Source: Zwartia hollandica | GTDB lineage: Bacteria; Pseudomonadota; Gammaproteobacteria; Burkholderiales; Burkholderiaceae_B | DNA length: 64,000 nucleotides | NCBI RefSeq assembly: GCF_019923725.1 | Contig: NZ_JAHXRI010000010.1 | Location: forward strand, 148,636 to 212,635 | Direction: 5' to 3' | Shown here: in pieces, positions 1-64,000 of the stretch | Numbering within the stretch: position 1 is the first letter of the stretch | Layout: each line of letters begins with the position of its first letter | Notes under the pieces: model-generated | Databases searched by the model: none | What the model saw: only the letters and a program-made list of their open reading frames with translations | Told to the model about the DNA's origin: nothing | Program-made: the position numbers and the translations under genes

Positions 1-1428
1 GCGGAAGCGATCACCAAGTGCTGGAACATAGATCGCACTACCGTAGCCTGACTCGCTTGCGTTAAACAAGTTCGAGAGGCGTGGCGTTAAGGTCGTACCG
101 GAATTGATTGTGAACTGCCCACCAACGCTCAACAGCGAGTAGTAACCTGTGGCACCCAATGGTGTTGTGCTGCTCGCTTGAGTCAAACCTGCAATATCTT
201 GTTGATAGGTTGAACCCGTGTTCATCCATACGTTCCTCGAGGCCACGAGATAGCCTGGCGAGTTACCAGGTTTGATTACACCCCCGACACTCAGGTTGCC
301 TGCAATCGTGCCCGTACCCATCAAGGTACCGGCAGATGCTATGAGGACGTCACCTGTGCCGGTAGGTGATGCGCCGGCTATAGATAGTGTTCCCGATGCC
401 ACCGTCGTGCCGCCGCTATACGTGTTGGCACCGGTAAAGATCGTTGTGCCCGTGCCGTTAAACGTCAATCCACCTACGCCAGAGAAAATACCGGACAGGG
501 TTGCAGAGCCACCGCTGGGCGATGTAATTGTGCCGCCTGCGCTTGATACCGTAAAGGCTAAGCTTGAGTTATCACCATTACCAAGCACTAACGTACCACC
601 GGAAAGAACCGGATTTGCTGTGGCGCCGACGCTACTTAAACTCACGCTCGTGCCTGCTGCAATGCTCGATGTACTGTCACTACTTTCACCGCTGCTATAA
701 CTCGTGATCGTCAAGTTCCAAATATGATTGACTGAATCTGTCTCGGAAAGAGTAAATGTATAGCCAAAGAAAGTAGCGCTGTAACTTGTTGCACCGCCCA
801 AACCCAGTTGAGCGGAGGTGATGCCTCTTAGCACCGCACTCAGCGTGCTATTGATAATTGAACTACCCGCTGTCGACAAACTCGATACGCCAAACACCAT
901 CGTGCCGGTCACTGCCGTTGCGGAGAGTCGTCCGTAAGTGGACGAATTGATAATAATAATGTTGTAGTTTGTTGGCAAAACACCCGTGTAAGTCAGGGCG
1001 CCACTAACGCTACCGGCACCTTGCTGGTTGTTAAGCGTCGTGATGATGCTGTAGTTACGGATACTGAAGGAGTCACTATTGTCGGAAACAGAAATCATGC
1101 CGGTATTGTTCAGCGTTGTTATGGTGCCACTGTTCAAGACACCATAGCTGCTAGCACCAGTAGCCGAAATCGAGCCAGCATTAGTTAGCGTTGTTATGGT
1201 ACCGCCGTTGGCAATACCATAATAAATTGGAGACGAAATCGAGCCGCCACTATCAACTGTTAAACTGCACAGTTGTAATGTGAGCTTTTCAGCTGCAGTT
1301 ACATTCTGACTGATGACTGGGTTACCACTACAAGTAGCCCAAACAGGACTGGTGGCGAATAAACAGCTAACGCCCAGTGTCACAGCTAACGTCAGCGCTC
1401 CGAACTTAGACACCCATGCTCGGATCAC
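1..1428 (-). CDS. Autotransporter passenger domain, N-terminal part (runs off left edge)
   Basis: An uninterrupted frame of 476 codons runs from a GTG at 1428 to the first base of the window with no stop. It starts with a charged, then hydrophobic stretch ending in SPVWA, a normal signal peptide, so the protein is exported. The body is rich in Gly, Ser, Thr and Asn, with repeated ITTL-N-N-x-G segments near residues 80-130, then a passenger-associated repeat (TYSGGTTVASGTL, residues about 335-350) and IAGNLSVGGVIKPGNSPG, the typical beta-helix end of type Va autotransporters. The beta-barrel translocator must lie left of the window. GTG at 1428 has GGAA six bases upstream; the frame stays open to about 1700, so ATG at 1557 is possible but gives no signal peptide at the N-terminus. 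Likely a surface adhesin or serine-rich coat protein; the substrate is unknown. Confidence 0.8.
   Translation of the reverse strand, partial: MIRAWVSKFGALTLAVTLGVSCLFATSPVWATCSGNPVISQNVTAAEKLTLQLCSLTVDSGGSISSPIYYGIANGGTITTLTNAGSISATGASSYGVLNSGTITTLNNTGMISVSDNSDSFSIRNYSIITTLNNQQGAGSVSGALTYTGVLPTNYNIIIINSSTYGRLSATAVTGTMVFGVSSLSTAGSSIINSTLSAVLRGITSAQLGLGGATSYSATFFGYTFTLSETDSVNHIWNLTITSYSSGESSDSTSSIAAGTSVSLSSVGATANPVLSGGTLVLGNGDNSSLAFTVSSAGGTITSPSGGSATLSGIFSGVGGLTFNGTGTTIFTGANTYSGGTTVASGTLSIAGASPTGTGDVLIASAGTLMGTGTIAGNLSVGGVIKPGNSPGYLVASRNVWMNTGSTYQQDIAGLTQASSTTPLGATGYYSLLSVGGQFTINSGTTLTPRLSNLFNASESGYGSAIYVPALGDRFR
1035..1200 (-). repeat. Three imperfect 75-78 bp repeats inside the autotransporter
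   Basis: The plus-strand string GCGTTGTTATGGT occurs at 1113-1125 and 1188-1200, 75 bp apart, and a diverged copy lies at 1035-1047. Each codes for the ITTLNN turn of a beta-helix rung, so the unit is 25-26 residues. This is coding repetition within the passenger, not an independent element. Confidence 0.65.
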
Positions 1429-1507
1429 ACTAATTTCCAAACAGTTTTGCTGCGGCGAAGATACGCCCGCAGCGCAGTAGTGGGGGTGCACCAGAGGCGA
1501 TAAGTGA

Positions 1508-1789
1508 TCAGCGGTTGGGGAAATACATACACCGTCTAGCGCCTGGCATAGTCGCATTGGCTTGCGCAAGCTGCGCTGGGCGATTAGCCTCAATTGAGTG
1601 AGAGCCGCAATATTTAGAGAGAAAATCATATGTGGCCGAACCCGACTTTGGTGTTTGCACTCTGTCGACTCCAGTTGGTCGCGAAGCGTACAAAGCAGTT
1701 ATCAAACCAAGGGCCCAAAGGGGCCAACACATAACCAAACCGAGGACAAATAAATTAAGTACCGTCAGCCAGAAAGCACAACTTTTCAC
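1508..1789 (-). CDS. Possible small membrane protein, unrecognised
   Basis: A 93-codon frame beginning with GTG at 1789, about 23 bases downstream of the predicted transcription start of the 1819-1847 promoter. Residues 5-35 form a long hydrophobic stretch (one or two membrane segments), and the rest is polar with single cysteines. I recognise no family. It overlaps the open upstream extension of the autotransporter frame and has no clear ribosome binding site. It could be a leader peptide or chance; its only support is position and hydrophobicity. Confidence 0.25.
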   Translation of the reverse strand: MKSCAFWLTVLNLFVLGLVMCWPLWALGLITALYASRPTGVDRVQTPKSGSATYDFLSKYCGSHSIEANRPAQLAQANATMPGARRCMYFPNR

Positions 1790-1818
1790 CGAACATCAAA
1801 AAAATTTAGATTTCGAAA

Positions 1819-1847
1819 ATCATATCACAAAATAAACAATATGTCAT
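1819..1847 (-). promoter_or_regulatory. Sigma-70-type promoter for the autotransporter transcript
   Basis: On the minus strand ATGACA (1847-1842) is followed after exactly 17 bases by TATGAT (1824-1819), each hexamer one base from consensus, in a locally AT-rich stretch. The predicted start point near 1812 leaves a long leader of about 380 bases before the GTG at 1428. Confidence 0.6.
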
Positions 1848-2052
1848 TTTGACAAAAAGCACATTTGATCGATCTAGGCATGCGAAAGGGATTTGGGTAT
1901 CCCATATCCGACGGAGAAAAATCTGGAGAGAGCCCAATGATCTATATCTTGACGATTCCCACCCAGTACACCCATCACGGGGTCTAACTTGACTTGATCT
2001 TGGACCAAAGTGAGGCGCTGCGGATGACCATAGTCACGCGCCAGAACCGCAA

Positions 2053-2073
2053 AGCCCCGCACTGTGCGGGGCT
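2053..2073 (-). terminator. Hairpin downstream of tRNA-Ser
   Basis: A perfect 9 bp GC-rich stem (AGCCCCGCA / TGCGGGGCT) with a three-base loop lies 45 bases after the tRNA CCA end. On the minus strand it is followed by TTTG only, so it is a terminator with a weak U-tract. Confidence 0.6.
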
Positions 2074-2118
2074 CGTGGCATATCGAATCTCTGCGTAGCA
2101 GGTTCGAAACTTAAGTTT

Positions 2119-2212
2119 TGGCGGAGGCGCAGGGATTCGAACCCTGGATGCAAGTTTTAGCTCACATACTCCCTTAGCAGGGGAGCCCCTTCAGCCGCTC
2201 GGGCACGCCTCC
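2119..2212 (-). tRNA. tRNA-Ser (anticodon GCU)
   Basis: Reading the minus strand, the 7 bp acceptor stem GGAGGCG/CGCCTCC closes at 2212 and 2123, the discriminator is G (2122) and CCA is encoded at 2121-2119. The anticodon loop CTGCTAA has anticodon GCT, serving AGC/AGU codons. There is a long variable arm typical of tRNA-Ser and a normal TTCGAAT T-loop. It lies 52 bases downstream of lysC; a TAGAAT hexamer in that gap could be its own -10, but no good -35 is visible, so co-transcription with lysC is also possible. Confidence 0.95.
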
Positions 2213-2264
2213 AAACCAAGGCAAGATTCTAGCATGGCTAGCCCCTGCCCTGATAAACCAAAGA

Positions 2265-3530
2265 TTAAGGCTTTTTCGCAGGCGCCGTCTCTAAACCAAA
2301 CGCCTTGTGCAGTGCCCTCACCGCCAGCTCCATGTACTTGTCACTGATCACGACAGAGGTCTTGATTTCGCTTGTGCTGATCATGTGAATATTGATGTTT
2401 TCCTGCGCGAGTGTCTTGAACATCAAGCTTGCCACACCCGCGTGCGAACGCATACCAATGCCCACGATCGAAACTTTAGCGACCTTGTCATCCGACAAGA
2501 CTTCGCGCGGTTTGACCTCGGGTGCGATCTTGTCCCTGATCACAGCCAGCGTACGTGCAAATTCGTTACGGTGAACCGTAAACGAGAAGTCGGTCGTGCC
2601 ATCCACAGACTGGTTCTGCACGATCATATCGACATCAATATTGGCATCTGCCACTTGTCCCAAGATTGCAAAGGCAACGCCTGGCTTATCGGGCACGCCA
2701 AGCAGTGTCACTTTGGCTTCATCGCGGCTAAAGGCTATGCCTGAAACAACGGCTGCTTCCATTTTTTCATCTTCCTCAAAGGTAATCAGGGTTCCGGAAC
2801 GCATTTCTTCGTCCAGCGGAATATCTGGGTCGGTCAATGACGACAGCACCCGGGTCGGCACACGATATTTACCGGCAAACTCGACAGAGCGAATCTGTAG
2901 CACTTTGGAGCCAAGCGAAGCCATCTCAAGCATTTCTTCAAAAGAAATCACGCTCAAGCGTCGCGCATCAGGCTCAACACGCGGATCCGTCGTGTAGACA
3001 CCATCAACGTCGGTGTAAATCAAACACTCATCTGCCTTCAGAGCTGCCGCCACGGCTACAGCCGATGTGTCAGAGCCTCCACGACCGAGCGTAGTGATGT
3101 GTCCGTCATCATCGACACCTTGAAAGCCCGTCACAACAACGACACGACCGGCATCAAGATCTGCACGGATACGCTTGTCGTCAATCGAGGTAATGCGCGC
3201 CTTGGTAAAAGACGAATCGGTACGGACCGGAACCTGCCAACCTGCGTAGCTACGTGCTTGTAAGCCCGCCGCTTGCAAGGCAATCGCGAGAAGTCCGCTT
3301 GAAGCCTGTTCGCCGGTCGCAGCGATCATATCCAACTCGCGACCATCTGCTGTTTCAGAAAGCTCTTTAGCTAAGCCTAAGAGTCGATTGGTCTCGCCAG
3401 ACATTGCTGACGGCACCACAACGACCTGGTGGCCCGCTGCGTGCCATTTAGCGACCCGACGCGCAACGTTTTTGATGCGTTCGACCGAACCCATCGACGT
3501 GCCGCCGTACTTGTGAACAATGAGTGCCAT
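2265..3530 (-). CDS. lysC: Aspartate kinase
   Basis: Phosphorylates L-aspartate, the first step to lysine, threonine, methionine and diaminopimelate; cytosolic. The N-terminus has the kinase signature KYGGTS (residues 7-12), then GRGGSDTSA around residue 150 and YTDVDGVYTTDPR around 175, followed by two ACT regulatory domains in the last 160 residues, which in this family bind lysine and/or threonine for feedback inhibition. At 421 residues it is the normal length of a monofunctional class. The frame is open 12 codons further upstream, but MALIVHKYGGTS at 3530 matches the usual family start. No convincing ribosome binding site is seen. It is followed at 52 bases by tRNA-Ser and preceded at 47 bases by tilS on the same strand. 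Confidence 0.95.
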   Translation of the reverse strand: MALIVHKYGGTSMGSVERIKNVARRVAKWHAAGHQVVVVPSAMSGETNRLLGLAKELSETADGRELDMIAATGEQASSGLLAIALQAAGLQARSYAGWQVPVRTDSSFTKARITSIDDKRIRADLDAGRVVVVTGFQGVDDDGHITTLGRGGSDTSAVAVAAALKADECLIYTDVDGVYTTDPRVEPDARRLSVISFEEMLEMASLGSKVLQIRSVEFAGKYRVPTRVLSSLTDPDIPLDEEMRSGTLITFEEDEKMEAAVVSGIAFSRDEAKVTLLGVPDKPGVAFAILGQVADANIDVDMIVQNQSVDGTTDFSFTVHRNEFARTLAVIRDKIAPEVKPREVLSDDKVAKVSIVGIGMRSHAGVASLMFKTLAQENINIHMISTSEIKTSVVISDKYMELAVRALHKAFGLETAPAKKP

Positions 3531-3577
3531 GATATTTTGAGCAAAAATGCCGTGAGGCAGGAGCAAAGTCCACTATT

Positions 3578-4600
3578 TTAGCCCGAAGACAAGGAAACCC
3601 GCCCCCGCAGGCACTGAACCCGATGCACGCCGTGCTGCCAGAGCAGCCCTCGGTCATGCCCCAAGGCATGCAATTGGCGCAGTTGGCGCATTAACTCGGC
3701 CAACCGGCGCTCGCCTGGCATGGCAACACACTGCTGGTTAAGCCAGTACCGTAAAACCAAAGCCTGGCGCGGTTCGCTCAGATTACGCCAGCGCTGCAAG
3801 CTAAAGCTCGAGCCCTCAAGGTCGGGCTCAAGCGCTTGCCAATCCGTGGCAGCCACCTCATCCAAGATTTGCGAGGTCTCTTGCGCTTGCTTTGCGTGTC
3901 TGGTCAAGGTCTGGCGCCAGGCAGGCCAACGAGCCTCAAGCACCGGAATGAGCTCTGCACGCAATGCCCCGCGGGCAAATTGTGCATCGAGATTACTGGG
4001 GTCTGTAATGGGCTCCCAGCCAGATCTTTCTGTGTATGCACGCGTCTGAGCCACAAGGGCGTCTCGGTCAATCTCGAGCCAGGGCCGCACGAGCCGCAAA
4101 GCACCCCGCAACACATCTGCGTGCATGGCACCCAAACCCAACACACCTGCGCCCCGCAGCAACCTAAGCAAGACCGTCTCAGCCTGGTCCTGCCGATGAT
4201 GCGCTAGCAGAATCGCCTTCACGTCCTGAGTAGCCGCGAGATCGGTAAGCGCGAGGTAACGTGCATTCCTTGCTGCAGCCTCAATACCCAGGCCAGAGTC
4301 TTGCTCTACCGCCACGCGGCGCAAAAATAAAGGAGTATCTAAATCATTGGCGAAGACTTGCAAGTGCGCAGCCCACGCGTCGGCTTGTGCATACAACCCG
4401 TGATGGACATGAAAAAAATATAAAGGATGCTCTGTCTCGTTACACACTTGCCTTGCTACAAGAGCAAGAGCAACTGAGTCGATCCCTCCGCTTAAGGCAA
4501 CCGCAACAGCGGCGCGAGGCGGTAGCGCTGCGAGTGACCTCACCAGCGCCGCATGCAGCACTTGGCCTTGTTCAGGGCTGGTGTCAGACGATACTGACAA
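3578..4600 (-). CDS. tilS: tRNA(Ile)-lysidine synthetase
   Basis: Converts C34 of the CAU-anticodon tRNA-Ile to lysidine using ATP and lysine, which changes its reading from AUG to AUA; essential. The PP-loop motif SGGIDS is at residues 37-42, with the family's AHHRQDQAET segment about 100 residues later. The 340-residue length suits a form with the N-terminal catalytic domain plus a shortened C-terminal substrate-binding part; the full-length E. coli enzyme is about 430. It lies 8 bases downstream of accA, so it is probably translated from the accA transcript. Confidence 0.9.
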   Translation of the reverse strand: MSVSSDTSPEQGQVLHAALVRSLAALPPRAAVAVALSGGIDSVALALVARQVCNETEHPLYFFHVHHGLYAQADAWAAHLQVFANDLDTPLFLRRVAVEQDSGLGIEAAARNARYLALTDLAATQDVKAILLAHHRQDQAETVLLRLLRGAGVLGLGAMHADVLRGALRLVRPWLEIDRDALVAQTRAYTERSGWEPITDPSNLDAQFARGALRAELIPVLEARWPAWRQTLTRHAKQAQETSQILDEVAATDWQALEPDLEGSSFSLQRWRNLSEPRQALVLRYWLNQQCVAMPGERRLAELMRQLRQLHALGHDRGLLWQHGVHRVQCLRGRVSLSSG

Positions 4601-4608
4601 CCAAGCCT

Positions 4609-5574
4609 CTACGCACGAACCTCTTGAAAGCGACCATAAGAAAGCAGCCGTTCAAGACGATGTTCAATAAGTTGCTCGGGGGTCATGCCAGAGAGTTGAC
4701 GTAGTGCATCCGCGAGTGAGCGGCGTAATAAGCGCGCCATCACACGTGGATCACGATGCGCGCCACCCACAGGCTCATTCACAATGCGATCAATCAAGCC
4801 AAACTCTTTCAAGCGATCTGCCGTGATCGCTAACGCAGCTGCAGCCTCTGAGGCTTTATCAGCACTACGCCAGAGAATCGACGCGCATCCTTCAGGTGAA
4901 ATGACCGAGTATGTTGAGTACTGCAACATCATCACAACATTACCAACAGCGATCGCCAACGCGCCACCCGAACCACCCTCGCCGATAATCGTCGAGATAA
5001 TGGGCACACGCAGTTCAGCCATCGCATACAGGTTGTGGCCAATCGCTTCCGATTGCCCGCGCTCTTCTGCGCCGATGCCGGGGTACGCACCTGGTGTGTC
5101 AACAAACGTAAACACAGGTAAATTGAATTTTTCGGCGAGTCGCATCAAACGCATCGCCTTGCGGTAGCCCTCGGGGCGTGGCATCCCGAAGTTACGCGCA
5201 GCACGCTCTTTCGTATCACGGCCCTTTTGATGACCAATAACCATGCAGGGCGCACCGTTGAAACGTGCCATGCCGCCCACGATCGACAAGTCATCGGCAT
5301 ACATGCGATCGCCATGCAATTCATGGAAGTCAGTAAAAATCTCTCGGACGTAATCGAGCGTGTAAGGACGCTGCGGATGGCGCGCAACCATCGACGTTTG
5401 CCAAGGCGTGAGCTTGGCATAGATATCTTTGGCTAAGGTTTGACTTTTTTGCTGTAAGCGATTGATTTCGTCCGAGATATCAACGGCCGAATCAGCTTGC
5501 ACATAGCGCAGTTGCTCGATCTTGCCTTCTAACTCGCCAAGAGGCTGTTCGAACTCTAAAAAAGTATTACGCAT
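4609..5574 (-). CDS. accA: Acetyl-CoA carboxylase carboxyltransferase subunit alpha
   Basis: With AccD it transfers the carboxyl group from biotin-BCCP to acetyl-CoA to give malonyl-CoA, the committed step of fatty acid synthesis. The N-terminus has the typical coiled [17 protein letters not shown] segment, followed by the crotonase-fold core with GDRMYADD, the [10 protein letters not shown] loop and [11 protein letters not shown] (around residue 200). 321 residues is the normal length. It starts 32 bases after the alkA-like gene and is followed 8 bases later by tilS, an order common in this part of the betaproteobacteria. Confidence 0.95.
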
Positions 5575-5606
5575 ATTTCATCGACTCTTTGAACAACGAC
5601 GCTAAA

Positions 5607-6269
5607 TCAATATTCCACTGGAACGGGGTCCAGACTACGCCACAAATACCATGTCGCCACTGTAGACCAAGGCTGCCAGCCCTGCGCAACCTCCCTAGCC
5701 TCAAAACGAGACACGGGTTCACCACTGAAGTAGTGTAACGAGATTGCGTTGAGCAAACCGACATCATCCAGCGGCAAAACATCAGGGCGCTGTAAATTAA
5801 AAATCAAAAACATCTCAGCCGTCCACCGACCAATCCCGCGAATTGCGGTCAATTCGGTAATGACCGACTCATCATCCATCGTTGCCCATTTTTTGGGGTG
5901 TACGAGTTTTTCAGAAAAGTGGGTGGATAGATCAAGAATGTACTCAGCCTTACGACCTGACAATCCGGCTGCGCGCAATTTTTCGACACCAGCCTTTTGA
6001 ACCGAGGCCGGCGTTGGGCGCTTGCCACATTCCAGCAAAAGACGTTGCCACACTGACTCCGCGGCTTTCACAGAAATCTGCTGCCCAACAATCGAGCGGG
6101 CCAGCGTCATGAAGGGATTACCCCTCGAGACTAGACTTATGTTTGGAAACTTCGGAATAAGCCTTTTCATGATGCGATCACGTCGCATCAGGTGCGCAAC
6201 GGCCGCATCCCAATAGTCTGGCTTAATCGTTTGTCCGACGGTATCCGGCATATCAAGAACCTTAGGCAC
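5607..6269 (-). CDS. alkA: DNA-3-methyladenine glycosylase II (HhH-GPD family)
   Basis: Excises alkylated purines from DNA in base-excision repair. The helix-hairpin-helix-GPD signature is clear: [15 protein letters not shown] followed by the conserved Asp in PLDDVGL (about residues 140-180), and [16 protein letters not shown] earlier, where the family has its QQ helix. There are 220 residues, so this is the short core form without the N-terminal AlkA beta-domain or Ada fusion. It overlaps the 3' end of cysS by 8 bases on the same strand, which implies translational coupling. The symbol is by family; substrate range is not readable. Confidence 0.85.
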
Positions 6270-7749
6270 GACGCCACTGAGTCAACCCACCGGGCTTGTC
6301 ATCAAGCTCGATTCCTGCGGCTTTCAGTGTTGCACGAATTTGGTCCGCTTCCGCAAAATTTTTGGCCTTTTTTGCCGCGGCTCGAGCAGCAATCAAGGCT
6401 TCAATCTCTGGCTCGAGCATCAAGGCCGCGCCCATTGCGCTCTGCCCCGACGAGGCTTCTTCGATCGCACGGCGCGTATAACGGGTGGCGCTTTGAAAAT
6501 AAACCGCTGGCTCTTGCTGTAACAAACCCAACACCCCTGCAAGCGCCTTTAACTGCGCACAAAGCGCTGCATCCTGTGTGCGATTCACCTGACCCGCCAA
6601 GTCAAATAATGCGGCTACTGCACCGGCGGTGTTGAAATCGTCGTCCATCGCCTCACGAAAGGCGATCGCCTGCGGGGTGGACCAATCCACCTGCGCCGCG
6701 GCACTCGGAGTTGTGTTTTGCACCGTTTGATATAAACGATCTAGTGAGAGCTGCGCATCGATCAAATTGTCTGGTGCATAGTTTTGTGCGCTACGGTAAT
6801 GATTACGCACAATAAAAAACCGCAGCATTTCCGCTTCACGTGGATTCACGTCGTAGTCCGACGCCTCGTCAGCACCCTCAGCAACGCTACCCTTACCGAT
6901 CGTTTGACGAATTGTTTTGAAGTTACCCAACGACTTAGACATTTTGTCCGCATCAACCATGAGCGGACCGCAATGCATCCAGGTGTTGGCCAAGGTGCCA
7001 CCGAAAGCGCCTTCCGTCTGGGCGATCTCATTTTCATGATGTGGAAACTTGAGGTCAGGACCACCTCCATGAATATCCAACGGAACACCTAAGAGTGCCT
7101 TACTCATGGCAGAACACTCAATGTGCCAGCCAGGCCGCCCCCAGCCATAGGGGGACTCCCAACGGGTATCTGCAGGCTCATGTTCTTTAGCGGATTTCCA
7201 AAGCACAAAATCCAACGGATCGCGCTTTGAGGAAACAACAGCTACCCGCTCACCGGCACGCAGATCATCAAGCGACTTGCCTGACAGTTTCCCGTAATCT
7301 GGAAAGCCTCGAACCGCAAAGTTCACATCGCCATCCTCGGCCTGATAGGCTAAACCGTTGTGCTCCAACTGCTTGATAATGCCAAGCATGTCACCTACGT
7401 ACTCCGTGGCGCAGGGTTGATGGTCCGGCGCTTGTACGCCAAGTGCCCGCTCGTCGGCGTGCATGGCTTCAATAAAAAATTCCGTGACCTCGGAAATACG
7501 ACGATTACTCTGCACGGCCCGTTTGATGATTTTGTCATCAATATCGGTAATATTTCGAACATAGGTCACCTGTAGACCTGAGGCTCTTAGCCAACGCTGA
7601 ACCACATCAAAGCTGACTAGCATTCTGGCATGCCCGAGATGACAGTAGTCATAGACAGTCATTCCGCAAACATACAGCCCAACCTGCCCAGCCTTGAGCG
7701 GAGAAAAGGGTCTTTTGGTCCTGGAGAGCGAATCGTAGATCTGGAGCAT
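6262..7749 (-). CDS. cysS: Cysteinyl-tRNA synthetase
   Basis: Charges tRNA-Cys with cysteine; class Ia. The zinc ligand Cys28 precedes the HIGH-like signature HLGH (residues 37-40), a second zinc site is in HIECSAM and [14 protein letters not shown], and the KMSKS motif is in [11 protein letters not shown]. The C-terminal helical domain ends in [12 protein letters not shown], typical of the family. 495 residues is slightly long because of a short insert after KMSKS ([20 protein letters not shown]), a feature often seen in betaproteobacteria. It heads the minus-strand run cysS-alkA-accA-tilS-lysC and diverges from the TPR gene at 7872. Confidence 0.96.
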
Positions 7750-7871
7750 GCGGTAGGGATAAAAAGGAGCTTTTGAGCCAATCCAGGCAAAATATGCCGT
7801 CTAGCGTTTGGTAACCTAAAAGCAGAGCTAAAATGCGGATCGTCAAGTATAGCAATTGAGGATTGTCCACC

Positions 7872-8639
7872 TTGAACCTGCCTAAAAGCATTGCGTCCGT
7901 TTTAGTCGCTACCTGCGTGGTGGCACTATGGCCCATGCACGCGCAGGCCCAGTCAACTTATCCCGGAACGCCCGGGCGCAACATCAATCCGCTAGCAAAC
8001 GACCCCGTGGAGCCAAGCACGCGTCAAACACCTCGCCAACAACTGCCCTCCGCCGTTCCTGGCAGCGGCCCAGAGCTTATCATCGGTGACAAGCCACCCG
8101 AAGGCGGTTGGGACGGTCTTGCCAAAGTACTGGATGCGATTGCGCCCGGGATCGATACTAGAATCCCGCTGAGCCCTGCAGAAGTTAGCCAGCGGATCGA
8201 AGGTTTAATTCGAACCGGACGACTCAAAGAAGCGCTAGATGCAGTGGAAAAACGTCAGGCTATCGAGGCAAACCGACACACTCCCGGCACAGATGTACAG
8301 CTTATGTTCTTACACGCGAGGCTTCTGACGGAGCTTAAACGCCTACCCGAGGCCGAGGCGATTTATCAGCGCATGACCATGCGCTTCCCCGAGTTACCAG
8401 AGCCTTGGAATAACCTGGCAGATTTGTATGTCAAACGCGATGAGCTCGAGCAGGCTCGACGCGCGCTAGAAATGTCGATCATGATCAATCCGAACTCATC
8501 CATGACACAGGCAAATCTTGGTGATGTACAACTCATTCTGGCTCTCAGAGCCTACGAGCGAGCAGTCAAAGCGGGCGCAACCGACTTACGCCCGCGCATC
8601 CGTTCGGTCACCGATATTATTGAATCGACAAAAAAATGA
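7872..8639 (+). CDS. Exported tetratricopeptide-repeat protein
   Basis: A periplasmic helical-repeat scaffold. It has a signal peptide (cleavage likely after MHAQAQ), a proline-rich linker of about 60 residues, and at least three TPR-like units ([73 protein letters not shown]). The frame is open from TTG at 7863, but GAGGA at 7858-7862 touches that codon; TTG at 7872 has correct spacing of nine bases and was chosen. The stop overlaps the cyclophilin start (ATGA), so the two are coupled; this pair beside cysS is a conserved neighbourhood. The specific partner is unknown. Confidence 0.8.
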
Positions 8640-9271
8640 TCAACTCATCTCACTTGCGGCACGCACTGCGCACCCTGACCTTTGCGGGGCTTCTCCCCTT
8701 CTTATTTTTGACCGCGCAAGCGGCACCTCCCTCAACCACGAACCAAAAACAAGGCGTAACCATGAGCACCAACCCACGCGTCAAAATGACCACTAGCCAA
8801 GGCGATATCATCATCTCTTTAGATGCAGCCAAAGCACCAAAGACCGTTGCCAATTTTCTGGCTTACGTCAATGATGGTTTTTTTGATGGCACGATTTTTC
8901 ATCGCGTGATCGATGGCTTTATGATCCAAGGCGGTGGTTTTGAGCCAGGTCTTAAGCAAAAACCAACCAAAGCACCTGTGGAAAACGAAGCCAATAATGG
9001 CCTCAAAAATAATAAGTACACCTTGGCGATGGCACGCACCCAAGATCCGCACTCCGCGACCGCTCAATTCTTTATCAACGTCGCTAACAACGACTTCCTA
9101 AATCACACCGCCCCCACTGCCCAAGGCTGGGGTTACGCAGTCTTCGGTGAGGTTGTTGAAGGCAAAGATGTTGTGGACAAAATGAAAGGTGTCGCCACAG
9201 GGAACAGTGGCTTTCACCAAAATGTACCGACTACAGACGTGATCATTACCAAGGCAGCCGTCATTGAATAA
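8636..9271 (+). CDS. Peptidyl-prolyl cis-trans isomerase, cyclophilin type
   Basis: Catalyses proline cis-trans isomerisation during protein folding. The cyclophilin core starts at [12 protein letters not shown] and contains [15 protein letters not shown], the active-site Arg segment, and [16 protein letters not shown]. It ends in IITKAAVIE as in bacterial PpiA/PpiB. The first 43 residues are an added signal peptide (hydrophobic [15 protein letters not shown], cleavage before APP), so the long form is periplasmic. An internal ATG at 8763 is preceded by AAGG seven bases away and would give a cytosolic PpiB-like form. It is coupled to the TPR gene upstream (ATGA) and to lpxH downstream (8 base overlap). 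Confidence 0.92.
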
Positions 9272-10043
9272 GATTGCATTAAACGGGCCCGTGTGGCTCG
9301 CCTCCGATGTCCATCTGGGTCAGCACACTACCGGGACATCCGAAGCTTTTCGTGATTTTTTGAAACTCGCGTCGAAAGAAGCATCGGCTCTGCTATTGCC
9401 TGGTGACATCTTCGATGCGTGGATTGGCGATGACGTTGCCGTTGTGGCACCGCCATGGTTGGCGCTCGACCTAATGGCGATCAAAGCCTGCGCTGCGAAA
9501 ATCCCTGTGTGGCTGGGTCGAGGCAACCGCGACTTTTTAATGGGCGAAGCCCTGACGGCAGGCCTGGGCGCAAACTTGCTTCCGGAGCAAGTGTTGGTCA
9601 CGATCGCAGGTAGAACAATGCTCTTGAGTCACGGCGATGAGTACTGCACTGACGATGTCGCTTATCAGCAGTTTCGAGCGATGGTGCGCAACCCCGCCTG
9701 GCAAAGCGGATTCTTGGCCAAAAGTATTCCCGAACGCCTCACGCTCGCTGCACAAGCTCGGGGCGAAAGCATGGTGGCTAATCAAACTAAGTCAAGCGAG
9801 ATCATGGACGTAAACGCTGACACCGTTGCCGCTGCAATTCGGGCGCACAACGTGTCCTTGATCGTGCATGGTCACACCCATCGTCCTGGCCGCAATGTAC
9901 TGACGGTGGATGGCAATCGTTGCGAGCGCTGGGTCTTACCCGATTGGGATTGTGACCTCTCCGACGAAAACCGGAAGCCGCGTGGCGGCTGGATGGTGAT
10001 CGATGAGGACGGCCTGAGCCTATTTGACCTGACTCCTCGCTAG
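9264..10043 (+). CDS. lpxH: UDP-2,3-diacylglucosamine hydrolase
   Basis: Hydrolyses UDP-2,3-diacylglucosamine to lipid X and UMP in lipid A synthesis; a peripheral inner-membrane metallophosphatase. Metal-binding motifs appear in order: DVHLGQH (residues 15-21), [28 protein letters not shown] and HGHTHRP near residue 200. There are 259 residues, slightly longer than the usual 240. The TTG start at 9264 has AAGG nine bases upstream and overlaps the cyclophilin stop by 8 bases. It converges with the TerC/CorC gene, with 4 bases of overlap at the stops. Confidence 0.93.
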
Positions 10044-11611
10044 TCGGACGTTACATCCGATAGCGGAGCGAGTTTGGTGACGCGTACTTGGGCAATGCGA
10101 CGGCCTTCAATGCGCAAGACCTCGAACTTAAAGTGCGCATGTGGCGCATTGAACTCACAGTGATCCCCTTTGGCTGGCAGCTGCCCGAAACGAGACAGCA
10201 GATAGCCTGCAAGCGTTGTGAAATCTTCATCCTCATCCACTAGTCCCTCGGTATCCAGCACTTGCTCTAACTGATGCAAGTCGGCGGCACCGTCTACTTC
10301 CCATTCGTTAGCCCCGCTCGCAACAATATCTGGCGTTTCGTCCTCATCTGGGAACTCTCCAGCAATCGCTTCAAACACATCGATGGGTGTAACCAGGCCT
10401 TGTATCGTCCCGAACTCGTCAGCCACAAGCACCAACTGTCCACGTGAGCGCTTTAGCGTATCCATCAAACGAATAATGCTGATGGTGTCGTGCACAATGA
10501 TTGGCTCACGCAGGCTCGCTCGACGTACATTGCCGTGGGTCAATAGATCGGCAATCATTTCTTTCGCACGACCAATTCCTAGCACCTCATCAACAGAGCC
10601 ACGACAAACAGGAAAGAAGCTATGCGGTACCTCTGCGATTTGTTTTTGAATCAATTGCGGATCATCGTCGAGATTGATCCAGGAGATTTCTGTGCGCGGT
10701 GTCATGACAGAGTGAATGGTGCGCTCAGCTAAGGTCAAGACACCGCTCACCATATTGCGCTCCTCGACCCCGAACGTCACAGGCGCGTCTTGCTGTTGCT
10801 CGCTGGGCGCCTGCACCACTACATCTTCGGGCAAGGGCTTCCCCAGCATGCGCAATACAGCCTCAGCCGTGCGCTCGCGCATCGGTCGCTTGGCCTCAAG
10901 CCTTAAACCATTGCGACGCGCAAATTGATTAAGAAGTTCGATGAGCACAGAAAAGCCGATCGCAGCATACAAGTAACCCTTAGGTATCTTGAAGCCAAAG
11001 CCTTCTCCAACCAGCGAAAAGCCAATCATCAACAGAAAGCCAAGGCAAAGTACGACGACTGTGGGATGCTCATTCACAAACTTGGTCAGAGGCTTGGATG
11101 CCACCAGCATGATCAATACTGCGATCACCACAGCGATCATCATGACTGCCAGGCTATCAACCATCCCAACAGCGGTAATGACAGCGTCCAGCGAGAATAC
11201 GGCGTCCAACACGACGATCTGCGTCACGATGACCCAAAAACTGGCATAGACGCGCGCAGTCGTGGCCTGCTGACGGTTTCCCTCAAGGCGCTCGTGGAGT
11301 TCGAGTGTCGCTTTAAACAGCAGGAAAAAGCCGCCCACGATCAGAATCAGATCGCGGCCCGATAAACTGACTGGACCGAACACAAGCCAAGGTTCGGTGA
11401 GTTGCACAAGCCAGGACATCCCGGCCAGCAAGCCCAGTCGCATGATGAGCGCGAGCGACAGGCCAATGATGCGCGCACGTTCACGCTCGGCCGGGGGTAG
11501 CTTATCGGCAAGAATTGCGATGAAGATCAGGTTGTCGATACCGAGAACGATCTCAAGTATGACAAGTGTTAACAAGCCGACCCAAATTGTAGGGTCAAGC
11601 AGCCACTCCAT
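10040..11611 (-). CDS. TerC-family membrane protein fused to CBS pair and CorC/HlyC domain
   Basis: An inner-membrane protein of 523 residues. Residues 1-240 are the TerC domain with about seven membrane segments and two conserved acidic pairs ([23 protein letters not shown]) that in TerC proteins are implicated in metal handling. A cytosolic tandem CBS domain follows ([15 protein letters not shown] to [14 protein letters not shown]) and then a CorC/HlyC C-terminal domain. This is the E. coli YoaE/YegH architecture. The role is inferred to be manganese or other metal export; no substrate is shown. It lies convergent to lpxH and 94 bases downstream of suhB on the same strand. Confidence 0.88.
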
Positions 11612-11661
11612 AGAGGGCTCCGAGAGTTTCTAACGCTTCAATAGTAGCCGATATTGCCGAG

Positions 11662-11692
11662 CCACCGCAGGGACAACCCCTGTGTGCGGTGG
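11662..11692. repeat. Inverted repeat between suhB and the TerC gene
   Basis: Perfect 8 bp arms CCACCGCA (11662-11669) and TGCGGTGG (11685-11692) enclose GGGACAACCCCT, which can extend the hairpin. No U-run follows on either strand. It could attenuate suhB read-through into the TerC gene or be an operator for it. Confidence 0.4.
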
Positions 11693-11705
11693 TACCCGTT
11701 TAAGA

Positions 11706-12506
11706 CTATTTTGCGCGGTCGCCCTGCACCATGCCAAGCATTTGCGTAAAAATCTTGGGAGTCGCCGCAATCACATTGCCTGACTCCATCCAAGACTGCT
11801 CACCATCAAGATCGCCAATCAAGCCACCGGCTTCTAACACCATCAAACTTGCGGCAGCCATATCCCATTGTTTTAGACCGAGGCCACAGAAGCCATCCAA
11901 GCGACCCACCGCAACGTAGGCCAAATCCAAAACAGCTGAGCCCGTGCGCCTGACACCCGCACAACCGCGCGCCATTTCTAGGAAGCGCGGTGCAGAGGTC
12001 TCGTCGGGTCCGACTGAACCAGGCCAGCGGGCGCCTAGCAACGCATCAGGGAATTTCAGTTGCGACGACACACGCATACGACGGTCATTTAAAAATGCCC
12101 CGCCCCCGCGGCTAGCCGTAAACAGTTCATTTCGGACCGGATCGTAGATCACAGCATGATTAATCTGCCCGCGCTGGCGCAGGGCAATAGAAATCGCATA
12201 GTGCGGAAAACCATGAATAAAGTTCGTCGTGCCATCTAAGGGATCGATCACCCACTCGTTAGCTGCAAGCTCTCCTTCAGGCGTGTGACCCACCACACCT
12301 GATTCTTCGGCCATGAACGTGTGATCTGGGTAGGCTGTGCTGAGCACCTCCATAATGGCACTTTCAGCGCCACGATCGACTTCCGTGACATAATCGCGAG
12401 GCCCTTTGCGTGCCACTTGCAAGCGCTCGAGATCAAGGCTTGCACGGTTAATAATCGATCCGGCTCGCCGGGCCGCCTTGATGGCGGTATTAAGCATCGG
12501 GTGCAT
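11706..12506 (-). CDS. suhB: Inositol-1-monophosphatase family protein
   Basis: A Mg2+-dependent phosphatase of the IMPase family; E. coli SuhB also takes part in rRNA antitermination with Nus factors. The metal-binding motifs are MAEESG (around residue 68), WVIDPLDGTTNF (about 86-97) and QWDMAAASLMVLEAGG (near 215). 266 residues is typical. The start is M1 at 12506 or M4 at 12497. It is divergently transcribed from trmJ with only 40 bases between the starts, so both promoters must overlap. Assignment to SuhB rather than a CysQ-type enzyme rests on length and motif spacing. Confidence 0.9.
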   Translation of the reverse strand: MHPMLNTAIKAARRAGSIINRASLDLERLQVARKGPRDYVTEVDRGAESAIMEVLSTAYPDHTFMAEESGVVGHTPEGELAANEWVIDPLDGTTNFIHGFPHYAISIALRQRGQINHAVIYDPVRNELFTASRGGGAFLNDRRMRVSSQLKFPDALLGARWPGSVGPDETSAPRFLEMARGCAGVRRTGSAVLDLAYVAVGRLDGFCGLGLKQWDMAAASLMVLEAGGLIGDLDGEQSWMESGNVIAATPKIFTQMLGMVQGDRAK

Positions 12507-12546
12507 ATTTGTGTCTATTTTTTAATAAGCTAAAGCGGGATTTTAA

Positions 12547-13356
12547 ATGACTCCTGATTTTTCCCGTGTTCGCTTCGTAATGACCGAGCCGAGCCACCCC
12601 GGAAACGTCGGCTCGGCAGCCCGGGCGATCAAAACCATGGGGTTTGACGATCTTGTGCTCGTCTCCCCAAAGACTGAGCAAATTACCACCCAACCAGAAG
12701 CGATCGCCTTAGCAAGCGGTGCAAGCGATGTGCTCGCAGCCGCACTGACGGTTAACAGCCTCCAAGAGGCGCTCGCCCCGATTACCCTGGCCTTCGCCCT
12801 GACTGCCCGGGATCGCGAGCTCGGCCCGCCCGCCTGCGATATCCGAGAAGCTGCCCACCTCACACAAGCACACTTAGCCCAGCATCCAAACGCGCGCGTT
12901 GCACTGGTAGTAGGCACCGAGCGCTCCGGCCTGACGAATGAACACATCGAACTCTGCCACCGGGTCTGCCACATACCCGCCAATCCAGCCTACAGCTCAC
13001 TAAATGTCTCTCAGGCGCTTCAGTTAGGGGCTTGGGAGCTGCGGTATGCCCTACTGAACGCCCAAACTGCACCCAACGCACTGTCCGCCAGTCTCACTAA
13101 CAATCGCACGAGCAAAGATCGTGGCGGGCAGCCCGCTAGCAGCCAGGCTGTCCAAGCTCTGCTCACTCATTGGCAAGAGGCACTTGAAGTGGTCGGTTTT
13201 TTAGACCCAGAGCATCCTAAGAAACTTATGCCTCGTATGCGTCACCTCTTCAATCGCGGAGACCTCACTCAAGACGAGGTAGACATGTGGCGCGGCGTTT
13301 GCACCGCCATGATCGCGACGGCGCGTGGCACAAAACAGGGCAATCCTTCTCACTAA
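12547..13356 (+). CDS. trmJ: tRNA (cytidine/uridine-2'-O-)-methyltransferase
   Basis: A SpoU/SPOUT-class methyltransferase that 2'-O-methylates position 32 of several tRNAs using S-adenosylmethionine. The knot motifs are visible: EPSHPGNVGSAARAIKTMGF (residues 14-33), VVGTERSGLTNE in the middle and SLNVSQALQL before the C-terminal helix. A C-terminal extension of about 80 residues ends in RGDLTQDEVDMWRGVCTAM, as in TrmJ rather than TrmH. 269 residues is normal. It diverges from suhB, and cysE follows 49 bases later on the same strand. Confidence 0.93.
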   Translation: MTPDFSRVRFVMTEPSHPGNVGSAARAIKTMGFDDLVLVSPKTEQITTQPEAIALASGASDVLAAALTVNSLQEALAPITLAFALTARDRELGPPACDIREAAHLTQAHLAQHPNARVALVVGTERSGLTNEHIELCHRVCHIPANPAYSSLNVSQALQLGAWELRYALLNAQTAPNALSASLTNNRTSKDRGGQPASSQAVQALLTHWQEALEVVGFLDPEHPKKLMPRMRHLFNRGDLTQDEVDMWRGVCTAMIATARGTKQGNPSH

Positions 13357-13405
13357 GCGGGTTAATTCAGTAGCAACTTGTGATTTACGCTAAGCTTTAA
13401 ACATC

Positions 13406-14272
13406 ATGTTTAACTCTTTGCGCGAAAACATTGCCTGCATTCTCGAGAGAGACCCTGCTGCACGCAGCAAGTTAGAAATCCTGACTTGCTATCCAGGTCT
13501 GCACGCCATCATGGCGCACAAACTCGCACATCGTTTATGGCAAGCAAAGTTTTACTGGCTCGGGCGAATGGTCTCCCATCTGAGCCGCATGCTCACAGGC
13601 ATCGAGATTCACCCCGGTGCGACAATAGGCCGTCGCGTGTTTATTGACCACGGCTTTGGTGTAGTGATCGGCGAAACCTCCGAGATCGGTGACGACTGTA
13701 CGATTTATCAGGGTGTCACGCTCGGGGGCACGCGTCTATACAAGGGAGCCAAGCGGCATCCAACTCTTGGTAAAGGTGTTGTAGTGGGTGCTGGTGCGCA
13801 AGTGCTTGGTGGCTTTACTGTTGGAGATGGTGCACGCATTGGATCAAATGCCGTTGTCGTCAAACCCGTACCCGCTGGCGCCACCGCGGTCGGGAACCCC
13901 GCACGCATTATCGAAGTGGATGCTGCTCCCAGCACAACAGACTCCAGTTCAGCTGCGACACCGGCGACCACAACATCAACAAAGATCTCGCCCTGTGATT
14001 CGGACTGGGATGCCGCGCCCATCCAGGCCATGCTCGACAAAGGTCCTGCAAAAACAGCACCAATCGAGGGCGCAGCCTTCACCGCCTACGCCGTTGACCC
14101 TGCAGCAGCAGATCCACTCGTCAAAGCGTTACATGAGTTAATTACGCACGTATCTAAGCAGGATGCGCGCATCGCCCATCTCTGCCAAACAATCGAATCA
14201 ATGGGCTCGAAAGTCGAAGGCCAAGCCGCCAAGCTAGATGCTCAGCGCCTGAACAAACTGGTTGACGAATAG
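13406..14272 (+). CDS. cysE: Serine O-acetyltransferase with C-terminal extension
   Basis: Acetylates serine from acetyl-CoA to give O-acetylserine for cysteine synthesis. Residues 1-175 are the short (EpsC/NifP-type) SAT: an N-terminal helical part with [10 protein letters not shown], then a left-handed beta-helix with hexapeptide repeats, the catalytic His in [12 protein letters not shown], and [18 protein letters not shown] closing the fold. About 110 more residues follow: a Ser/Thr/Ala-rich linker and a helical segment ([22 protein letters not shown]) likely to form a coiled coil. The extension is unusual for this short class, and its job is unknown. It is convergent with the CoA-transferase genes, only four bases from stop to stop. 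Confidence 0.92.
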
Positions 14273-14276
14273 CGCT

Positions 14277-14915
14277 TTAAAAAACGAGGTCTAGCCCAGT
14301 CATGCGCCGCAACTCGTCTTGACCTGCGCCAGAGACATCGTCAACCACACGCACAACGCCCCCCGGCTCAATCTGAAACACAGCGACATCTGTGTAGACA
14401 CGCGATACGCAACGTAAACCTGTCAGCGGATAGGTGCACGTTTCAACAAGTTTGCTCTCACCCTCTTTGGTGAGCAGCTCCATCATCACAAAGACGTCTC
14501 GGGCACCGGCTGCCAAGTCCATCGCACCACCCACTGCAGGAATCGCACCTGGCTCGCCCGTTGACCAATTTGCTAAGTCGCCATTGCGTGCAACTTGAAA
14601 GGCACCAAGCACGCAGATATCAAGGTGGCCACCGCGCATCATTGCAAAAGAATCTGCATGATGAAAATAGCTTCCACCTGGCAGCAGGGTAACGGGTTGT
14701 TTGCCCGCATTGATCAAATCAAAATCCTCTTGTCCTGGGGCAGGAGCTGGCCCCATACCCAACACACCGTTTTCGCTTTGCAAGAAAATATCTTTATCTT
14801 TAGGAAGGTAGTTAGCGACCTTGGTTGGCAAGCCGATGCCCAAATTAACAATCGCTCCCTCTGGAATATCGCGTGCAACGCGCGCTGCAATCTCGTCTCG
14901 TGAAATGCGTTTCAT
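14277..14915 (-). CDS. scoB: 3-oxoacid CoA-transferase subunit B
   Basis: The beta subunit of a family I CoA-transferase that moves CoA from succinyl-CoA to a 3-oxoacid. The catalytic glutamate sits in SENGVLGMGP (around residue 47), and GGAMDLAAGARDVFVMM and the TCTYPLTG segment are typical. 212 residues is normal. Its start overlaps the stop of the alpha subunit (ATGA), so the two are translated together in equal amounts. The substrate could be acetoacetate (ScoAB) or 3-oxoadipate (PcaIJ); no aromatic degradation gene is adjacent, which favours acetoacetate. Confidence 0.88.
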   Translation of the reverse strand: MKRISRDEIAARVARDIPEGAIVNLGIGLPTKVANYLPKDKDIFLQSENGVLGMGPAPAPGQEDFDLINAGKQPVTLLPGGSYFHHADSFAMMRGGHLDICVLGAFQVARNGDLANWSTGEPGAIPAVGGAMDLAAGARDVFVMMELLTKEGESKLVETCTYPLTGLRCVSRVYTDVAVFQIEPGGVVRVVDDVSGAGQDELRRMTGLDLVF

Positions 14916-15589
14916 TGTTTTGCTCCACCTGCAATTTTTACAACACGCTTGACGTAGACGCCAGGTGTCACGATAGCCTCTGGATCTAACTCCCCAAGCT
15001 CGACGATCTCATTGACCTGCGCGATCGTGAGCTTGGCGGCCGTGGCCATCACAGGACCAAAATTGCGAGCGGTCTTGTTGTAGATCAAGTTGCCCCAACG
15101 GTCTGCACGATGGGCTTTGATAATCGCCACATCTGCCTTGATGGGCGCTTCAAGAATGTAGTCATCCCCGTCAATATGACGCACTTCCTTGCCCTCGGCT
15201 AACTGTGTTCCCACCGCCGTACGCGTAAAGAAACCACCAATTCCTGCGCCACCCGCGCGAATACGTTCAGCAAGCGTGCCTTGCGGAACCAGCTCTAACT
15301 CCAGCTTCCCCGCACGGTAGAGTCCATCAAAAACATAAGAGTCTGCCTGCCGAGGAAACGAACAGACTACTTTACGCACCTGGCCCGCTGCTAAAAGCGC
15401 AGCGATACCCGTATCGCCAGCGCCCGCGTTATTACAGACAATGGTGAGTTCCCGAGCGCCTTGGGCGATGAGACCTTGGATGAGCTCATTGGGCTGACCC
15501 GCCCCACCAAAGCCCCCAATCAACACTACAGCCCCATCCTGAATGCCAGCCATCGCCGCCTCTAGGTCTGGAACGATCTTTGAAATCAT
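14912..15589 (-). CDS. scoA: 3-oxoacid CoA-transferase subunit A
   Basis: The alpha subunit of the same heterodimer. It has the glycine-rich CoA-binding signature VLIGGFGGAGQPNELI near residue 22 and the conserved GAGIGGFFTRTAVGT segment around 115. The RWGNLIYNKTARNFGP stretch near 165 is also family-typical. 225 residues is the usual length. It is first in the two-gene operon and starts about 160 bases from the divergent mutS. The remarks on substrate for subunit B apply here too. Confidence 0.88.
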   Translation of the reverse strand: MISKIVPDLEAAMAGIQDGAVVLIGGFGGAGQPNELIQGLIAQGARELTIVCNNAGAGDTGIAALLAAGQVRKVVCSFPRQADSYVFDGLYRAGKLELELVPQGTLAERIRAGGAGIGGFFTRTAVGTQLAEGKEVRHIDGDDYILEAPIKADVAIIKAHRADRWGNLIYNKTARNFGPVMATAAKLTIAQVNEIVELGELDPEAIVTPGVYVKRVVKIAGGAKQ

Positions 15590-15751
15590 GATTTTTTACC
15601 TTGTGACTAAATGTCGTGTCTGCGAATAATTGATGAGAGATTATAGAGAACTCCCTCAGGCTAAAAAGCAATCTCTGGACCCTCAAGCCAAACTAGGCCG
15701 CGTGCCTTACACTTGACATCTATTTGCTCGCATGCGCACGCCATACATTCC

Positions 15752-18397
15752 ATGTCAGAACACGATCCTACGCCAGCCACCATCGAACATCACACTCCGA
15801 TGATGCAACAGTATCTGCGCCTCAAAGCCGAGGCGGGGCCACTGTTGTTGCTATACCGCATGGGCGATTTCTATGAAATGTTCTATGAGGATGCGGAGCG
15901 CGGCGCACGCCTCTTGAATCTGACCCTCACACGCCGAGGCTCGTCAAATGGCGTTCCTATACCGATGGCCGGGGTGCCCTTTCATGCCGCGGAGCAGTAT
16001 CTAGCGAAACTCGTCGCTGCAGGCGTGTCAGTCGCGATCTGCGAACAAATTGGCGACCCTGCAACAAGCAAGGGGCCCGTCGAGCGAAAGATTGTGCGGA
16101 TCGTCACGCCAGGCACCTTAACTGACGAGGCACTACTTCCGGCAAAGGCAGATCGCTGTGTTGCGGCAGTCTTTGTCCCCACGAAATCAAATAAGTCTGG
16201 TCGCGCTGGACTCGCCTGGCTCAACCTTGCCAGCGGTGAATTCAAAATTTCAGAATGTGCCGCGGACGCGCTGGACTCTGAACTGCACCGCATTGAGCCT
16301 GCAGAAGTGATCTTTGCAGAGGATTCCCAGCCAAGCTTCACCTTATCGTGTGCCACGACGCGCGTGCCCTCTTGGCATTTTGAAGCGGAGCAAGCGCAAG
16401 CGCATCTGCTTAAGCACTTTAATACTCAATCGTTGTCTGGTTATGACATCGATGACTTGCCGATTGCGATTTGCGCCGCAGGGGCTTTATTGCGTTATGC
16501 AGGTCGCACACAAACACAGACCTTATCTCACATACAAAGCCTGAGTGCGGATCGAGCTAGTCAATACGTCCTCATGGATCCTGCGACACGCCGAAATCTG
16601 GAGTTAACACGCACCATCTCTGGCGAAGAAGCGCCAACCCTTCTATCCATCGTAGATGGTTGCTGCACACCGATGGGAAGCCGCTTACTCAGGAGGTGGA
16701 TACACCACCCTCTACGCGACAATGCCCCAGTGCTTGCCCGTCAAACCGCGATTGCAGCGCTACTTGGCACCAATCAAAAACGCGGCGAACTGTTACATGC
16801 CGTTCCTGTTCTTCAAGCTCTGCGCACTGGATTGGATAGACTGCCCGATCTAGAGCGCATCGCGACGCGTATCGCCTTGCTGTCGGTGCGCCCCCGTGAA
16901 CTGGCTAGCTTGCGCGATGCCTTGGGTGCCTTGCCTGAACTCCAAAAGCAGTTAGAGACTGCCTCGCGACAGTCTGAGCGCCTGAACGCTTTAGCAACCT
17001 ATCTATGCCCACCGGAAGGGCTACACGCACTGCTCGCGCGGGCAATCGCTGAAGAACCCTCTGCACAAGTGCGTGACGGCGGTGTCATCGCCACAGGCAT
17101 GGATGCTGAGCTCGACGAGTTGCGGTCAATTTCTAGCGACAATGGTACATACTTGCTCGAACTCGAAGCGAGAGAACGTGCTCGCACAGGGATTTCAACC
17201 CTGCGTGTCGAGTTCAATCGCGTGCATGGTTTTTTTATTGAAGTCTCGCGCGCGCAGTCGGACAAAGTCCCCGAAGACTACCGTCGTCGTCAGACATTAA
17301 AAAACGCTGAACGCTACATCACGCCTGAGCTAAAGATTTGGGAAGACAAAGTGCTTTCCGCACAAGACCGCTCTCTTGCACGCGAGAAATGGCTCTTTGA
17401 TCAACTTTTAGAGCAACTACTCCCCAGCGTCAATGCTCTTGCAGGCTGTGCGAGCGCTTGCGCAGAACTCGATACACTGGTTGCTCTCGCGCATCACGCT
17501 CAATTACACGAGTGGGTGTCACCTCAACTACTCGAGCACGCAGGCATTGATATTGAATCGGGTCGTCATCCTGTTGTCGAACGATCTATTGAAAGATTTA
17601 CTCCAAACAGCTGTGTCTTGAATGCACAACGTTCATTGCTTGTCATCACTGGCCCCAACATGGGTGGCAAGTCGACCTATATGCGACAAGTTGCCTTAAT
17701 CGCACTCTTGGCACGCATTGGTAGTTTTGTTCCCGCACGCCGTGCGGCGATTGGCCCCTTAGACCGAATCTTTACTCGCATTGGTGCAGCAGATGACCTT
17801 GCGGGAGGTCGCTCGACCTTTATGATGGAGATGACTGAAGCCGCGGCAACCCTAGCCTCGAGTACATCTCAAAGCCTCGTCCTAATGGATGAAATTGGTC
17901 GTGGCACATCCACTTATGATGGTTTAGCTCTCGCCTGGTCGATTGCGCAACGACTCGTCACACACAATCGCGCACTCACACTATTCGCCACGCACTACTT
18001 CGAAATCACCCGCATGCCAGCTGAACAGACCAATACCGCGAACGTTCACTTGGCCGCAGCGGAATCGCCCACAGGTATCGTCTTTTTGCACGAAGTTAAA
18101 GATGGTCCAGCAAGTAGAAGCTACGGCATTCAGGTCGCACAACGTGCGGGGGTACCTGCTGCGGTCATTCGGCACGCGGCACGGGAACTAGAACGGCTTG
18201 AATCACAAGGTGCGCCTACTCCACAACTCGGACTCTTTGCCCAGCCGAACGAGCCTGCAGCGATGCTCGCCGAGGCGGCTCAAGATCAAGCCGCACAAGA
18301 GTTGTTGCGTCAGGCTCTGGCTGAATTGGATCCCGACACCTTAAGTCCCCGAGAAGCGCTTGATGCGCTGTATCAATTAAAAAATCTATTACCGTAG
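15752..18397 (+). CDS. mutS: DNA mismatch repair ATPase
   Basis: Recognises base mismatches and small loops and recruits MutL. The N-terminal mismatch-binding domain includes the GDFYEMF motif (Phe-x-Glu that stacks on the mismatch), followed by connector, lever and clamp regions. The ATPase has Walker [11 protein letters not shown] and Walker [14 protein letters not shown], and the C-terminus ends in a short dimerisation helix. The frame is open from TTG at 15713, but [20 protein letters not shown] at 15752 is the normal start, giving 881 residues. Two bases-scale neighbours: the ribosomal oxygenase gene begins 10 bases after the stop, and the CoA-transferase operon is divergent. Confidence 0.96.
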
Positions 18398-18407
18398 GTT
18401 CTTGGCC

Positions 18408-19598
18408 ATGCATCCTGATAAGCCCCTCGACCTCTTAGGGGGTCTGACACCCTCCAAATTCATGCGTGAATATTGGCAACGTAAGCCCTTGCTGATCAGG
18501 CAGGCCTTCCCCAATTTTCGCCCTCCCTTGAGCACGGCGACTCTCAAAAAGATGAGTCGGCGTGACGATGTCGAATCTCGTCTGGTGTGGAAAGAAGAAA
18601 AGGTCTGGCAGATGGAACGCGGCCCTTTCGCTCGCTTACCTAAACCCAGCGAACCAAATTGGTCTTTGCTGGTGCAAAGCGTCGATATCCATGACGATGC
18701 AGCCTGTACGCTGATGAATCAATTTCGGTTTGTGCCGGACGCACGACTCGATGATTTGATGATTAGTCTCGCAACGATTGGCGGAGGCGTAGGTCCTCAC
18801 TTTGACAGTTACGATGTATTTCTGTTGCAAGGCCAAGGCCGGCGTCGCTGGAGCTTCGGACAACAAAAAGACTTGACGCTCATTGATGGCTTATCGCTCA
18901 AGATCTTAAAAAAGTTCAAACCCGAAGAAACGTTTATTCTCGAACCAGGCGATATGCTCTATTTACCGCCTCAAGCCGCTCATGACGGCGTGGCGCTTGA
19001 TAATGATTGCATGACAATTTCTATTGGGTTTAGAGCACCTGATGAAGCGGCGCTTGCGCGTGGCATGCTGGAGGCTGCTGCCGATCAAATCCTCACGCGC
19101 AGCGGCTTAGCCTCGGGCCCCTATGGCGAACCCGCACTCCCGGGCCCGTCTTTAGACAAGCTCTATCGCGATCCGTCACAACCGGCAGTCGCTCATCCCG
19201 CTGAAATCCCAACCCGCCTTCGCGATGCGGCAGTGCGTGCTGCCCGAAAAATTCGCTTTGATGAAACCCTTGCAACGCGTTTTCTAGGTTGCTGGCTCAC
19301 CGAACCGAACCAAGCCGCCGTCTTTGATCACGACCCTAATTCAGAGGGATGGGATGACGATACACCCTACACCCACTGGGCCCTAGACCGCCGCACACGC
19401 ATGCTCTATCGCGAGCAACAACTATTTATTAATGGCGAGCTTGCCAAAGTGCGCGCCGAGCCAGGGCTTCGCCTCTTAGCGGATACGAGAGAGCTCCCGG
19501 GGGATTATGCTGCCGCCAAACGGCTCTCCCCGCAAGCACGAGAGCAACTAGCCGATTGGCTTGACGACGGCTGGATCAAGCTCATCCGTAAGCCGTAA
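18408..19598 (+). CDS. roxA: JmjC-type cupin, ribosomal protein uL16 3-hydroxylase
   Basis: A 2-oxoglutarate/Fe(II) oxygenase of the YcfD/RoxA type; the E. coli member hydroxylates an arginine of ribosomal protein uL16. The iron-binding HxD is in VGPHFDSYDVFLLQGQGRRRW (split around residue 125), and the second histidine is in YLPPQAAHDGVAL. LEPGDMLYLPP is the typical cupin strand, and the C-terminal half is the winged-helix dimerisation domain. TTG at 18402 extends the frame by two codons, but AGG at 18396 is correctly spaced for ATG at 18408. It follows mutS by 10 bases, so it is likely in the same transcript. Convergent with ureG. Confidence 0.88.
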   Translation: MHPDKPLDLLGGLTPSKFMREYWQRKPLLIRQAFPNFRPPLSTATLKKMSRRDDVESRLVWKEEKVWQMERGPFARLPKPSEPNWSLLVQSVDIHDDAACTLMNQFRFVPDARLDDLMISLATIGGGVGPHFDSYDVFLLQGQGRRRWSFGQQKDLTLIDGLSLKILKKFKPEETFILEPGDMLYLPPQAAHDGVALDNDCMTISIGFRAPDEAALARGMLEAAADQILTRSGLASGPYGEPALPGPSLDKLYRDPSQPAVAHPAEIPTRLRDAAVRAARKIRFDETLATRFLGCWLTEPNQAAVFDHDPNSEGWDDDTPYTHWALDRRTRMLYREQQLFINGELAKVRAEPGLRLLADTRELPGDYAAAKRLSPQAREQLADWLDDGWIKLIRKP

Positions 19599-19604
19599 GC
19601 AACT

Positions 19605-20222
19605 TCACTCCGTTTTAAGGCATCCCGCTTTTTCGATAAAGCGGATGACCTCATCCAAGCCTTCGCCCGATTTGAGATTTGTCATCACCCAAGGGCGGTC
19701 AGCACGCATACGCGCCGTATCGTGTCGCATGACCTCCAGATTCGCTCCAACATAGGGCGCGAGATCCGTCTTATTAATTACGAGCAAGTCACTGCGCGTA
19801 ATACCTGGGCCACCTTTGCGAGGGATTTTTTCACCGCCCGCGACGTCAATCACATAGATTGTTAGGTCAGACAGGTCTGGACTAAATGTAGCAGCGAGGT
19901 TATCCCCGCCCGACTCAATGAAAATCAAATCCAGATCAGGAAACCTCTTTTGCATGCGATCGATCGCTTCAAGGTTAATAGAAGCGTCCTCGCGAATTGC
20001 CGTATGCGGACAGCCTCCGGTTTCAACACCCATAATGCGATCTGCAGACAGGGCCTCGGCCGCAACCAAAAGTCGCTCATCTTCTTTGGTATAGATATCA
20101 TTGGTGACCACCGCCAACTTGTACTGATCACGCATACGCTTGCACAAGACCTCTACAAGCGTCGTCTTGCCAGAACCAACTGGACCACCAATACCTACAC
20201 GCAAGGGATTAGAACTTTGCAT
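19605..20222 (-). CDS. ureG: Urease accessory GTPase
   Basis: A SIMIBI-class GTPase that powers nickel delivery to apo-urease in complex with UreD and UreF. Walker [10 protein letters not shown] is at residues 13-21. [16 protein letters not shown] holds the CPH nickel-binding motif of the family, ESGGDNL the switch region, and VINKTDLAP the guanine-specificity motif. 205 residues is normal. It is the last gene of ureDABCEFG, 17 bases after ureF, and convergent with the ribosomal oxygenase gene with 6 bases between the stops. No clear terminator is seen. Confidence 0.96.
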
Positions 20223-20239
20223 ACATACTCCTTGTTCTC

Positions 20240-20929
20240 TTAGCTTCGAAATAAGCGGCTGTATTGTGTTTCGTGCCGAGCGCTCGTGATTGCCAACCCA
20301 AAAGCGGCAGAACCCGCTACCTCTGGCGCCGTGCCCTGTGCAACTCCGATTGCTGTCACGATATCGCCCTTTAAGCGATGCAATAAGGTCTGACCTTCTA
20401 TTTGCCCGAGCGGTACGGATTTGACCGCTGCGAGCACCTGATTCTCAACCCAGCTCCATAGATAGGCAGATAATGCAAGATCCTGCGTCACACCAGACAC
20501 AGCTGCAAGCGCAGCGTAGGCCGACGGATACACCCAGACAATCTCAGTGAGTGCCACTAAAGACTGGCCTTGCGGCCATTGTGCAAATAACTTTGCCATC
20601 GAATGACCCATTTGCACAGACTCGAGTCTAAATTCACCGGTCTCACGCAGCGCGTGCAAATGCTCGTTAATCTGAACGACGCGAACCCAGTCCTGATCAG
20701 CGGCAGCTTGATAACAAGCGAGCCACCAAGGTAGTTCTTGCCTAGCCAAATTTAGAACCAGACCATCCCGAATCCACACGTAGGCACTTTGCATGTCAGT
20801 GACCCAACGGTCTTCAATGGCTTGCTCCAAGCCCTGCGAGTACGCGAACCCACCCACAGGCAGCGCAGGGCTTGCCAGGTGCAGCGCCGCCAAAATGGCG
20901 TCAGCGTTTGTTGCGTGCGTGGGCTGCAA
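20240..20929 (-). CDS. ureF: Urease accessory protein UreF
   Basis: Part of the UreD-UreF-UreG nickel insertion complex, where it acts as GTPase-gating factor. It is recognised by [16 protein letters not shown] near the N-terminus, [20 protein letters not shown] in the middle, and [28 protein letters not shown] at the end. The frame is open 34 codons further, inside ureE, but AGGAG lies seven bases before TTG at 20929, so that TTG is taken as the start, giving 229 residues as usual for the family. The first 29 bases overlap the ureE 3' end, which implies coupled translation. Confidence 0.93.
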
Positions 20930-21485
20930 TCGACAGCTCCTCACCCAGATTACCCATTGCCTGATCGTGCGCCTCGAGGCCGCACTCGTCCGGATGCGAA
21001 TGATGGTGATGGCCTCCCCCACCCTGTCCACTCACATAAGCACCGCCTTCAGGGATAAAAGGCTCTTGCACCAACGTCACAGCCCCTCCAAGACCGCGCA
21101 CCATCTCGGCGAGCACAGGATCAGGCTCAATCAGTACTGCATCAACTTTAAGCATCGCTCGCACATGACGGTTCGCGAGGTGATACACCAAACGCATTAA
21201 CTCATACATACTAGTCGCTTGAATTTGCATGAGCTCCTGCACAGCTGCTTGCACGAGCACGCGTTCGCCCTGCTCTCCGCACAGTACGTCACCATGCTGC
21301 ATCTGCTCACCGCGCGCCAAAATGACGGCGACCGCGCGACCATTGGGGAGCATTGCGGCTAGTCGCGAACGCTGCCTGTCCTCAAGAGAGAGTGATAAAA
21401 CAGGCCAAGGCTGTGGCGATACTCCCGGCTCTTGGAGCACCGCCGGATCATCGGCAGAACGTTTAATGGTCAAGGTAATAGCCAT
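20901..21485 (-). CDS. ureE: Urease nickel metallochaperone UreE
   Basis: Binds Ni2+ and hands it to the UreDFG complex. The N-terminal peptide-binding domain (DRQRSRLAAMLPNGRAVAVIL) is followed by the metal-binding domain with YHLANRHVRAML, where the dimer-interface His binds nickel. A histidine-rich tail GGGGHHHHSHPDECG adds extra nickel sites, as in the Klebsiella protein. 194 residues. It sits 10 bases after ureC and its last codons overlap the start of ureF. Confidence 0.95.
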   Translation of the reverse strand: MAITLTIKRSADDPAVLQEPGVSPQPWPVLSLSLEDRQRSRLAAMLPNGRAVAVILARGEQMQHGDVLCGEQGERVLVQAAVQELMQIQATSMYELMRLVYHLANRHVRAMLKVDAVLIEPDPVLAEMVRGLGGAVTLVQEPFIPEGGAYVSGQGGGGHHHHSHPDECGLEAHDQAMGNLGEELSIAAHARNKR

Positions 21486-21495
21486 TCACGTCCCC

Positions 21496-23208
21496 TCAGA
21501 ACAAAAAGTAGCGCTGCGCCATGGGCAGCACCTTAGCGGGTGGGCAATCTAACAGAACTCCATCCGCATACACTTTATAGTTCTCTGGACTCACCGTGAC
21601 TTTGGGTGTCGCATCGTTCAACTTCATATCTGATTTCTTTAGAGTCCGTATGCCTTGCACGGTGGCAATCTGTCGCCGTAAGCCAAGCTCGGCAGGCAGT
21701 CCTCTCTGGACCGCAACACCAGATAGGAAGGTGATGCAACTCGTTGCGATTGCGCTATGCGCAGCACCAAATTGCGGACGAAAATGAACGGGCTGCGGCG
21801 TAGGGATTGAAGCATTGGGATCCCCCATGGCTGCCATCGCAATCTGACCACCCTTGATGACTGTCGATGGCTTGACTCCAAAGAACGCTGGACGCCATAA
21901 AACTAAATCGGCCCACTTCCCGACTTCAATTGAACCAACCTCATGTGCCATGCCATGGGTAATCGCAGGGTTGATCGTATATTTCGCGATGTATCGCTTG
22001 ATGCGTGCGTTATCGCTTGTCGACGGATCCGAGAATCCCGCTTCGCTTAACGAGCCACGCTGTTCGCGCATTTTGTGTGCGGTCTGCCAAGTGCGCATAA
22101 TGACCTCACCCACACGCCCCATCGCTTGACTGTCAGACGAGATCATGGAAAAGGCACCGATATCATGCAGAATATCTTCAGCCGCAATGGTCTCGCGACG
22201 AATCCGACTTTCAGCAAATGCAATGTCCTCGGCGATAGACGCATCCAAATGGTGGCAAACCATCAACATATCTAAATGCTCATCCAAGGTATTGATTGTG
22301 AACGGCCGCGTTGGATTGGTGGAGGACGGCAAGACGTTACTTTCACCACAGACGCGGATGATATCCGGCGCATGCCCGCCGCCCGCACCCTCAGTATGGT
22401 ATGTGTGAATCACACGACCTTTAATGGCATCAAGCGTCGCCTCGACAAAGCCTGACTCGTTTAAGGTATCTGTGTGAATCGCCACTTGTGTATCGGTTTC
22501 ATCTGCAACCGTTAAACAATTATCGATTGCTGCGGGTGTACTGCCCCAATCCTCGTGCAGCTTCAAACCTACAGCACCCGCTTCAATTTGCTCATGCAAG
22601 GGGCCAGGAACAGAGACGTTACCTTTGCCTAGTAGACCAATGTTGATCGGGTAAGACTCCATCGCCTGCAACATACGTGCAAGGTGCCAGGGTCCAGGGG
22701 TCACGGTGGTAGCGAAGGTCCCCGTTGCGGGTCCCGTTCCACCACCAATCATAGTTGTCACTCCAGAGCTCAAGGCCTCTTCAATTTGTTGCGGGCAAAT
22801 CAAATGAATATGGCTATCGATACCGCCCGCGGTCACAATCATGCCCTCTGCTGCAATCACCTCTGTTGCTGGTCCAACGACGATGGTGACGCCCGGCTGA
22901 ATATCAGGGTTGCCGGCCTTACCAATACCTGAGATGCGTCCATTCTTGATACCAATGTCTGCTTTAACAATGCCCCAATAATCAATAATCAAGGCATTCG
23001 TGAGCACCGTATCCACACAGTCCTTACTCATGCGTTGTGACTGCCCCATTCCATCACGAATAACCTTGCCACCACCAAACTTCACTTCTTCACCGTAGAC
23101 CGTATAGTCTTTTTCCACCATGGCAAAGAGCGCAGTATCCGCGAGTCGCACGCGATCCCCAGTGGTAGGGCCGAACATTTCTGCATACGCTTGTTTTGAA
23201 ATCTTCAT
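21496..23208 (-). CDS. ureC: Urease subunit alpha (catalytic)
   Basis: The catalytic subunit that hydrolyses urea to ammonia and carbamate at a dinuclear nickel site; cytosolic. The nickel ligands appear in [12 protein letters not shown], in the carbamylated-lysine motif GLKLHEDWG (around residue 217), in [11 protein letters not shown] and [16 protein letters not shown], and the flap histidine is in MVCHHLD. 570 residues is the standard bacterial length. The start overlaps the ureB stop by 4 bases. All metal ligands appear intact, so the enzyme should be active. Confidence 0.98.
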
Positions 23209-23531
23209 TTATCCAGAGCTCCCATCACAGCGCCTGTAAAACCATACACAATACGATCACCGGCCAATGCCACCAGCTCAACCTCGCGCTCCTGTCCAGG
23301 TTCAAAACGCACTGCAGTACCAGCTGGAATATTCAAACGGAACCCACGGGCAGCCTGCCGATCAAAACGCAAGGCCGCATTGGTCTCTGCGAAGTGGTAG
23401 TGCGAGCCAATCTGCACGGGACGATCGCCAGTATTCGCAACCGTAACTTTGCAAGTCGCACGCCCCACATTCATTTCGATATCCCCCTCTGCGACAAGCA
23501 TCTGACCTGGGATCATTGGTGTTGTAGTCAT
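23205..23531 (-). CDS. ureB: Urease subunit beta
   Basis: The small structural beta subunit (108 residues) of the three-subunit type of bacterial urease. It starts with [24 protein letters not shown]-type sequence and contains [19 protein letters not shown] and the [15 protein letters not shown] segment that packs on the alpha subunit. It is 9 bases after ureA and overlaps ureC by 4 bases (ATGA-type coupling). Helicobacter fuses this subunit with gamma; here they are separate. Confidence 0.97.
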
Positions 23532-23540
23532 CGCCTTTCC

Positions 23541-23846
23541 TTATTGAATCGGTTGATGAACGGTGACAAGCTTGGTCCCATCGGGGAACGTCGCCTCCAC
23601 TTGTATGTCTGGAATCATCTCTGCAACCCCTTCCATGACGTCGGCACGCGTCAAAATGTGTCGACCGACGCTCATGAGTTCGGCGACGGTTTGCCCATCG
23701 CGCGCGCCCTCCATGATCGCAGCAGTGATCAAGGCGATTGCTTCAGGGACGTTTAGCTTCAGCCCCCGCGCACGCCGCCGCTCCGCGAGAAGTGCAGCAG
23801 TGAAAATCAGCAATTTGTCTTTTTCTCTTGGAGTTAAATCCATCAT
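23541..23846 (-). CDS. ureA: Urease subunit gamma
   Basis: The smallest structural subunit of urease (100 or 101 residues). [23 protein letters not shown] at the N-terminus and [18 protein letters not shown] near residue 62 identify it. It ends in HQPIQ as usual. Two adjacent ATG codons (23846 and 23843) are possible starts; most relatives begin with a single M before DLTPREKDK. It follows ureD by 21 bases. Confidence 0.96.
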
Positions 23847-23867
23847 GACCTCTACACAACAATACGA

Positions 23868-24737
23868 TTAAGTTGCCCACAAACGAGGAGCCACAGCCGG
23901 GCGCTCCAGAACAATCGGGCGCAGACTCATCCACGCCGCTTGTAATAACAATTTGATGTCCATTGCAGGAGCAAGAATACGACCTACAACGACTCTCTGA
24001 TGCAATACGGTCCAGGCAACACCCTTTGCCTCTAGCCGCAACGTTTGCAAAGCCGCTTCGCCCCACTCCTTGTCGCCCGGCAAGACCGCCCAAATCGTCG
24101 CAAAAGCAAAGTGGCCACGCAGTCCGATAGGCGATGCAAACAAAGGATCACTCCCCTGCAGCACCATACGATCGAGCCAAACTAAATCACCGTCAACATC
24201 CAAGCGTAACGTCTGCTTAAAGTTCCCCTCCGCAAAAGTCTCGCCTGATGCCTGGCGTCCAAAAATCAAGTGATCCCAACCAATCGTGGCACCTTGTGCG
24301 GAAACACGAATGGCGATGTCGGAGACAACACGCGCACGATTAAAGACAATTGTTTCTTGAGGTAGCCATTCAAAATAACCATCTAGCGTCATGTCGATCT
24401 GTTGCGAGGCCACGGTGTCGGACTCGGCGCCATACCATTTTGCAGCAGAAGGTGTTGTGACCAAGCCGTGACTGCCGACCTCACAGGCGACCTGTACCTC
24501 GAGCTGATCTCCTGCCGCGATTCCGCCTGGCGGATGCACAATGATCGCGTGACAGGGTGACGCCCCCTCGGGATACAACGCCTTTTGAATCCGAAGCGGA
24601 CCGAAATGCTTATGGTGCAGGCGTGTTTTACCCAGCTCGGACGTTGGAGCAATACTAAAGTCCAGCTCAAGTCGAGCTTGCCAGGAAGACCAAAACGCCG
24701 CTTCGCTCATCGACTCGGACGGTTTTGACCAACGCAT
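23868..24737 (-). CDS. ureD: Urease accessory protein UreD
   Basis: A scaffold of the urease activation complex that binds apo-urease and UreF. It is recognised by WQARLELDFSIAP, the KTRLHHKHFGPLRIQKALYPEG core, HPPGGIAAGDQL and TTPSAAKWYG. The frame is open to 24926, but that upstream part holds a sigma-54 promoter (24767-24784) and two NtrC-like sites, so it cannot be coding in the main transcript. The predicted start point near 24757 leaves ATG at 24737 (chosen) or ATG at 24710 as starts; neither has a strong ribosome binding site. It is first in the ureDABCEFG operon and divergent from the chromate transporter. Confidence 0.9.
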   Translation of the reverse strand: MRWSKPSESMSEAAFWSSWQARLELDFSIAPTSELGKTRLHHKHFGPLRIQKALYPEGASPCHAIIVHPPGGIAAGDQLEVQVACEVGSHGLVTTPSAAKWYGAESDTVASQQIDMTLDGYFEWLPQETIVFNRARVVSDIAIRVSAQGATIGWDHLIFGRQASGETFAEGNFKQTLRLDVDGDLVWLDRMVLQGSDPLFASPIGLRGHFAFATIWAVLPGDKEWGEAALQTLRLEAKGVAWTVLHQRVVVGRILAPAMDIKLLLQAAWMSLRPIVLERPAVAPRLWAT

Positions 24738-24766
24738 TTGTTGGTAAAGGTGCATGTAGAAACCAT

Positions 24767-24784
24767 AAGCAAGTATGATGCCCG
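24767..24784 (-). promoter_or_regulatory. Sigma-54 promoter of the urease operon
   Basis: On the minus strand GGGCATCATACTTGCTT has the invariant GG (24782-24781), exactly ten bases, then GC (24770-24769); GGCAT and TTGCT match the -24/-12 consensus TGGCAYR-N4-TTGCW, with the first T and the R position off. The predicted start is near 24757, just before ureD. Two NtrC-like sites lie upstream at a normal enhancer distance. Confidence 0.72.
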
Positions 24785-24854
24785 AAAGCATACCCAAACG
24801 GGCAAACGGACGGCTACTTTCAATCGCCGCGAAATCTTTCATTACATACAAATT

Positions 24855-24871
24855 TGCACCAAATTGGCCCA
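24855..24871. promoter_or_regulatory. NtrC-like binding site 1 (urease operon)
   Basis: TGCACCA-AAT-TGGCCCA matches the 17 bp NtrC palindrome TGCACCA-N3-TGGTGCA at 12 of 14 fixed positions, with one half perfect. Its centre is about 106 bases upstream of the predicted urease start point, close to the spacing of NtrC site 1 at E. coli glnA. Confidence 0.7.
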
Positions 24872-24876
24872 TGAAT

Positions 24877-24893
24877 AGATCCAAAATGGTGCA
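24877..24893. promoter_or_regulatory. NtrC-like binding site 2 (urease operon)
   Basis: AGATCCA-AAA-TGGTGCA has one perfect half and 11 of 14 fixed positions overall. Its centre is 22 bp (two helical turns) from site 1, on the same face of the helix, at about -128 from the predicted start. It lies 22 bases before the chromate transporter start, so a bound dimer could also affect that gene. Confidence 0.6.
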
Positions 24894-24914
24894 TTGATTT
24901 TGGACCGTACGCCA

Positions 24915-26273
24915 ATGTCTAATCACAATGTAAAAAACTCACCCGATACACCACAACCAACATCAGTCGGCATCAGTCGGCGCGAAGCCTTCTGGTTTTG
25001 GTTCAAGCTCGGGTTTATAAGTTTTGGCGGCCCTGCAGGGCAAATTGCCATGATGCACACAGAGCTGGTGGACAAGCGACGTTGGATCTCCGATAAGCGC
25101 TTCCTGCATGCTCTGAATTTTTGTATGGTCCTGCCGGGACCAGAAGCTCAACAACTGGCGACCTATCTTGGGTGGCTCATGCATCGCACCTGGGGGGGGA
25201 TCGTCGCCGGAACGCTCTTTATCCTTCCCTCGTTACTCTTGATTGTTTCATTATCTTGGGTCTATATGGCCTATGGTGACACCAAGATCGTCGCTGGCCT
25301 TTTTTATGGAATCAAACCCGCGGTCACCGTTTTAGTCATCCAGGCGAGCTACCGCATTGGCTCCCGCACGCTACACAACCCCTGGCTCTGGACGATTGCG
25401 GTTCTATCTTTCTTAGCGCTGTTTGTCTTTGACTTACCTTTTCCGTTGATCATTGCGGTTGCAGCACTGATCGGATGGTTAGGCGGCAAACGATCGCCCG
25501 AGAGCTTCTCTGTCGGCCACGCAAGCACAGCACATAAACAATCAACGACGACTGCAATCATCGACGATCACAGTCCACAACCTCCACACACACTGTTTAG
25601 CTATCGCAGGCTGTACATGATTCTGAGCGCTGCCGTTGTGCTCTGGTGCGTACCCATGCTTGCAATGATTATGCTTTGGGGCTGGCACCACACCATCACA
25701 CAGATGGCTTGGTTCTTTACCAAGGCCGCGTTGCTGACGTTCGGAGGCGCCTATGCAGTGTTGCCCTACGTCTATCAGGCAGCTGTTGAGACCTTTGCTT
25801 GGCTTACTCCTACCCAAATGATTGATGGTTTGGCGCTCGGCGAAACCACCCCTGGCCCGCTCATCATGATCGTAGCCTTCGTAGGTTTTGTAGGCGCCTT
25901 TGCACAGAGCGCTCTAGGACCAGATCACGCGGTGTTGTCTGGCATCGTCGCCGCTTGCGTTGTGACCTGGTTTACGTTTCTGCCTTCATTTATTTTTATC
26001 TTGGCTGGCGGCCCTTTTATCGAGAGCACGCACGGAAAACTAGCGTTCACTGCTGCGCTCACGGGTGTCACCGCTGCCGTGGTGGGTGTGATTGCAAACC
26101 TTGCTCTGTTTTTTGCCATGCACGTAGGGTGGCCCGACGGCTGGGTAGGTGGCTTAGATCTCAAGGTCGCTGCTATCGCCGCAGTCGCAGCGGTAGCGAT
26201 CTTTATTTATAAGAGAGGCGCCATCGAAACAATTATCGGCGCAGCGCTTTTAGGTTACTTCGTTGCCAACTAG
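24915..26273 (+). CDS. chrA: Chromate transporter, long-chain CHR family
   Basis: An inner-membrane protein of 452 residues with two homologous CHR domains. The N-terminal one has FWFWFKLGFISFGGPAGQIAMM and VLPGPEAQQLATYLGWL, the C-terminal one has FFTKAALLTFGGAYAVLPYV and GLALGETTPGPLIMIVAFVGF, each with about six membrane segments. Family members efflux chromate or affect sulfate/oxyanion transport. TTG at 24894 extends the frame by 7 codons, but ATG at 24915 with GGA ten bases upstream is preferred. It diverges from ureD across the NtrC/sigma-54 region and converges on the ABC transporter operon with 6 bases between stops. Confidence 0.9.
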   Translation: MSNHNVKNSPDTPQPTSVGISRREAFWFWFKLGFISFGGPAGQIAMMHTELVDKRRWISDKRFLHALNFCMVLPGPEAQQLATYLGWLMHRTWGGIVAGTLFILPSLLLIVSLSWVYMAYGDTKIVAGLFYGIKPAVTVLVIQASYRIGSRTLHNPWLWTIAVLSFLALFVFDLPFPLIIAVAALIGWLGGKRSPESFSVGHASTAHKQSTTTAIIDDHSPQPPHTLFSYRRLYMILSAAVVLWCVPMLAMIMLWGWHHTITQMAWFFTKAALLTFGGAYAVLPYVYQAAVETFAWLTPTQMIDGLALGETTPGPLIMIVAFVGFVGAFAQSALGPDHAVLSGIVAACVVTWFTFLPSFIFILAGGPFIESTHGKLAFTAALTGVTAAVVGVIANLALFFAMHVGWPDGWVGGLDLKVAAIAAVAAVAIFIYKRGAIETIIGAALLGYFVAN

Positions 26274-26279
26274 ACGCGT

Positions 26280-27293
26280 TTAATTCTCACGCAAGTGGCA
26301 AGCCACCATACGCCCCGAACCCAGCATCGTCTGCTTAGGCTCCTCAGTCTTGCAGCGAGCAAAGGCATCAGGACAGCGCGTGTGGAAGTGACAACCGCTC
26401 GGACGCTTTACCGGACTCGGCACATCACCCTGCAAAACAATCCGATTGGTCTTTTTTTGTGGATCAGGAACCGGCACCGCAGACAGCAAGGCAACCGTAT
26501 AAGGATGCTGAGGATTGGAAAACAGTTCCTTCCGATCCGCGAGTTCGACGATTTTTCCAAGATACATCACGGCAACGCGGTGTGTCATGTGCTCAACGAT
26601 CGCCAAGTCATGGCTAATAAAGAGCAGGGCTAAGCCAAGCTCTTTCTGAAGGTCTTGCAACAAGTTAACGATCTGCGCCTTCACCGAAACATCCAGTGCA
26701 GAGACCGCTTCATCGCAAATAATCAGATCGGGCTCTGCCGCCAAGGCACGCGCAATACAGATTCGTTGACGCTGCCCACCTGAAAACTCATGGGGCCAAC
26801 GTGCGCCCGCATCTTTTGATAAACGCACTTTTTCCAACAGCTTGGCAACGCGCTCTTCGATCTCTTGTTCGGACTGACACAAGCCAAAATTACGGATTGG
26901 CTCCGCAATAATGTCATGCACGCGCATGCGAGGATTGAGACTTGAAAACGGATCTTGGAAAATAACCTGAATGCGTTTGCGCAATGGGCGCAACGCACCG
27001 GCGCTTAAGGAATCAATCCGAACGCCATCGAGCAGCACTTCGCCTGAGGTCAAGTCAAACAAGCGCAAAATAGAACGGCCAACCGTTGATTTCCCGCAGC
27101 CAGACTCGCCCACCAAAGCGAGGGTCTCGCCCTTGCGAATGGAAAATGACACCCCATCCACAGCATGCACGTTGCCCGTGACTTTGCCAAACAGCCCAGT
27201 CTTAATGGGGAAGAACTTTTGAAGCTTGCGAACTTCTAACAACGGCGCAGTAGAGGACATGGACATACTAGTAACCTGATTCGTATTAGTCAT
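26280..27293 (-). CDS. dppF: Dipeptide-type ABC transporter ATP-binding protein (DppF class)
   Basis: The second ATPase of a peptide importer. Walker [10 protein letters not shown], Walker B PDLIICDEAVSALDVS and signature SGGQRQR are intact, and the C-terminal oligopeptide domain has the cysteine pattern GCHFHTRCPDA that in DppD/DppF/OppD binds an iron-sulfur cluster. ATG at 27293 overlaps the dppD stop by 8 bases; ATG at 27269 has AGG eight bases upstream and is an alternative. It is last in the operon dppABCDF-like 31824-26280. The nearest known parallel is the E. coli Ddp/Dpp transporter; the actual solute is unknown. Confidence 0.9.
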   Translation of the reverse strand: MTNTNQVTSMSMSSTAPLLEVRKLQKFFPIKTGLFGKVTGNVHAVDGVSFSIRKGETLALVGESGCGKSTVGRSILRLFDLTSGEVLLDGVRIDSLSAGALRPLRKRIQVIFQDPFSSLNPRMRVHDIIAEPIRNFGLCQSEQEIEERVAKLLEKVRLSKDAGARWPHEFSGGQRQRICIARALAAEPDLIICDEAVSALDVSVKAQIVNLLQDLQKELGLALLFISHDLAIVEHMTHRVAVMYLGKIVELADRKELFSNPQHPYTVALLSAVPVPDPQKKTNRIVLQGDVPSPVKRPSGCHFHTRCPDAFARCKTEEPKQTMLGSGRMVACHLREN

Positions 27294-28278
27294 TGGCGAA
27301 GGCAATTTCACCTGCGAAGTGACAGGCGACCTGATGGCCGTTGTCGCGCATTTGCATAGCGGGGGCGATTTCGTGACAAGGTTCTTTCGCCAGTGGGCAC
27401 CGTGACGCAAAAACACAACCCTTGATCTTTTGCTTCAAACTCGGAACCAATCCCGGGATTTCTTTCAAGCGTGTCGAGTGCCCATCAAGTGACGCACCTA
27501 GTTTGGGCACAGCGCCAAGCAGTCCCTGAGTATAAGGATGCAGCGGCTTAGCAAAGAGCTCTCCCACTGGGGCCTCTTCAACCTTCCGACCGGCATACAT
27601 CACCATCACACGTTCGGCTACCTCTGCCACGACACCCAAATCGTGCGTGATCAGTACGATCGCAGCTCCAATTTTATTCTTCAGATCAGCCATCAGATCT
27701 AGAATCTGAGCTTGAATCGTAACGTCCAAGGCTGTCGTGGGTTCATCGGCAATCAATAGCTTAGGGTTGCAAGCTAGCGCCATTGCAATCATGACTCGCT
27801 GACGCATGCCGCCAGAAAGCTGATGCGGATATTCATTCAACCGACGCTGCCCTTCGGCGATACCAACCAAATCCATGAGTTCGGATGCACGAGCCATAGC
27901 CTGTTCTTGCGTGATGTCCTGATGCAAGCGCAGCGTTTCGCACAACTGACGCTTGATTGGAAGCACAGGATTCAAGCTGGTCATCGGCTCTTGGAAAATC
28001 ATTGAAATCGCATCACCACGAATGGCGCGCATTTCTTTTTCCGACATTTTGAGCAGATCTTGACCCAAAAAACGAATGGAGCCAGCAATTTTGCCGGGAG
28101 GCTCGGGGATCAAACGCAGGATCGACATCGCCGTCACAGACTTGCCGCAACCGGACTCACCAACGATTGCCAGTGTCTCGCCCTCGTTGACAACAAAGCT
28201 CACGCCATCAACCGCTCGATTCACACCATCGGGGGTACGAAAGTGTGTCTGAAGATTTTCAACTTCTAATAAGGCCAA
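27286..28278 (-). CDS. dppD: Dipeptide-type ABC transporter ATP-binding protein (DppD class)
   Basis: The first ATPase of the importer, 330 residues. Walker [21 protein letters not shown] after the Q-loop, signature LSGGMRQRV and Walker [15 protein letters not shown] are present. The C-terminal [17 protein letters not shown] cysteine cluster is typical of DppD/OppD. The frame is open upstream into dppC, but TTG at 28278 has GGAG seven bases upstream and begins the family sequence [12 protein letters not shown], so it is chosen. It starts 13 bases after dppC and overlaps dppF by 8 bases. Confidence 0.9.
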
Positions 28279-28291
28279 GAGATATCTCCAA

Positions 28292-29182
28292 TCAACTTGT
28301 TTTCGACTTGCGGGGATCCAACACATCACGGAAGCCATCACCCATTAGGTTGACAGCCAAAACAGTGAGAGAGAGAAAAACCGCAGGGAAAAAGATGATG
28401 TAAGGCTTAATCTGGAACAAGGTACGGCCATCGGCCATGATGTTGCCCCACGAGGGGATAATCGGTGGCACACCGGCGCCGATAAACGACAAAATAGATT
28501 CCGTGATCATGGCCGACGCACAGATGTAGGTGGCTTGTACAGTCAGCGGTGCCAAGGTATTGGGCAGAATATGCCGCCAAATCAACATCGGCATACGACA
28601 ACCGCACGAAATCGCTGCGTCCACATAGGCTTGCTCACGTAGGGACAGCACCACACCACGTACTAGCCGAGAAACCCGTGGGATTTCAGCGATGGTGATC
28701 GCGATGATCACGTTCTCTACACTCGCTCGAGTCAACGCCATCAGAGCAATCGCCAGCAAGATCGGAGGTATGGACATTAAGCCATCCATGATTCGCATGA
28801 TTATTGAGTCTGCGCGACGGAAGGTTCCAGACACCAAACCAATACACAGACCGATGACTGAAGCGAGTAAGGCAACAGAAAAACCAATAATTAAGGAAAC
28901 ACGGGCTCCGTAAAGGACGCGTGAGTAAATATCACGGCCAAACGCATCGGTTCCGAACCAATATTCAGCGGAAGGCTCCAGATTTCTTTTGCGTGGAGCG
29001 AGTTCTGTCGGATCAACCGTTCCAAGCAAAGGGGCTGCGATCGCAATAAACAACATGATGAGCAGCAAGCCAGCACCAAAGGTGATGGTTGGATTATTCA
29101 ACAAAAATCCAGTCCAACCTTTGCGTTGACGGCGAGGTTTTAAGAGATCCGGTAAAGCGGGGGCAGCAGCAAAACTAGTCAT
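28292..29182 (-). CDS. dppC: Dipeptide-type ABC transporter permease (DppC class)
   Basis: An inner-membrane permease of 296 residues with an N-terminal membrane segment (TITFGAGLLLIMLFIAIAAPLL), the FGTDAFGRDIYSRVLYGARVSL periplasmic loop typical of DppC/OppC, and about five further segments with the EAA loop AISCGCRMPMLIWRHILPN. It ends in NLMGDGFRDVLDPRK, a DppC hallmark. The start overlaps dppB by one base. Confidence 0.92.
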   Translation of the reverse strand: MTSFAAAPALPDLLKPRRQRKGWTGFLLNNPTITFGAGLLLIMLFIAIAAPLLGTVDPTELAPRKRNLEPSAEYWFGTDAFGRDIYSRVLYGARVSLIIGFSVALLASVIGLCIGLVSGTFRRADSIIMRIMDGLMSIPPILLAIALMALTRASVENVIIAITIAEIPRVSRLVRGVVLSLREQAYVDAAISCGCRMPMLIWRHILPNTLAPLTVQATYICASAMITESILSFIGAGVPPIIPSWGNIMADGRTLFQIKPYIIFFPAVFLSLTVLAVNLMGDGFRDVLDPRKSKTS

Positions 29183-30123
29183 TAATAACGTATCCTCGGA
29201 TCGACGATCGTATAGATCACATCAACACAAAGGTTGACCAACACATACACAAAACTGAAAACAACAACCAGTCCCTGAATCAGCGGATAGTCCCGGCGCA
29301 CGATTGCATCAATCGTTAAACGCCCCAAGCCAGGAATCGCAAAGACACTCTCTGTCACGACCGCACCGCCGATAAGCAGAGCGATACCGATACCGATGAC
29401 GGTCACGACTGGCACGGCTGCGTTTTTGAGCGCATGCAAAAACAAAATGCCCATCTGTCCCATCCCCTTTGCTTTCGCAGTGCGGATATAGTCTTGGGAC
29501 AAGACCTCAAGCATTGTTGCGCGGGTAATGCGCGCAATAAGGGCGATATACACGAAGCCTAGGGCGATGGCTGGCAGCACAAGATGTTCGAACCAAACGC
29601 CAAAACCTTTCTTATAAGAAACGTATCCTTGCACCGGAAACCAATCTAATTCCAATGACAAGAAGAAGCTAAGCAGATAACCCACAACGAACACTGGAAC
29701 TGAAAAACCGATCACTGAGATCGCCATAATTCCGCGATCAATCCAAGTTCCGGCCTTCCAAGCCGCCAAGACGCCTATTGGCACGGCAATGGTGACGGCA
29801 AGCGTCAATGTGAGCAACATTAAGGAAAGCGTCGGCTCTACCCGTTGTCCGATCAACTCAATCACCGGCATACCGGTGAACATTGAAGTACCCAAGTCAC
29901 CTTGTAGTAAGTTGAAGAACCATTCAGAAAATCTGACGAGAAACGGTCTATCCAACCCTAAGCTGGCACGAATTTTCTCAACGTCGGCTGGGCTTGCCTG
30001 ATCGCCAGCAATCACAGCAGCTGGATCGCCTGGTGCGATATAAAGCAAACTAAATACAAAAAAAGCCACGACCAGCATGACTGGAATGGTCGCAAGTACC
30101 CTTCCAAATATATAGCTAAACAT
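29182..30123 (-). CDS. dppB: Dipeptide-type ABC transporter permease (DppB class)
   Basis: An inner-membrane permease of 313 residues with the DppB/OppB start MFSYIFGRVLATIPVML and the PGDPAAVIAGDQASP loop. About six membrane segments follow, with the EAA loop RTAKAKGMGQMGILFLHALKNA and the end VDVIYTIVDPRIRY. It lies about 100 bases downstream of the solute-binding gene, separated by a strong stem-loop at 30175-30203, which would favour more of the binding protein than of the membrane parts. Confidence 0.93.
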   Translation of the reverse strand: MFSYIFGRVLATIPVMLVVAFFVFSLLYIAPGDPAAVIAGDQASPADVEKIRASLGLDRPFLVRFSEWFFNLLQGDLGTSMFTGMPVIELIGQRVEPTLSLMLLTLTLAVTIAVPIGVLAAWKAGTWIDRGIMAISVIGFSVPVFVVGYLLSFFLSLELDWFPVQGYVSYKKGFGVWFEHLVLPAIALGFVYIALIARITRATMLEVLSQDYIRTAKAKGMGQMGILFLHALKNAAVPVVTVIGIGIALLIGGAVVTESVFAIPGLGRLTIDAIVRRDYPLIQGLVVVFSFVYVLVNLCVDVIYTIVDPRIRY

Positions 30124-30174
30124 ATTGATTGTTTATCCGCGCTTCTAGATTGGATTCACTGCGGCGAATCAAAT

Positions 30175-30203
30175 GGGTCGATACCTCCACAAGGTATCGA
30201 CCC
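30175..30203. repeat. Perfect 12 bp stem-loop between binding-protein and permease genes
   Basis: GGGTCGATACCT and AGGTATCGACCC are perfect complements around a 5-base loop (CCACA). On the transcribed minus strand no U-run follows, so it is better read as a 3'-stabilising or partially terminating element after the solute-binding gene than as a full terminator. Confidence 0.7.
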
Positions 30204-30222
30204 AAAACGACTCGGTCCTAAC

Positions 30223-31824
30223 TTAGGCTTTCTTCACACCAGTGAACCATGGCAATGGTCCCGAGGTGATGCCGCTGAGGTTTTTACGCCAAGCTTGGTA
30301 GGAATAGAAGAAGCCTGTTGGGATATAAACAACCTCTTCCATCGCAGCCTTGTTGATATCCTCAAAGGACTTTTTCTCAGCTTCGAGTGTTGAGGCATCA
30401 AACCAAGCGTCCACGCCCTTTTCAACAGCAGGGACATTAGGCCAACCAAACCATGCCTTATCGCCGTTTGCACGCACGCCGACGTTACCTGCCAGCGTTG
30501 CTGCGTCAGCACCAGCGTGCCAGGTGTGGAACATGCCCCAACCGCCTTTGCCAGGCTCGTTCTTGGATGCACGACGTTGACCCACAGTGCCCCAATCGGT
30601 TGCAACGAAGTCGACGTTCATACCCAAACGCTTGAGCACGTCCGCTGTGATCTCGCCCATGCCTTTGGTGATCGCTTGGTCCTGTGCAACCAAGCATGTC
30701 ACTGGTTGACCCTTGTAGCCCGACTCAGCCAACAACTTCTTGGCAGCTTCCATCTGCGGACCCTTCTTGAGCACCTCACCACCAGCCTCTGTGTACAAGG
30801 GGGTGTCGGGTGTAAAGAAGCTAGCTGACTTCTTCCAAAGCTTCGTATCCGATCCAACGATCGCGCGCATGTAGTCCTCTTGGCTAATTGCCATTTGAAC
30901 AGCACGGCGTACCTTCACGTTGTCAAACGGAGGGTGAATGTGGTTGAGACGGAACGAGCCGATGTTACCAAGCGGATCAGCGATATCAACCTCAATATTG
31001 CGGTTACGACGCAGGAGAGGGATCAAGTCAGGCAGTGGAGTTTCCCACCAATCGATCTCACCGCTCTGTAGCGCAGCTGACGCTGTCGCGGGATCAGGCA
31101 TGATGATCCATTCGATGCGATCGAAGTGAATGATCTTGCCGCCAGACATCCAGTTGGCAGGCTCACTGCGCGGCTTGTAATCAGCAAAACGCTCGAACAC
31201 GGCCAGCGCACCGGGTTTCCATTCGTTGCGCGCAAAGCGCATTGGGCCGGAGCCGATGTATTCCTCGATCTGTTTGAAGGGATCAGTCTTTGCGATACGC
31301 TCCGGCATAATGAAGCAAATTGGTGTGCCCACTTTGCCTAGCGCAAACAACATTTTTGGATAGGGTTTAGAAAGAACCCACTTGAAAGTCGTATCGTTAA
31401 CAGCAACGAGTTCCTTCTGAATCGCTTTGAGCATCAGGCCCATCGGATCGCGAGCGGACCAGCGCGTGATACTGGCCACACAGTCAACAGCGCGCACAGG
31501 CGAACCATCATGAAACTTCAGCCCTGGGCGAAGCTTGAAGGTCCAGGTCAGGCCATCGGCCGACATTTCTTCGCTTTCAACCATCTGCCGCTTTGGCTGC
31601 AGTTTGTTATCAATGCCGTATAACGTATCCCAAACCAACTGGGATGCATTACGCACAACGTACTGCGTGCCCCAAATTGGGTCAAAGTTAGCCAAGTTCG
31701 CCTGAGGCACGAACTTCAATACTTTGGTGGAACCTTGCGAAAACGCTGGGGCGCCAACAACACCTGTCGCTGCCACACCTAAGCCAGCCGCGCCTTTCAG
31801 TAAATCACGTCGATTGAGTTTCAT
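30223..31824 (-). CDS. Peptide/solute-binding protein of dipeptide-type ABC transporter
   Basis: A periplasmic binding protein of family 5 (SBP_bac_5), 533 residues. The signal peptide NRRDLLKGAAGLGVAATG with twin arginines suggests Tat export. The LTWTFKLRPGLKFHDGSPVRAVDCVAS segment near residue 95 is the family signature. ATG at 31824 has GGAG six bases upstream; the open frame further up covers the sigma-54 promoter and is not coding. It is the first gene of the five-gene importer operon. Beside a D-aminoacylase and D-carbamoylase, the solute is inferred to be a D-amino-acid-containing or N-blocked amino acid or dipeptide, in parallel to E. coli DdpA. Confidence 0.88.
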   Translation of the reverse strand: MKLNRRDLLKGAAGLGVAATGVVGAPAFSQGSTKVLKFVPQANLANFDPIWGTQYVVRNASQLVWDTLYGIDNKLQPKRQMVESEEMSADGLTWTFKLRPGLKFHDGSPVRAVDCVASITRWSARDPMGLMLKAIQKELVAVNDTTFKWVLSKPYPKMLFALGKVGTPICFIMPERIAKTDPFKQIEEYIGSGPMRFARNEWKPGALAVFERFADYKPRSEPANWMSGGKIIHFDRIEWIIMPDPATASAALQSGEIDWWETPLPDLIPLLRRNRNIEVDIADPLGNIGSFRLNHIHPPFDNVKVRRAVQMAISQEDYMRAIVGSDTKLWKKSASFFTPDTPLYTEAGGEVLKKGPQMEAAKKLLAESGYKGQPVTCLVAQDQAITKGMGEITADVLKRLGMNVDFVATDWGTVGQRRASKNEPGKGGWGMFHTWHAGADAATLAGNVGVRANGDKAWFGWPNVPAVEKGVDAWFDASTLEAEKKSFEDINKAAMEEVVYIPTGFFYSYQAWRKNLSGITSGPLPWFTGVKKA

Positions 31825-31863
31825 GTATGACTCCAAATTAATTAAACCGTGCAATAGCTTGAA

Positions 31864-31879
31864 AGCAATAACCGTGCCA
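31864..31879 (-). promoter_or_regulatory. Sigma-54 promoter of the peptide transporter operon
   Basis: Minus strand TGGCACGGTTATTGCT is an exact match to the -24/-12 consensus TGGCACG-N4-TTGCW (TGGCACG at 31879-31873, TTGC at 31868-31865). The predicted start is near 31853, 29 bases before the binding-protein ATG, leaving room for its GGAG ribosome binding site. Confidence 0.92.
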
Positions 31880-31985
31880 CAAAAACTGATGGACCCACTC
31901 GAGGTTAACTTACACTGGGGCATACCCAGCTGCTGTGGCATTTGCCAACATTGCAATAAGAAAAACCGTGAAGAGACTGCGAGTT

Positions 31986-32002
31986 TGTACCATAATGGTG
32001 CA
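31986..32002. promoter_or_regulatory. NtrC-binding palindrome between divergent transporter and D-aminoacylase
   Basis: TGTACCATAATGGTGCA matches TGCACCA-N3-TGGTGCA at 13 of 14 fixed positions and differs from the strong E. coli glnA site only slightly. Its centre is about 141 bases upstream of the transporter start point, a normal enhancer distance. It ends 25 bases before the D-aminoacylase ATG, where a bound protein would overlap that gene's promoter. Confidence 0.85.
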
Positions 32003-32027
32003 GTCTAAAACATACAAGTAATCCCTC

Positions 32028-33461
32028 ATGAACTGTGATCTCCTCCTGAAGAACGGCGTAGTCATTGATGGTTCGGGTAAACCCCGATATCGTGCTGATG
32101 TGGCTATACAAGATGGCAAGATTGTCGCAATCGGATTGAATCTTGAAGTTCAAGCCAGCACAACGGTTGACGTTAATGGTGCCTCAATCGCCCCAGGCTT
32201 CATTGATGTGCATACACACGATGATCGCCTCGTGTTGGCCGATCCGTCGATGGAGCCAAAGATAAGCCAGGGCGCCACGACGGTGGTGACAGGCAACTGC
32301 GGTATTAGCCTCGCTCCACTCGGCCGAACAAATGCCATCCCGCCAATCAACTTGGTTGCCAATGACAACTCAAATCAACGTTTCAACACCTTCAAAGAGT
32401 ATTTCGAAGCGCTAGAAAAGACACCCTCATCAATGAACGTCGCATCGCTGGCGGGACACACCACGATGCGCGCTGTCACGATGCAAGACTTAGACCGCCC
32501 AGCAAATGAAGCAGAAATTGCGCAAATGCAAAAGCTGGTGCAAGAGGCGCTTGACGCTGGCGTGGTCGGCGTATCGACTGGCTTGTATTACGCCCCCGCT
32601 CAGGCAGCGACCGCAAGTGAAGTTCAGGCAGTCTTTGAACCCCTACGCGGAACCAATGCCGTGATTGCCTCTCACATTCGCAATGAGGCCGAACAGGTGC
32701 TCGAAGCGATGACCGAGGCCATGTCGATTGCCAATGCACTAGGCGTGCGTCAGGTTATCTCGCATCACAAGGTCAATGGACGTGCCAACCACGGCCGCTC
32801 AACCGAAACGCTCGCGCTCGTTGATGAAGCACGCAGCCGCATGGATGTTTGCATGGACTGCTACCCCTATGTCGCTTCGTCGACCATCTTGCGCCAGGAC
32901 AACGTGGAGCAAGCCTCCCGCACACTGATCGCTTGGTCAACACCGAAGCCAGAAACCGCTGGACGCTATGTAGACGAGTTGCTTAAGGAGCAAAATCTCG
33001 ACTTGACCGAATTCTTGGCTTCACTGCAACCCGCAGGTGCGATTTACTTCTCGATGGACGAGGCTGATGTAGAGCGCATCATGGCGCACCCAGAAACCAT
33101 GATTGGCTCGGACGGTCTGCCGCACGACACCTTTCCTCACCCGCGACTTTGGGGTGCCTTCCCGAGGGTGCTGGGGCACTATTCGCGGGATAGAAAAATA
33201 TTTCCGCTTGAGACTGCTATATACAAAATGACGGGCATGCCCGCAGCTAAGTTTGGTTTGAAAAACCGTGGGCTGATTGCTCAGGGTTATGCGGCGGACC
33301 TCGTCGTGTTTGATCCCGAGCACGTGCGCGACTGCGCGACCTTTGCGGATCCCAAACGACCCGCAGCGGGCATCCAACGCGTATACGTTAACGGTGTCAC
33401 AAGCTGGCGCAATGGTGCGGCGACCGGCGCGCGCGCCGGTCAGGTCATCCGGCGTAGCTAA
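32028..33461 (+). CDS. N-acyl-D-amino-acid deacylase (D-aminoacylase family amidohydrolase)
   Basis: Hydrolyses N-acyl-D-amino acids to the D-amino acid and a fatty acid; a zinc amidohydrolase. The N-terminus MNCDLLLKNGVVIDGSG, the metal motif APGFIDVHTHDDRLVL (HxH near residue 63) and VVTGNCGISLAPL with the family cysteine are all present. MIGSDGLPHDTFPHPRLWG carries the catalytic Asp, and RGLIAQGYAADLVVFDPE closes the barrel. 477 residues is typical. The ATG at 32028 has no good ribosome binding site. It is divergent from the transporter operon and shares the NtrC site. It may alternatively act on dipeptides with D-residues. Confidence 0.88.
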   Translation: MNCDLLLKNGVVIDGSGKPRYRADVAIQDGKIVAIGLNLEVQASTTVDVNGASIAPGFIDVHTHDDRLVLADPSMEPKISQGATTVVTGNCGISLAPLGRTNAIPPINLVANDNSNQRFNTFKEYFEALEKTPSSMNVASLAGHTTMRAVTMQDLDRPANEAEIAQMQKLVQEALDAGVVGVSTGLYYAPAQAATASEVQAVFEPLRGTNAVIASHIRNEAEQVLEAMTEAMSIANALGVRQVISHHKVNGRANHGRSTETLALVDEARSRMDVCMDCYPYVASSTILRQDNVEQASRTLIAWSTPKPETAGRYVDELLKEQNLDLTEFLASLQPAGAIYFSMDEADVERIMAHPETMIGSDGLPHDTFPHPRLWGAFPRVLGHYSRDRKIFPLETAIYKMTGMPAAKFGLKNRGLIAQGYAADLVVFDPEHVRDCATFADPKRPAAGIQRVYVNGVTSWRNGAATGARAGQVIRRS

Positions 33462-33472
33462 GCAAGACAGAC

Positions 33473-34654
33473 TTACTTCAGCAGCACTTCCTGGGTCATG
33501 CGATCGCGTAAGCGGTCCATGAAACCCAGGCATTGTTCCAGTTGGCTAATTTCGATATATTCGTTGGGCTTGTGCGCCACCGCGATATCGCCAGGTCCAA
33601 CCACCACACAGGGGATACCTGCCTTATGCAGCCAGCCCGCGTCTGTCGCGAACGATACACGTCCCAACAGGTTGTTTTTAACGAGGGAAGTACCCAAGTA
33701 AGTGATGGGTGCGTCTTCGGGCGTTGCTAACGGCGCAGAATTCGAAATTGTCTCGAACGAAATATCTGCGTCGGCGGAAAACTTTCGCATCTCAACCTTA
33801 AGCATTTCAGCGTGCTCTTGAATCTGTTGAATCAAGGCATCCGAATTACCCTGCGGTAGGGTGCGGCAATCAAAAATAAACTCACAGTCTTTTGCAACAA
33901 TGTTGGGCGCAGTACCGCCATGAATGACGCCCGTTTGCATCGTGCCATGTGCGATCTTGAACATGGGGTCAAACGGGCCGTCTTTTTGAATCTGCAACGC
34001 CATCGTGCGAATTTTTTCAATTAAGCGCGCTGCATATTCGATTGCACTGACCGCCTCTGGCGCCATCGAAGAGTGAGCCTCTAGACCACGGACTCGGCAA
34101 CGCGTGACTCGCATCCCCTTATGCCCTGTCATCACCTGCATCCCGGTGGGCTCGCCCACAAAACAGCCAGCAGGATGAATTCCCGCCTCTGCCAAATCAC
34201 GAATGAGTGTTTGAACGCCAATACAACCGACCTCTTCGTCGTAGGTTAAACCAATATTCAAAGGCTGCTTTAAATCGCTGTTGATGAACGCGGGCAGCAT
34301 AGCCAGCGAAGCTGCGATGTAGCCCTTCATGTCGACTGCGCCGCGGCCATAAATCTTCCCGTCTGCGATGTGCGCTTTAAACGGATCGGTATTCCAAGCC
34401 TGACCATCGACAGGCACGACGTCTGTATGCCCACACAACACGATACCGCGCGCTTTTGGATCACCCACCGTTGCGAAGAGGTTCGCTTTGCGTTTCTCTG
34501 CGTCATAAGACAAGCGCACTGGTATGCCCAAGGCCTGCAAATGGTCGCGAACATACTCAATCAACCCGAGATTAGATTCCCGACTTGTGGTGTCAAAGCC
34601 GACAAGTGTTTGAAGTAGCTCGATGGTTTTCTGAACGGTCGGGGTATAGGTCAT
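33473..34654 (-). CDS. argE: M20-family deacylase, acetylornithine deacetylase-like
   Basis: A zinc-dependent amide hydrolase of 393 residues. Metal ligands are seen in VLCGHTDVVPVDG, YGRGAVDMKGYIA, YDEEVGCIGVQ and VGEPTGMQV, with the last His in AVAHKPNEYIE. The length and motifs match ArgE/DapE-type enzymes, and annotation pipelines would say acetylornithine deacetylase. Its context among D-aminoacylase, carbamoylases and a diaminopropionate lyase argues for removal of acyl groups from imported amino acids rather than arginine synthesis; betaproteobacteria usually recycle acetyl with ArgJ. E. coli places an M20 enzyme (YgeY) beside its diaminopropionate lyase in the same way. Convergent with the D-aminoacylase, divergent from the lyase. 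Confidence 0.82.
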   Translation of the reverse strand: MTYTPTVQKTIELLQTLVGFDTTSRESNLGLIEYVRDHLQALGIPVRLSYDAEKRKANLFATVGDPKARGIVLCGHTDVVPVDGQAWNTDPFKAHIADGKIYGRGAVDMKGYIAASLAMLPAFINSDLKQPLNIGLTYDEEVGCIGVQTLIRDLAEAGIHPAGCFVGEPTGMQVMTGHKGMRVTRCRVRGLEAHSSMAPEAVSAIEYAARLIEKIRTMALQIQKDGPFDPMFKIAHGTMQTGVIHGGTAPNIVAKDCEFIFDCRTLPQGNSDALIQQIQEHAEMLKVEMRKFSADADISFETISNSAPLATPEDAPITYLGTSLVKNNLLGRVSFATDAGWLHKAGIPCVVVGPGDIAVAHKPNEYIEISQLEQCLGFMDRLRDRMTQEVLLK

Positions 34655-34806
34655 AAATCTGCTTTATTGAAGGTAAAGTATTTTTATACCACTGCCCGTC
34701 CTTGGATCACCACCCCTGTGGGTGCCGATTAGTCAAAAACAAAGCAGATCGTCTATTCTTTCGTATCGTTTTGATTTTAATTGCCTGTCTTTATATAGGG
34801 TTAGCC

Positions 34807-36036
34807 ATGAATACCCAGATTTCGAAGGGAAATGGACTTGCGTTGTATCCCAACCCAATCGCCTGTAGACCACAAGACCAGTATGGTCAAGACAAGGAAG
34901 CGATTCTGCACAGGGCTGGCTTTGATTCAGCAGAGAAGGAAATATCAGGATGGCCGGGCTATCACGCAACAACTCTGCATACCCTCCCATTTCTCGCCCA
35001 GACACTCGGGATCGCAACGCTTCACTACAAAGATGAGAGCACGCGCTTCGGACTCAAAAGTTTCAAAGCACTGGGCGGCGCCTATGCCGTCTTTCGCCTG
35101 ATACAAAAAGCAGTCGCCGCTCAACACAACGGCCACTTGCCCACACCAAAAGAAATTCTATCGGGCAAGTATGCTGACATCGTCTCTAAGATGACAGTCA
35201 CCTGTGCAACAGACGGCAATCATGGGCGCTCCGTTGCTTGGGGCGCGCAGTTGTTTGGGTGCCGTTGCGTAATTTATATTCACGCCACCGTCAGCGAGGG
35301 GCGACGAGCAGCTATTGCGTTCTACGGCGCAGAGGTCATTCGCGTAAAAGGCAATTACGATGACTCTGTACACCACGCCGCCGCGCAAGCCGCTCAACAC
35401 GGCTGGACCGTTGTTTCTGACACGACCTATGAGGGCTATCGCGACATTCCCATCGACGTGATGCATGGCTATGGCGTCATGTCACGCGAAGTGATCCGGC
35501 AACTGGACCACAACCCGCCCACCCATGTGTTGGTCCAAGCTGGAGTAGGAGCACTCGCTGCATCGGTGTGTGCTGCTTTCTGGCAAGAATGGGGCGCAAC
35601 GCGTCCGACCTTTGTCATTATTGAGCCTGAGCGTGCAGATTGCTTTTTTCAAAGTGGCTTGGTGGGGAAACCGGTTGCCGTACTTGGTGATCTGGACACT
35701 GTGATGGCGGGCCTCGCCTGCGGAGAGGTCTCGCCCGTCGCCTGGGATATCCTGAAGCACGGCATTAACCACTACGCTACGTTATCGGATGCGCATGCAC
35801 TTGAGGCCATGCGCGTCTTCGCCCAGCCGCGAGGTAATGATCCGAAAATCGTGTCGGGCGAAACTGGCAGTACCGGACTCGGGCTGCTGCTCGCAGCGCA
35901 AGGCAATGCACAAATCTGGAGCGCGCTTGGACTAAACGCTCAGTCGCGCGTCTTACTCATTGGTAGCGAAGGTGATACCGATCCGACAATCTATAAAGAA
36001 GTCGTCGGCCGCTCCGCTGAGGAGGTGCTTGCATGA
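34807..36036 (+). CDS. dpaL: Diaminopropionate ammonia-lyase
   Basis: A PLP enzyme of fold type II that splits 2,3-diaminopropionate into pyruvate and two ammonia; known members accept both D and L forms, and D-serine weakly. The PLP lysine is in DESTRFGLKSFKALGGAYAV (around residue 77), the glycine-rich phosphate site is in ATDGNHGRSVAWGA, and SGETGSTGLG is conserved near the end. The frame is open to 34702, but ATG at 34807 with AGGG six bases upstream is chosen (409 residues). The stop overlaps the next gene (ATGA), starting the four-gene plus-strand run to 39131. Confidence 0.88.
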   Translation: MNTQISKGNGLALYPNPIACRPQDQYGQDKEAILHRAGFDSAEKEISGWPGYHATTLHTLPFLAQTLGIATLHYKDESTRFGLKSFKALGGAYAVFRLIQKAVAAQHNGHLPTPKEILSGKYADIVSKMTVTCATDGNHGRSVAWGAQLFGCRCVIYIHATVSEGRRAAIAFYGAEVIRVKGNYDDSVHHAAAQAAQHGWTVVSDTTYEGYRDIPIDVMHGYGVMSREVIRQLDHNPPTHVLVQAGVGALAASVCAAFWQEWGATRPTFVIIEPERADCFFQSGLVGKPVAVLGDLDTVMAGLACGEVSPVAWDILKHGINHYATLSDAHALEAMRVFAQPRGNDPKIVSGETGSTGLGLLLAAQGNAQIWSALGLNAQSRVLLIGSEGDTDPTIYKEVVGRSAEEVLA

Positions 36037-37268
36037 ACGCAGCACAACTGGCTATTAATGGTCCCCGGCTCATGCGACAACTCGAGCAGCTAGCCGAGAT
36101 CGGACGCACTGAAACAAATGCCTGTTGCCGACTCGCGCTTACGGACGATGACAAGCTAGGTCGCGATCTCGTTGTCAGTTGGATGAAAGAGCTAGGCATG
36201 ACGGTCACGATCGACCCCATTGGTAATATTTTTGGCACGCGTGCTGGCTCGCAACCAGACTTAGCGCCTGTCATGACAGGCTCTCACATCGACACCGTAC
36301 GCACGGGTGGCGCGTATGACGGCAACTATGGCGTCCTCGCGGGCCTAGAGGTCGTCGCCACGCTTAACGAGGCAAAGCAACTAACGCAACGCTCACTTGT
36401 CGTTGGCGTTTTTACAAACGAAGAAGGTGCTCGCTTCGCTCCCGACATGCTGGGATCACTTGTGTATGTCGGGGGTATGCCGCTGGATGAAGCACTAGAC
36501 CTCAAGGCGATTGACGGTCCGCGTTTAGGTGATGAGTTAGCGCGGATTGGCTACGACGGCAAAGCGGATCTAGGCGCACATAAACCTCACGCCTTTATTG
36601 AACTGCATATTGAACAAGGACCTATCCTAGACATAGAAGGTGTAAAAATTGGTGCCGTCGAAAACCTGCAAGGAATCTCGTGGCAGGAGCTGACGATCGT
36701 GGGCCAGTCTAACCACGCTGGCACAACGCCAATGTATTTACGTCACGACGCAGGTTATGTGGCGAGCGCGATTGCCACGTTCGTTCGTGATCTGACACGC
36801 AAGATGGGGGGACACCAAGTCGGCACGATCGGAAAAATAGACCTCATCCCTAACCTGATCAATGTGATTGCCGCGCGCGCCACGATAACTGTTGATCTGC
36901 GTAATACGGACGAAGGTTTGCTGAAACAAGCCGAACACGCTCTCGCTACCTATCTTAAGGAGCTCGAGCAATCCGAGGGCGTCACCATCACTGCGCGGCG
37001 TTTAGCTCGCTTTGAGCCCGTCTCTTTCGATACGGCACTAGCCGATCGCATCGCACACCACGCACAAGCGCTAGGTCTTAGCCAACAGCGCATGACCTCA
37101 GGCGCTGGGCACGATGCACAAATGCTTGCTCGCATCTGCCCAACCTCGATGATCTTTGTGCCGAGCGTGGGCGGCATTAGCCATAACCCGGCAGAGTACA
37201 CCGCTCAGGAAGATCTCATCGCCGGTGCCAATGTATTGTTGGCATCGTTGACCGAACTCGCAAACTAG
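36033..37268 (+). CDS. M20C-family Zn-dependent amidohydrolase (N-carbamoyl-L-amino-acid hydrolase/allantoate-type)
   Basis: Cleaves an N-carbamoyl or ureido group and releases ammonia and CO2. The metal site residues are in MTGSHIDTVRTGGAYDGNYGVL, FTNEEGARF and AFIELHIEQGPIL, with SGAGHDAQMLARI and SHNPAEYTAQEDL near the end; these are the signature of the L-carbamoylase, beta-ureidopropionase and allantoate amidohydrolase group. 411 residues is normal. The exact substrate cannot be read from sequence. It is coupled to dpaL by an ATGA overlap and followed 11 bases later by the D-carbamoylase. Confidence 0.85.
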   Translation: MNAAQLAINGPRLMRQLEQLAEIGRTETNACCRLALTDDDKLGRDLVVSWMKELGMTVTIDPIGNIFGTRAGSQPDLAPVMTGSHIDTVRTGGAYDGNYGVLAGLEVVATLNEAKQLTQRSLVVGVFTNEEGARFAPDMLGSLVYVGGMPLDEALDLKAIDGPRLGDELARIGYDGKADLGAHKPHAFIELHIEQGPILDIEGVKIGAVENLQGISWQELTIVGQSNHAGTTPMYLRHDAGYVASAIATFVRDLTRKMGGHQVGTIGKIDLIPNLINVIAARATITVDLRNTDEGLLKQAEHALATYLKELEQSEGVTITARRLARFEPVSFDTALADRIAHHAQALGLSQQRMTSGAGHDAQMLARICPTSMIFVPSVGGISHNPAEYTAQEDLIAGANVLLASLTELAN

Positions 37269-37279
37269 GAAACATTGAC

Positions 37280-38215
37280 ATGACCCGAATCGTTACCGTC
37301 GGCGCTGCACAACTAGGTCCCATCCAACGCGCACATTCACGCAAAGAGGTCGTCGCGCGCTTACTGTCCTTACTTGAACAAGGCGCTCGCCACGGCTGTG
37401 ATCTCGTTGTCTTTCCAGAACTCGCACTCACCACTTTCTTTCCGAGATGGTTTTTTGAGTCACAAGCTGAAATCGATACCTTCTACGAAGCGCAAATGCC
37501 CGGACCAGAGACACAAGTTCTTTTCGATACCGCGCGCAAGTTGAAGGTTGGATTTTATTTAGGCTACGCAGAACTCACACAGGAAGATGGCCGCACCCGT
37601 CGCTTTAATACCTCGATCCTGGTTGACCAAACCGGAGTTATTGTCGGCAAATATCGCAAAGTTCACCTGCCAGGTCATGCCGAGCACGAGCCTTGGCGCC
37701 AGTTCCAGCATCTGGAGAAGCGCTATTTCGAAACGGGTAATTTAGGCTTCCCGGTTTTCCGCGCCTTTGGGGGAATTATCGGCATGGCAGTCTGCAACGA
37801 TCGACGCTGGCCTGAGACCTACCGTGTCATGGGCTTGCAAGGCGTCGAGATGATCTTGATTGGTTACAACACTCCCGTCCATAACCCCCCTGCCCCTGAG
37901 CATGACAACTTGTCACACTTTCATAATGAACTTGTCATGCAGTCTGGCGCCTATCAAAACGGCACATGGGTCATCGGCGTTGGCAAAGGCGGACGCGAAG
38001 AAGGCGTCGACCAAATTGGCAACTCAATTATTGTCGCTCCGTCTGGAGAAATCGTTGGCGCCTGCAGCACGCTAGGGGACGAACTCGCCATTGCGCGTTG
38101 CGATCTTGACTTGACGCTTTCTTACAAAAACTCAGTATTTAACTTCGCTAAACATCGTGAGCCACATGCCTACGGGATGATTGTCGAACGTAAAGGCGCG
38201 ATCATTAGTGTTTAG
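37280..38215 (+). CDS. N-carbamoyl-D-amino-acid hydrolase
   Basis: A nitrilase-superfamily enzyme that hydrolyses N-carbamoyl-D-amino acids to D-amino acid, ammonia and CO2. The Glu-Lys-Cys triad is in VVFPELALTTFFPRW (Glu near 46), VGKYRKVHLPGH (Lys near 127) and MAVCNDRRWPE (Cys near 172). HLEKRYFETGNLGFPV and GYNTPVHNPPAPEHD closely resemble the characterised Agrobacterium D-carbamoylase, and the 311-residue length agrees. It sits between the M20C enzyme and an overlapping metallo-beta-lactamase gene. No hydantoinase gene is in the window, so substrates would be imported or made elsewhere. Confidence 0.9.
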   Translation: MTRIVTVGAAQLGPIQRAHSRKEVVARLLSLLEQGARHGCDLVVFPELALTTFFPRWFFESQAEIDTFYEAQMPGPETQVLFDTARKLKVGFYLGYAELTQEDGRTRRFNTSILVDQTGVIVGKYRKVHLPGHAEHEPWRQFQHLEKRYFETGNLGFPVFRAFGGIIGMAVCNDRRWPETYRVMGLQGVEMILIGYNTPVHNPPAPEHDNLSHFHNELVMQSGAYQNGTWVIGVGKGGREEGVDQIGNSIIVAPSGEIVGACSTLGDELAIARCDLDLTLSYKNSVFNFAKHREPHAYGMIVERKGAIISV

Positions 38216-39131
38216 TCCGCAAAATTTATTCGAACGGGCTCATCTGCGCGTCATCGAACGCAATTGGCTCTCAGCCAACCAGATCGTTTTTTATGACTCT
38301 GAATATGAAGCCAGCGTTGTCGATACCGGATATATCAAACATCAAGAGATGACCTTGGCGTTAATCCGCGAAGCCTTGGGTGGGCGCAAGTTAACGCGGA
38401 TTTTGAATACGCATCTACACGCCGATCATTGCGGCGGTAACGCGTTATTAATCAAGACCTACGGTGCAGACCTGCTGTTGCCTAGCGCATCTTTTGATGC
38501 GGCGAAAGAATGGATTCCGCTCGCTGCTGACTTTGCCTCGGTCGCCCAGCGCTGTGAGCGCTTTACACCTACTGCGACACTGCAACCTGGATTTTCGATT
38601 TCACTGGGCACGCGTCGTTGGGAAATTCATGCGGCTCCTGGCCATGACCCGAGCTCAATTATCCTCTTCGAACCAGTCGAAAAAATCCTGATTTCTGCCG
38701 ATGCACTTTGGGAAAACGGCTTTGGCATCATCTTCCCCGAACTTGACGGACAAAGTGGATTTTCTGAGCAACAAGCTATTTTAGATCTCATTGAACAACT
38801 TTCGCCCCATGTCGTGATTCCTGGGCATGGGAAGATATTTACCGATGTCGAAGCTGCGATCGGACGAGCCCGCACACGGCTTGCTGCGCTGCGTGCTGAA
38901 CCGATCAAACACGCGCGTCACAGTCTAAAGGCGTTAATACAATTTTTAATGCTAGAGCTCGAGTCGACCTCACGCGATGCCTTAGCGCTTCGCCTTCGCG
39001 ATGCCAAGCTTATTGGCAACATCTGTGCTTTGAGCCAGATACCACAATCGCAAGCAATCGACTGGGCGATAGATAGCCTGATTGCGGGCGGACACTTAAC
39101 TGAACTTGATGATCGTATTGTGCTGACCTAG
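38208..39131 (+). CDS. Metallo-beta-lactamase-fold hydrolase
   Basis: About 307 residues with the MBL metal motif HLHADHCGG (near residue 70), further histidines in APGHDPSSI and VIPGHGKIF, and a metal-bridging aspartate in LISADALWENG. A C-terminal helical/winged-helix part of about 90 residues follows, like the BLACT_WH group. It is probably a cytosolic thioester, lactone or amide hydrolase; the sequence does not decide. GTG at 38208 is chosen (8 base overlap with the carbamoylase); TTG at 38181 is possible but deeper inside that gene. The tight coupling suggests it works in the same salvage route. The reverse-strand PaaK-like gene is convergent 24 bases on. Confidence 0.75.
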   Translation: MFSPQNLFERAHLRVIERNWLSANQIVFYDSEYEASVVDTGYIKHQEMTLALIREALGGRKLTRILNTHLHADHCGGNALLIKTYGADLLLPSASFDAAKEWIPLAADFASVAQRCERFTPTATLQPGFSISLGTRRWEIHAAPGHDPSSIILFEPVEKILISADALWENGFGIIFPELDGQSGFSEQQAILDLIEQLSPHVVIPGHGKIFTDVEAAIGRARTRLAALRAEPIKHARHSLKALIQFLMLELESTSRDALALRLRDAKLIGNICALSQIPQSQAIDWAIDSLIAGGHLTELDDRIVLT

Positions 39132-39155
39132 TGCGTCCGCGCGCTGCAAAACACC

Positions 39156-40433
39156 TCAGCTGTAGTCTCGGGCATCTTCAATGAGTTTTCCATCGTCCGG
39201 CAGTGCACCGGCTGCGACAAACTGAATTTCGGCACGCAAGCGCGTCACCTCGCGCACAACCTCTGCCACCTGCAGCGCAAGGTCCGCTACAGATGATCCT
39301 GGGACAAGCTCACAACGCACCTCCATCTTGTCCTCGCCGATTCGCCCCGTCAGAACGAGGCGGGCTTTTTTGATCTCCGGAAAGCGACTCGTCATTTGAG
39401 CGACCTGCCCTGGATGCACAAACATCCCTCGTACCTTTGTCGTTTGGTCGGCTCGTCCCAACCATCCTTTGATTCTTAGATTAGTGCGACCACACGCAGC
39501 CGGCATGTTCAACGAGTCAGGGTGAAAAGCGGATAGATCACCCGTTGCAAAACGAATCATCGGATACTCTTTAGCGAAATGCGTCACCACTACCTCTCCG
39601 GTCTCACCGAAAGGCATCGGCGTTGAACCACCGGGCTCGACAATTTCAACAATAACCTCTTCATCCACGATCAGACCCTCGGCCGGGACTGAGCCCTCAT
39701 ACGCGATCACACCGAGCTCGGCCGTCGCATACGCCTGGCTCACCTTGACCTGATGTTGAGCAAACCACCCGCGCAGCGAGGGCGTCAGAGCCTCGCCTGA
39801 GACTAACGCCTTTGTCACGATGGCATTTGGTGAGCCTTGCTCTAGGCATTTCTCAATCAATATTTTAAGAAACGAGGGCGTTCCGACATAACCGTTTGGC
39901 CTAATCTGTAACATCGCCTGAACTTGCTGTTCAGTTTGTCCAACACCACCCGGAAACACCGTACATCCAATTTCGTGAAGACCGCCCTCTAAGATCCACG
40001 CGCCTGGAGTACCGTGATAAGAGAAACCGTTATGCACGATATCGCCTGATTCAAAGCCTGCAGCACGTAAGGCTCGGGCTGAACGAAAATAGTCTATTCG
40101 CAGGCCTTGGGGCTCATAGATCGGTCCCGGTGATTGGAACACTCGGCGAAGCTGGTCAACAGAGACGGCTAGCAGTCCACCAAGCGGCGGACTAGCCGTT
40201 TGAATTTTAAGTAGATCTGCTTTTCGAAGAACAGGAAGCGCCGAAAGCGCCTGCAGACTGTCCACGTGGTTGACTTGAATAGCCGCGAGTGACGCAGCGT
40301 AATACGGTGCATTTTTTTTGGCATGCGTCAATGCACTTTGTAAAGCGAGTACCAAATCGGTATCGCGTTGCTTCGGTGTGCGCAGCTCTAATGGCGTGAG
40401 GGTCGTATTCAAGCAAGTCAACCTTACATTCAA
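39156..40433 (-). CDS. Phenylacetate-CoA ligase-like AMP-forming enzyme
   Basis: An adenylate-forming acyl-CoA ligase of the PaaK group, 425 residues. Typical segments are ALPVLRKADLL, the HNGFSYHGTPGAWILE loop, YVGTPSFLKILIEK, QAYATAELGVIAYE (in place of YGxTE), TGDLSAF and GWLGRADQTTKVRGMFVHPGQV near the C-terminal domain. It activates an aryl or small carboxylic acid to its CoA ester with ATP. It is the last gene of the liv-type operon, 15 bases after livF, so it is expected to act on the imported compound. No phenylacetate ring-epoxidation genes are near, so the substrate may differ from phenylacetate. Confidence 0.82.
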   Translation of the reverse strand: MNVRLTCLNTTLTPLELRTPKQRDTDLVLALQSALTHAKKNAPYYAASLAAIQVNHVDSLQALSALPVLRKADLLKIQTASPPLGGLLAVSVDQLRRVFQSPGPIYEPQGLRIDYFRSARALRAAGFESGDIVHNGFSYHGTPGAWILEGGLHEIGCTVFPGGVGQTEQQVQAMLQIRPNGYVGTPSFLKILIEKCLEQGSPNAIVTKALVSGEALTPSLRGWFAQHQVKVSQAYATAELGVIAYEGSVPAEGLIVDEEVIVEIVEPGGSTPMPFGETGEVVVTHFAKEYPMIRFATGDLSAFHPDSLNMPAACGRTNLRIKGWLGRADQTTKVRGMFVHPGQVAQMTSRFPEIKKARLVLTGRIGEDKMEVRCELVPGSSVADLALQVAEVVREVTRLRAEIQFVAAGALPDDGKLIEDARDYS

Positions 40434-40448
40434 ATATAGCGAGATAAT

Positions 40449-41258
40449 TTATGCGAGCCAGCGCTTTCGGCGTTTATAGCTCTTTACTTCCTTAAATGAT
40501 TTGCGCTGCCCACCGCCCATCCCTAAATAGAACTCCTTAACATCTTCGTTATTCCGCAACTCTGCGGCCGCTCCATCCATCACGATACGGCCACTCTCCA
40601 TGATGTAACCGTAATCAGCATACTGCAGAGCCATATTGGTGTTTTGCTCGGCCACCAAAAAAGTGACGCCTTCTTTTTGATTGAGATCTTTAATGATCTC
40701 AAACACTTCTTCAACAATTTGCGGCGCTAAGCCCATTGAGGGCTCATCCAACAGCATGACACTAGGGTTTGACATGAGCGCACGGCCAATCGCACACATT
40801 TGCTGTTCGCCGCCCGAGGTGTAAGCTGCCTGCGAGGTGCGGCGTGTTTTTAACCTCGGGAAGTATGCATACACCTTTTCTAAGTTCGCACTGATCTGCG
40901 CTTGACTCTTTAAAATATACGCCCCAGCCAGTAAATTCTCTTCGATCGTAAGATGAGCAAAGCAGTGGCGGCCTTCCATGACCTGCACGACTCCGCGCTT
41001 CACAAGATCAGCAGGCGTCAGATTTTCGATCCGTTCTTCCCTCAAGGCGATGGAACCCTTAGTCACCTCACCACGCTCAGCACGTAAAAGATTTGAGATC
41101 GCACGCAAGGTAGTGGTCTTGCCAGCACCGTTGCCACCCAGAAGGGCAACAATTTGCCCCTGAGCGACCTGTAGCGACACACCCTTCAAAACGAGAATCA
41201 CGTGGTTGTAGATAACCTCGATGCCGTTTACATTCAAAACGATAGAGGGACTATTCAT
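40449..41258 (-). CDS. livF: Branched-chain-type ABC transporter ATPase (LivF class)
   Basis: The second ATPase of a HAAT-family importer. Walker A GGNGAGKT, the LivF hallmark VVQVMEGRHCFAHLTIEENL, the signature region YTSGGEQQM and Walker B VMLLDEPSMGLAP are present. It has a C-terminal extension of about 25 basic residues (RKSFKEVKSYKRRKRW) not usual in LivF. It is separated from livK by 68 bases holding a stem-loop. 269 residues. Confidence 0.92.
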   Translation of the reverse strand: MNSPSIVLNVNGIEVIYNHVILVLKGVSLQVAQGQIVALLGGNGAGKTTTLRAISNLLRAERGEVTKGSIALREERIENLTPADLVKRGVVQVMEGRHCFAHLTIEENLLAGAYILKSQAQISANLEKVYAYFPRLKTRRTSQAAYTSGGEQQMCAIGRALMSNPSVMLLDEPSMGLAPQIVEEVFEIIKDLNQKEGVTFLVAEQNTNMALQYADYGYIMESGRIVMDGAAAELRNNEDVKEFYLGMGGGQRKSFKEVKSYKRRKRWLA

Positions 41259-41292
41259 AGACAGCGTCTCTTCATGGTGTGTGGAATCTATA

Positions 41293-41319
41293 CCCGCTGG
41301 CCCAATGAGGACCAGCGGG
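41293..41319. repeat. Stem-loop after the solute-binding gene of the liv-type operon
   Basis: CCCGCTGG (41293-41300) pairs with CCAGCGGG (41312-41319), and on the transcribed minus strand the stem extends to 11 pairs with one G-U, loop TCATT. No U-run follows. As in the peptide transporter operon it lies just after the binding-protein stop (41327), consistent with transcript stabilisation or partial termination. Confidence 0.6.
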
Positions 41320-41326
41320 ATCCGCC

Positions 41327-42664
41327 TTACTGCTGGCAGTCCTCTTTAGAGCGACGGGTCATCTTCTTCTCCGCGGCATATTTTTCAGCCGACGCTTTGA
41401 CCATCGGATCAATCAGACTCTTGTCTGCTTGAAGCCAATCGGACGCCCAAACAAACTTAGCACCATCCCAAGTGTGGACACGAGCCCACGCCGACCCCAT
41501 ATGATCACTACAAGTCGTAGCCACAGGGCGCATCACACCTTTGAAACCTAACGCATCCAGATCGGCTTGAGTCAGGTTCAGGTTTTCATAACCCCAGCGA
41601 GCTTGCTCTGGCGTGACAGGCTTACCTTTTCCAAACTTAGCCTGTGCGGCACGGGCGCCCTCTACTGAAAGCATGGCACCAACAACGCCACGCATATAGA
41701 GCACTTGACCAACTTCGTTACGCGGCCCGACTCCCTGCCCTTTGTCATACACCATGGATAGAATTTGCTTAACCACATCAGACTGTGGTTCGGCGCCGTG
41801 CTGCATCATGACTGCGCTATAACCTTTAGCGGCAGCACCAACATCTTTTAAATCAGGCTCAGCACCAGACCACCAGGTACCAAACATCTTCTCGCGAGGG
41901 TAACCCACCGCGATCGCTTCACGGATAGCAGTCGGTGTCATGACACCCCACGTTTGCAAAACGACATAGTCTGGTCTTTGTTGGCGCACTTGTAGCCAGA
42001 TAGCCTTTTGCTCAACACCTGGTGCTGGGATTGGAAGCAATTGCAATTGAAAACCGTGTTTTTTTGCACGCTCTTCCATAATTGGCAACAGCTCTTTTCC
42101 AAACGGGCTATCGTGATACGCCACGGCAATTTTTTTACCTTTCAGCTTGTCCCAACCACCTTCCTTGTTGGCGATGTGCTGCAACACAGTGTCGCCCGCA
42201 ACCCAATAGTGTCCGATCAGAGGGAAGTTCCACTTGAAGATATCTCCATCGGCCGAATCGCTACGACCATAGCCGGAGGTGATCATTGGAATCTTGTCAG
42301 CAGGAATCTTCTCAGTTAACGCGAAAGTGATGCCAGTCGATAGAGGCTGGAATACCGTGGCTCCACCATGCTTTCCTTTCAAACGCTCGTAACACTCAAC
42401 GCCTCGGTCAGTCGCATAAGCGGTTTCACACTCTTCAACAAGCGTCATCACGCCATTGATCCCACCACGCGCATTCACAAGCTTCATGTAATCGGCGTAG
42501 CCATTGGCAAATTGTGTTGCATTGGGCGCGACTGGACCCGTACGACCGGTCAAGCTAGGAAAAAACTGTACCTTTTCCTGCGCGGTAGCTACTGATGTGC
42601 CCACCACACCCGTCAACCCCGCGGTTGCGAGGGCGAGTCCTAAAGCAATCTGTCGAAATTTCAT
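41327..42664 (-). CDS. Branched-chain-type ABC transporter substrate-binding protein
   Basis: A periplasmic binding protein of the Peripla_BP_6 family, 445 residues. The signal peptide MKFRQIALGLALATAGLTG ends near ATAQ, followed by VQFFPSLTGRTGPVAPNATQFANGYADYM, the usual first lobe. The length, above the 370 of LivJ, and segments such as KIAVAYHDSPFGKE resemble the longer group used for aromatic acids and other carboxylates. It lies between livM and livF in the operon. The partner ligases on both ends of the operon suggest a carboxylic acid ligand. Confidence 0.88.
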   Translation of the reverse strand: MKFRQIALGLALATAGLTGVVGTSVATAQEKVQFFPSLTGRTGPVAPNATQFANGYADYMKLVNARGGINGVMTLVEECETAYATDRGVECYERLKGKHGGATVFQPLSTGITFALTEKIPADKIPMITSGYGRSDSADGDIFKWNFPLIGHYWVAGDTVLQHIANKEGGWDKLKGKKIAVAYHDSPFGKELLPIMEERAKKHGFQLQLLPIPAPGVEQKAIWLQVRQQRPDYVVLQTWGVMTPTAIREAIAVGYPREKMFGTWWSGAEPDLKDVGAAAKGYSAVMMQHGAEPQSDVVKQILSMVYDKGQGVGPRNEVGQVLYMRGVVGAMLSVEGARAAQAKFGKGKPVTPEQARWGYENLNLTQADLDALGFKGVMRPVATTCSDHMGSAWARVHTWDGAKFVWASDWLQADKSLIDPMVKASAEKYAAEKKMTRRSKEDCQQ

Positions 42665-42751
42665 GGATTGTCTCCTATTGCATTAAACACCGGTTAAAGC
42701 AGCGAAAGCCCTAGCTCTCTGGGTGTCGTCAGAGTACTGAGGTACAAAAAA

Positions 42752-43828
42752 TCAATGCGGGAATGGCCAAAGACGCAGCTTCTGTTTTCCGATACTCCAA
42801 AGTTTGGCTAACCCATGCGGCTCGGCGATAAGGAACCACACGATCAATACGCCGAAGATCATGAACTCGGCGTGCGAAATCATTGCGGTCGAAACAGTTA
42901 CCCCAATAAGATTGCCAACCCAAGGTAGCGCCTGGTTTAGAAATATCGGCAAAATCACAATAAAAGCCGCCCCAAAGAAGCTACCCATAATGGAGCCCAT
43001 CCCGCCGATAATCACCATGAAAAGCAATTGGAACGATCGATCAATCGAAAACGCGGCCGGCTCCCAAGAGCCTAGGTGCACAAAAGCCCACAAGCCGCCT
43101 GCGACTCCGATAATGAACGAACTGACCGCAAAAGCGCTGAGCTTGGCATACATGGGTCGAATGCCAATGACCGCAGCAGCCACGTCCATATCGCGAATCG
43201 CCATCCATTCACGACCGATCGCACCGCGCACCAAGTTCTTGGCTAAGAGTGCGAACGTCGCAGTAAAGGTCAGACAAAATAGATATTTCTCAACCGGCGA
43301 GTCGATTGTCCAACCCAAAAAACTGAGATTAGAGACCGCAACAGATCCCGAAGAACTGCTGTTGGTAAACCAACCAATTCGAGCAAACGCCCAGTCGCAA
43401 AAAAACTGTGCTGCGAGGGTAGCCACTGCGAGATAAAGCCCCTTGACACGTAGGCTCGGAACACCGAACACGATTCCGACCAGCATCGCGAAAAAGCCAC
43501 CCGCGAGCAACGCTAGGACTAACGGCATATCCTCGATTCGAACAAAGACGTTATAGGCCATATAGGCGCCCACAGCCATAAAAGCGCCCGAGCCCAACGA
43601 AATCTGTCCACAGTAGCCCACCAAGATATTTACACCGATGGCCGCCAAGGACAAGATAACAAACGGAATTAGAATCGCTCGAAAAAGATAGCCATCGGCA
43701 AGAAAGGGCACGCCGATAAACGCAAAGGCAATCAACGCTAAAACTGCCCAGCGGTCCTGGGCAATCGGAAAAATCTGTTGGTCGGCTCGGTAGGCAATCT
43801 TGAACTGGCCGTTTTCTCTGTAGAACAT
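42752..43828 (-). CDS. livM: Branched-chain-type ABC transporter permease (LivM class)
   Basis: An inner-membrane permease of 358 residues with about nine membrane segments, and the LivM hallmarks GYCGQISLGSGAFMAVGAY and ATLAAQFFCDW. The EAA-like loop AIRDMDVAAAVIGI and the IIGGMGSIMGSFFGA segment follow. The frame is open 24 codons upstream into livH, but AGGAGG six bases before ATG at 43828 fixes the start. It follows livH by 10 bases. Confidence 0.93.
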   Translation of the reverse strand: MFYRENGQFKIAYRADQQIFPIAQDRWAVLALIAFAFIGVPFLADGYLFRAILIPFVILSLAAIGVNILVGYCGQISLGSGAFMAVGAYMAYNVFVRIEDMPLVLALLAGGFFAMLVGIVFGVPSLRVKGLYLAVATLAAQFFCDWAFARIGWFTNSSSSGSVAVSNLSFLGWTIDSPVEKYLFCLTFTATFALLAKNLVRGAIGREWMAIRDMDVAAAVIGIRPMYAKLSAFAVSSFIIGVAGGLWAFVHLGSWEPAAFSIDRSFQLLFMVIIGGMGSIMGSFFGAAFIVILPIFLNQALPWVGNLIGVTVSTAMISHAEFMIFGVLIVWFLIAEPHGLAKLWSIGKQKLRLWPFPH

Positions 43829-43838
43829 GCTAGTCCTC

Positions 43839-44768
43839 CTACACCCGGTCAATAATCTTTTCACCGAACAAACCTTGCGGTCTGAACAGCAGGAACACAA
43901 GCGCTAAAACGTAAGCGAACCAAATTTCAATACCACCACCCACCATCGGTCCTAAGTAGACCTCTGAGAGCTTCTCGCCGACGCCAATAATCAAACCGCC
44001 TATGATTGCCCCGGGTACGGACGTCAACCCACCAAGAATGATGACCGGAAGGGCTTTGAGTGCGACGGTAGTCAAGGAAAACTGAACACCAATCTTAGAT
44101 CCCCAAATGATGCCCGCGACCAAAGCTGTAATGCCTGCAACAAACCAAACAATGACCCACATCCTATTCAAAGGAATACCGATTGATTGAGCGGCCTGAT
44201 GATCGTCAGCAACAGCTCGTAACGCCCGCCCAGTTGTAGTCTTCTGAAAGAACACAGACAGAACAGCCACAAGAGTCGCAGCAATCAGGGCCGCAATCAG
44301 ATCTTCCTTGTTGACCAGCAAGCCCCCTTGAAATAAGTTATCCAAGACAAAGATCGGCTCTTTGGGCATGCCAACATTGATACGGTAGACCGCACTACCA
44401 AAAATAGTCTGACCGAAGCCGTCAAGAAAGTACGTGATGCCAAGTGTTGCCATCAAAAGTGTTACGGCTTCCTGATTAACCAGATGACGCAATACCAGGC
44501 GCTCTACTAGCCAAGCAAAAACTAGCATGCACATTGCGGCCAACACAAATGCAATGGTGTTGGCGAGCAGCATGCTTTCAAAACCTAACCAGGCTGGCAC
44601 CCACTCTGAGAAACGCGCCATGGCCAGTGCGGCAAACAGCACCATGGCACCTTGAGCGAAGTTAAAAACGCCTGAGGCCTTAAAAATCAGAACAAATCCA
44701 AGAGCAACCACTGAATACAGCACTCCCGCCATTAGGCCGCCAAGCGTGGTCTCCAGGAAAAAAGCCAT
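43839..44768 (-). CDS. livH: Branched-chain-type ABC transporter permease (LivH class)
   Basis: An inner-membrane permease of 309 residues with about eight segments. LivH features are GLMAGVLYSVVALGFVLIFKASGVFNFAQGA (first two segments), RALRAVADDHQAAQSIGI (the loop contacting the ATPase), and LGGLTSVPGAIIGGLIIGVGE. It follows livG by 14 bases and precedes livM. Confidence 0.94.
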   Translation of the reverse strand: MAFFLETTLGGLMAGVLYSVVALGFVLIFKASGVFNFAQGAMVLFAALAMARFSEWVPAWLGFESMLLANTIAFVLAAMCMLVFAWLVERLVLRHLVNQEAVTLLMATLGITYFLDGFGQTIFGSAVYRINVGMPKEPIFVLDNLFQGGLLVNKEDLIAALIAATLVAVLSVFFQKTTTGRALRAVADDHQAAQSIGIPLNRMWVIVWFVAGITALVAGIIWGSKIGVQFSLTTVALKALPVIILGGLTSVPGAIIGGLIIGVGEKLSEVYLGPMVGGGIEIWFAYVLALVFLLFRPQGLFGEKIIDRV

Positions 44769-44782
44769 CTATGTCTCCGTGT

Positions 44783-45568
44783 TTAGTGCGATGTGCCAAG
44801 ATAGGCTTGAATCACTTCGTCGTTGGCACGCACCTCATCTGGCGTACCGTCACCAATCTTTTTCCCGTAGTCCAACACCACTACGCGATCACTAATATCC
44901 ATCACCACACCCATGTCGTGCTCAATCAGGACGATGGTTGTACCAAACTCATCTTTAACATCCATGATGAAGCGACACATATCCTGCTTTTCTTCGACGT
45001 TCATCCCCGCCATGGGCTCATCGAGAAGCAGTACCTGAGGCTCCATTGCTAGGGCACGCGCCAGATCGACACGTTTTTGTAAGCCATACGGAAGCTGACC
45101 TACCGAAGTTTTCCGGTAGGCCTGAATCTCTAAAAAATCAATGATGTGCTCAACTTTCTCGCGATTGGCGATTTCTTCGCGCTCTGCAGGTCCGAGACGA
45201 AGCGCTTGCAACAAAATATTGCTTCGGATGTACAAATTACGACCAGTCATAATATTGTCGATCACGCTCATACCTTTAAAGAGCGCCAAGTTCTGAAAGG
45301 TGCGCGCGATGCCCATTTTGGCAACTTGACGACTGTTCATATGACTAAAAGTCTGGCCCCTAAAGGTGATTGATCCTGCCTGGGGCGTGTACACCCCATT
45401 AATACAGTTGAGCATCGAGCTCTTACCCGCTCCATTTGGACCGATAATCGCTCTAATCTCATGCTCTCTCACATTAAATGAGATATCCGTCAGCGCATTG
45501 ACTCCTCCGAAGCGCAAGCTAATGTTTTCAACATCTAAGATGACATCGCCAATTTGCCGATTTGCCAT
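44783..45568 (-). CDS. livG: Branched-chain-type ABC transporter ATPase (LivG class)
   Basis: The first ATPase of the importer, 261 residues. Walker A GPNGAGKSSMLNC, the LivG motif MGIARTFQNLALFKGMSV, the signature region LPYGLQKRVDLARALA and Walker B VLLLDEPMAGMN are clear. It ends with the usual VIQAYLGTSH. It starts 62 bases after the upstream AMP-forming ligase, in the same orientation, so the ligase, transporter and PaaK-like enzyme form one operon of seven genes. Confidence 0.94.
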   Translation of the reverse strand: MANRQIGDVILDVENISLRFGGVNALTDISFNVREHEIRAIIGPNGAGKSSMLNCINGVYTPQAGSITFRGQTFSHMNSRQVAKMGIARTFQNLALFKGMSVIDNIMTGRNLYIRSNILLQALRLGPAEREEIANREKVEHIIDFLEIQAYRKTSVGQLPYGLQKRVDLARALAMEPQVLLLDEPMAGMNVEEKQDMCRFIMDVKDEFGTTIVLIEHDMGVVMDISDRVVVLDYGKKIGDGTPDEVRANDEVIQAYLGTSH

Positions 45569-45630
45569 TTACGATCCTTGTTTTCTTAAGAATACAGGTC
45601 CGACGCGATTGACAGTACGTTGAGCGGTCG

Positions 45631-47595
45631 TCATGCCTTTCCCACGACAAACGTAGGGACCTCGTGTATCTTCAACGTTGCCGAGACCTTGCCTTCCCGT
45701 CCATCTTCAAAGCGCACCTGAGTCTCGATGAATTGCTCGGATAAACCGCCGTATATCGCGCTTACAAGCGGTGCATACTTGCTCTCGACAAATCCACGCC
45801 TTACCTTGCGTGTGCGCGTCAACTCATCGTCATCGGGATCAAGCTCCTTGTGCAACACCAAAAACTTAGAGATTTGGGCATGCCCGAGCATTGATTCTTT
45901 AGATAATTCTTCGTTCATCTTTTCAATACAGCCACGGATGAGTTCAGCCACAGCAGCATTGCCCGCTAAATCTACATAGCCACTATAGGCAATGTTACGG
46001 CGCTCGGCCCAATTTCCAACGGCTTCAAGATCGATATTCACAAATGCACTTATCGTTTCGCGTCCCGAGCCAAACACAACGGCTTCTTTAACAAAACTAA
46101 AGAATTTCAGCTTGTTCTCTATGTATTTAGGCGCAAACACTTTTCCATTTGCTAGCGTAGAGACATCTTTGGCGCGATCGATAATACGAAGGTCTCCGTC
46201 GCTATCGATAACACCAGCATCTCCTGTGCGGAAGTAGCCATCTGCGTCAAACGCCTCATTGGTCGCCTCTACGTTTTTATAGTAACGATCCATCATAGAC
46301 ACGCCACGCACTAATACCTCGCTGTTGTCTCCGATACGAATCTCAACGCCGGGGGATGGTTTTCCAACCGAGTCATATTTAACCTCGCCGTCTCGTTGGA
46401 TGCAGACATACGCGCATGTTTCCGTTTGTCCGTATAGCTGTTTCAAATTCACACCGATAGACCGATAGAATCTGAATAGGTCTGGACCAATCGCCTCCCC
46501 CGCTGTGTATGCAACACGAATGTTGCTCATACCCAAGGTATTGCGTAACGGGCCGTACACAAACATATTGCCCAACGCGTACAACAGGCGCTGCCCCAAG
46601 GACACCGGCTTGCCGTCCAATAGATTGGAGCCGCATTGCCGAGCAACACTCATGAAGTAATCAAACATTTTGCGCTTGATACGACCAGCATCTTCCATAC
46701 GAATCGTGACGGAAGTCAGTAGCCCTTCGTACACGCGTGGTGGTGCGAAGTAATACGTTGGACCGATCTCTTTCATATCTGTACTGACAGTCTCTCGCGA
46801 CTCAGGACAATTTACTGTAAATCCTGAGGCCAAACACTGGGCCATCGAAAACAAAAAGTCGCCAACCCAAGCCATTGGAAGATACGCCATCACACTATCA
46901 GCAGGCGACAGCGCATCAACCTCACAGGCGCCTCTGCCGGCACCGATCATTGATGCATGTGTTTGGCAAACGCCTTTGGGCTTACCCGTCGTACCCGATG
47001 TATAGAGAATCACACTGACATCACTGGACTGACCAAGTGCAACTTGCGCATCAAAGTAGTCAGGCTTTGCTTGATTGAAGCTGCGCCCTGTCTCCAAAAG
47101 CTCATCAATAAAGCAAAGCCTTGCGTCGTCATAGCCCCTCATCCCTCTTGGATCGAGATAGAAAATATGGCGTAATGCAGGAATCTGATCTGCTATTTCA
47201 AGCAGCTTATCGACTTGCTCCTGATCTTCTGCGAACGCAAAACCGATCTCCGCATCCTGCAACACATAGGTCATTTCTGTTGCGACTGCGTCCTGATATA
47301 ACGGCACAGCAGTGCCGCCAAGCGCATGGGCAGCCATCATTGCCTGATATAAGCGAGGCCGATTGTCACCAATGATGCCGAGGCTCATGCCGCGGCCAAA
47401 GCCCTTGCTTGCTAGTCCGCCAGCCAGTTCACGCACAGTCTTAGCTGCGTCTGCCCAAGACTCCGTCTGCCAAATGCCAAGAAACTTCTCGCGATACGCA
47501 GGATGCGCTGGCCGTACCCGCGCGTGTGCAAGCAATAGTCGAGGAAACGTCGCATCGCGCGTTAAGTCGAGACTTTCTTGAGGCTGGCTAGACAT
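45631..47595 (-). CDS. AMP-forming acyl-CoA synthetase (long-chain type)
   Basis: Activates a carboxylic acid to acyl-CoA with ATP. The P-loop motif VILYTSGTTGKPKGV, the LKQLYGQTETCAYV motif (A5), YFRTGDAGVIDSDGDLRIIDRAKD and LANGKVFAPKYIENKL are intact. 654 residues, similar to FadD15/long-chain synthetases with an extended C-terminal domain. The frame is open 117 codons upstream, but MSSQPQESLDLTRDATFPRLL at 47595, preceded by AGG ten bases away, is the real start. It is the first gene of the liv operon; such ligases beside LivFGHM-type transporters are known in aromatic- or acyl-degrading betaproteobacteria. Confidence 0.9.
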   Translation of the reverse strand: MSSQPQESLDLTRDATFPRLLLAHARVRPAHPAYREKFLGIWQTESWADAAKTVRELAGGLASKGFGRGMSLGIIGDNRPRLYQAMMAAHALGGTAVPLYQDAVATEMTYVLQDAEIGFAFAEDQEQVDKLLEIADQIPALRHIFYLDPRGMRGYDDARLCFIDELLETGRSFNQAKPDYFDAQVALGQSSDVSVILYTSGTTGKPKGVCQTHASMIGAGRGACEVDALSPADSVMAYLPMAWVGDFLFSMAQCLASGFTVNCPESRETVSTDMKEIGPTYYFAPPRVYEGLLTSVTIRMEDAGRIKRKMFDYFMSVARQCGSNLLDGKPVSLGQRLLYALGNMFVYGPLRNTLGMSNIRVAYTAGEAIGPDLFRFYRSIGVNLKQLYGQTETCAYVCIQRDGEVKYDSVGKPSPGVEIRIGDNSEVLVRGVSMMDRYYKNVEATNEAFDADGYFRTGDAGVIDSDGDLRIIDRAKDVSTLANGKVFAPKYIENKLKFFSFVKEAVVFGSGRETISAFVNIDLEAVGNWAERRNIAYSGYVDLAGNAAVAELIRGCIEKMNEELSKESMLGHAQISKFLVLHKELDPDDDELTRTRKVRRGFVESKYAPLVSAIYGGLSEQFIETQVRFEDGREGKVSATLKIHEVPTFVVGKA

Positions 47596-47711
47596 GCGTA
47601 AATAACCTTTTGGTCTAATGCAAGCATACGTAGTTATAAAGCACCTGCCATTGAAACGGCTTGAACTTGCATGATTCTTACGGGTATCTAGGCCGAGGCA
47701 TGACAACAGTA

Positions 47712-47734
47712 ACAATGCTGCTATGCAGCATTGT
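47712..47734. promoter_or_regulatory. Perfect palindrome between divergent ligase operon and CMD-family gene
   Basis: ACAATGCTGC-TAT-GCAGCATTGT is a perfect 10-3-10 inverted repeat in the 222-base space between the starts at 47595 and 47818. No U-run follows on either strand. It is best read as the operator of a dimeric repressor such as a TetR-family protein controlling both directions; no regulator gene is adjacent. Confidence 0.55.
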
Positions 47735-47817
47735 CTGCTTCTTGCTCTTTCTTCTCGTTCTAATCTTTTTTCCCTACACTGCGGACTACCCCTCGCAAAC
47801 CAACAAAGAGAAACACC

Positions 47818-48426
47818 GTGAACGCACCAGACAACCAACGCTTTGCTCGTATCCATACTGATCAAATGACAGCGGATCAGAAGATTTACTTCAACTCCCT
47901 CATGGCTGGTCCGATCTCTGGCACGGGGAGCAAAGGCGTCGTACAAGGTGCAACCAGCCTAGGCGCTCCATTCAACGTTTTTTTGCGCAGTCCTGTCTTA
48001 GCCGAACGCATGCGTAAGGTGGGCGAATATCTTCGCTTTGAAAGCACGATCCCTAAGCGTCTGAATGAGTTTGCAATCCTGATCACCGCGCGCACCTGGA
48101 CGGCGCAATACGAATGGTATGCACACCTGCGACTAGCACTCCAAGAGGGCTTGGATCCCTCTATTGGTGAAGAGCTTGCTTTGGGTAAGCGCCCCTCCAA
48201 GATGCAAGCCGATGAAGAAGCTGTCTACAACTTCTGCCATGAATTACACACCAAGCACGGTGTGAGCGATGCACACTACCAAGCAGTCCTCGACCTTTTT
48301 GGCGAACAAGGGGTCGTGGATTTGATGGTCGTAAGTGGCTACTACGTGATGGTCGCCATGGCGTTAAATGTCAATCGCTCACCGCTGCCTGAGGGAGCCA
48401 TACCGATTCCCGACCTGAGCAAATGA
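47818..48426 (+). CDS. Carboxymuconolactone decarboxylase-family protein
   Basis: A 202-residue AhpD/CMD-fold protein. LMAGPISGTGSKGVVQGATSLGAPFNVFLRSP and LNEFAILITARTWTAQYEWYAHLRLA are family segments, but the AhpD-type CxxC is replaced by W-x-x-QYEW, so it is not a peroxidase-like redox enzyme of the AhpD class. It could be a decarboxylase or lactonase. The GTG start at 47818 has GAG seven bases upstream. It is divergent from the acyl-CoA ligase/liv operon and may act on the same compound; it is convergent with the Bug gene across a strong hairpin. Confidence 0.8.
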   Translation: MNAPDNQRFARIHTDQMTADQKIYFNSLMAGPISGTGSKGVVQGATSLGAPFNVFLRSPVLAERMRKVGEYLRFESTIPKRLNEFAILITARTWTAQYEWYAHLRLALQEGLDPSIGEELALGKRPSKMQADEEAVYNFCHELHTKHGVSDAHYQAVLDLFGEQGVVDLMVVSGYYVMVAMALNVNRSPLPEGAIPIPDLSK

Positions 48427-48438
48427 GCGACTGAGAAC

Positions 48439-48464
48439 GATTGAAGGCATGACTGCCTTCAATC
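48439..48464. terminator. Bidirectional hairpin between convergent CMD-family and Bug genes
   Basis: GATTGAAGGCA and TGCCTTCAATC form a perfect 11 bp stem with a 4-base loop (TGAC), exactly in the gap between the two stops. The U-runs on both sides are weak, but stem and position fit a shared terminator. Confidence 0.7.
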
Positions 48465-49430
48465 TTAGTTACGTTCGAGGTTCACGGAATCAGCCGTGAC
48501 TTTCCAAATCTCGAGCTGATCTTTATTGAACTTTGCCATCTCAGCCGGGGTGGAACTTTGAACCTCAAAAGCAATCTTACCGAGTGCATCGCGAACATCC
48601 TTACGCGCTGCAACGTTCTTCATGGCGACTGCCACACGGTCGACGACCTCCTTGGGTATGCCTGCGGGTCCATACAGTCCGGCCCAAGGCACAATCGTCA
48701 TCCCCTGAATTCCAACTTCCTCTGAAGTAGGTGTATTAGGGACCAAGGGGCTTCGATTAGGTAACGAGGTCATCAGGACTCGCAGCCGCCCTTCCTCCAC
48801 CTGCTGCAAAGCAGAGCCCGGAGTTCCCAGCAACACCTGGATTCGACCCGCGATCAAATCAGTCGTGGCGGCTGCATCTCCTTTGTACGGAACATGAACC
48901 ATATCAAGCTTGGCTTTTTGCGCAAACTGAGCAGTCGTCAAAATGCTGGTGCCGTTACCACTGCCGTAATTCACTTTGCCAGGATTGGCCCGGACATACG
49001 CCAAAAACTCTGCCATATTTTTAGCGGGCAAGTCGGCGTTTATAAATAGAAAGAAACCAAATTTGCCGACCATAGAAATAGGCGTAAATGCGGTCAAAGG
49101 ATCATAGGGAGGGACCTTTCGCATAGTCGGTGCCGCATTCAGGCCTGTCGTCGTTGCAAACAGCAAGGTGTAGCCATCGGCGGGCGAGTTAATTGTCGCC
49201 ATCCCAGCAATGGCGCCGTCAGCGCCACCGCGATTGTCAATGATGATGGGCTGGCCCAAGTCCTCTGAAAGAGCCTTCATCACAATACGAGCCGTCATGT
49301 CAGCAGCACCTGCTGGCGGAAAGGGAACAATCATTTTGATGGGGCGATTGGGATAGCTCTGGGCGAGACTCGCCGCAGTCAGTCCACAGAAGACCAGCGC
49401 CGAAAGCCAAACTTGAAGAACTTTCTTCAT
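48465..49430 (-). CDS. Bug/TctC-family tripartite tricarboxylate-type binding protein
   Basis: A periplasmic solute-binding protein, 321 residues. The signal peptide ends at SLAQ, then the hallmark SYPNRPIKMIVPFPPAGAADMTARIV, NRGGADGAIAGMA, VPYKGDAAATTDLIAGRIQ and VPTSEE-like VPNTPTSEEVGIQG. Family members bind carboxylates such as citrate, tricarballylate or aromatic acids. No TctA/TctB membrane genes are adjacent, so it is an orphan, as is common in Bordetella-group genomes. It is divergent from a HIBADH-family dehydrogenase, possibly functionally linked to it. Confidence 0.9.
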   Translation of the reverse strand: MKKVLQVWLSALVFCGLTAASLAQSYPNRPIKMIVPFPPAGAADMTARIVMKALSEDLGQPIIIDNRGGADGAIAGMATINSPADGYTLLFATTTGLNAAPTMRKVPPYDPLTAFTPISMVGKFGFFLFINADLPAKNMAEFLAYVRANPGKVNYGSGNGTSILTTAQFAQKAKLDMVHVPYKGDAAATTDLIAGRIQVLLGTPGSALQQVEEGRLRVLMTSLPNRSPLVPNTPTSEEVGIQGMTIVPWAGLYGPAGIPKEVVDRVAVAMKNVAARKDVRDALGKIAFEVQSSTPAEMAKFNKDQLEIWKVTADSVNLERN

Positions 49431-49667
49431 TTATTTACTGCTCCTTTAGGCGAAAGAAACTAAGTCATATTTTGATGAAATACAAGAAGAGAGAGAAATA
49501 GTCTGACCAAGTCATTTCGTCTACAAGGGTTATCCAGTGTTCCTCCTTTCCGCAGGGAGTTGAGCTAAGCCGTGTCGGAGCCTTTTTTAGTGATCGAGTG
49601 GTTAAATACCTACCTTCGATAGAATTATTCAACACCATCATCAAAAAAACGAACAAGGAGCTAGATC

Positions 49668-50558
49668 ATGAAAGTCGGTCTCATCGGAGCAGGCAACATC
49701 GGGCAGCATTTCGCCACGCGCATCCTCGCGTCCGAACATCAACTCGTGATCTTTGATCTAAACAAAGACGTGATGAAGCGCTTTACTGAGCTCGGAGCCG
49801 AGCCAGCGACTAGCGTGCAAGATCTCGCCTCGAAGGTTGAAACTGTTTTCCTCTGCCTCCCAGTCCCTGCCGCAGTGAAGTCTGTCGCAGAAGACCTAGT
49901 AAAAGGGACAATGATGCACACACTGATCGACTTATCGACGACGGGTCCTTCTGTCACAAAAGAGGTCTACGCCATCATTGCACCGAAGAAAATTGGCTTT
50001 GTTAGCGCTCCAGTCAGCGGAGGCACCGTCGCCGCTCAGCACGGCACCTTAGCGATCATGGCCGGCGGTGATGAAGGAGCATTCCAACTCGCCGAACCTA
50101 TTCTAAAAATTATCGGTAAAAATATCTTCTATCTTGGCGCTGAACACACGCTTGGCCAAACAATGAAAATCATCAATAACACGCTCTATGCAACAAGCAT
50201 GCTCGCAAGCTGCGAGGCACTGGTATACGGTGTGAAAGCAGGCCTTGATTCAAAAACGATGTTAGACGTCCTCAACGTATCAAGCGGCCGTTCGTTTGCC
50301 ACGCTGGAACGCATCCCACAATGCGCACTTGATCGCAGCTTTCCCACGCGTTTTACGACCGAGCTTCTACATAAAGATATCAAAATGTGTCTGGATGAGG
50401 CAGAAAAAATTGGTGCGCCTATGCTTATTAATCAAACTGCACGGCAATTTCTAGCCTTTGCCATGACACAGGGCGATGGACCCAAAGATAATCTCGTACC
50501 AATCCGGCATTTCGAACAATGGGCGGGCGTTGAATTCGGCAGCGCTCCAAAGAAATAG
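49668..50558 (+). CDS. HIBADH-family NAD(P)-dependent dehydrogenase (paralogue 1)
   Basis: A beta-hydroxyacid dehydrogenase of 296 residues. The nucleotide-binding GLIGAGNIGQ (residues 4-13), the substrate motif SAPVSGGTVAAQHGTL (near 117) and the catalytic lysine in GQTMKIINN (near 171) are canonical. The substrate could be 3-hydroxyisobutyrate, tartronate semialdehyde or a related acid. AGGAG lies eight bases before ATG. It is 9 bases upstream of an FGE-fold lipoprotein gene and divergent from the Bug gene. Confidence 0.85.
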   Translation: MKVGLIGAGNIGQHFATRILASEHQLVIFDLNKDVMKRFTELGAEPATSVQDLASKVETVFLCLPVPAAVKSVAEDLVKGTMMHTLIDLSTTGPSVTKEVYAIIAPKKIGFVSAPVSGGTVAAQHGTLAIMAGGDEGAFQLAEPILKIIGKNIFYLGAEHTLGQTMKIINNTLYATSMLASCEALVYGVKAGLDSKTMLDVLNVSSGRSFATLERIPQCALDRSFPTRFTTELLHKDIKMCLDEAEKIGAPMLINQTARQFLAFAMTQGDGPKDNLVPIRHFEQWAGVEFGSAPKK

Positions 50559-50567
50559 TCTTCACAC

Positions 50568-51563
50568 ATGCGCGCATTGTTGATAATAGTCTTGCTAGCT
50601 GGCCTCGCTGGGTGCGCGCAGCCCCAGCGGCCCGTCCCTTTGACGATCATCGACAATTCGATCGGTATGAAATTTGTCCGCATTCCAGCGGGAGAGTTTC
50701 AGATGGGCAGCATTGAAACAGTCGACACGCTATTGGCAGATTTTCCAACATATATCAGAGATCATCTTGCCGCGCCAGACGATGAGCAACCCGTTCATCG
50801 TGTCCGTATTTCAAAGCCGTTTTTTCTTGGACAATTTGAGGTCACGGTCGACCAATTCAACACTTTTGTTCAGCAATCTGGTTACACGCCAGAGTCTATC
50901 GCTGACGGAACGGGTGCTTATGGCTTTAACGCGCATTACGACCCGAGCAAGACTGAGCGGCAAGACGCTTTTGAAGGTCGTGACACGAAATACTCCTGGC
51001 GCAATCCAGGTTTCGTACAAAGCGGGGATGAACCTGTCGTGAACGTTACGTGGAAAGATGCAGTGGCACTGGCTGACTGGCTGAGCCGCAAAGAGAAGGC
51101 GCATTATCGATTGCCGACCGAGGCGGAGTGGGAGTATGCCTGCCAGGCTGGCTCGACGAATCGACATATGGGGGGCAACAAGCCCGCAGCATTGGCAGAG
51201 TATGCAAACATCATGGACCAGGACACAACAAAAAACTGGCCGCAATATGCTGACAGAGCGGCTCAGTACTCAGACGGTTTTGCATACACCTCACCTGTTG
51301 GCAGCTTTAAGCCAAACGCCTTTGGTCTGTATGACATGCTTGGCAATGCTTGGGAATGGGTCTCCGACTGGCATGCTCCGGACTATTATTCCCGCTCGCC
51401 AACAGAGGATCCCACCGGGCCTCAATCCGGCGAGGTCAAGGTCCGTCGAGGCGCATCGTGGCACACCCTACCCATTTACGCCCGCTGTGCGTTTCGTAAC
51501 TGGAATACGCCAGAAACCCGTTATACACTGGTCGGGATTCGGCTTGTAAAAGAAATTGAATAG
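50568..51563 (+). CDS. Lipoprotein with formylglycine-generating-enzyme (SUMF1) fold
   Basis: 331 residues. The N-terminus has a lipobox LAGC (around residues 13-16), so the protein is membrane-anchored in the periplasm. The FGE domain has MKFVRIPAGEFQMGS, QFEVTVDQFNTFVQQSG, VNVTWKDAVALADWLS, YRLPTEAEWEYACQAG and LGNAWEWVSDW. In the active-site region only the second cysteine of FGE is kept (YARCAFRNWN); the position five residues earlier is proline, so classical oxidase activity is unlikely. No sulfatase gene is adjacent. Many such proteins are carbohydrate- or protein-binding modules. It may share a transcript with the upstream dehydrogenase. Confidence 0.85.
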   Translation: MRALLIIVLLAGLAGCAQPQRPVPLTIIDNSIGMKFVRIPAGEFQMGSIETVDTLLADFPTYIRDHLAAPDDEQPVHRVRISKPFFLGQFEVTVDQFNTFVQQSGYTPESIADGTGAYGFNAHYDPSKTERQDAFEGRDTKYSWRNPGFVQSGDEPVVNVTWKDAVALADWLSRKEKAHYRLPTEAEWEYACQAGSTNRHMGGNKPAALAEYANIMDQDTTKNWPQYADRAAQYSDGFAYTSPVGSFKPNAFGLYDMLGNAWEWVSDWHAPDYYSRSPTEDPTGPQSGEVKVRRGASWHTLPIYARCAFRNWNTPETRYTLVGIRLVKEIE

Positions 51564-51565
51564 GC

Positions 51566-51580
51566 GCGCTTACCAAGCGC
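51566..51580. repeat. Small hairpin between the FGE-fold gene and the next barrel gene
   Basis: GCGCTT-ACC-AAGCGC is a perfect 6 bp stem two bases after the stop. No U-run follows, so at most it is a weak attenuator; the next gene begins 25 bases later with an AGGA ribosome binding site. Confidence 0.3.
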
Positions 51581-51605
51581 ACTCACAAAGAAAAAGGACT
51601 TAGCT

Positions 51606-52424
51606 ATGCTATCAGTTAACAACACTTCACCCTTTTTGCTAGGTACTTTATGCATTGCTTTGAATGTGCTTTCAGTGCCGGCGATGAGTCAACCAAGCAA
51701 GCCAAGTAGTGAAGATCTAGCGGCAAAACTGACTAACCCTGTCGCAGACTTAATTTCTGTACCCTTTCAATACAACTATGACGGTGGCATCGGTCTTAAC
51801 AAAAAAGGATCTTCCAATAGCCTGGTCGTACAACCCGTCATCCCAATCAAGCTCAACAACGACTGGAACTACATTGTCCGCCCGGTTGTCACCTTTGAAT
51901 CCCTGAACAAAGTTGATGGCTTTAGCGGCAATGGAGCAGGACCTGTATTGCTAGAGACCTTTTTCTCTCCTCGCGCGGCGAGTAACTTTATTTGGGGTGT
52001 TGGTCCAATTCTCAGCACCGCCTCACTATCCGGCAGACAGTTTGGCACTGCCCAGACTGGAGCCGGCGTGGCAGCGGTGGGTCTCGTCATGAAAGCCCCC
52101 TGGACCGCTGGCCTACTGACTTACAACACCTGGAGTGCCGGCGGTAGTGCAACATACGGTACAGCCAATAACTTTTATTACCAGCCCTTTGTCTCGTATG
52201 TGACCAAGGATGCCTGGACATTCACAGTCAACACGCAATCGACGTTTAACTGGGATCTACGTCGCGCAGAAAACCCAGTGAATGCGACGGTTTCAAAACT
52301 CGTTCGTTTTGGCGAGGCGCCTGTCTCGTTTTCTGTTGGCGCTCGCTACTACCTAAGCAGTATGCCTGGCGGTGCCACGGGCTGGGGAGCTCGTGCGAGC
52401 GTGACCTTCTTGTTTCCCAAATAA
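51606..52424 (+). CDS. Exported beta-barrel outer-membrane protein, transporter-like
   Basis: 272 residues with a signal peptide (cleavage near PAMSQ). KLTNPVADLISVPFQYNYDGGIGLNKKGSSN at the start is typical of the group often labelled neuromedin-U-like or MetA-pathway transporter, in which the sequence N-P-x-A-x-L-I-S-V-P-x-Q-x-N is conserved. The rest alternates polar and hydrophobic residues in beta-hairpins and ends in VTFLFPK. Function is unknown; a substrate channel is inferred. The ATG at 51606 has AGGA eight bases upstream. It converges with a second barrel gene. Confidence 0.75.
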   Translation: MLSVNNTSPFLLGTLCIALNVLSVPAMSQPSKPSSEDLAAKLTNPVADLISVPFQYNYDGGIGLNKKGSSNSLVVQPVIPIKLNNDWNYIVRPVVTFESLNKVDGFSGNGAGPVLLETFFSPRAASNFIWGVGPILSTASLSGRQFGTAQTGAGVAAVGLVMKAPWTAGLLTYNTWSAGGSATYGTANNFYYQPFVSYVTKDAWTFTVNTQSTFNWDLRRAENPVNATVSKLVRFGEAPVSFSVGARYYLSSMPGGATGWGARASVTFLFPK

Positions 52425-52448
52425 CTTGATGTAGCCGCCCAAGCTAAA

Positions 52449-53381
52449 TCAAAACCGGTGAGACAGACTCAACGCTGCAGCGACACCGGTTTTATAACTA
52501 TCGCTGTACGGCGTATTACCGCTGGCATCAACGACGGAAAGATTGCCACCTACTGTGGCAGCGGCATACAAGTCAACCCGCGTGGTCCGAGCCAACTGAT
52601 AGGACAAACGTCCGAACAGTGGGACGAACTTGTTTTGACCAATACCGCCAGGGACGGGTCCCGTGTCGTTGAGCCTAAAGCGATACGAACGATAGGCACC
52701 ACCGCCTGCCAGAGTCCACTTATCGGTTAGCGCATAGGACAACTCTAAACCAGCACCACCTGATGGCCCGGCTGGCAAGGGATTGCTGAGTCGCAATTTA
52801 TCCGTAATGTTCCAGTTCACGATCAGGTAGGGAAAAACCTTGGTTTGATCGATTTGTCGGAAGACGCCCGCACCAAAACCCAGGGTAAGGTCTTTAGAAA
52901 AACGCCTTGCAGCACTCATCACGGCACCGTACGTGGCAGTGCCGCCAGTCCCTGTGCCAGACTCACCCGACCATTCAACCGTTGGCACAAAGCCTAAGCG
53001 CCACTCGGGTGACAGCGCGTAATAAAAATTCATACCAAGGGCGGGAGTTTCTATCGAAGACCAAGGCCCTCTTCCATTAAAGGCTGTCGGGCTCGACCAC
53101 TTCCAGTTCTGATAGTTGTAGCGTACGTTCACGCCAGCGGCGAACTGGTTTGTAAATTGCTTTGTCACATTTAGGTTGGCAGAAGCATCCTGCCAGTTAA
53201 AACTTCCACCGCTACCCAACCCCGTATCGAACTGGTTTAGTCCAGTTATACCCAAGGAGGTCACCGTTACACCCGGCGCAGCAGGTTGGGCCATCGCAAT
53301 TTGACAAACAGACAGCAAACAAGCCACGCCAATGCTAGGAATAAATGTGCGGCGCTTTGCCCCAAAATTAATAGATTTCAT
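52449..53381 (-). CDS. Outer-membrane beta-barrel protein, unrecognised
   Basis: 310 residues: a signal peptide ending AMA-Q, then repeated aromatic-flanked beta-strands (FAAGVNVRYNYQNWKW, WRLGFVPTVEWSG, LTLGFGAGVF) and a terminal LSLSHRF ending in phenylalanine, the BAM-recognised signature of outer-membrane barrels. No specific family is recognised. It is convergent with the other barrel gene, 24 bases between the stops, and a 10 bp inverted repeat lies in its last codons (52451-52493). Confidence 0.7.
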   Translation of the reverse strand: MKSINFGAKRRTFIPSIGVACLLSVCQIAMAQPAAPGVTVTSLGITGLNQFDTGLGSGGSFNWQDASANLNVTKQFTNQFAAGVNVRYNYQNWKWSSPTAFNGRGPWSSIETPALGMNFYYALSPEWRLGFVPTVEWSGESGTGTGGTATYGAVMSAARRFSKDLTLGFGAGVFRQIDQTKVFPYLIVNWNITDKLRLSNPLPAGPSGGAGLELSYALTDKWTLAGGGAYRSYRFRLNDTGPVPGGIGQNKFVPLFGRLSYQLARTTRVDLYAAATVGGNLSVVDASGNTPYSDSYKTGVAAALSLSHRF

Positions 53382-53402
53382 AGATTTACACCCTGATTGT
53401 CG

Positions 53403-53651
53403 TTAGTTCACATGCCGTGCAATGAAGAATACACCAGCAAAGGACGCAACGAGCACTCCGGTGTTCCACGTAATGAGCCGCCAGCTCATTGCTTTGAGCT
53501 CTTGATGGACTAAGGTGGTTAGCTTTCCTTCGAGATTTGTCATTCTTTCGGTCAGACGCCCATCCAAGCGAGCTAAATCCTCACGCGTCGCTAGCGTGGG
53601 GACAATGGCCTCAAGACGTGTTAGTCGGGCATTTATTGAAAAGCTGCGCAT
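53403..53651 (-). CDS. Small coiled-coil protein with C-terminal membrane anchor
   Basis: 82 residues. Residues 5-50 are a heptad-like helix (LTRLEAIVPTLATREDLARLDGRLTERMTNLEGKL), followed by a membrane segment ITWNTGVLVASFAGVFFIA. This is the layout of DUF1640-like tail-anchored proteins, often found near toxin or phage genes but here alone. The frame extends five codons further, but GAGG five bases before ATG at 53651 decides the start. It is just upstream of the barrel gene at 52449 in the same orientation. Function unknown. Confidence 0.7.
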   Translation of the reverse strand: MRSFSINARLTRLEAIVPTLATREDLARLDGRLTERMTNLEGKLTTLVHQELKAMSWRLITWNTGVLVASFAGVFFIARHVN

Positions 53652-53803
53652 ACTGACCTCATTCAAAAATATAGGTCACAGTATGACGCCAAGGGTTTAT
53701 TACGACTAGCGCAAATTTGCGTTTTATCTTCGTTAATTTGTAAAGAAGGGTAACTGTGTATTACGGCTGAAAACAGATCGATAGCGGGGTGCCTGCCTTC
53801 AGT

Positions 53804-54217
53804 CTACTTCTTACCCGTACAGGCAAAGTTTTTGAGCTCTTGTTCGACGCTCCGCGGATTAATTGCCTTCCAAGGACCGTATACTTTTTGCGTGTGCACT
53901 ACTTCACCTTGAGCCATACGCTCATCAAACAGCTCAACTGTGTAGATACGTACTCGATTATCCGGACAGTTGTATTGAGCCTTGATAACAACCGAGCGAA
54001 AGACATGACCCTCTTCGTTCCGCATCCTTCGTTTGTAATCAAGCATCTCTGCGACGTTTACGAACTTATCCATACGAATGAGCTCGCTACGTTCGGTATA
54101 AGTTGTGACCGTAGCGTCATCATGCATGTTAAGCCACTGAGCTTGCGCGGCTACCGGCAGAGCGCTCCCCGCTAGACTCAACACAACAAGAACGGTCGAT
54201 TTAAAAAGGTGTTTCAT
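53804..54217 (-). CDS. Surface-adhesin protein E-like exported protein
   Basis: 137 residues with a signal peptide ending AAQAQ. The mature protein starts WLNMHDDATVTTYTERSELIRMDKFVNVAEMLDYK and has two cysteines (YNCPDNR and NFACTGKK) that could pair. This resembles the adhesin-E (Haemophilus protein E) family of small periplasmic/surface proteins. The gene starts 23 bases after the porin stop, so the two are probably co-transcribed. The family label is by pattern and the role in adhesion is not shown. Confidence 0.65.
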   Translation of the reverse strand: MKHLFKSTVLVVLSLAGSALPVAAQAQWLNMHDDATVTTYTERSELIRMDKFVNVAEMLDYKRRMRNEEGHVFRSVVIKAQYNCPDNRVRIYTVELFDERMAQGEVVHTQKVYGPWKAINPRSVEQELKNFACTGKK

Positions 54218-54240
54218 GAAGTGAAAGTCCTTAAATCAAA

Positions 54241-55431
54241 CTAAAATTGATGCCGTATACCAACACCCACAACTGTACTCTGAGCAGACTTCACCATTGA
54301 ATAATTACTTCCGTATGACGCATACGAATACAAATTGGTACGACGCGTAAAGTTGTAGGTGTAACCAACGCTGTAAATCGCCTGCGTGGCAGACTCTGGC
54401 CGCAAGACGCTGTCGCCAATCGGTTGCATAAACTGAATCGAAGCAAGAACGTTACTACTAGGCGTTACCGGAATATTTGCACCTACAAAGTATGAGTTCG
54501 CTGCAGTGCCCGGTGTAAATATCGCGCCTGCTCCGAGTGTTGTGTTCGCCAGTAAACTACCGGTTGTGGCACCGGTTCCCGGAGGTTGTCCACCCCAAGC
54601 GCCGTTGCGAGTTTGCCCGTAGGCGACAGATACTTTCGCAACTTGAAAGTTGTAGGCACCCGCCACTAACCAAGCTGTTGGGTTAGGCTTTGGCGGACCG
54701 TCCGGTATGTTGTCTGGGCCTTGCAACTGATCGTAAGCTGCAGCTAAAAGCAAAGGACCCTTCGTGTATGTTGCTCCTAGCGTTACGGCACGCAGGTTAT
54801 TGCCAGGCTCAAACTGATACCCAGCATTAATGGCACGGCAGGTCGCTACGACGCACGATCCATTGTTCGTGTAGATTCCAGACATCTCTGTTGCGAAGGA
54901 ATATCCCAACCCTAAAGCTAAACCCTCCAAGGGCCGAGTCTGAAACAACAGCATATTGCTATAGCGTACGGTATTTGCCGAACCAAACGACGCACCAATA
55001 TTTGCTTGCCCAAAGCCCTCTACAAACGGATCGATCGCCAACAAGTAGTTACTTGCCAAATTGATCTGACGCCCCAGATCGAGCTGTCCAAGATCTATAT
55101 TTTTGTAACTCAAGGTGGCTTGCCGACCAAACAACAAGCCACCTTGTCCAGACTGACCATTCGTCGAATTAAATCCGCCCTCTAAGACAAACAGCGTTTG
55201 ATTGCCATTGCCCATATCATGGACGCCACGCATACCAAATCGCGAACCACTTTGCACGCCGTTGGCAACGCCAAAAAAGGTTTCTGCTGCCCTGCTACCG
55301 AGTACGTTTTGGCTTGTGCTGAGATACTGCAGACCAGTATCAATAATCCCATAAAGCGTCAGAGAATTTTCCGCGCGCACACTCGATCCAATCGAGAGCA
55401 TCAACGACAGCAACAGAAATACTTTCTTCAT
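54241..55431 (-). CDS. Gram-negative general porin
   Basis: 396 residues, a trimeric 16-strand outer-membrane porin of the betaproteobacterial type. The signal peptide MKKVFLLLSLMLSIGSSVRA is followed by NSLTLYGIIDTGLQYLS, SGSRFGMRGVHDMGNGNQTLFVLEGGFN, LFGRQATLSYKN and LDLGRQIN, all porin_4 hallmarks, and it ends in VGVGIRHQF. The frame is open to 55500, but ATG at 55431 begins the signal peptide. It is divergent from the second HIBADH-family gene with 108 bases between. Confidence 0.93.
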   Translation of the reverse strand: MKKVFLLLSLMLSIGSSVRAENSLTLYGIIDTGLQYLSTSQNVLGSRAAETFFGVANGVQSGSRFGMRGVHDMGNGNQTLFVLEGGFNSTNGQSGQGGLLFGRQATLSYKNIDLGQLDLGRQINLASNYLLAIDPFVEGFGQANIGASFGSANTVRYSNMLLFQTRPLEGLALGLGYSFATEMSGIYTNNGSCVVATCRAINAGYQFEPGNNLRAVTLGATYTKGPLLLAAAYDQLQGPDNIPDGPPKPNPTAWLVAGAYNFQVAKVSVAYGQTRNGAWGGQPPGTGATTGSLLANTTLGAGAIFTPGTAANSYFVGANIPVTPSSNVLASIQFMQPIGDSVLRPESATQAIYSVGYTYNFTRRTNLYSYASYGSNYSMVKSAQSTVVGVGIRHQF

Positions 55432-55539
55432 GGTTCGCAACAAATTGAACTGGTCTAGTGATATTTGGTAGTAGTTTACATTTGGCATCGTAATATGCAA
55501 CGATAGCTTTCATAGATTTCACCCAAAGCGAGCAAAATA

Positions 55540-56415
55540 ATGAAAAAAATTGGAATGATCGGTATCGGTATGATGGGTCATGGCATTGCGACCAATTTGC
55601 TTAAGCATGGCTACAAGTTAACGTTACTTGAGCATCCGGGTAATCAGCCCTTAGCTACGCTGGTTACGGGTGGCGCGGCAACGGCCTGCACGCCCCAGGC
55701 GCTTGCTGCGGCATCAGAAGTCATTATTCTGTGCGTGACCGGAACGCCCCAAGTCGAAGAGGTTCTAATGGGAGAGAATGGCGTTCTAAAGGGCCTTAAA
55801 CCTGGCACAGTAGTAATCGACTGCTCAACAGCCATTCCCACCTCGACAGACCGTGTTTCCGCCATGGTTATTGCAAACGGCGGACTATTTTTAGATGCAC
55901 CCATGACCCGCACTCCAAAAGAGGCAGCCGAAGGCCGACTAAACCTGCTCGTGGGCGCAGACACTACTTTATTTGAACAATGCAGACCTTTACTCGCCTG
56001 TTTCGCCGAAAACATTGTGCATGCGGGTCCGATCGGAGCCGGGCACCGCATGAAGTTACTCCATAACTTTGTTTCGCTGGGCTCGGTCGCTTTGATGGCA
56101 GAAGCAGCCGCTTGCGCAACCGCAGCGGGTATTCCAGCACAAACATTTGTCGACGTGCTGGCGATGGGCGGTGGTTGGGGCGCACCGCTCGATCGCCTGA
56201 AACCCTATCTTGTCAATCAAGATACGTCGAGCATGCGATTTAGCATTGCCAATTCGCTTAAAGACCTTAGCTACTACAACCAGATGGCCCAAGATATGGG
56301 GAGCGATAGGACCGTTGCAGCATCTATTAAAAAGACACTAGAACAAGCCTGTAAAGATGCAGATCCGCAAAAACTGTTGCCAGAGCTCGTGACGATTATC
56401 AGTCAGCGCAAGTAA
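55540..56415 (+). CDS. HIBADH-family NAD(P)-dependent dehydrogenase (paralogue 2, variant motif)
   Basis: 291 residues. The nucleotide-binding GMIGIGMMGHGIATNL (residues 5-20) and the catalytic lysine in GHRMKLLHNF (near 172) are intact. The substrate motif is DAPMTRTPKEAAEGRL in place of the family's DAPVSGG, which should alter the acid recognised. It is different from the paralogue at 49668, which keeps the canonical motif. It converges with a glutathione transferase-like gene. Confidence 0.82.
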   Translation: MKKIGMIGIGMMGHGIATNLLKHGYKLTLLEHPGNQPLATLVTGGAATACTPQALAAASEVIILCVTGTPQVEEVLMGENGVLKGLKPGTVVIDCSTAIPTSTDRVSAMVIANGGLFLDAPMTRTPKEAAEGRLNLLVGADTTLFEQCRPLLACFAENIVHAGPIGAGHRMKLLHNFVSLGSVALMAEAAACATAAGIPAQTFVDVLAMGGGWGAPLDRLKPYLVNQDTSSMRFSIANSLKDLSYYNQMAQDMGSDRTVAASIKKTLEQACKDADPQKLLPELVTIISQRK

Positions 56416-56432
56416 GGCGGTGGAGTACCGCC
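56416..56432. terminator. Short hairpin between convergent dehydrogenase and GST genes
   Basis: GGCGGT-GGAGT-ACCGCC is a perfect 6 bp stem directly after the dehydrogenase stop and 8 bases before the GST stop. There is no U-run, so it is a weak terminator candidate based on position. Confidence 0.4.
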
Positions 56433-56439
56433 ATTGGCA

Positions 56440-57069
56440 TTACATCCCGTGCAGGGGCATTACCTTGCGTACAGCAGGCATCTCTAGCATACGCTTGTAG
56501 TGCTCCGCCACGCGAGGGAACTTAGCGATGTCGACGCCATCCGATGTCAACCAACTCGACATTGTGAAGAGATAGGGATCAGCAACCGTAAAGTTAGCAC
56601 CCATCACCCACGGGCCACGCAACAGTTCACTTTCAACCCAAGCAAAACATTCACTCATATTTTGCGGGACCTTGGCTTTCATAGACTGCTGGGCAGCTGC
56701 GTCATCTGACCAACGCGATCCGCGTGGTCCATGGGCATGAACGACATGCACCGTAGAGCAGAACCAACTGTTCGCAGCCTGCATTTCGGCCAATGCAAAG
56801 GGGTCACTTAGTGGGGCTAGCTCTGCTTGAGGATAGGTCTGCGCCAAGTACAACAATAATGCGGGCGTCTCAGTAATAACGCCACGGTCCGTCACCAACG
56901 CAGGCACTCTACCTTTGGGGTTCACCGCGAGATATTCTTTGGTCCTTTGCTGATTCTCACGAAAATCTAGCTTGATGCCTTCATAATCGATGCCAATATG
57001 TTCGAGAACAATATGTGTTGCGAGGGCACAGGTTTTAGGGGCATAGTAGAAACGTGGCTTCATAGTCAT
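56440..57069 (-). CDS. Glutathione S-transferase-like protein
   Basis: 209 residues: an N-terminal thioredoxin fold (PRFYYAPKTCALATHIVLEH with cysteine near the catalytic site as in beta-class GSTs, VNPKGRVPALV with the cis-proline, and ITETPALLLYLA), then an all-helical C-terminal domain with GANFTVADPYLFTM. It would conjugate or reduce small electrophiles using glutathione. Starts are M1 (57069) or M3 (57063). It is convergent with the dehydrogenase and 75 bases from the ABC transporter end. Confidence 0.85.
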   Translation of the reverse strand: MTMKPRFYYAPKTCALATHIVLEHIGIDYEGIKLDFRENQQRTKEYLAVNPKGRVPALVTDRGVITETPALLLYLAQTYPQAELAPLSDPFALAEMQAANSWFCSTVHVVHAHGPRGSRWSDDAAAQQSMKAKVPQNMSECFAWVESELLRGPWVMGANFTVADPYLFTMSSWLTSDGVDIAKFPRVAEHYKRMLEMPAVRKVMPLHGM

Positions 57070-57144
57070 GATCCGTTTTTTTTAATGTTAATGATATCTT
57101 TACAGACTGGGCATTTCGTCTTTTTTGGACGTACTTTCAGTGAA

Positions 57145-57939
57145 TCAAGCGCCTACATTCTCCGACGATTGCGTCGACAATCTCCAAAATCCCGTTCTTC
57201 TCTCAAGATAGCGAATAAGTTGATCAAAAATTAGAACGACCGCCACTACGATCAAAATGCCTGCGAATACTTTCGCGCTGTCTAGAGAACCACGATAACG
57301 TGTAATCAAATAGCCAACGCCTTGAGCAGATGTCAGCATTTCTGCCACGACGACACCGACAATGACTAATGACCCGCCGACGCGAAACGCAGAGAGAATA
57401 GTAGGAATAGCTGCAGGAAGCAGTACTCTAAAAATGAGTTGGCGACGGGAAGCACCCAAGCTACGTGCAATCGTAATGTAATGTCGATCAATCGTCTTCA
57501 CACCAGCTAACGTACCAAGAAAACATGGAAAAAATCCATAAATACTTGCAAAGGCTACTTTAGAGTGCATACCTATACCAAACCACGCAGTAAACAGCGG
57601 GTACAGGATCACAATCGGCACCGCATACCCACTTGACGCAAGCTGCTGCGCAATAGCGACCAAAGCTCTCGATGTAGACAACAACAAGCCAAGACCGATA
57701 CCAGCTCCACAGGCGATCACAATCGCTAACCCGATGGCCTGTGTGGAAAACCACAGATGTGTAAGGTATTCGCTTAGCGATCCCCACAAAGCCATCAGCG
57801 CATCACTCAATGGAGGAAGAAATAGCGTCGGTATAAAGCCGAAGCGTGGGAGCAACTCCCAACACAGGATCAAAATCACGACAAACAGCAAGCGAGTCGT
57901 ACGCGGAGAAAACCTGTTTTGGTAAATAGAGCTCATCAA
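57145..57939 (-). CDS. NitT/TauT-type ABC transporter permease (second)
   Basis: An inner-membrane permease of 264 residues with about six segments of the SsuC/TauC/NrtB family. GIGMHSKVAFASIYGFFPCFLGTLAGVKTIDRHYITIARSLGASR carries the EAA loop, followed by VLLPAAIPTILSAFRVGGSLVIVGVVVAEML. It is the last gene of a four-gene operon that also has another permease (58753), an ATPase (57982) and a binding protein (59572). Two different permease genes suggest a heterodimeric channel. Confidence 0.9.
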   Translation of the reverse strand: MMSSIYQNRFSPRTTRLLFVVILILCWELLPRFGFIPTLFLPPLSDALMALWGSLSEYLTHLWFSTQAIGLAIVIACGAGIGLGLLLSTSRALVAIAQQLASSGYAVPIVILYPLFTAWFGIGMHSKVAFASIYGFFPCFLGTLAGVKTIDRHYITIARSLGASRRQLIFRVLLPAAIPTILSAFRVGGSLVIVGVVVAEMLTSAQGVGYLITRYRGSLDSAKVFAGILIVVAVVLIFDQLIRYLERRTGFWRLSTQSSENVGA

Positions 57940-57981
57940 TTAACTATCCACAACGCGCGACTACGAGACAAAAACATCTTT

Positions 57982-58749
57982 CTAATGCTTTATTTGATTC
58001 CAAATGCGCTCTCTCAACTGAGCAAAACGTACCGTGGACATCATTTCATATTTACGAGGCCGCGGAAGATCAACTTCAATTCGATCAATTATTTTTCCTG
58101 GTCGCGCAGACATCACAATGATCTCATCGGCAAGATAGGCAGCCTCTGTCAAGCTATGCGTCACAAACACCACTGTCTTTTTGGTTTTCTCCCAAATTGA
58201 CAACAGTTCATCTCCCATCGTGATGCGTGTTTGTTCATCAAGGGCGGCAAAGGGCTCATCCATCATCAGTAGCGGGGGATCTTGAACGAGACCTCGCGCT
58301 ATCGAAACACGTTGCTTCATCCCACCAGAAAGCTCATGCGGATAGCGATCTTCGAATCCCTGCAACCCGACAAGAGACAACAGTTCTTGAGCTCTTTCTT
58401 TTCGAACTTTTTTTGGGACGTGCTTTAAGGACAGCGGGAATTCAACATTTTCCAGCGCTGTCAGCCACGGATAGAGGCTCGCCTCTTGAAACACGACACC
58501 CGCGATATCCGGGTTAGGAGAAGTCATAGAATGTCCACTGCACAAGATCGTGCCTTGGCTCGGTGCAAGCAAACCCGCCATCATCATTAGCAAAGAAGAT
58601 TTCCCGCAACCACTCGGTCCAACGATCACGACAAAGCGCCCTGCTTGAATCTCTATATTGATATCAATGAGCGCTGGAACCAGCCCATCACGAGACTGAT
58701 ATGTATGGCTTAGGTTCGAAATCCGAACCATTGGGTCAGTACTTTGCAT
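57982..58749 (-). CDS. NitT/TauT-type ABC transporter ATP-binding protein
   Basis: 255 residues of the SsuB/TauB/NrtD family. Walker A GPSGCGKSS, the Q-loop VVFQEASLYPWLTALENVEF, the signature ELSGGMKQRVSIARGL and Walker B PPLLMMDEPFAALDEQTR are intact. It lies between the two permease genes, 3 bases after the first and 42 before the second. Confidence 0.92.
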   Translation of the reverse strand: MQSTDPMVRISNLSHTYQSRDGLVPALIDINIEIQAGRFVVIVGPSGCGKSSLLMMMAGLLAPSQGTILCSGHSMTSPNPDIAGVVFQEASLYPWLTALENVEFPLSLKHVPKKVRKERAQELLSLVGLQGFEDRYPHELSGGMKQRVSIARGLVQDPPLLMMDEPFAALDEQTRITMGDELLSIWEKTKKTVVFVTHSLTEAAYLADEIIVMSARPGKIIDRIEVDLPRPRKYEMMSTVRFAQLRERIWNQIKH

Positions 58750-58752
58750 TAT

Positions 58753-59541
58753 TTATTCGCGCCAGTGTTCAAACTTCATTTCAAACCATTGGATGGTTTC
58801 ATTAAAAAGAATCGTAGCTACAGAAATAATTAGAATTCCAGCCCCAAGTTCTTTGAGCATGAAGTTCTCGCCCCAATTGGCAATCATCTGACCAAGACCT
58901 ACCTTCGACGCATACATTTCAGCCAAAATAATTCCGGTCACATTAAAGATCATTCCTAATCGAACTGCCTCAAGCAATATGGGCGCCATCGATGGTAGGT
59001 ATACACGTGTGGCAATCTGCATTCGACTGGCACCGAACGCGCGCGCCACTTTCAAATGATCCGACTTGACTGAATCGACCGCAGCAAAGGTACAAATTAA
59101 AATAATAAAAATTGTTGAGAAAATACCGAAAGCAACTTTTTGGAACAAACCAATTCCAAATGCCAAGATAAACATTGGCAAAAAGACAGTTTTGGGTATC
59201 GAAAAGACCAAGTAGATGATCGGCTTGAGCACTTGCCCCCAGTACCGGCTCTCGGCAATTAAGATGCCAATCGTCACTCCGGCAGGGACGGCAATAACAA
59301 AACCTACTGCGAGATGCTCAAGTGTGGCGTAGAGATGCTTGTGAAAAGCAGCGCTGAATAAAATTTTTTCGGCAGCGCTGAGTACGCCCCCAACGCTCGG
59401 AACCAAATCAGGATTCACCCATTGATTCGCTAACAGTAACTGCCAAAAAAACAAAAAAATCGCTCCAGAGATCGACCAAATCACTAAGCTGCGAAATATA
59501 GATTTAATCATCTCTGGAGTACTGGCGTCATAGTCAAACAA
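58753..59541 (-). CDS. NitT/TauT-type ABC transporter permease (first)
   Basis: 262 residues with about six membrane segments. FGIGLFQKVAFGIFSTIFIILICTFAAVDSVKSDHLKVARAFGASR is the EAA loop region, followed by VYLPSMAPILLEAVRLGMIFNVTGIILAEMY. It differs clearly from the other permease in the operon. It follows the binding protein by 30 bases. Confidence 0.9.
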   Translation of the reverse strand: MFDYDASTPEMIKSIFRSLVIWSISGAIFLFFWQLLLANQWVNPDLVPSVGGVLSAAEKILFSAAFHKHLYATLEHLAVGFVIAVPAGVTIGILIAESRYWGQVLKPIIYLVFSIPKTVFLPMFILAFGIGLFQKVAFGIFSTIFIILICTFAAVDSVKSDHLKVARAFGASRMQIATRVYLPSMAPILLEAVRLGMIFNVTGIILAEMYASKVGLGQMIANWGENFMLKELGAGILIISVATILFNETIQWFEMKFEHWRE

Positions 59542-59571
59542 ACTCTAAATCAGTCCTTCGTTTTCTCGTTC

Positions 59572-60573
59572 TTAGCCAATTGGTACAAATTTATCAGTTG
59601 TGATTTCAGCTTGCGGCGCTAAATCTTTAAAGCCACCGATCACTGCAAGCTCCATCGCAAGCTTGACCTGCTCAGCCGTGAACACTCCATTTTTGGAGAG
59701 TCGCATATAGGTCTCTTCAAACTCCTGTTTCGCCACAGCAGGTGCAATGTTATTCACATCTGCGACTATCTTTATCGCTCTGTCTGGATTGTCTTGCATA
59801 AACCTCACAGAACCATAGATCGCTGCTAGGCTCGCTTTCAAGGTCTCAGCCCTAGACTCGATGAACTTATCCGTCGTCACCCAACCCGTTGCCAAGTGGG
59901 AGGGAATAGCCGTGGAGTAATCCATCAACGACTTCGCCTGTTTGTTCTGCAATACCTGAAAACTAAGCGGAGGATACACAACAGCCGCATCAACGTTTCC
60001 AGAGAGTAGGTTAGGTACTAAACCGCCACCACCTAAAGGTACGCTCGTAAAATCAATCTTCTGATTCGCTTTCGTCCAAAGCGCTAGTAAATCTGATAGT
60101 GATCCCGCAGCAGTGATTCCAATTTTTTTCCCAGCCAGCTCTTTGATATTCGTAATCTTCGAATCAGCACGCACCAGCAATTTCCAGCCTGTGTTTGCCG
60201 TTGCAGCTAAGGACACCATACGAAATGGGACGCCTTTTTTCCTAGCGGTTCCTACTTGAGAAATCAGTCCTGGAATCATGTCGGCCGCACCGGCTGCCAA
60301 CGCCTCAACAGCCTCTCCGCCACTACGATATACAGTGAGCTCTGCAGCCAGCCCCATTTTCTTGAATAGTCCCTGCGCTTCAGCGGTCTCACAAATTACA
60401 CTTGGCCACCATGTCTTGGTAGCGAGTCCTATACGCACTTTTTGATTCGCGGACGCTAAACCTGGAATGGCAGAGATCGCGGCTAAGCTCGATAGCGTCA
60501 AAATAGTTTTTCGCTTCTCGCTAGACTGAAGCAGATTAGAGAATGCGCGAGATACCTCTTCGTTCTTCGACAC
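59572..60573 (-). CDS. NitT/TauT-type ABC transporter substrate-binding protein
   Basis: A periplasmic NMT1/SsuA-like protein of 333 residues. The signal peptide has an unusually long charged N-region (about 22 residues up to SEKRKTILTL) before the core LSSLAAISAIPGLASA. The mature part begins KVRIGLATKTWWPSVICETAEAQGLFKKMGL, with RSGGEAVEALAAGAADMIPGL and GKKIGITAAGSLSDLLALW, typical for binding of sulfonates, nitrate, pyrimidine precursors or aromatic sulfonates. No catabolic gene is in the operon to decide the ligand. It starts about 157 bases from the divergent MFS gene. Confidence 0.88.
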   Translation of the reverse strand: MSKNEEVSRAFSNLLQSSEKRKTILTLSSLAAISAIPGLASANQKVRIGLATKTWWPSVICETAEAQGLFKKMGLAAELTVYRSGGEAVEALAAGAADMIPGLISQVGTARKKGVPFRMVSLAATANTGWKLLVRADSKITNIKELAGKKIGITAAGSLSDLLALWTKANQKIDFTSVPLGGGGLVPNLLSGNVDAAVVYPPLSFQVLQNKQAKSLMDYSTAIPSHLATGWVTTDKFIESRAETLKASLAAIYGSVRFMQDNPDRAIKIVADVNNIAPAVAKQEFEETYMRLSKNGVFTAEQVKLAMELAVIGGFKDLAPQAEITTDKFVPIG

Positions 60574-60659
60574 GTTAAGTCTCCTTTAGAATTGAGTGTG
60601 TTTTGTTTTTTTGATCCTAAACGAGTTACGTACAGATCACAAGCACAATAATTAGGCTA

Positions 60660-60704
60660 AGTCTTACTAAGAAACCAAGAAGTCTTATTATTGCGCTGCG
60701 CAAT
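60660..60704. promoter_or_regulatory. Direct repeats and palindrome in the divergent SBP/MFS intergenic region
   Basis: AGTCTTACTA (60660-60669) and AGTCTTATTA (60681-60690) are direct repeats exactly 21 bp apart, two helical turns, and ATTGCGC-T-GCGCAAT (60690-60704) is a perfect 7-1-7 palindrome touching the second repeat. It lies 27 bases before the MFS start. It may be a regulator-binding region for the divergent genes; no regulator is identified. Confidence 0.4.
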
Positions 60705-60730
60705 CCTCTCCCCCCCTATCAAGCCAAGAC

Positions 60731-61984
60731 ATGAGCCGCTGGACTGAAATCAAACAAGCAAGTGCCCTGCGTCATCCTGGCTTTCGTATGCTCTGGACGG
60801 CTACCCTACTTTCATCTACGGCCCGGTGGGCGGACCTTGTCGTGGTGGGTTGGCTAACGCTAGAGCTAACCAACTCGGCCTTGATGGTGGGCATTGTGTC
60901 GGGTTGCAAGATGGCCGGCTATTTATTTGCTCCGCTCATGGGTGTGGCAGCAGATCGGCTGAATCGCTACAAGCTATTAATTCTGGCCTCGATCGTAAGC
61001 GGTGCGATTGCGATGACGATGTTGGGACTGCTTCTGACAGGGCATATGGCAATTGGTTATCTCATTGTGCTGTCTTTAATCAGCAGCCTGACCTGGGCAC
61101 TTGATCACCCCACACGGCAAGCCTTTATTCCAGATCTAGTTGGGCAGAAGAACCTCACAAACGCTGTCGCCTTAAACGCCGTGGCGACCGAGACGACAGT
61201 GATCATCGGCCCCGCGCTTGGCGGCTTACTGATTCCAAGCTTTGGCATCAGCGGTGCGTACATACTGATTGCAGTGATTTACATCTTCGATTTATTCGCT
61301 TTATTGCGACTAAAGAACGCGGCGCCTACGCAAGCTATTACATCAAACGCGACGACAGCAGAGAGCAAGGTAAGCTCTATCTCGCCCCTCACAAGCTTGC
61401 TTGATGGCTTTAAATACGCGTGGGGCAATCAGGCAGTATTTATGTTGTTACTCATCGCCTTCATGCTGAACTTCTTTGTGGCACCGTACCGCTATTCTTT
61501 TTTACCCTTACTCGCCCGCTATGTGCTCGACACGGGCCCAACCGGTTATGGCATGCTGACTTCGATGGCGGGGGTGGGGGCGTTAGTCGCTGGGCTATGG
61601 GTTGTCTCGTTAGGTAGCTACACCCGCCGAGGGCAATTAGTGATACTAGGTGGCCTACTATGGCCGATTGCTATTTTTCTATTATCTTTATCTAGCTGGT
61701 TTTATCTTTCTCTAGTGATCGTCTTTGTGGCGGGTATCGCTCAAGCAATAAGCTGGACCCTGATCGCCACCCTTATCCTAAGCAACACCGAAGCAGCCAT
61801 GCGCGGTCGAATCATGGGCTTGCGCACTGGGGTCGTCATCAGCTTACCCTTCGGAAACTTTCTAGCCGGTGCAATAGCAGAAAACTTCGGGGTAGCAATC
61901 GCCATGGCTGGCTATGCCTGCTGCGCACTACTTCTGATGATCCTGATCATTAACCGGGCCCCCATCCTGCGCCAACTAAAGTGA
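60731..61984 (+). CDS. Major facilitator superfamily transporter
   Basis: 417 residues with about 12 membrane segments. The loop GVAADRLNRYKLLI between segments 2 and 3 is the MFS motif A, and LSSTARWADLVVVGWLTLELTNSALMVG is similar to the MFS_3 (enterobactin exporter-like) group. The central cytoplasmic loop (residues 200-222) is Ser/Thr/Ala-rich. A drug or metabolite exporter by family; substrate unknown. It is followed by a quinone-oxidoreductase-like gene 48 bases later on the same strand. Confidence 0.88.
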   Translation: MSRWTEIKQASALRHPGFRMLWTATLLSSTARWADLVVVGWLTLELTNSALMVGIVSGCKMAGYLFAPLMGVAADRLNRYKLLILASIVSGAIAMTMLGLLLTGHMAIGYLIVLSLISSLTWALDHPTRQAFIPDLVGQKNLTNAVALNAVATETTVIIGPALGGLLIPSFGISGAYILIAVIYIFDLFALLRLKNAAPTQAITSNATTAESKVSSISPLTSLLDGFKYAWGNQAVFMLLLIAFMLNFFVAPYRYSFLPLLARYVLDTGPTGYGMLTSMAGVGALVAGLWVVSLGSYTRRGQLVILGGLLWPIAIFLLSLSSWFYLSLVIVFVAGIAQAISWTLIATLILSNTEAAMRGRIMGLRTGVVISLPFGNFLAGAIAENFGVAIAMAGYACCALLLMILIINRAPILRQLK

Positions 61985-62032
61985 TTCTAGTTGTATGCTG
62001 TTCCCCAATCAAAACACCTGAGGTCAAGAAAC

Positions 62033-63010
62033 ATGCTGTCATATTGGATGCAAACGGTTGATAACAAAACTGTACTTGAGCAACGCGATATCGAGCGCCC
62101 CACACCAGCCGCCAATCAAATCCTTCTGCGTCTGCATGCGGCGAGCTTGAATCGTGGCGAGTTTGTGATCGGACACGGCTTGCATAAAGGCGGTCAGGCC
62201 AGCGCCATTGGGATGGAAGGTGCAGGTGTGATCGCCGCCATTGGTAATGATGTCAAAGGCTTCAAGGTTGGCGACAAGGTAATGGGACGTTGCCGCGGCG
62301 CCTTTGCCGAGTACGCAACAATGGACAGCGTTGAGGTCATGCATATCCCTGACTCGTTAAGTTTTGAACAGGCTGCAAGCGTTCCGCTCACCTACCTCGT
62401 GGTGCATGACATGCTCTCTTTGCAAGGAAAGCTTCTACCTAACGAGTGGCTGCTCATCCATGGCGTGTCGTCGGGGGTCGGTGTTGCTGCATTACAGATG
62501 GGTAAAGCGATGGGTGCGAAAGTGATCGGCACATCCGGCTCACCCGAAAAACTCGCCCGTCTGAAAGAGTATGGTCTCGATGTGCCTCTGTGCCTGAGGG
62601 GATCGGGATTCGAAGACGCTGTCATGAAAGCGACGGACGGCAAAGGTGCGAACCTAGTGGTTGATACCGTCGGAGGATCAGTGTTTGCAGAAAGCATCCG
62701 TTGCATGGGCTTCGAGGCACGCTTTGCCATGGTTGGCTATGTGGATGGCGTACTGTCTGCAGAGCTCGATTTGCTGGCCTTACATGCCAAGCGTTTGCGC
62801 CTGTTTGGTGTATCAAACAAACTGCGCTCCGCAGCACAACGGGCAGAGTTCCTGCCAGAGTTCAGAGCAGAGGTGCTACCAGCGATTGCGGATGGCCGCA
62901 TCAAGCCACTGGTAGACCAAGCTTTCCCCTTTGATCAGCTCGCGCAGGCAAAGGAAATGATGGAAACCAACAAGCACGTCGGCAAGATCGTGCTGAAGAT
63001 GCCCGTCTAA
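62033..63010 (+). CDS. Medium-chain dehydrogenase/quinone oxidoreductase family protein
   Basis: 325 residues of the zinc-free MDR group. The N-terminal GroES-like domain has RLHAASLNRGEFVIGHG and GMEGAGVIAAIGNDVKGFKVGDKVMG. The NADP-binding region is HGVSSGVGVAALQMGKAMGAKVIGTSGSPEKL and VVDTVGG. No structural or catalytic zinc cysteines are seen. It reduces quinones or enals with NADPH by family. The frame is open to 61991, but ATG at 62033 has GAGG nine bases upstream. It is convergent with ahpF, with no gap between stops. Confidence 0.87.
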   Translation: MLSYWMQTVDNKTVLEQRDIERPTPAANQILLRLHAASLNRGEFVIGHGLHKGGQASAIGMEGAGVIAAIGNDVKGFKVGDKVMGRCRGAFAEYATMDSVEVMHIPDSLSFEQAASVPLTYLVVHDMLSLQGKLLPNEWLLIHGVSSGVGVAALQMGKAMGAKVIGTSGSPEKLARLKEYGLDVPLCLRGSGFEDAVMKATDGKGANLVVDTVGGSVFAESIRCMGFEARFAMVGYVDGVLSAELDLLALHAKRLRLFGVSNKLRSAAQRAEFLPEFRAEVLPAIADGRIKPLVDQAFPFDQLAQAKEMMETNKHVGKIVLKMPV

Positions 63011-64000
63011 TTAAGCTGCAGGAGTGCGAATCAAATAATCGAAGGCGCTGAGGGCTGCTTTGGCACCCTCACCTGCAGCGATCACGATCTGCTTATAAGG
63101 TACGGTGGTGCAGTCGCCTGCCGCAAGCACGCCTGGCACGTTTGTGTGGCCCTTCGCGTCTACAATGATCTCACCGAACTTACTAAGCTCAATCGTTTCT
63201 TTCAAAAACTCAGTGTTGGGCACTAAGCCGATCTGCACAAACACACCAGCAAGTGCCACATGCTGCTCAACGCCCGTCGTGCGATCTTTGAAACGAATCC
63301 CGTTCACAACGCTGCCGTCACCGGTGATTTCCATTGTTTGGGCATTGGTGTGCACGGTTACATTAGGCAAACTATTGAGCTTGTTGACCAACACGGCGTC
63401 GGCCTTAAGCTGATCTGCAAACTCAATCACCGTGACGTGCTCGACGATTCCAGCCAAATCGATGGCAGCCTCAATACCTGAGTTACCTCCACCAATCACT
63501 GCTGTGCGCTTGCCTTTAAACAAAGGACCATCGCAGTGTGGGCAATAGGCGACTCCCTTGTTTTTGTACTCTTGCTCGCCAGGTACATTGACATTGCGCC
63601 AGCGCGCACCAGTCGACAAGATCACTGAGCGCGCACGCAGTGCGCCACCGTTTTCCATCTCCACTGTCAATAAGCCCCCAGCAACTGAAGCAGGAACAAC
63701 TTTAGTTGCACGCTGCAAGTTCATGATATCGACTTCGTAGTGCCGCACTTGTTGCTCCAAGGCTGCAGCAAACTTTGGGCCATCCGTCTCTAAGACCGAG
63801 ATGTAGTTCTCGATTGCCATCGTGTCATTGGTCTGACCACCAAAACGCTCTGCAGCAACACCCACTCGAATCCCTTTGCGGGCAGCATAGACTGCAGCAG
63901 CGGCTCCTGCGGGTCCACCACCAACGATCAACATATCGTAGGCATCTTTTGCGTTCAACTTTGCGGCCTCGCGCTCAGCCGAGTTTGTATCGAGCTTGGC
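63011..64000 (-). CDS. ahpF: Alkyl hydroperoxide reductase subunit F, C-terminal part (runs off right edge)
   Basis: The flavoprotein disulfide reductase that passes NADH electrons to the peroxidase AhpC. The window holds 329 codons: FAD-binding [39 protein letters not shown], the redox motif CPHC in [17 protein letters not shown], the NAD site [17 protein letters not shown], and the end [13 protein letters not shown] to YLIRTPAA. The frame continues without a stop to base 64000 through [23 protein letters not shown], which matches the linker of AhpF, so the gene is not a stand-alone thioredoxin reductase starting at the TTG at 63958; the N-terminal double thioredoxin domain lies beyond the edge. 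Confidence 0.9.

Follow-up and report, generated by a model that had tools for sequence, protein, structure and literature searches.

The region separating a leftward family-5 ABC importer operon from a rightward D-aminoacylase gene in Zwartia hollandica very likely acts as a switch, in which NtrC and sigma-54 would turn on the importer under nitrogen shortage. The window, that is, the whole stretch of DNA analysed, comprises 64,000 nucleotides of a 3.2-Mb genome assembled in 25 contigs, and the sigma-54 element and the NtrC-like palindrome found in it are real and beyond chance. As judged from sequence, an importer tied to enzymes of D-amino acids and N-carbamoyl-D-amino acids would thereby be counted, within a group of Alcaligenaceae, among the targets of the general response to nitrogen starvation. 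The features involved are listed below, with the coordinates of both regulatory elements checked.

26280..30123, minus strand: importer genes for two permeases and two ATPases
30223..31824, minus strand: family-5 solute-binding protein of the importer (PF00496, 226.5 bits)
31864..31879, minus strand: sigma-54 -24/-12 element of the importer operon, TGGCACGGTTATTGCT
31968..31996, plus strand: putative sigma-70 type promoter of the D-aminoacylase gene (GTGAAG, 17 bases, CATAAT), with the same spacing in 14/14 loci
31986..32002, no strand assigned: NtrC-like palindrome, a putative enhancer, TGTACCATAATGGTGCA
32028..33461, plus strand: D-aminoacylase (521 bits to 1m7j)
33473..34654, minus strand: acetylornithine deacetylase-like gene (TIGR01892, 349.8 bits, above its cut-off)
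34702..36036, plus strand: diaminopropionate ammonia-lyase-like gene, whose true start is probably later
36033..37268, plus strand: M20 carbamoylase-like gene (TIGR01879, 407 bits)
37280..38215, plus strand: N-carbamoyl-D-amino-acid amidohydrolase (427 bits to 8i99)
in the rightward group with the amidohydrolase, plus strand: metallo-beta-lactamase-fold gene

The sigma-54 element has the sequence and the position (31879-31864, minus strand) that a preliminary description of this DNA had assigned to it. It is of the TGGCACG-N4-TTGC type, lies upstream of the importer in the right direction, and is the sole maximum-score sigma-54 site of the 64-kb window; no such site arose in six simulated 64-kb sequences. 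The ATG of the binding-protein gene, which begins at 31824, is 39 bases away from the element and not 29 as had been stated, the latter being approximately the distance from the predicted transcript start to this ATG. Genome-wide, the 15-base pattern TGGCACGN4TTGC occurred at 8 places (3 for the reversed-pattern control). Five of these matches, within ORFs (L067 twice, L068, L069 and L071), were set aside as probably due to chance, and the other three, which fall outside the predicted ORFs (one of them borders an ORF that is over-long), were all found at D-amino-acid or hydantoin loci. The promoter is directed to the importer operon only, and a sigma-54 promoter for the D-aminoacylase gene itself was rejected, since no site between the two ATGs scored above 10.5 on its strand.

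NtrC sites follow the consensus TGCACYN5RGTGCA. The palindrome, whose sequence and position at 31986-32002 had been given correctly, agrees with this consensus at 11 of the 12 specified positions, which replaces the former count of 13 of 14 fixed positions, and its centre falls at about -141, as proposed, if transcription starts near 31853. A matrix was built from 43 distinct sites (50 in all) found upstream of glnA in the genus only. The training sites, located upstream of the glnA sigma-54 element, were chosen for having at most two mismatches to the above consensus, so that the matrix owes nothing to this locus but does depend on the consensus. With this matrix, the palindrome upstream of the sigma-54 element scored 19.9, inside the range of the glnA sites themselves (9.3 to 25.2); the runner-up in the window scored 12.5, and none of 1,919,520 simulated positions reached 19.9. 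A second candidate site at 47025, with one mismatch, was rejected for scoring only 6.9, and a weak match at 35907 (11.4) lies within the ammonia-lyase ORF.

The genome encodes a single RpoN together with one strong sigma-54 activator, NtrC. Among 17 NtrC-family matches, only one was above the family cut-off; this NtrC carries the GAFTGA motif, and its gene lies in a glnA-ntrB-ntrC row. Six proteins matched PF00158, NtrC with 235 bits and the other five with 23 to 28.5 bits; these weak matches exceed Pfam's cut-off and are read as other AAA+ ATPases, since PF00158 also matches all 14 control genomes, archaea included. The presence of a single strong sigma-54 activator leads to a clean prediction, namely that the importer would be silent without ntrC. 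The pairing of a sigma-54 element with an NtrC site recurs in the same genome at glnA-ntrB-ntrC, ahead of a porin/amtB pair and at a second family-5 operon.

Conservation was assessed by searching the binding protein in 268 family genomes, of which 139 matched at 1e-100. Twenty-two loci at least 79% identical were fetched, the one studied here included, and 20 of them contain the gene start. A close divergent D-aminoacylase was found in 12 of these 20, all 12 with both elements, and a D-aminoacylase search of 32 genus genomes added two further linked loci. In this way, the alignment in relatives that the preliminary description had suggested revealed both elements in 14/14 linked loci, i.e., those with a close divergent importer/D-aminoacylase pair, which do not amount to 14 independent events; in two of them (G258 and G265), the contig holds the importer gene start only. 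A second mismatch was present in the palindrome of 8/14 linked loci, which then scored 12.6 or 14.2, values reached by 25 and 10 of 1,919,520 simulated positions, respectively. Of the 17 palindrome columns, 15 were invariant; the ungapped block, with the palindrome and the -35 hexamer set aside, had 11 invariant columns out of 35. The intergenic region has diverged elsewhere, and both elements stand out from it as conserved blocks.

All eight genus loci without a divergent D-aminoacylase in the fetched flank kept a sigma-54-like element (13.5 to 14.5 of 15.5), and none of them presented an NtrC-like site within ~330 bases upstream (best 5.6). In three of five such loci inspected, an NtrC-like site of 14.5 was found 851-886 bases away, inside the next predicted ORF. 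Three loci of the same genus with a divergent D-aminoacylase and a binding protein only 45-47% identical (L041-L043) had neither element, and upstream of their D-aminoacylase the place of the NtrC-like site is taken by TGGTAGTCTACCA or a near copy of it. Among the best 80 of at least 565 loci, the relatives bearing a name in which this locus was found are Zwartia panacis, Z. vadi and a Sheuella metagenome assembly. The locus was also present in L075, a contig whose title gives it as a metagenome assembly of Bordetella parapertussis, with a binding protein of 98% identity; this species name seems mistaken.

The wider sample consisted of the best 80 of at least 565 loci, from which 6 loci of the genus were dropped, as were 2 lacking a usable gene start, leaving 72, many of them from Bradyrhizobium and hence not independent. 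In 65 of these 72 non-genus loci, the 200 bases preceding the binding-protein gene contained a sigma-54 element scoring at least 13.5 (shuffles, mean 0.64 and maximum 4; opposite strand, 0), a count which, like the 14/14 above, does not represent independent events because many relatives are close kin and many are metagenome assemblies. The element was missing from the other seven, and a family relative with a 65% identical binding protein (L039) had none. In the non-genus loci among these best 80, the 450 bases upstream contained no NtrC-like site with at most one mismatch, and N-carbamoyl-D-amino-acid hydrolase homologues were found near the gene in 13 of the 74 non-genus loci. The importer's sigma-54 promoter is older, as its presence in 65 of the 72 loci from beyond the genus shows. 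The case also draws attention to a family of importers, frequent among the fetched alphaproteobacterial loci (best 80 of at least 565), with a widely kept sigma-54 promoter.

The position of the palindrome follows the D-aminoacylase gene. In the 14 linked loci, the distance from the end of CATAAT to the D-aminoacylase ATG was 31 bases in 13 and 30 in one, whereas the distance from the palindrome centre to the sigma-54 element varied from 85 to 122 bases, a shift of up to 37. The ATAAT centre was invariant in 14/14, against 16 different centres among 22 glnA sites of the same genome set, and an RTGAAN hexamer preceded CATAAT by 17 bases in 14/14, with four of its six columns invariant. From the invariant CATAAT centre and its fixed spacing to both this hexamer and the D-aminoacylase ATG, a -10 element inside the NtrC site is proposed, although the -35 of this putative sigma-70 promoter is poor and a consensus scan at its threshold calls none. 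What is new here is that the distance from palindrome to D-aminoacylase is fixed, that the distance to the sigma-54 element is variable, and that a -10-like CATAAT lies in the invariant centre. The motif ATCCC, shortly before the D-aminoacylase ATG, was also invariant in 14/14 linked loci, and no obvious Shine-Dalgarno sequence was seen before this ATG (window 32014-32027).

The elements, their conservation, the single RpoN, the single strong activator and the gene families can be read from the DNA itself, and the following course of events is proposed on their basis. When nitrogen is short, phosphorylated NtrC would bind the palindrome and loop over ~115 bases to the sigma-54 RNA polymerase at 31879-31864, upon which the importer operon would fire. 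The imported substrates are most likely N-carbamoyl- or N-acyl-(D-)amino acids or substances akin to them, and ammonia would be released from these through degradation by the enzymes encoded alongside. As the palindrome covers the putative -10 of the D-aminoacylase gene, NtrC may also repress, block or modulate this divergent gene. It is tentatively suggested that one NtrC site has opposite effects, enhancing the importer's sigma-54 promoter and serving as an operator at the D-aminoacylase -10; nitrogen shortage would then raise uptake while the enzyme is held back or timed. In E. coli, the NtrC sites of glnAp1/glnAp2 act on a sigma-54 promoter and also overlap one of the sigma-70 type; the two promoters belong to a single gene there, whereas here it is the divergent gene that the overlapped promoter would drive. 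With the site in step with the divergent gene, a double role of NtrC as activator and repressor is directly testable, and this possible double use is the most worthwhile part experimentally.

The same geometry raises the question of whether the palindrome serves the importer at all. If it were an operator of the D-aminoacylase gene only, for NtrC or another regulator, the sigma-54 promoter of the importer would be served by NtrC bound elsewhere or acting from solution. The distance that is constant to the D-aminoacylase ATG and variable to the sigma-54 element would agree with this, as would the lack of the palindrome within ~330 bases in loci whose neighbour is not a D-aminoacylase, even though the sigma-54-like element stays there. 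Such an explanation is nonetheless unlikely, because the 85 to 122 bases between palindrome and sigma-54 element lie in the range of the glnA sites of the genus and the palindrome fits the glnA-derived matrix. It is more improbable still that the palindrome belongs to another regulator with an operator resembling that of NtrC; the invariant ATAAT centre, so different from the variety found at glnA, speaks for it, but can be accounted for by the embedded -10 element, and the score of 19.9, within the true glnA range and reached by no simulated position, speaks against it. Finally, many of the relatives are closely related, which leaves a very slight chance that both elements are fortuitous matches or relics; against this stand their conservation as blocks within diverged DNA and the sigma-54 element in 65/72 non-genus loci among the best 80 of at least 565.

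Returning to the NtrC/sigma-54 switch of the importer, its reach within the island is narrower than had been claimed. The two elements had been said to control a D-amino-acid island; this stands for the importer promoter, given the conservation, the separate matrix, the single RpoN and the one strong activator, but not for the island as a whole. An oppositely oriented gene sits between the D-aminoacylase and the ammonia-lyase/carbamoylase group, and the placement of this group under the elements was rejected, the best scores within 34450-34860 being 11 of 15.5 for sigma-54 (coding strand) and -3.0 for NtrC. Control of the whole island is unsupported because the carbamoylase group has neither element, and the predicted NtrC/sigma-54 control of the importer is well supported. 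In two relatives (L077 and L079), the deacetylase-like gene does not separate the D-aminoacylase from the ammonia-lyase gene, which follows it by ~26 bases on the same strand; in these, if the double role is true, the palindrome could govern a catabolic operon.

The D-amino-acid theme itself was borne out by similarity. The D-aminoacylase aligned with the solved enzyme 1m7j over residues 4-476, with HTHDD, GNCGIS, ISHHKV and GSDGLPHD all aligned, which we take to be metal-site and catalytic stretches, and the amidohydrolase matched, at full length, eleven distinct sequences named N-carbamoyl-D-amino-acid amidohydrolase with 395 to 427 bits. The gene order up to the amidohydrolase is common to Z. 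panacis (L234) and Z. vadi (L233), and a family relative with a 65% identical binding protein (G104) has D-aminoacylase (50%) and D-carbamoylase (51%) homologues nearby. The island is flanked by urease genes and by a branched-chain-type ABC transporter with an AMP-binding-like gene (21496-24926 and 39156-45568), and these two flanks hold no maximum-score sigma-54 element.

The ddp, dpp and opp peptide importers of E. coli belong to the NtrC regulon. The likeness to these systems lies in a family-5 ABC importer under nitrogen control, which is predicted here; the differences are that the present importer diverges from a D-aminoacylase, near an N-carbamoyl-D-amino-acid hydrolase gene, and that its permease C falls below the NCBIfam D,D-dipeptide permease cut-off (226.5 vs 434 bits), so that it was not assigned to the D,D-dipeptide (ddp) group. 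The basic logic of importer control by NtrC and sigma-54 is already known, and the layout is a useful new example of it.

The arrangement had been called undescribed, and indeed no account of this importer/D-aminoacylase arrangement was found among the papers listed in a search of titles and abstract openings covering few subscription journals; RpoN boxes for such genes, however, are already tabulated for Bradyrhizobium in the available portion of PMC13207237. There, a predicted RpoN box, TGGCATACCATTTGC, is given for dppE (BRADOA9_v1_42073) of Bradyrhizobium sp. DOA9, and the DOA9 locus L117, with a 67% identical binding protein, has a sigma-54 element of the same 15 letters. The likeness to dppE lies in these letters, by which alone L117 was matched to it, and no D-aminoacylase homologue or NtrC-like site was found at L117. 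The same excerpted source states that the D-aminoacylase BRADOA9_v1_42168 was affected in rpoN mutants and predicts a box, TGGCACGAAGCTTGC; this box precedes a different D-aminoacylase gene, whereas the sigma-54 promoter here points away from the D-aminoacylase. In Paraburkholderia phymatum, a predicted RpoN box precedes the hydantoin genes of the hydantoinase operon Bphy_6150-52, with others at amtB, glnA-ntrBC and urea transport (PMC5979394, in the sections at hand), and this operon is of another kind than the importer/D-aminoacylase pair. In a COG-level survey (PMC12316311, accessible parts), hydantoin racemase (COG4126) and family-5 importers (COG0747, COG0444, COG0601, COG1173 and COG4608) are listed among the targets of sigma-54, chiefly for alpha-, beta- and gammaproteobacteria; it deals, in these parts, with orthologue groups without loci or NtrC sites. 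For P. putida, the partial text of PMC3325844 reports hydantoin racemase as repressed under strict nitrogen limitation, and the table prints 8.8.

Hydantoin-related loci also occur in the genome studied here. A D-hydantoinase gene is divergent from an arylmalonate-decarboxylase-like gene (L070:2750-5158, contig C20), with sigma-54 elements at 4350-4335 on the minus strand and 4308-4323 on the plus strand that face each other, so that their transcripts would overlap; this locus showed no NtrC-like site. An opposite-strand pair of this kind was found in 6/15 relatives, and no NtrC-like site scored above 7.8 in the 11 of these 15 loci that were scanned. An NtrC-like site (13.6) was also seen just upstream of an L-lactate dehydrogenase-like gene (L066:4028-4044), with no sigma-54 element of at least 13.5 upstream of this gene. 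The second family-5 importer is the following feature.

L064:4059-10787 (own genome, contig C20): second family-5 ABC operon, divergent from an Asp/Glu/hydantoin racemase gene

With a sigma-54 element of maximum score and NtrC-like sites, this operon resembles the first in layout and, if the double role is true, would represent a second case of it. Among 28 genus loci inspected, 6 lacked the racemase and 22 had it; a sigma-54 element of at least 13.5 towards the second binding protein was found in 22/22 racemase loci. NtrC-like sites of at least 12, a score reached by 36 of 1,919,520 simulated positions, were found in 14 of these loci and only weaker ones in the other 8, and in 12 of those 14 the site starts 87 to 97 bases ahead of the start of the racemase.
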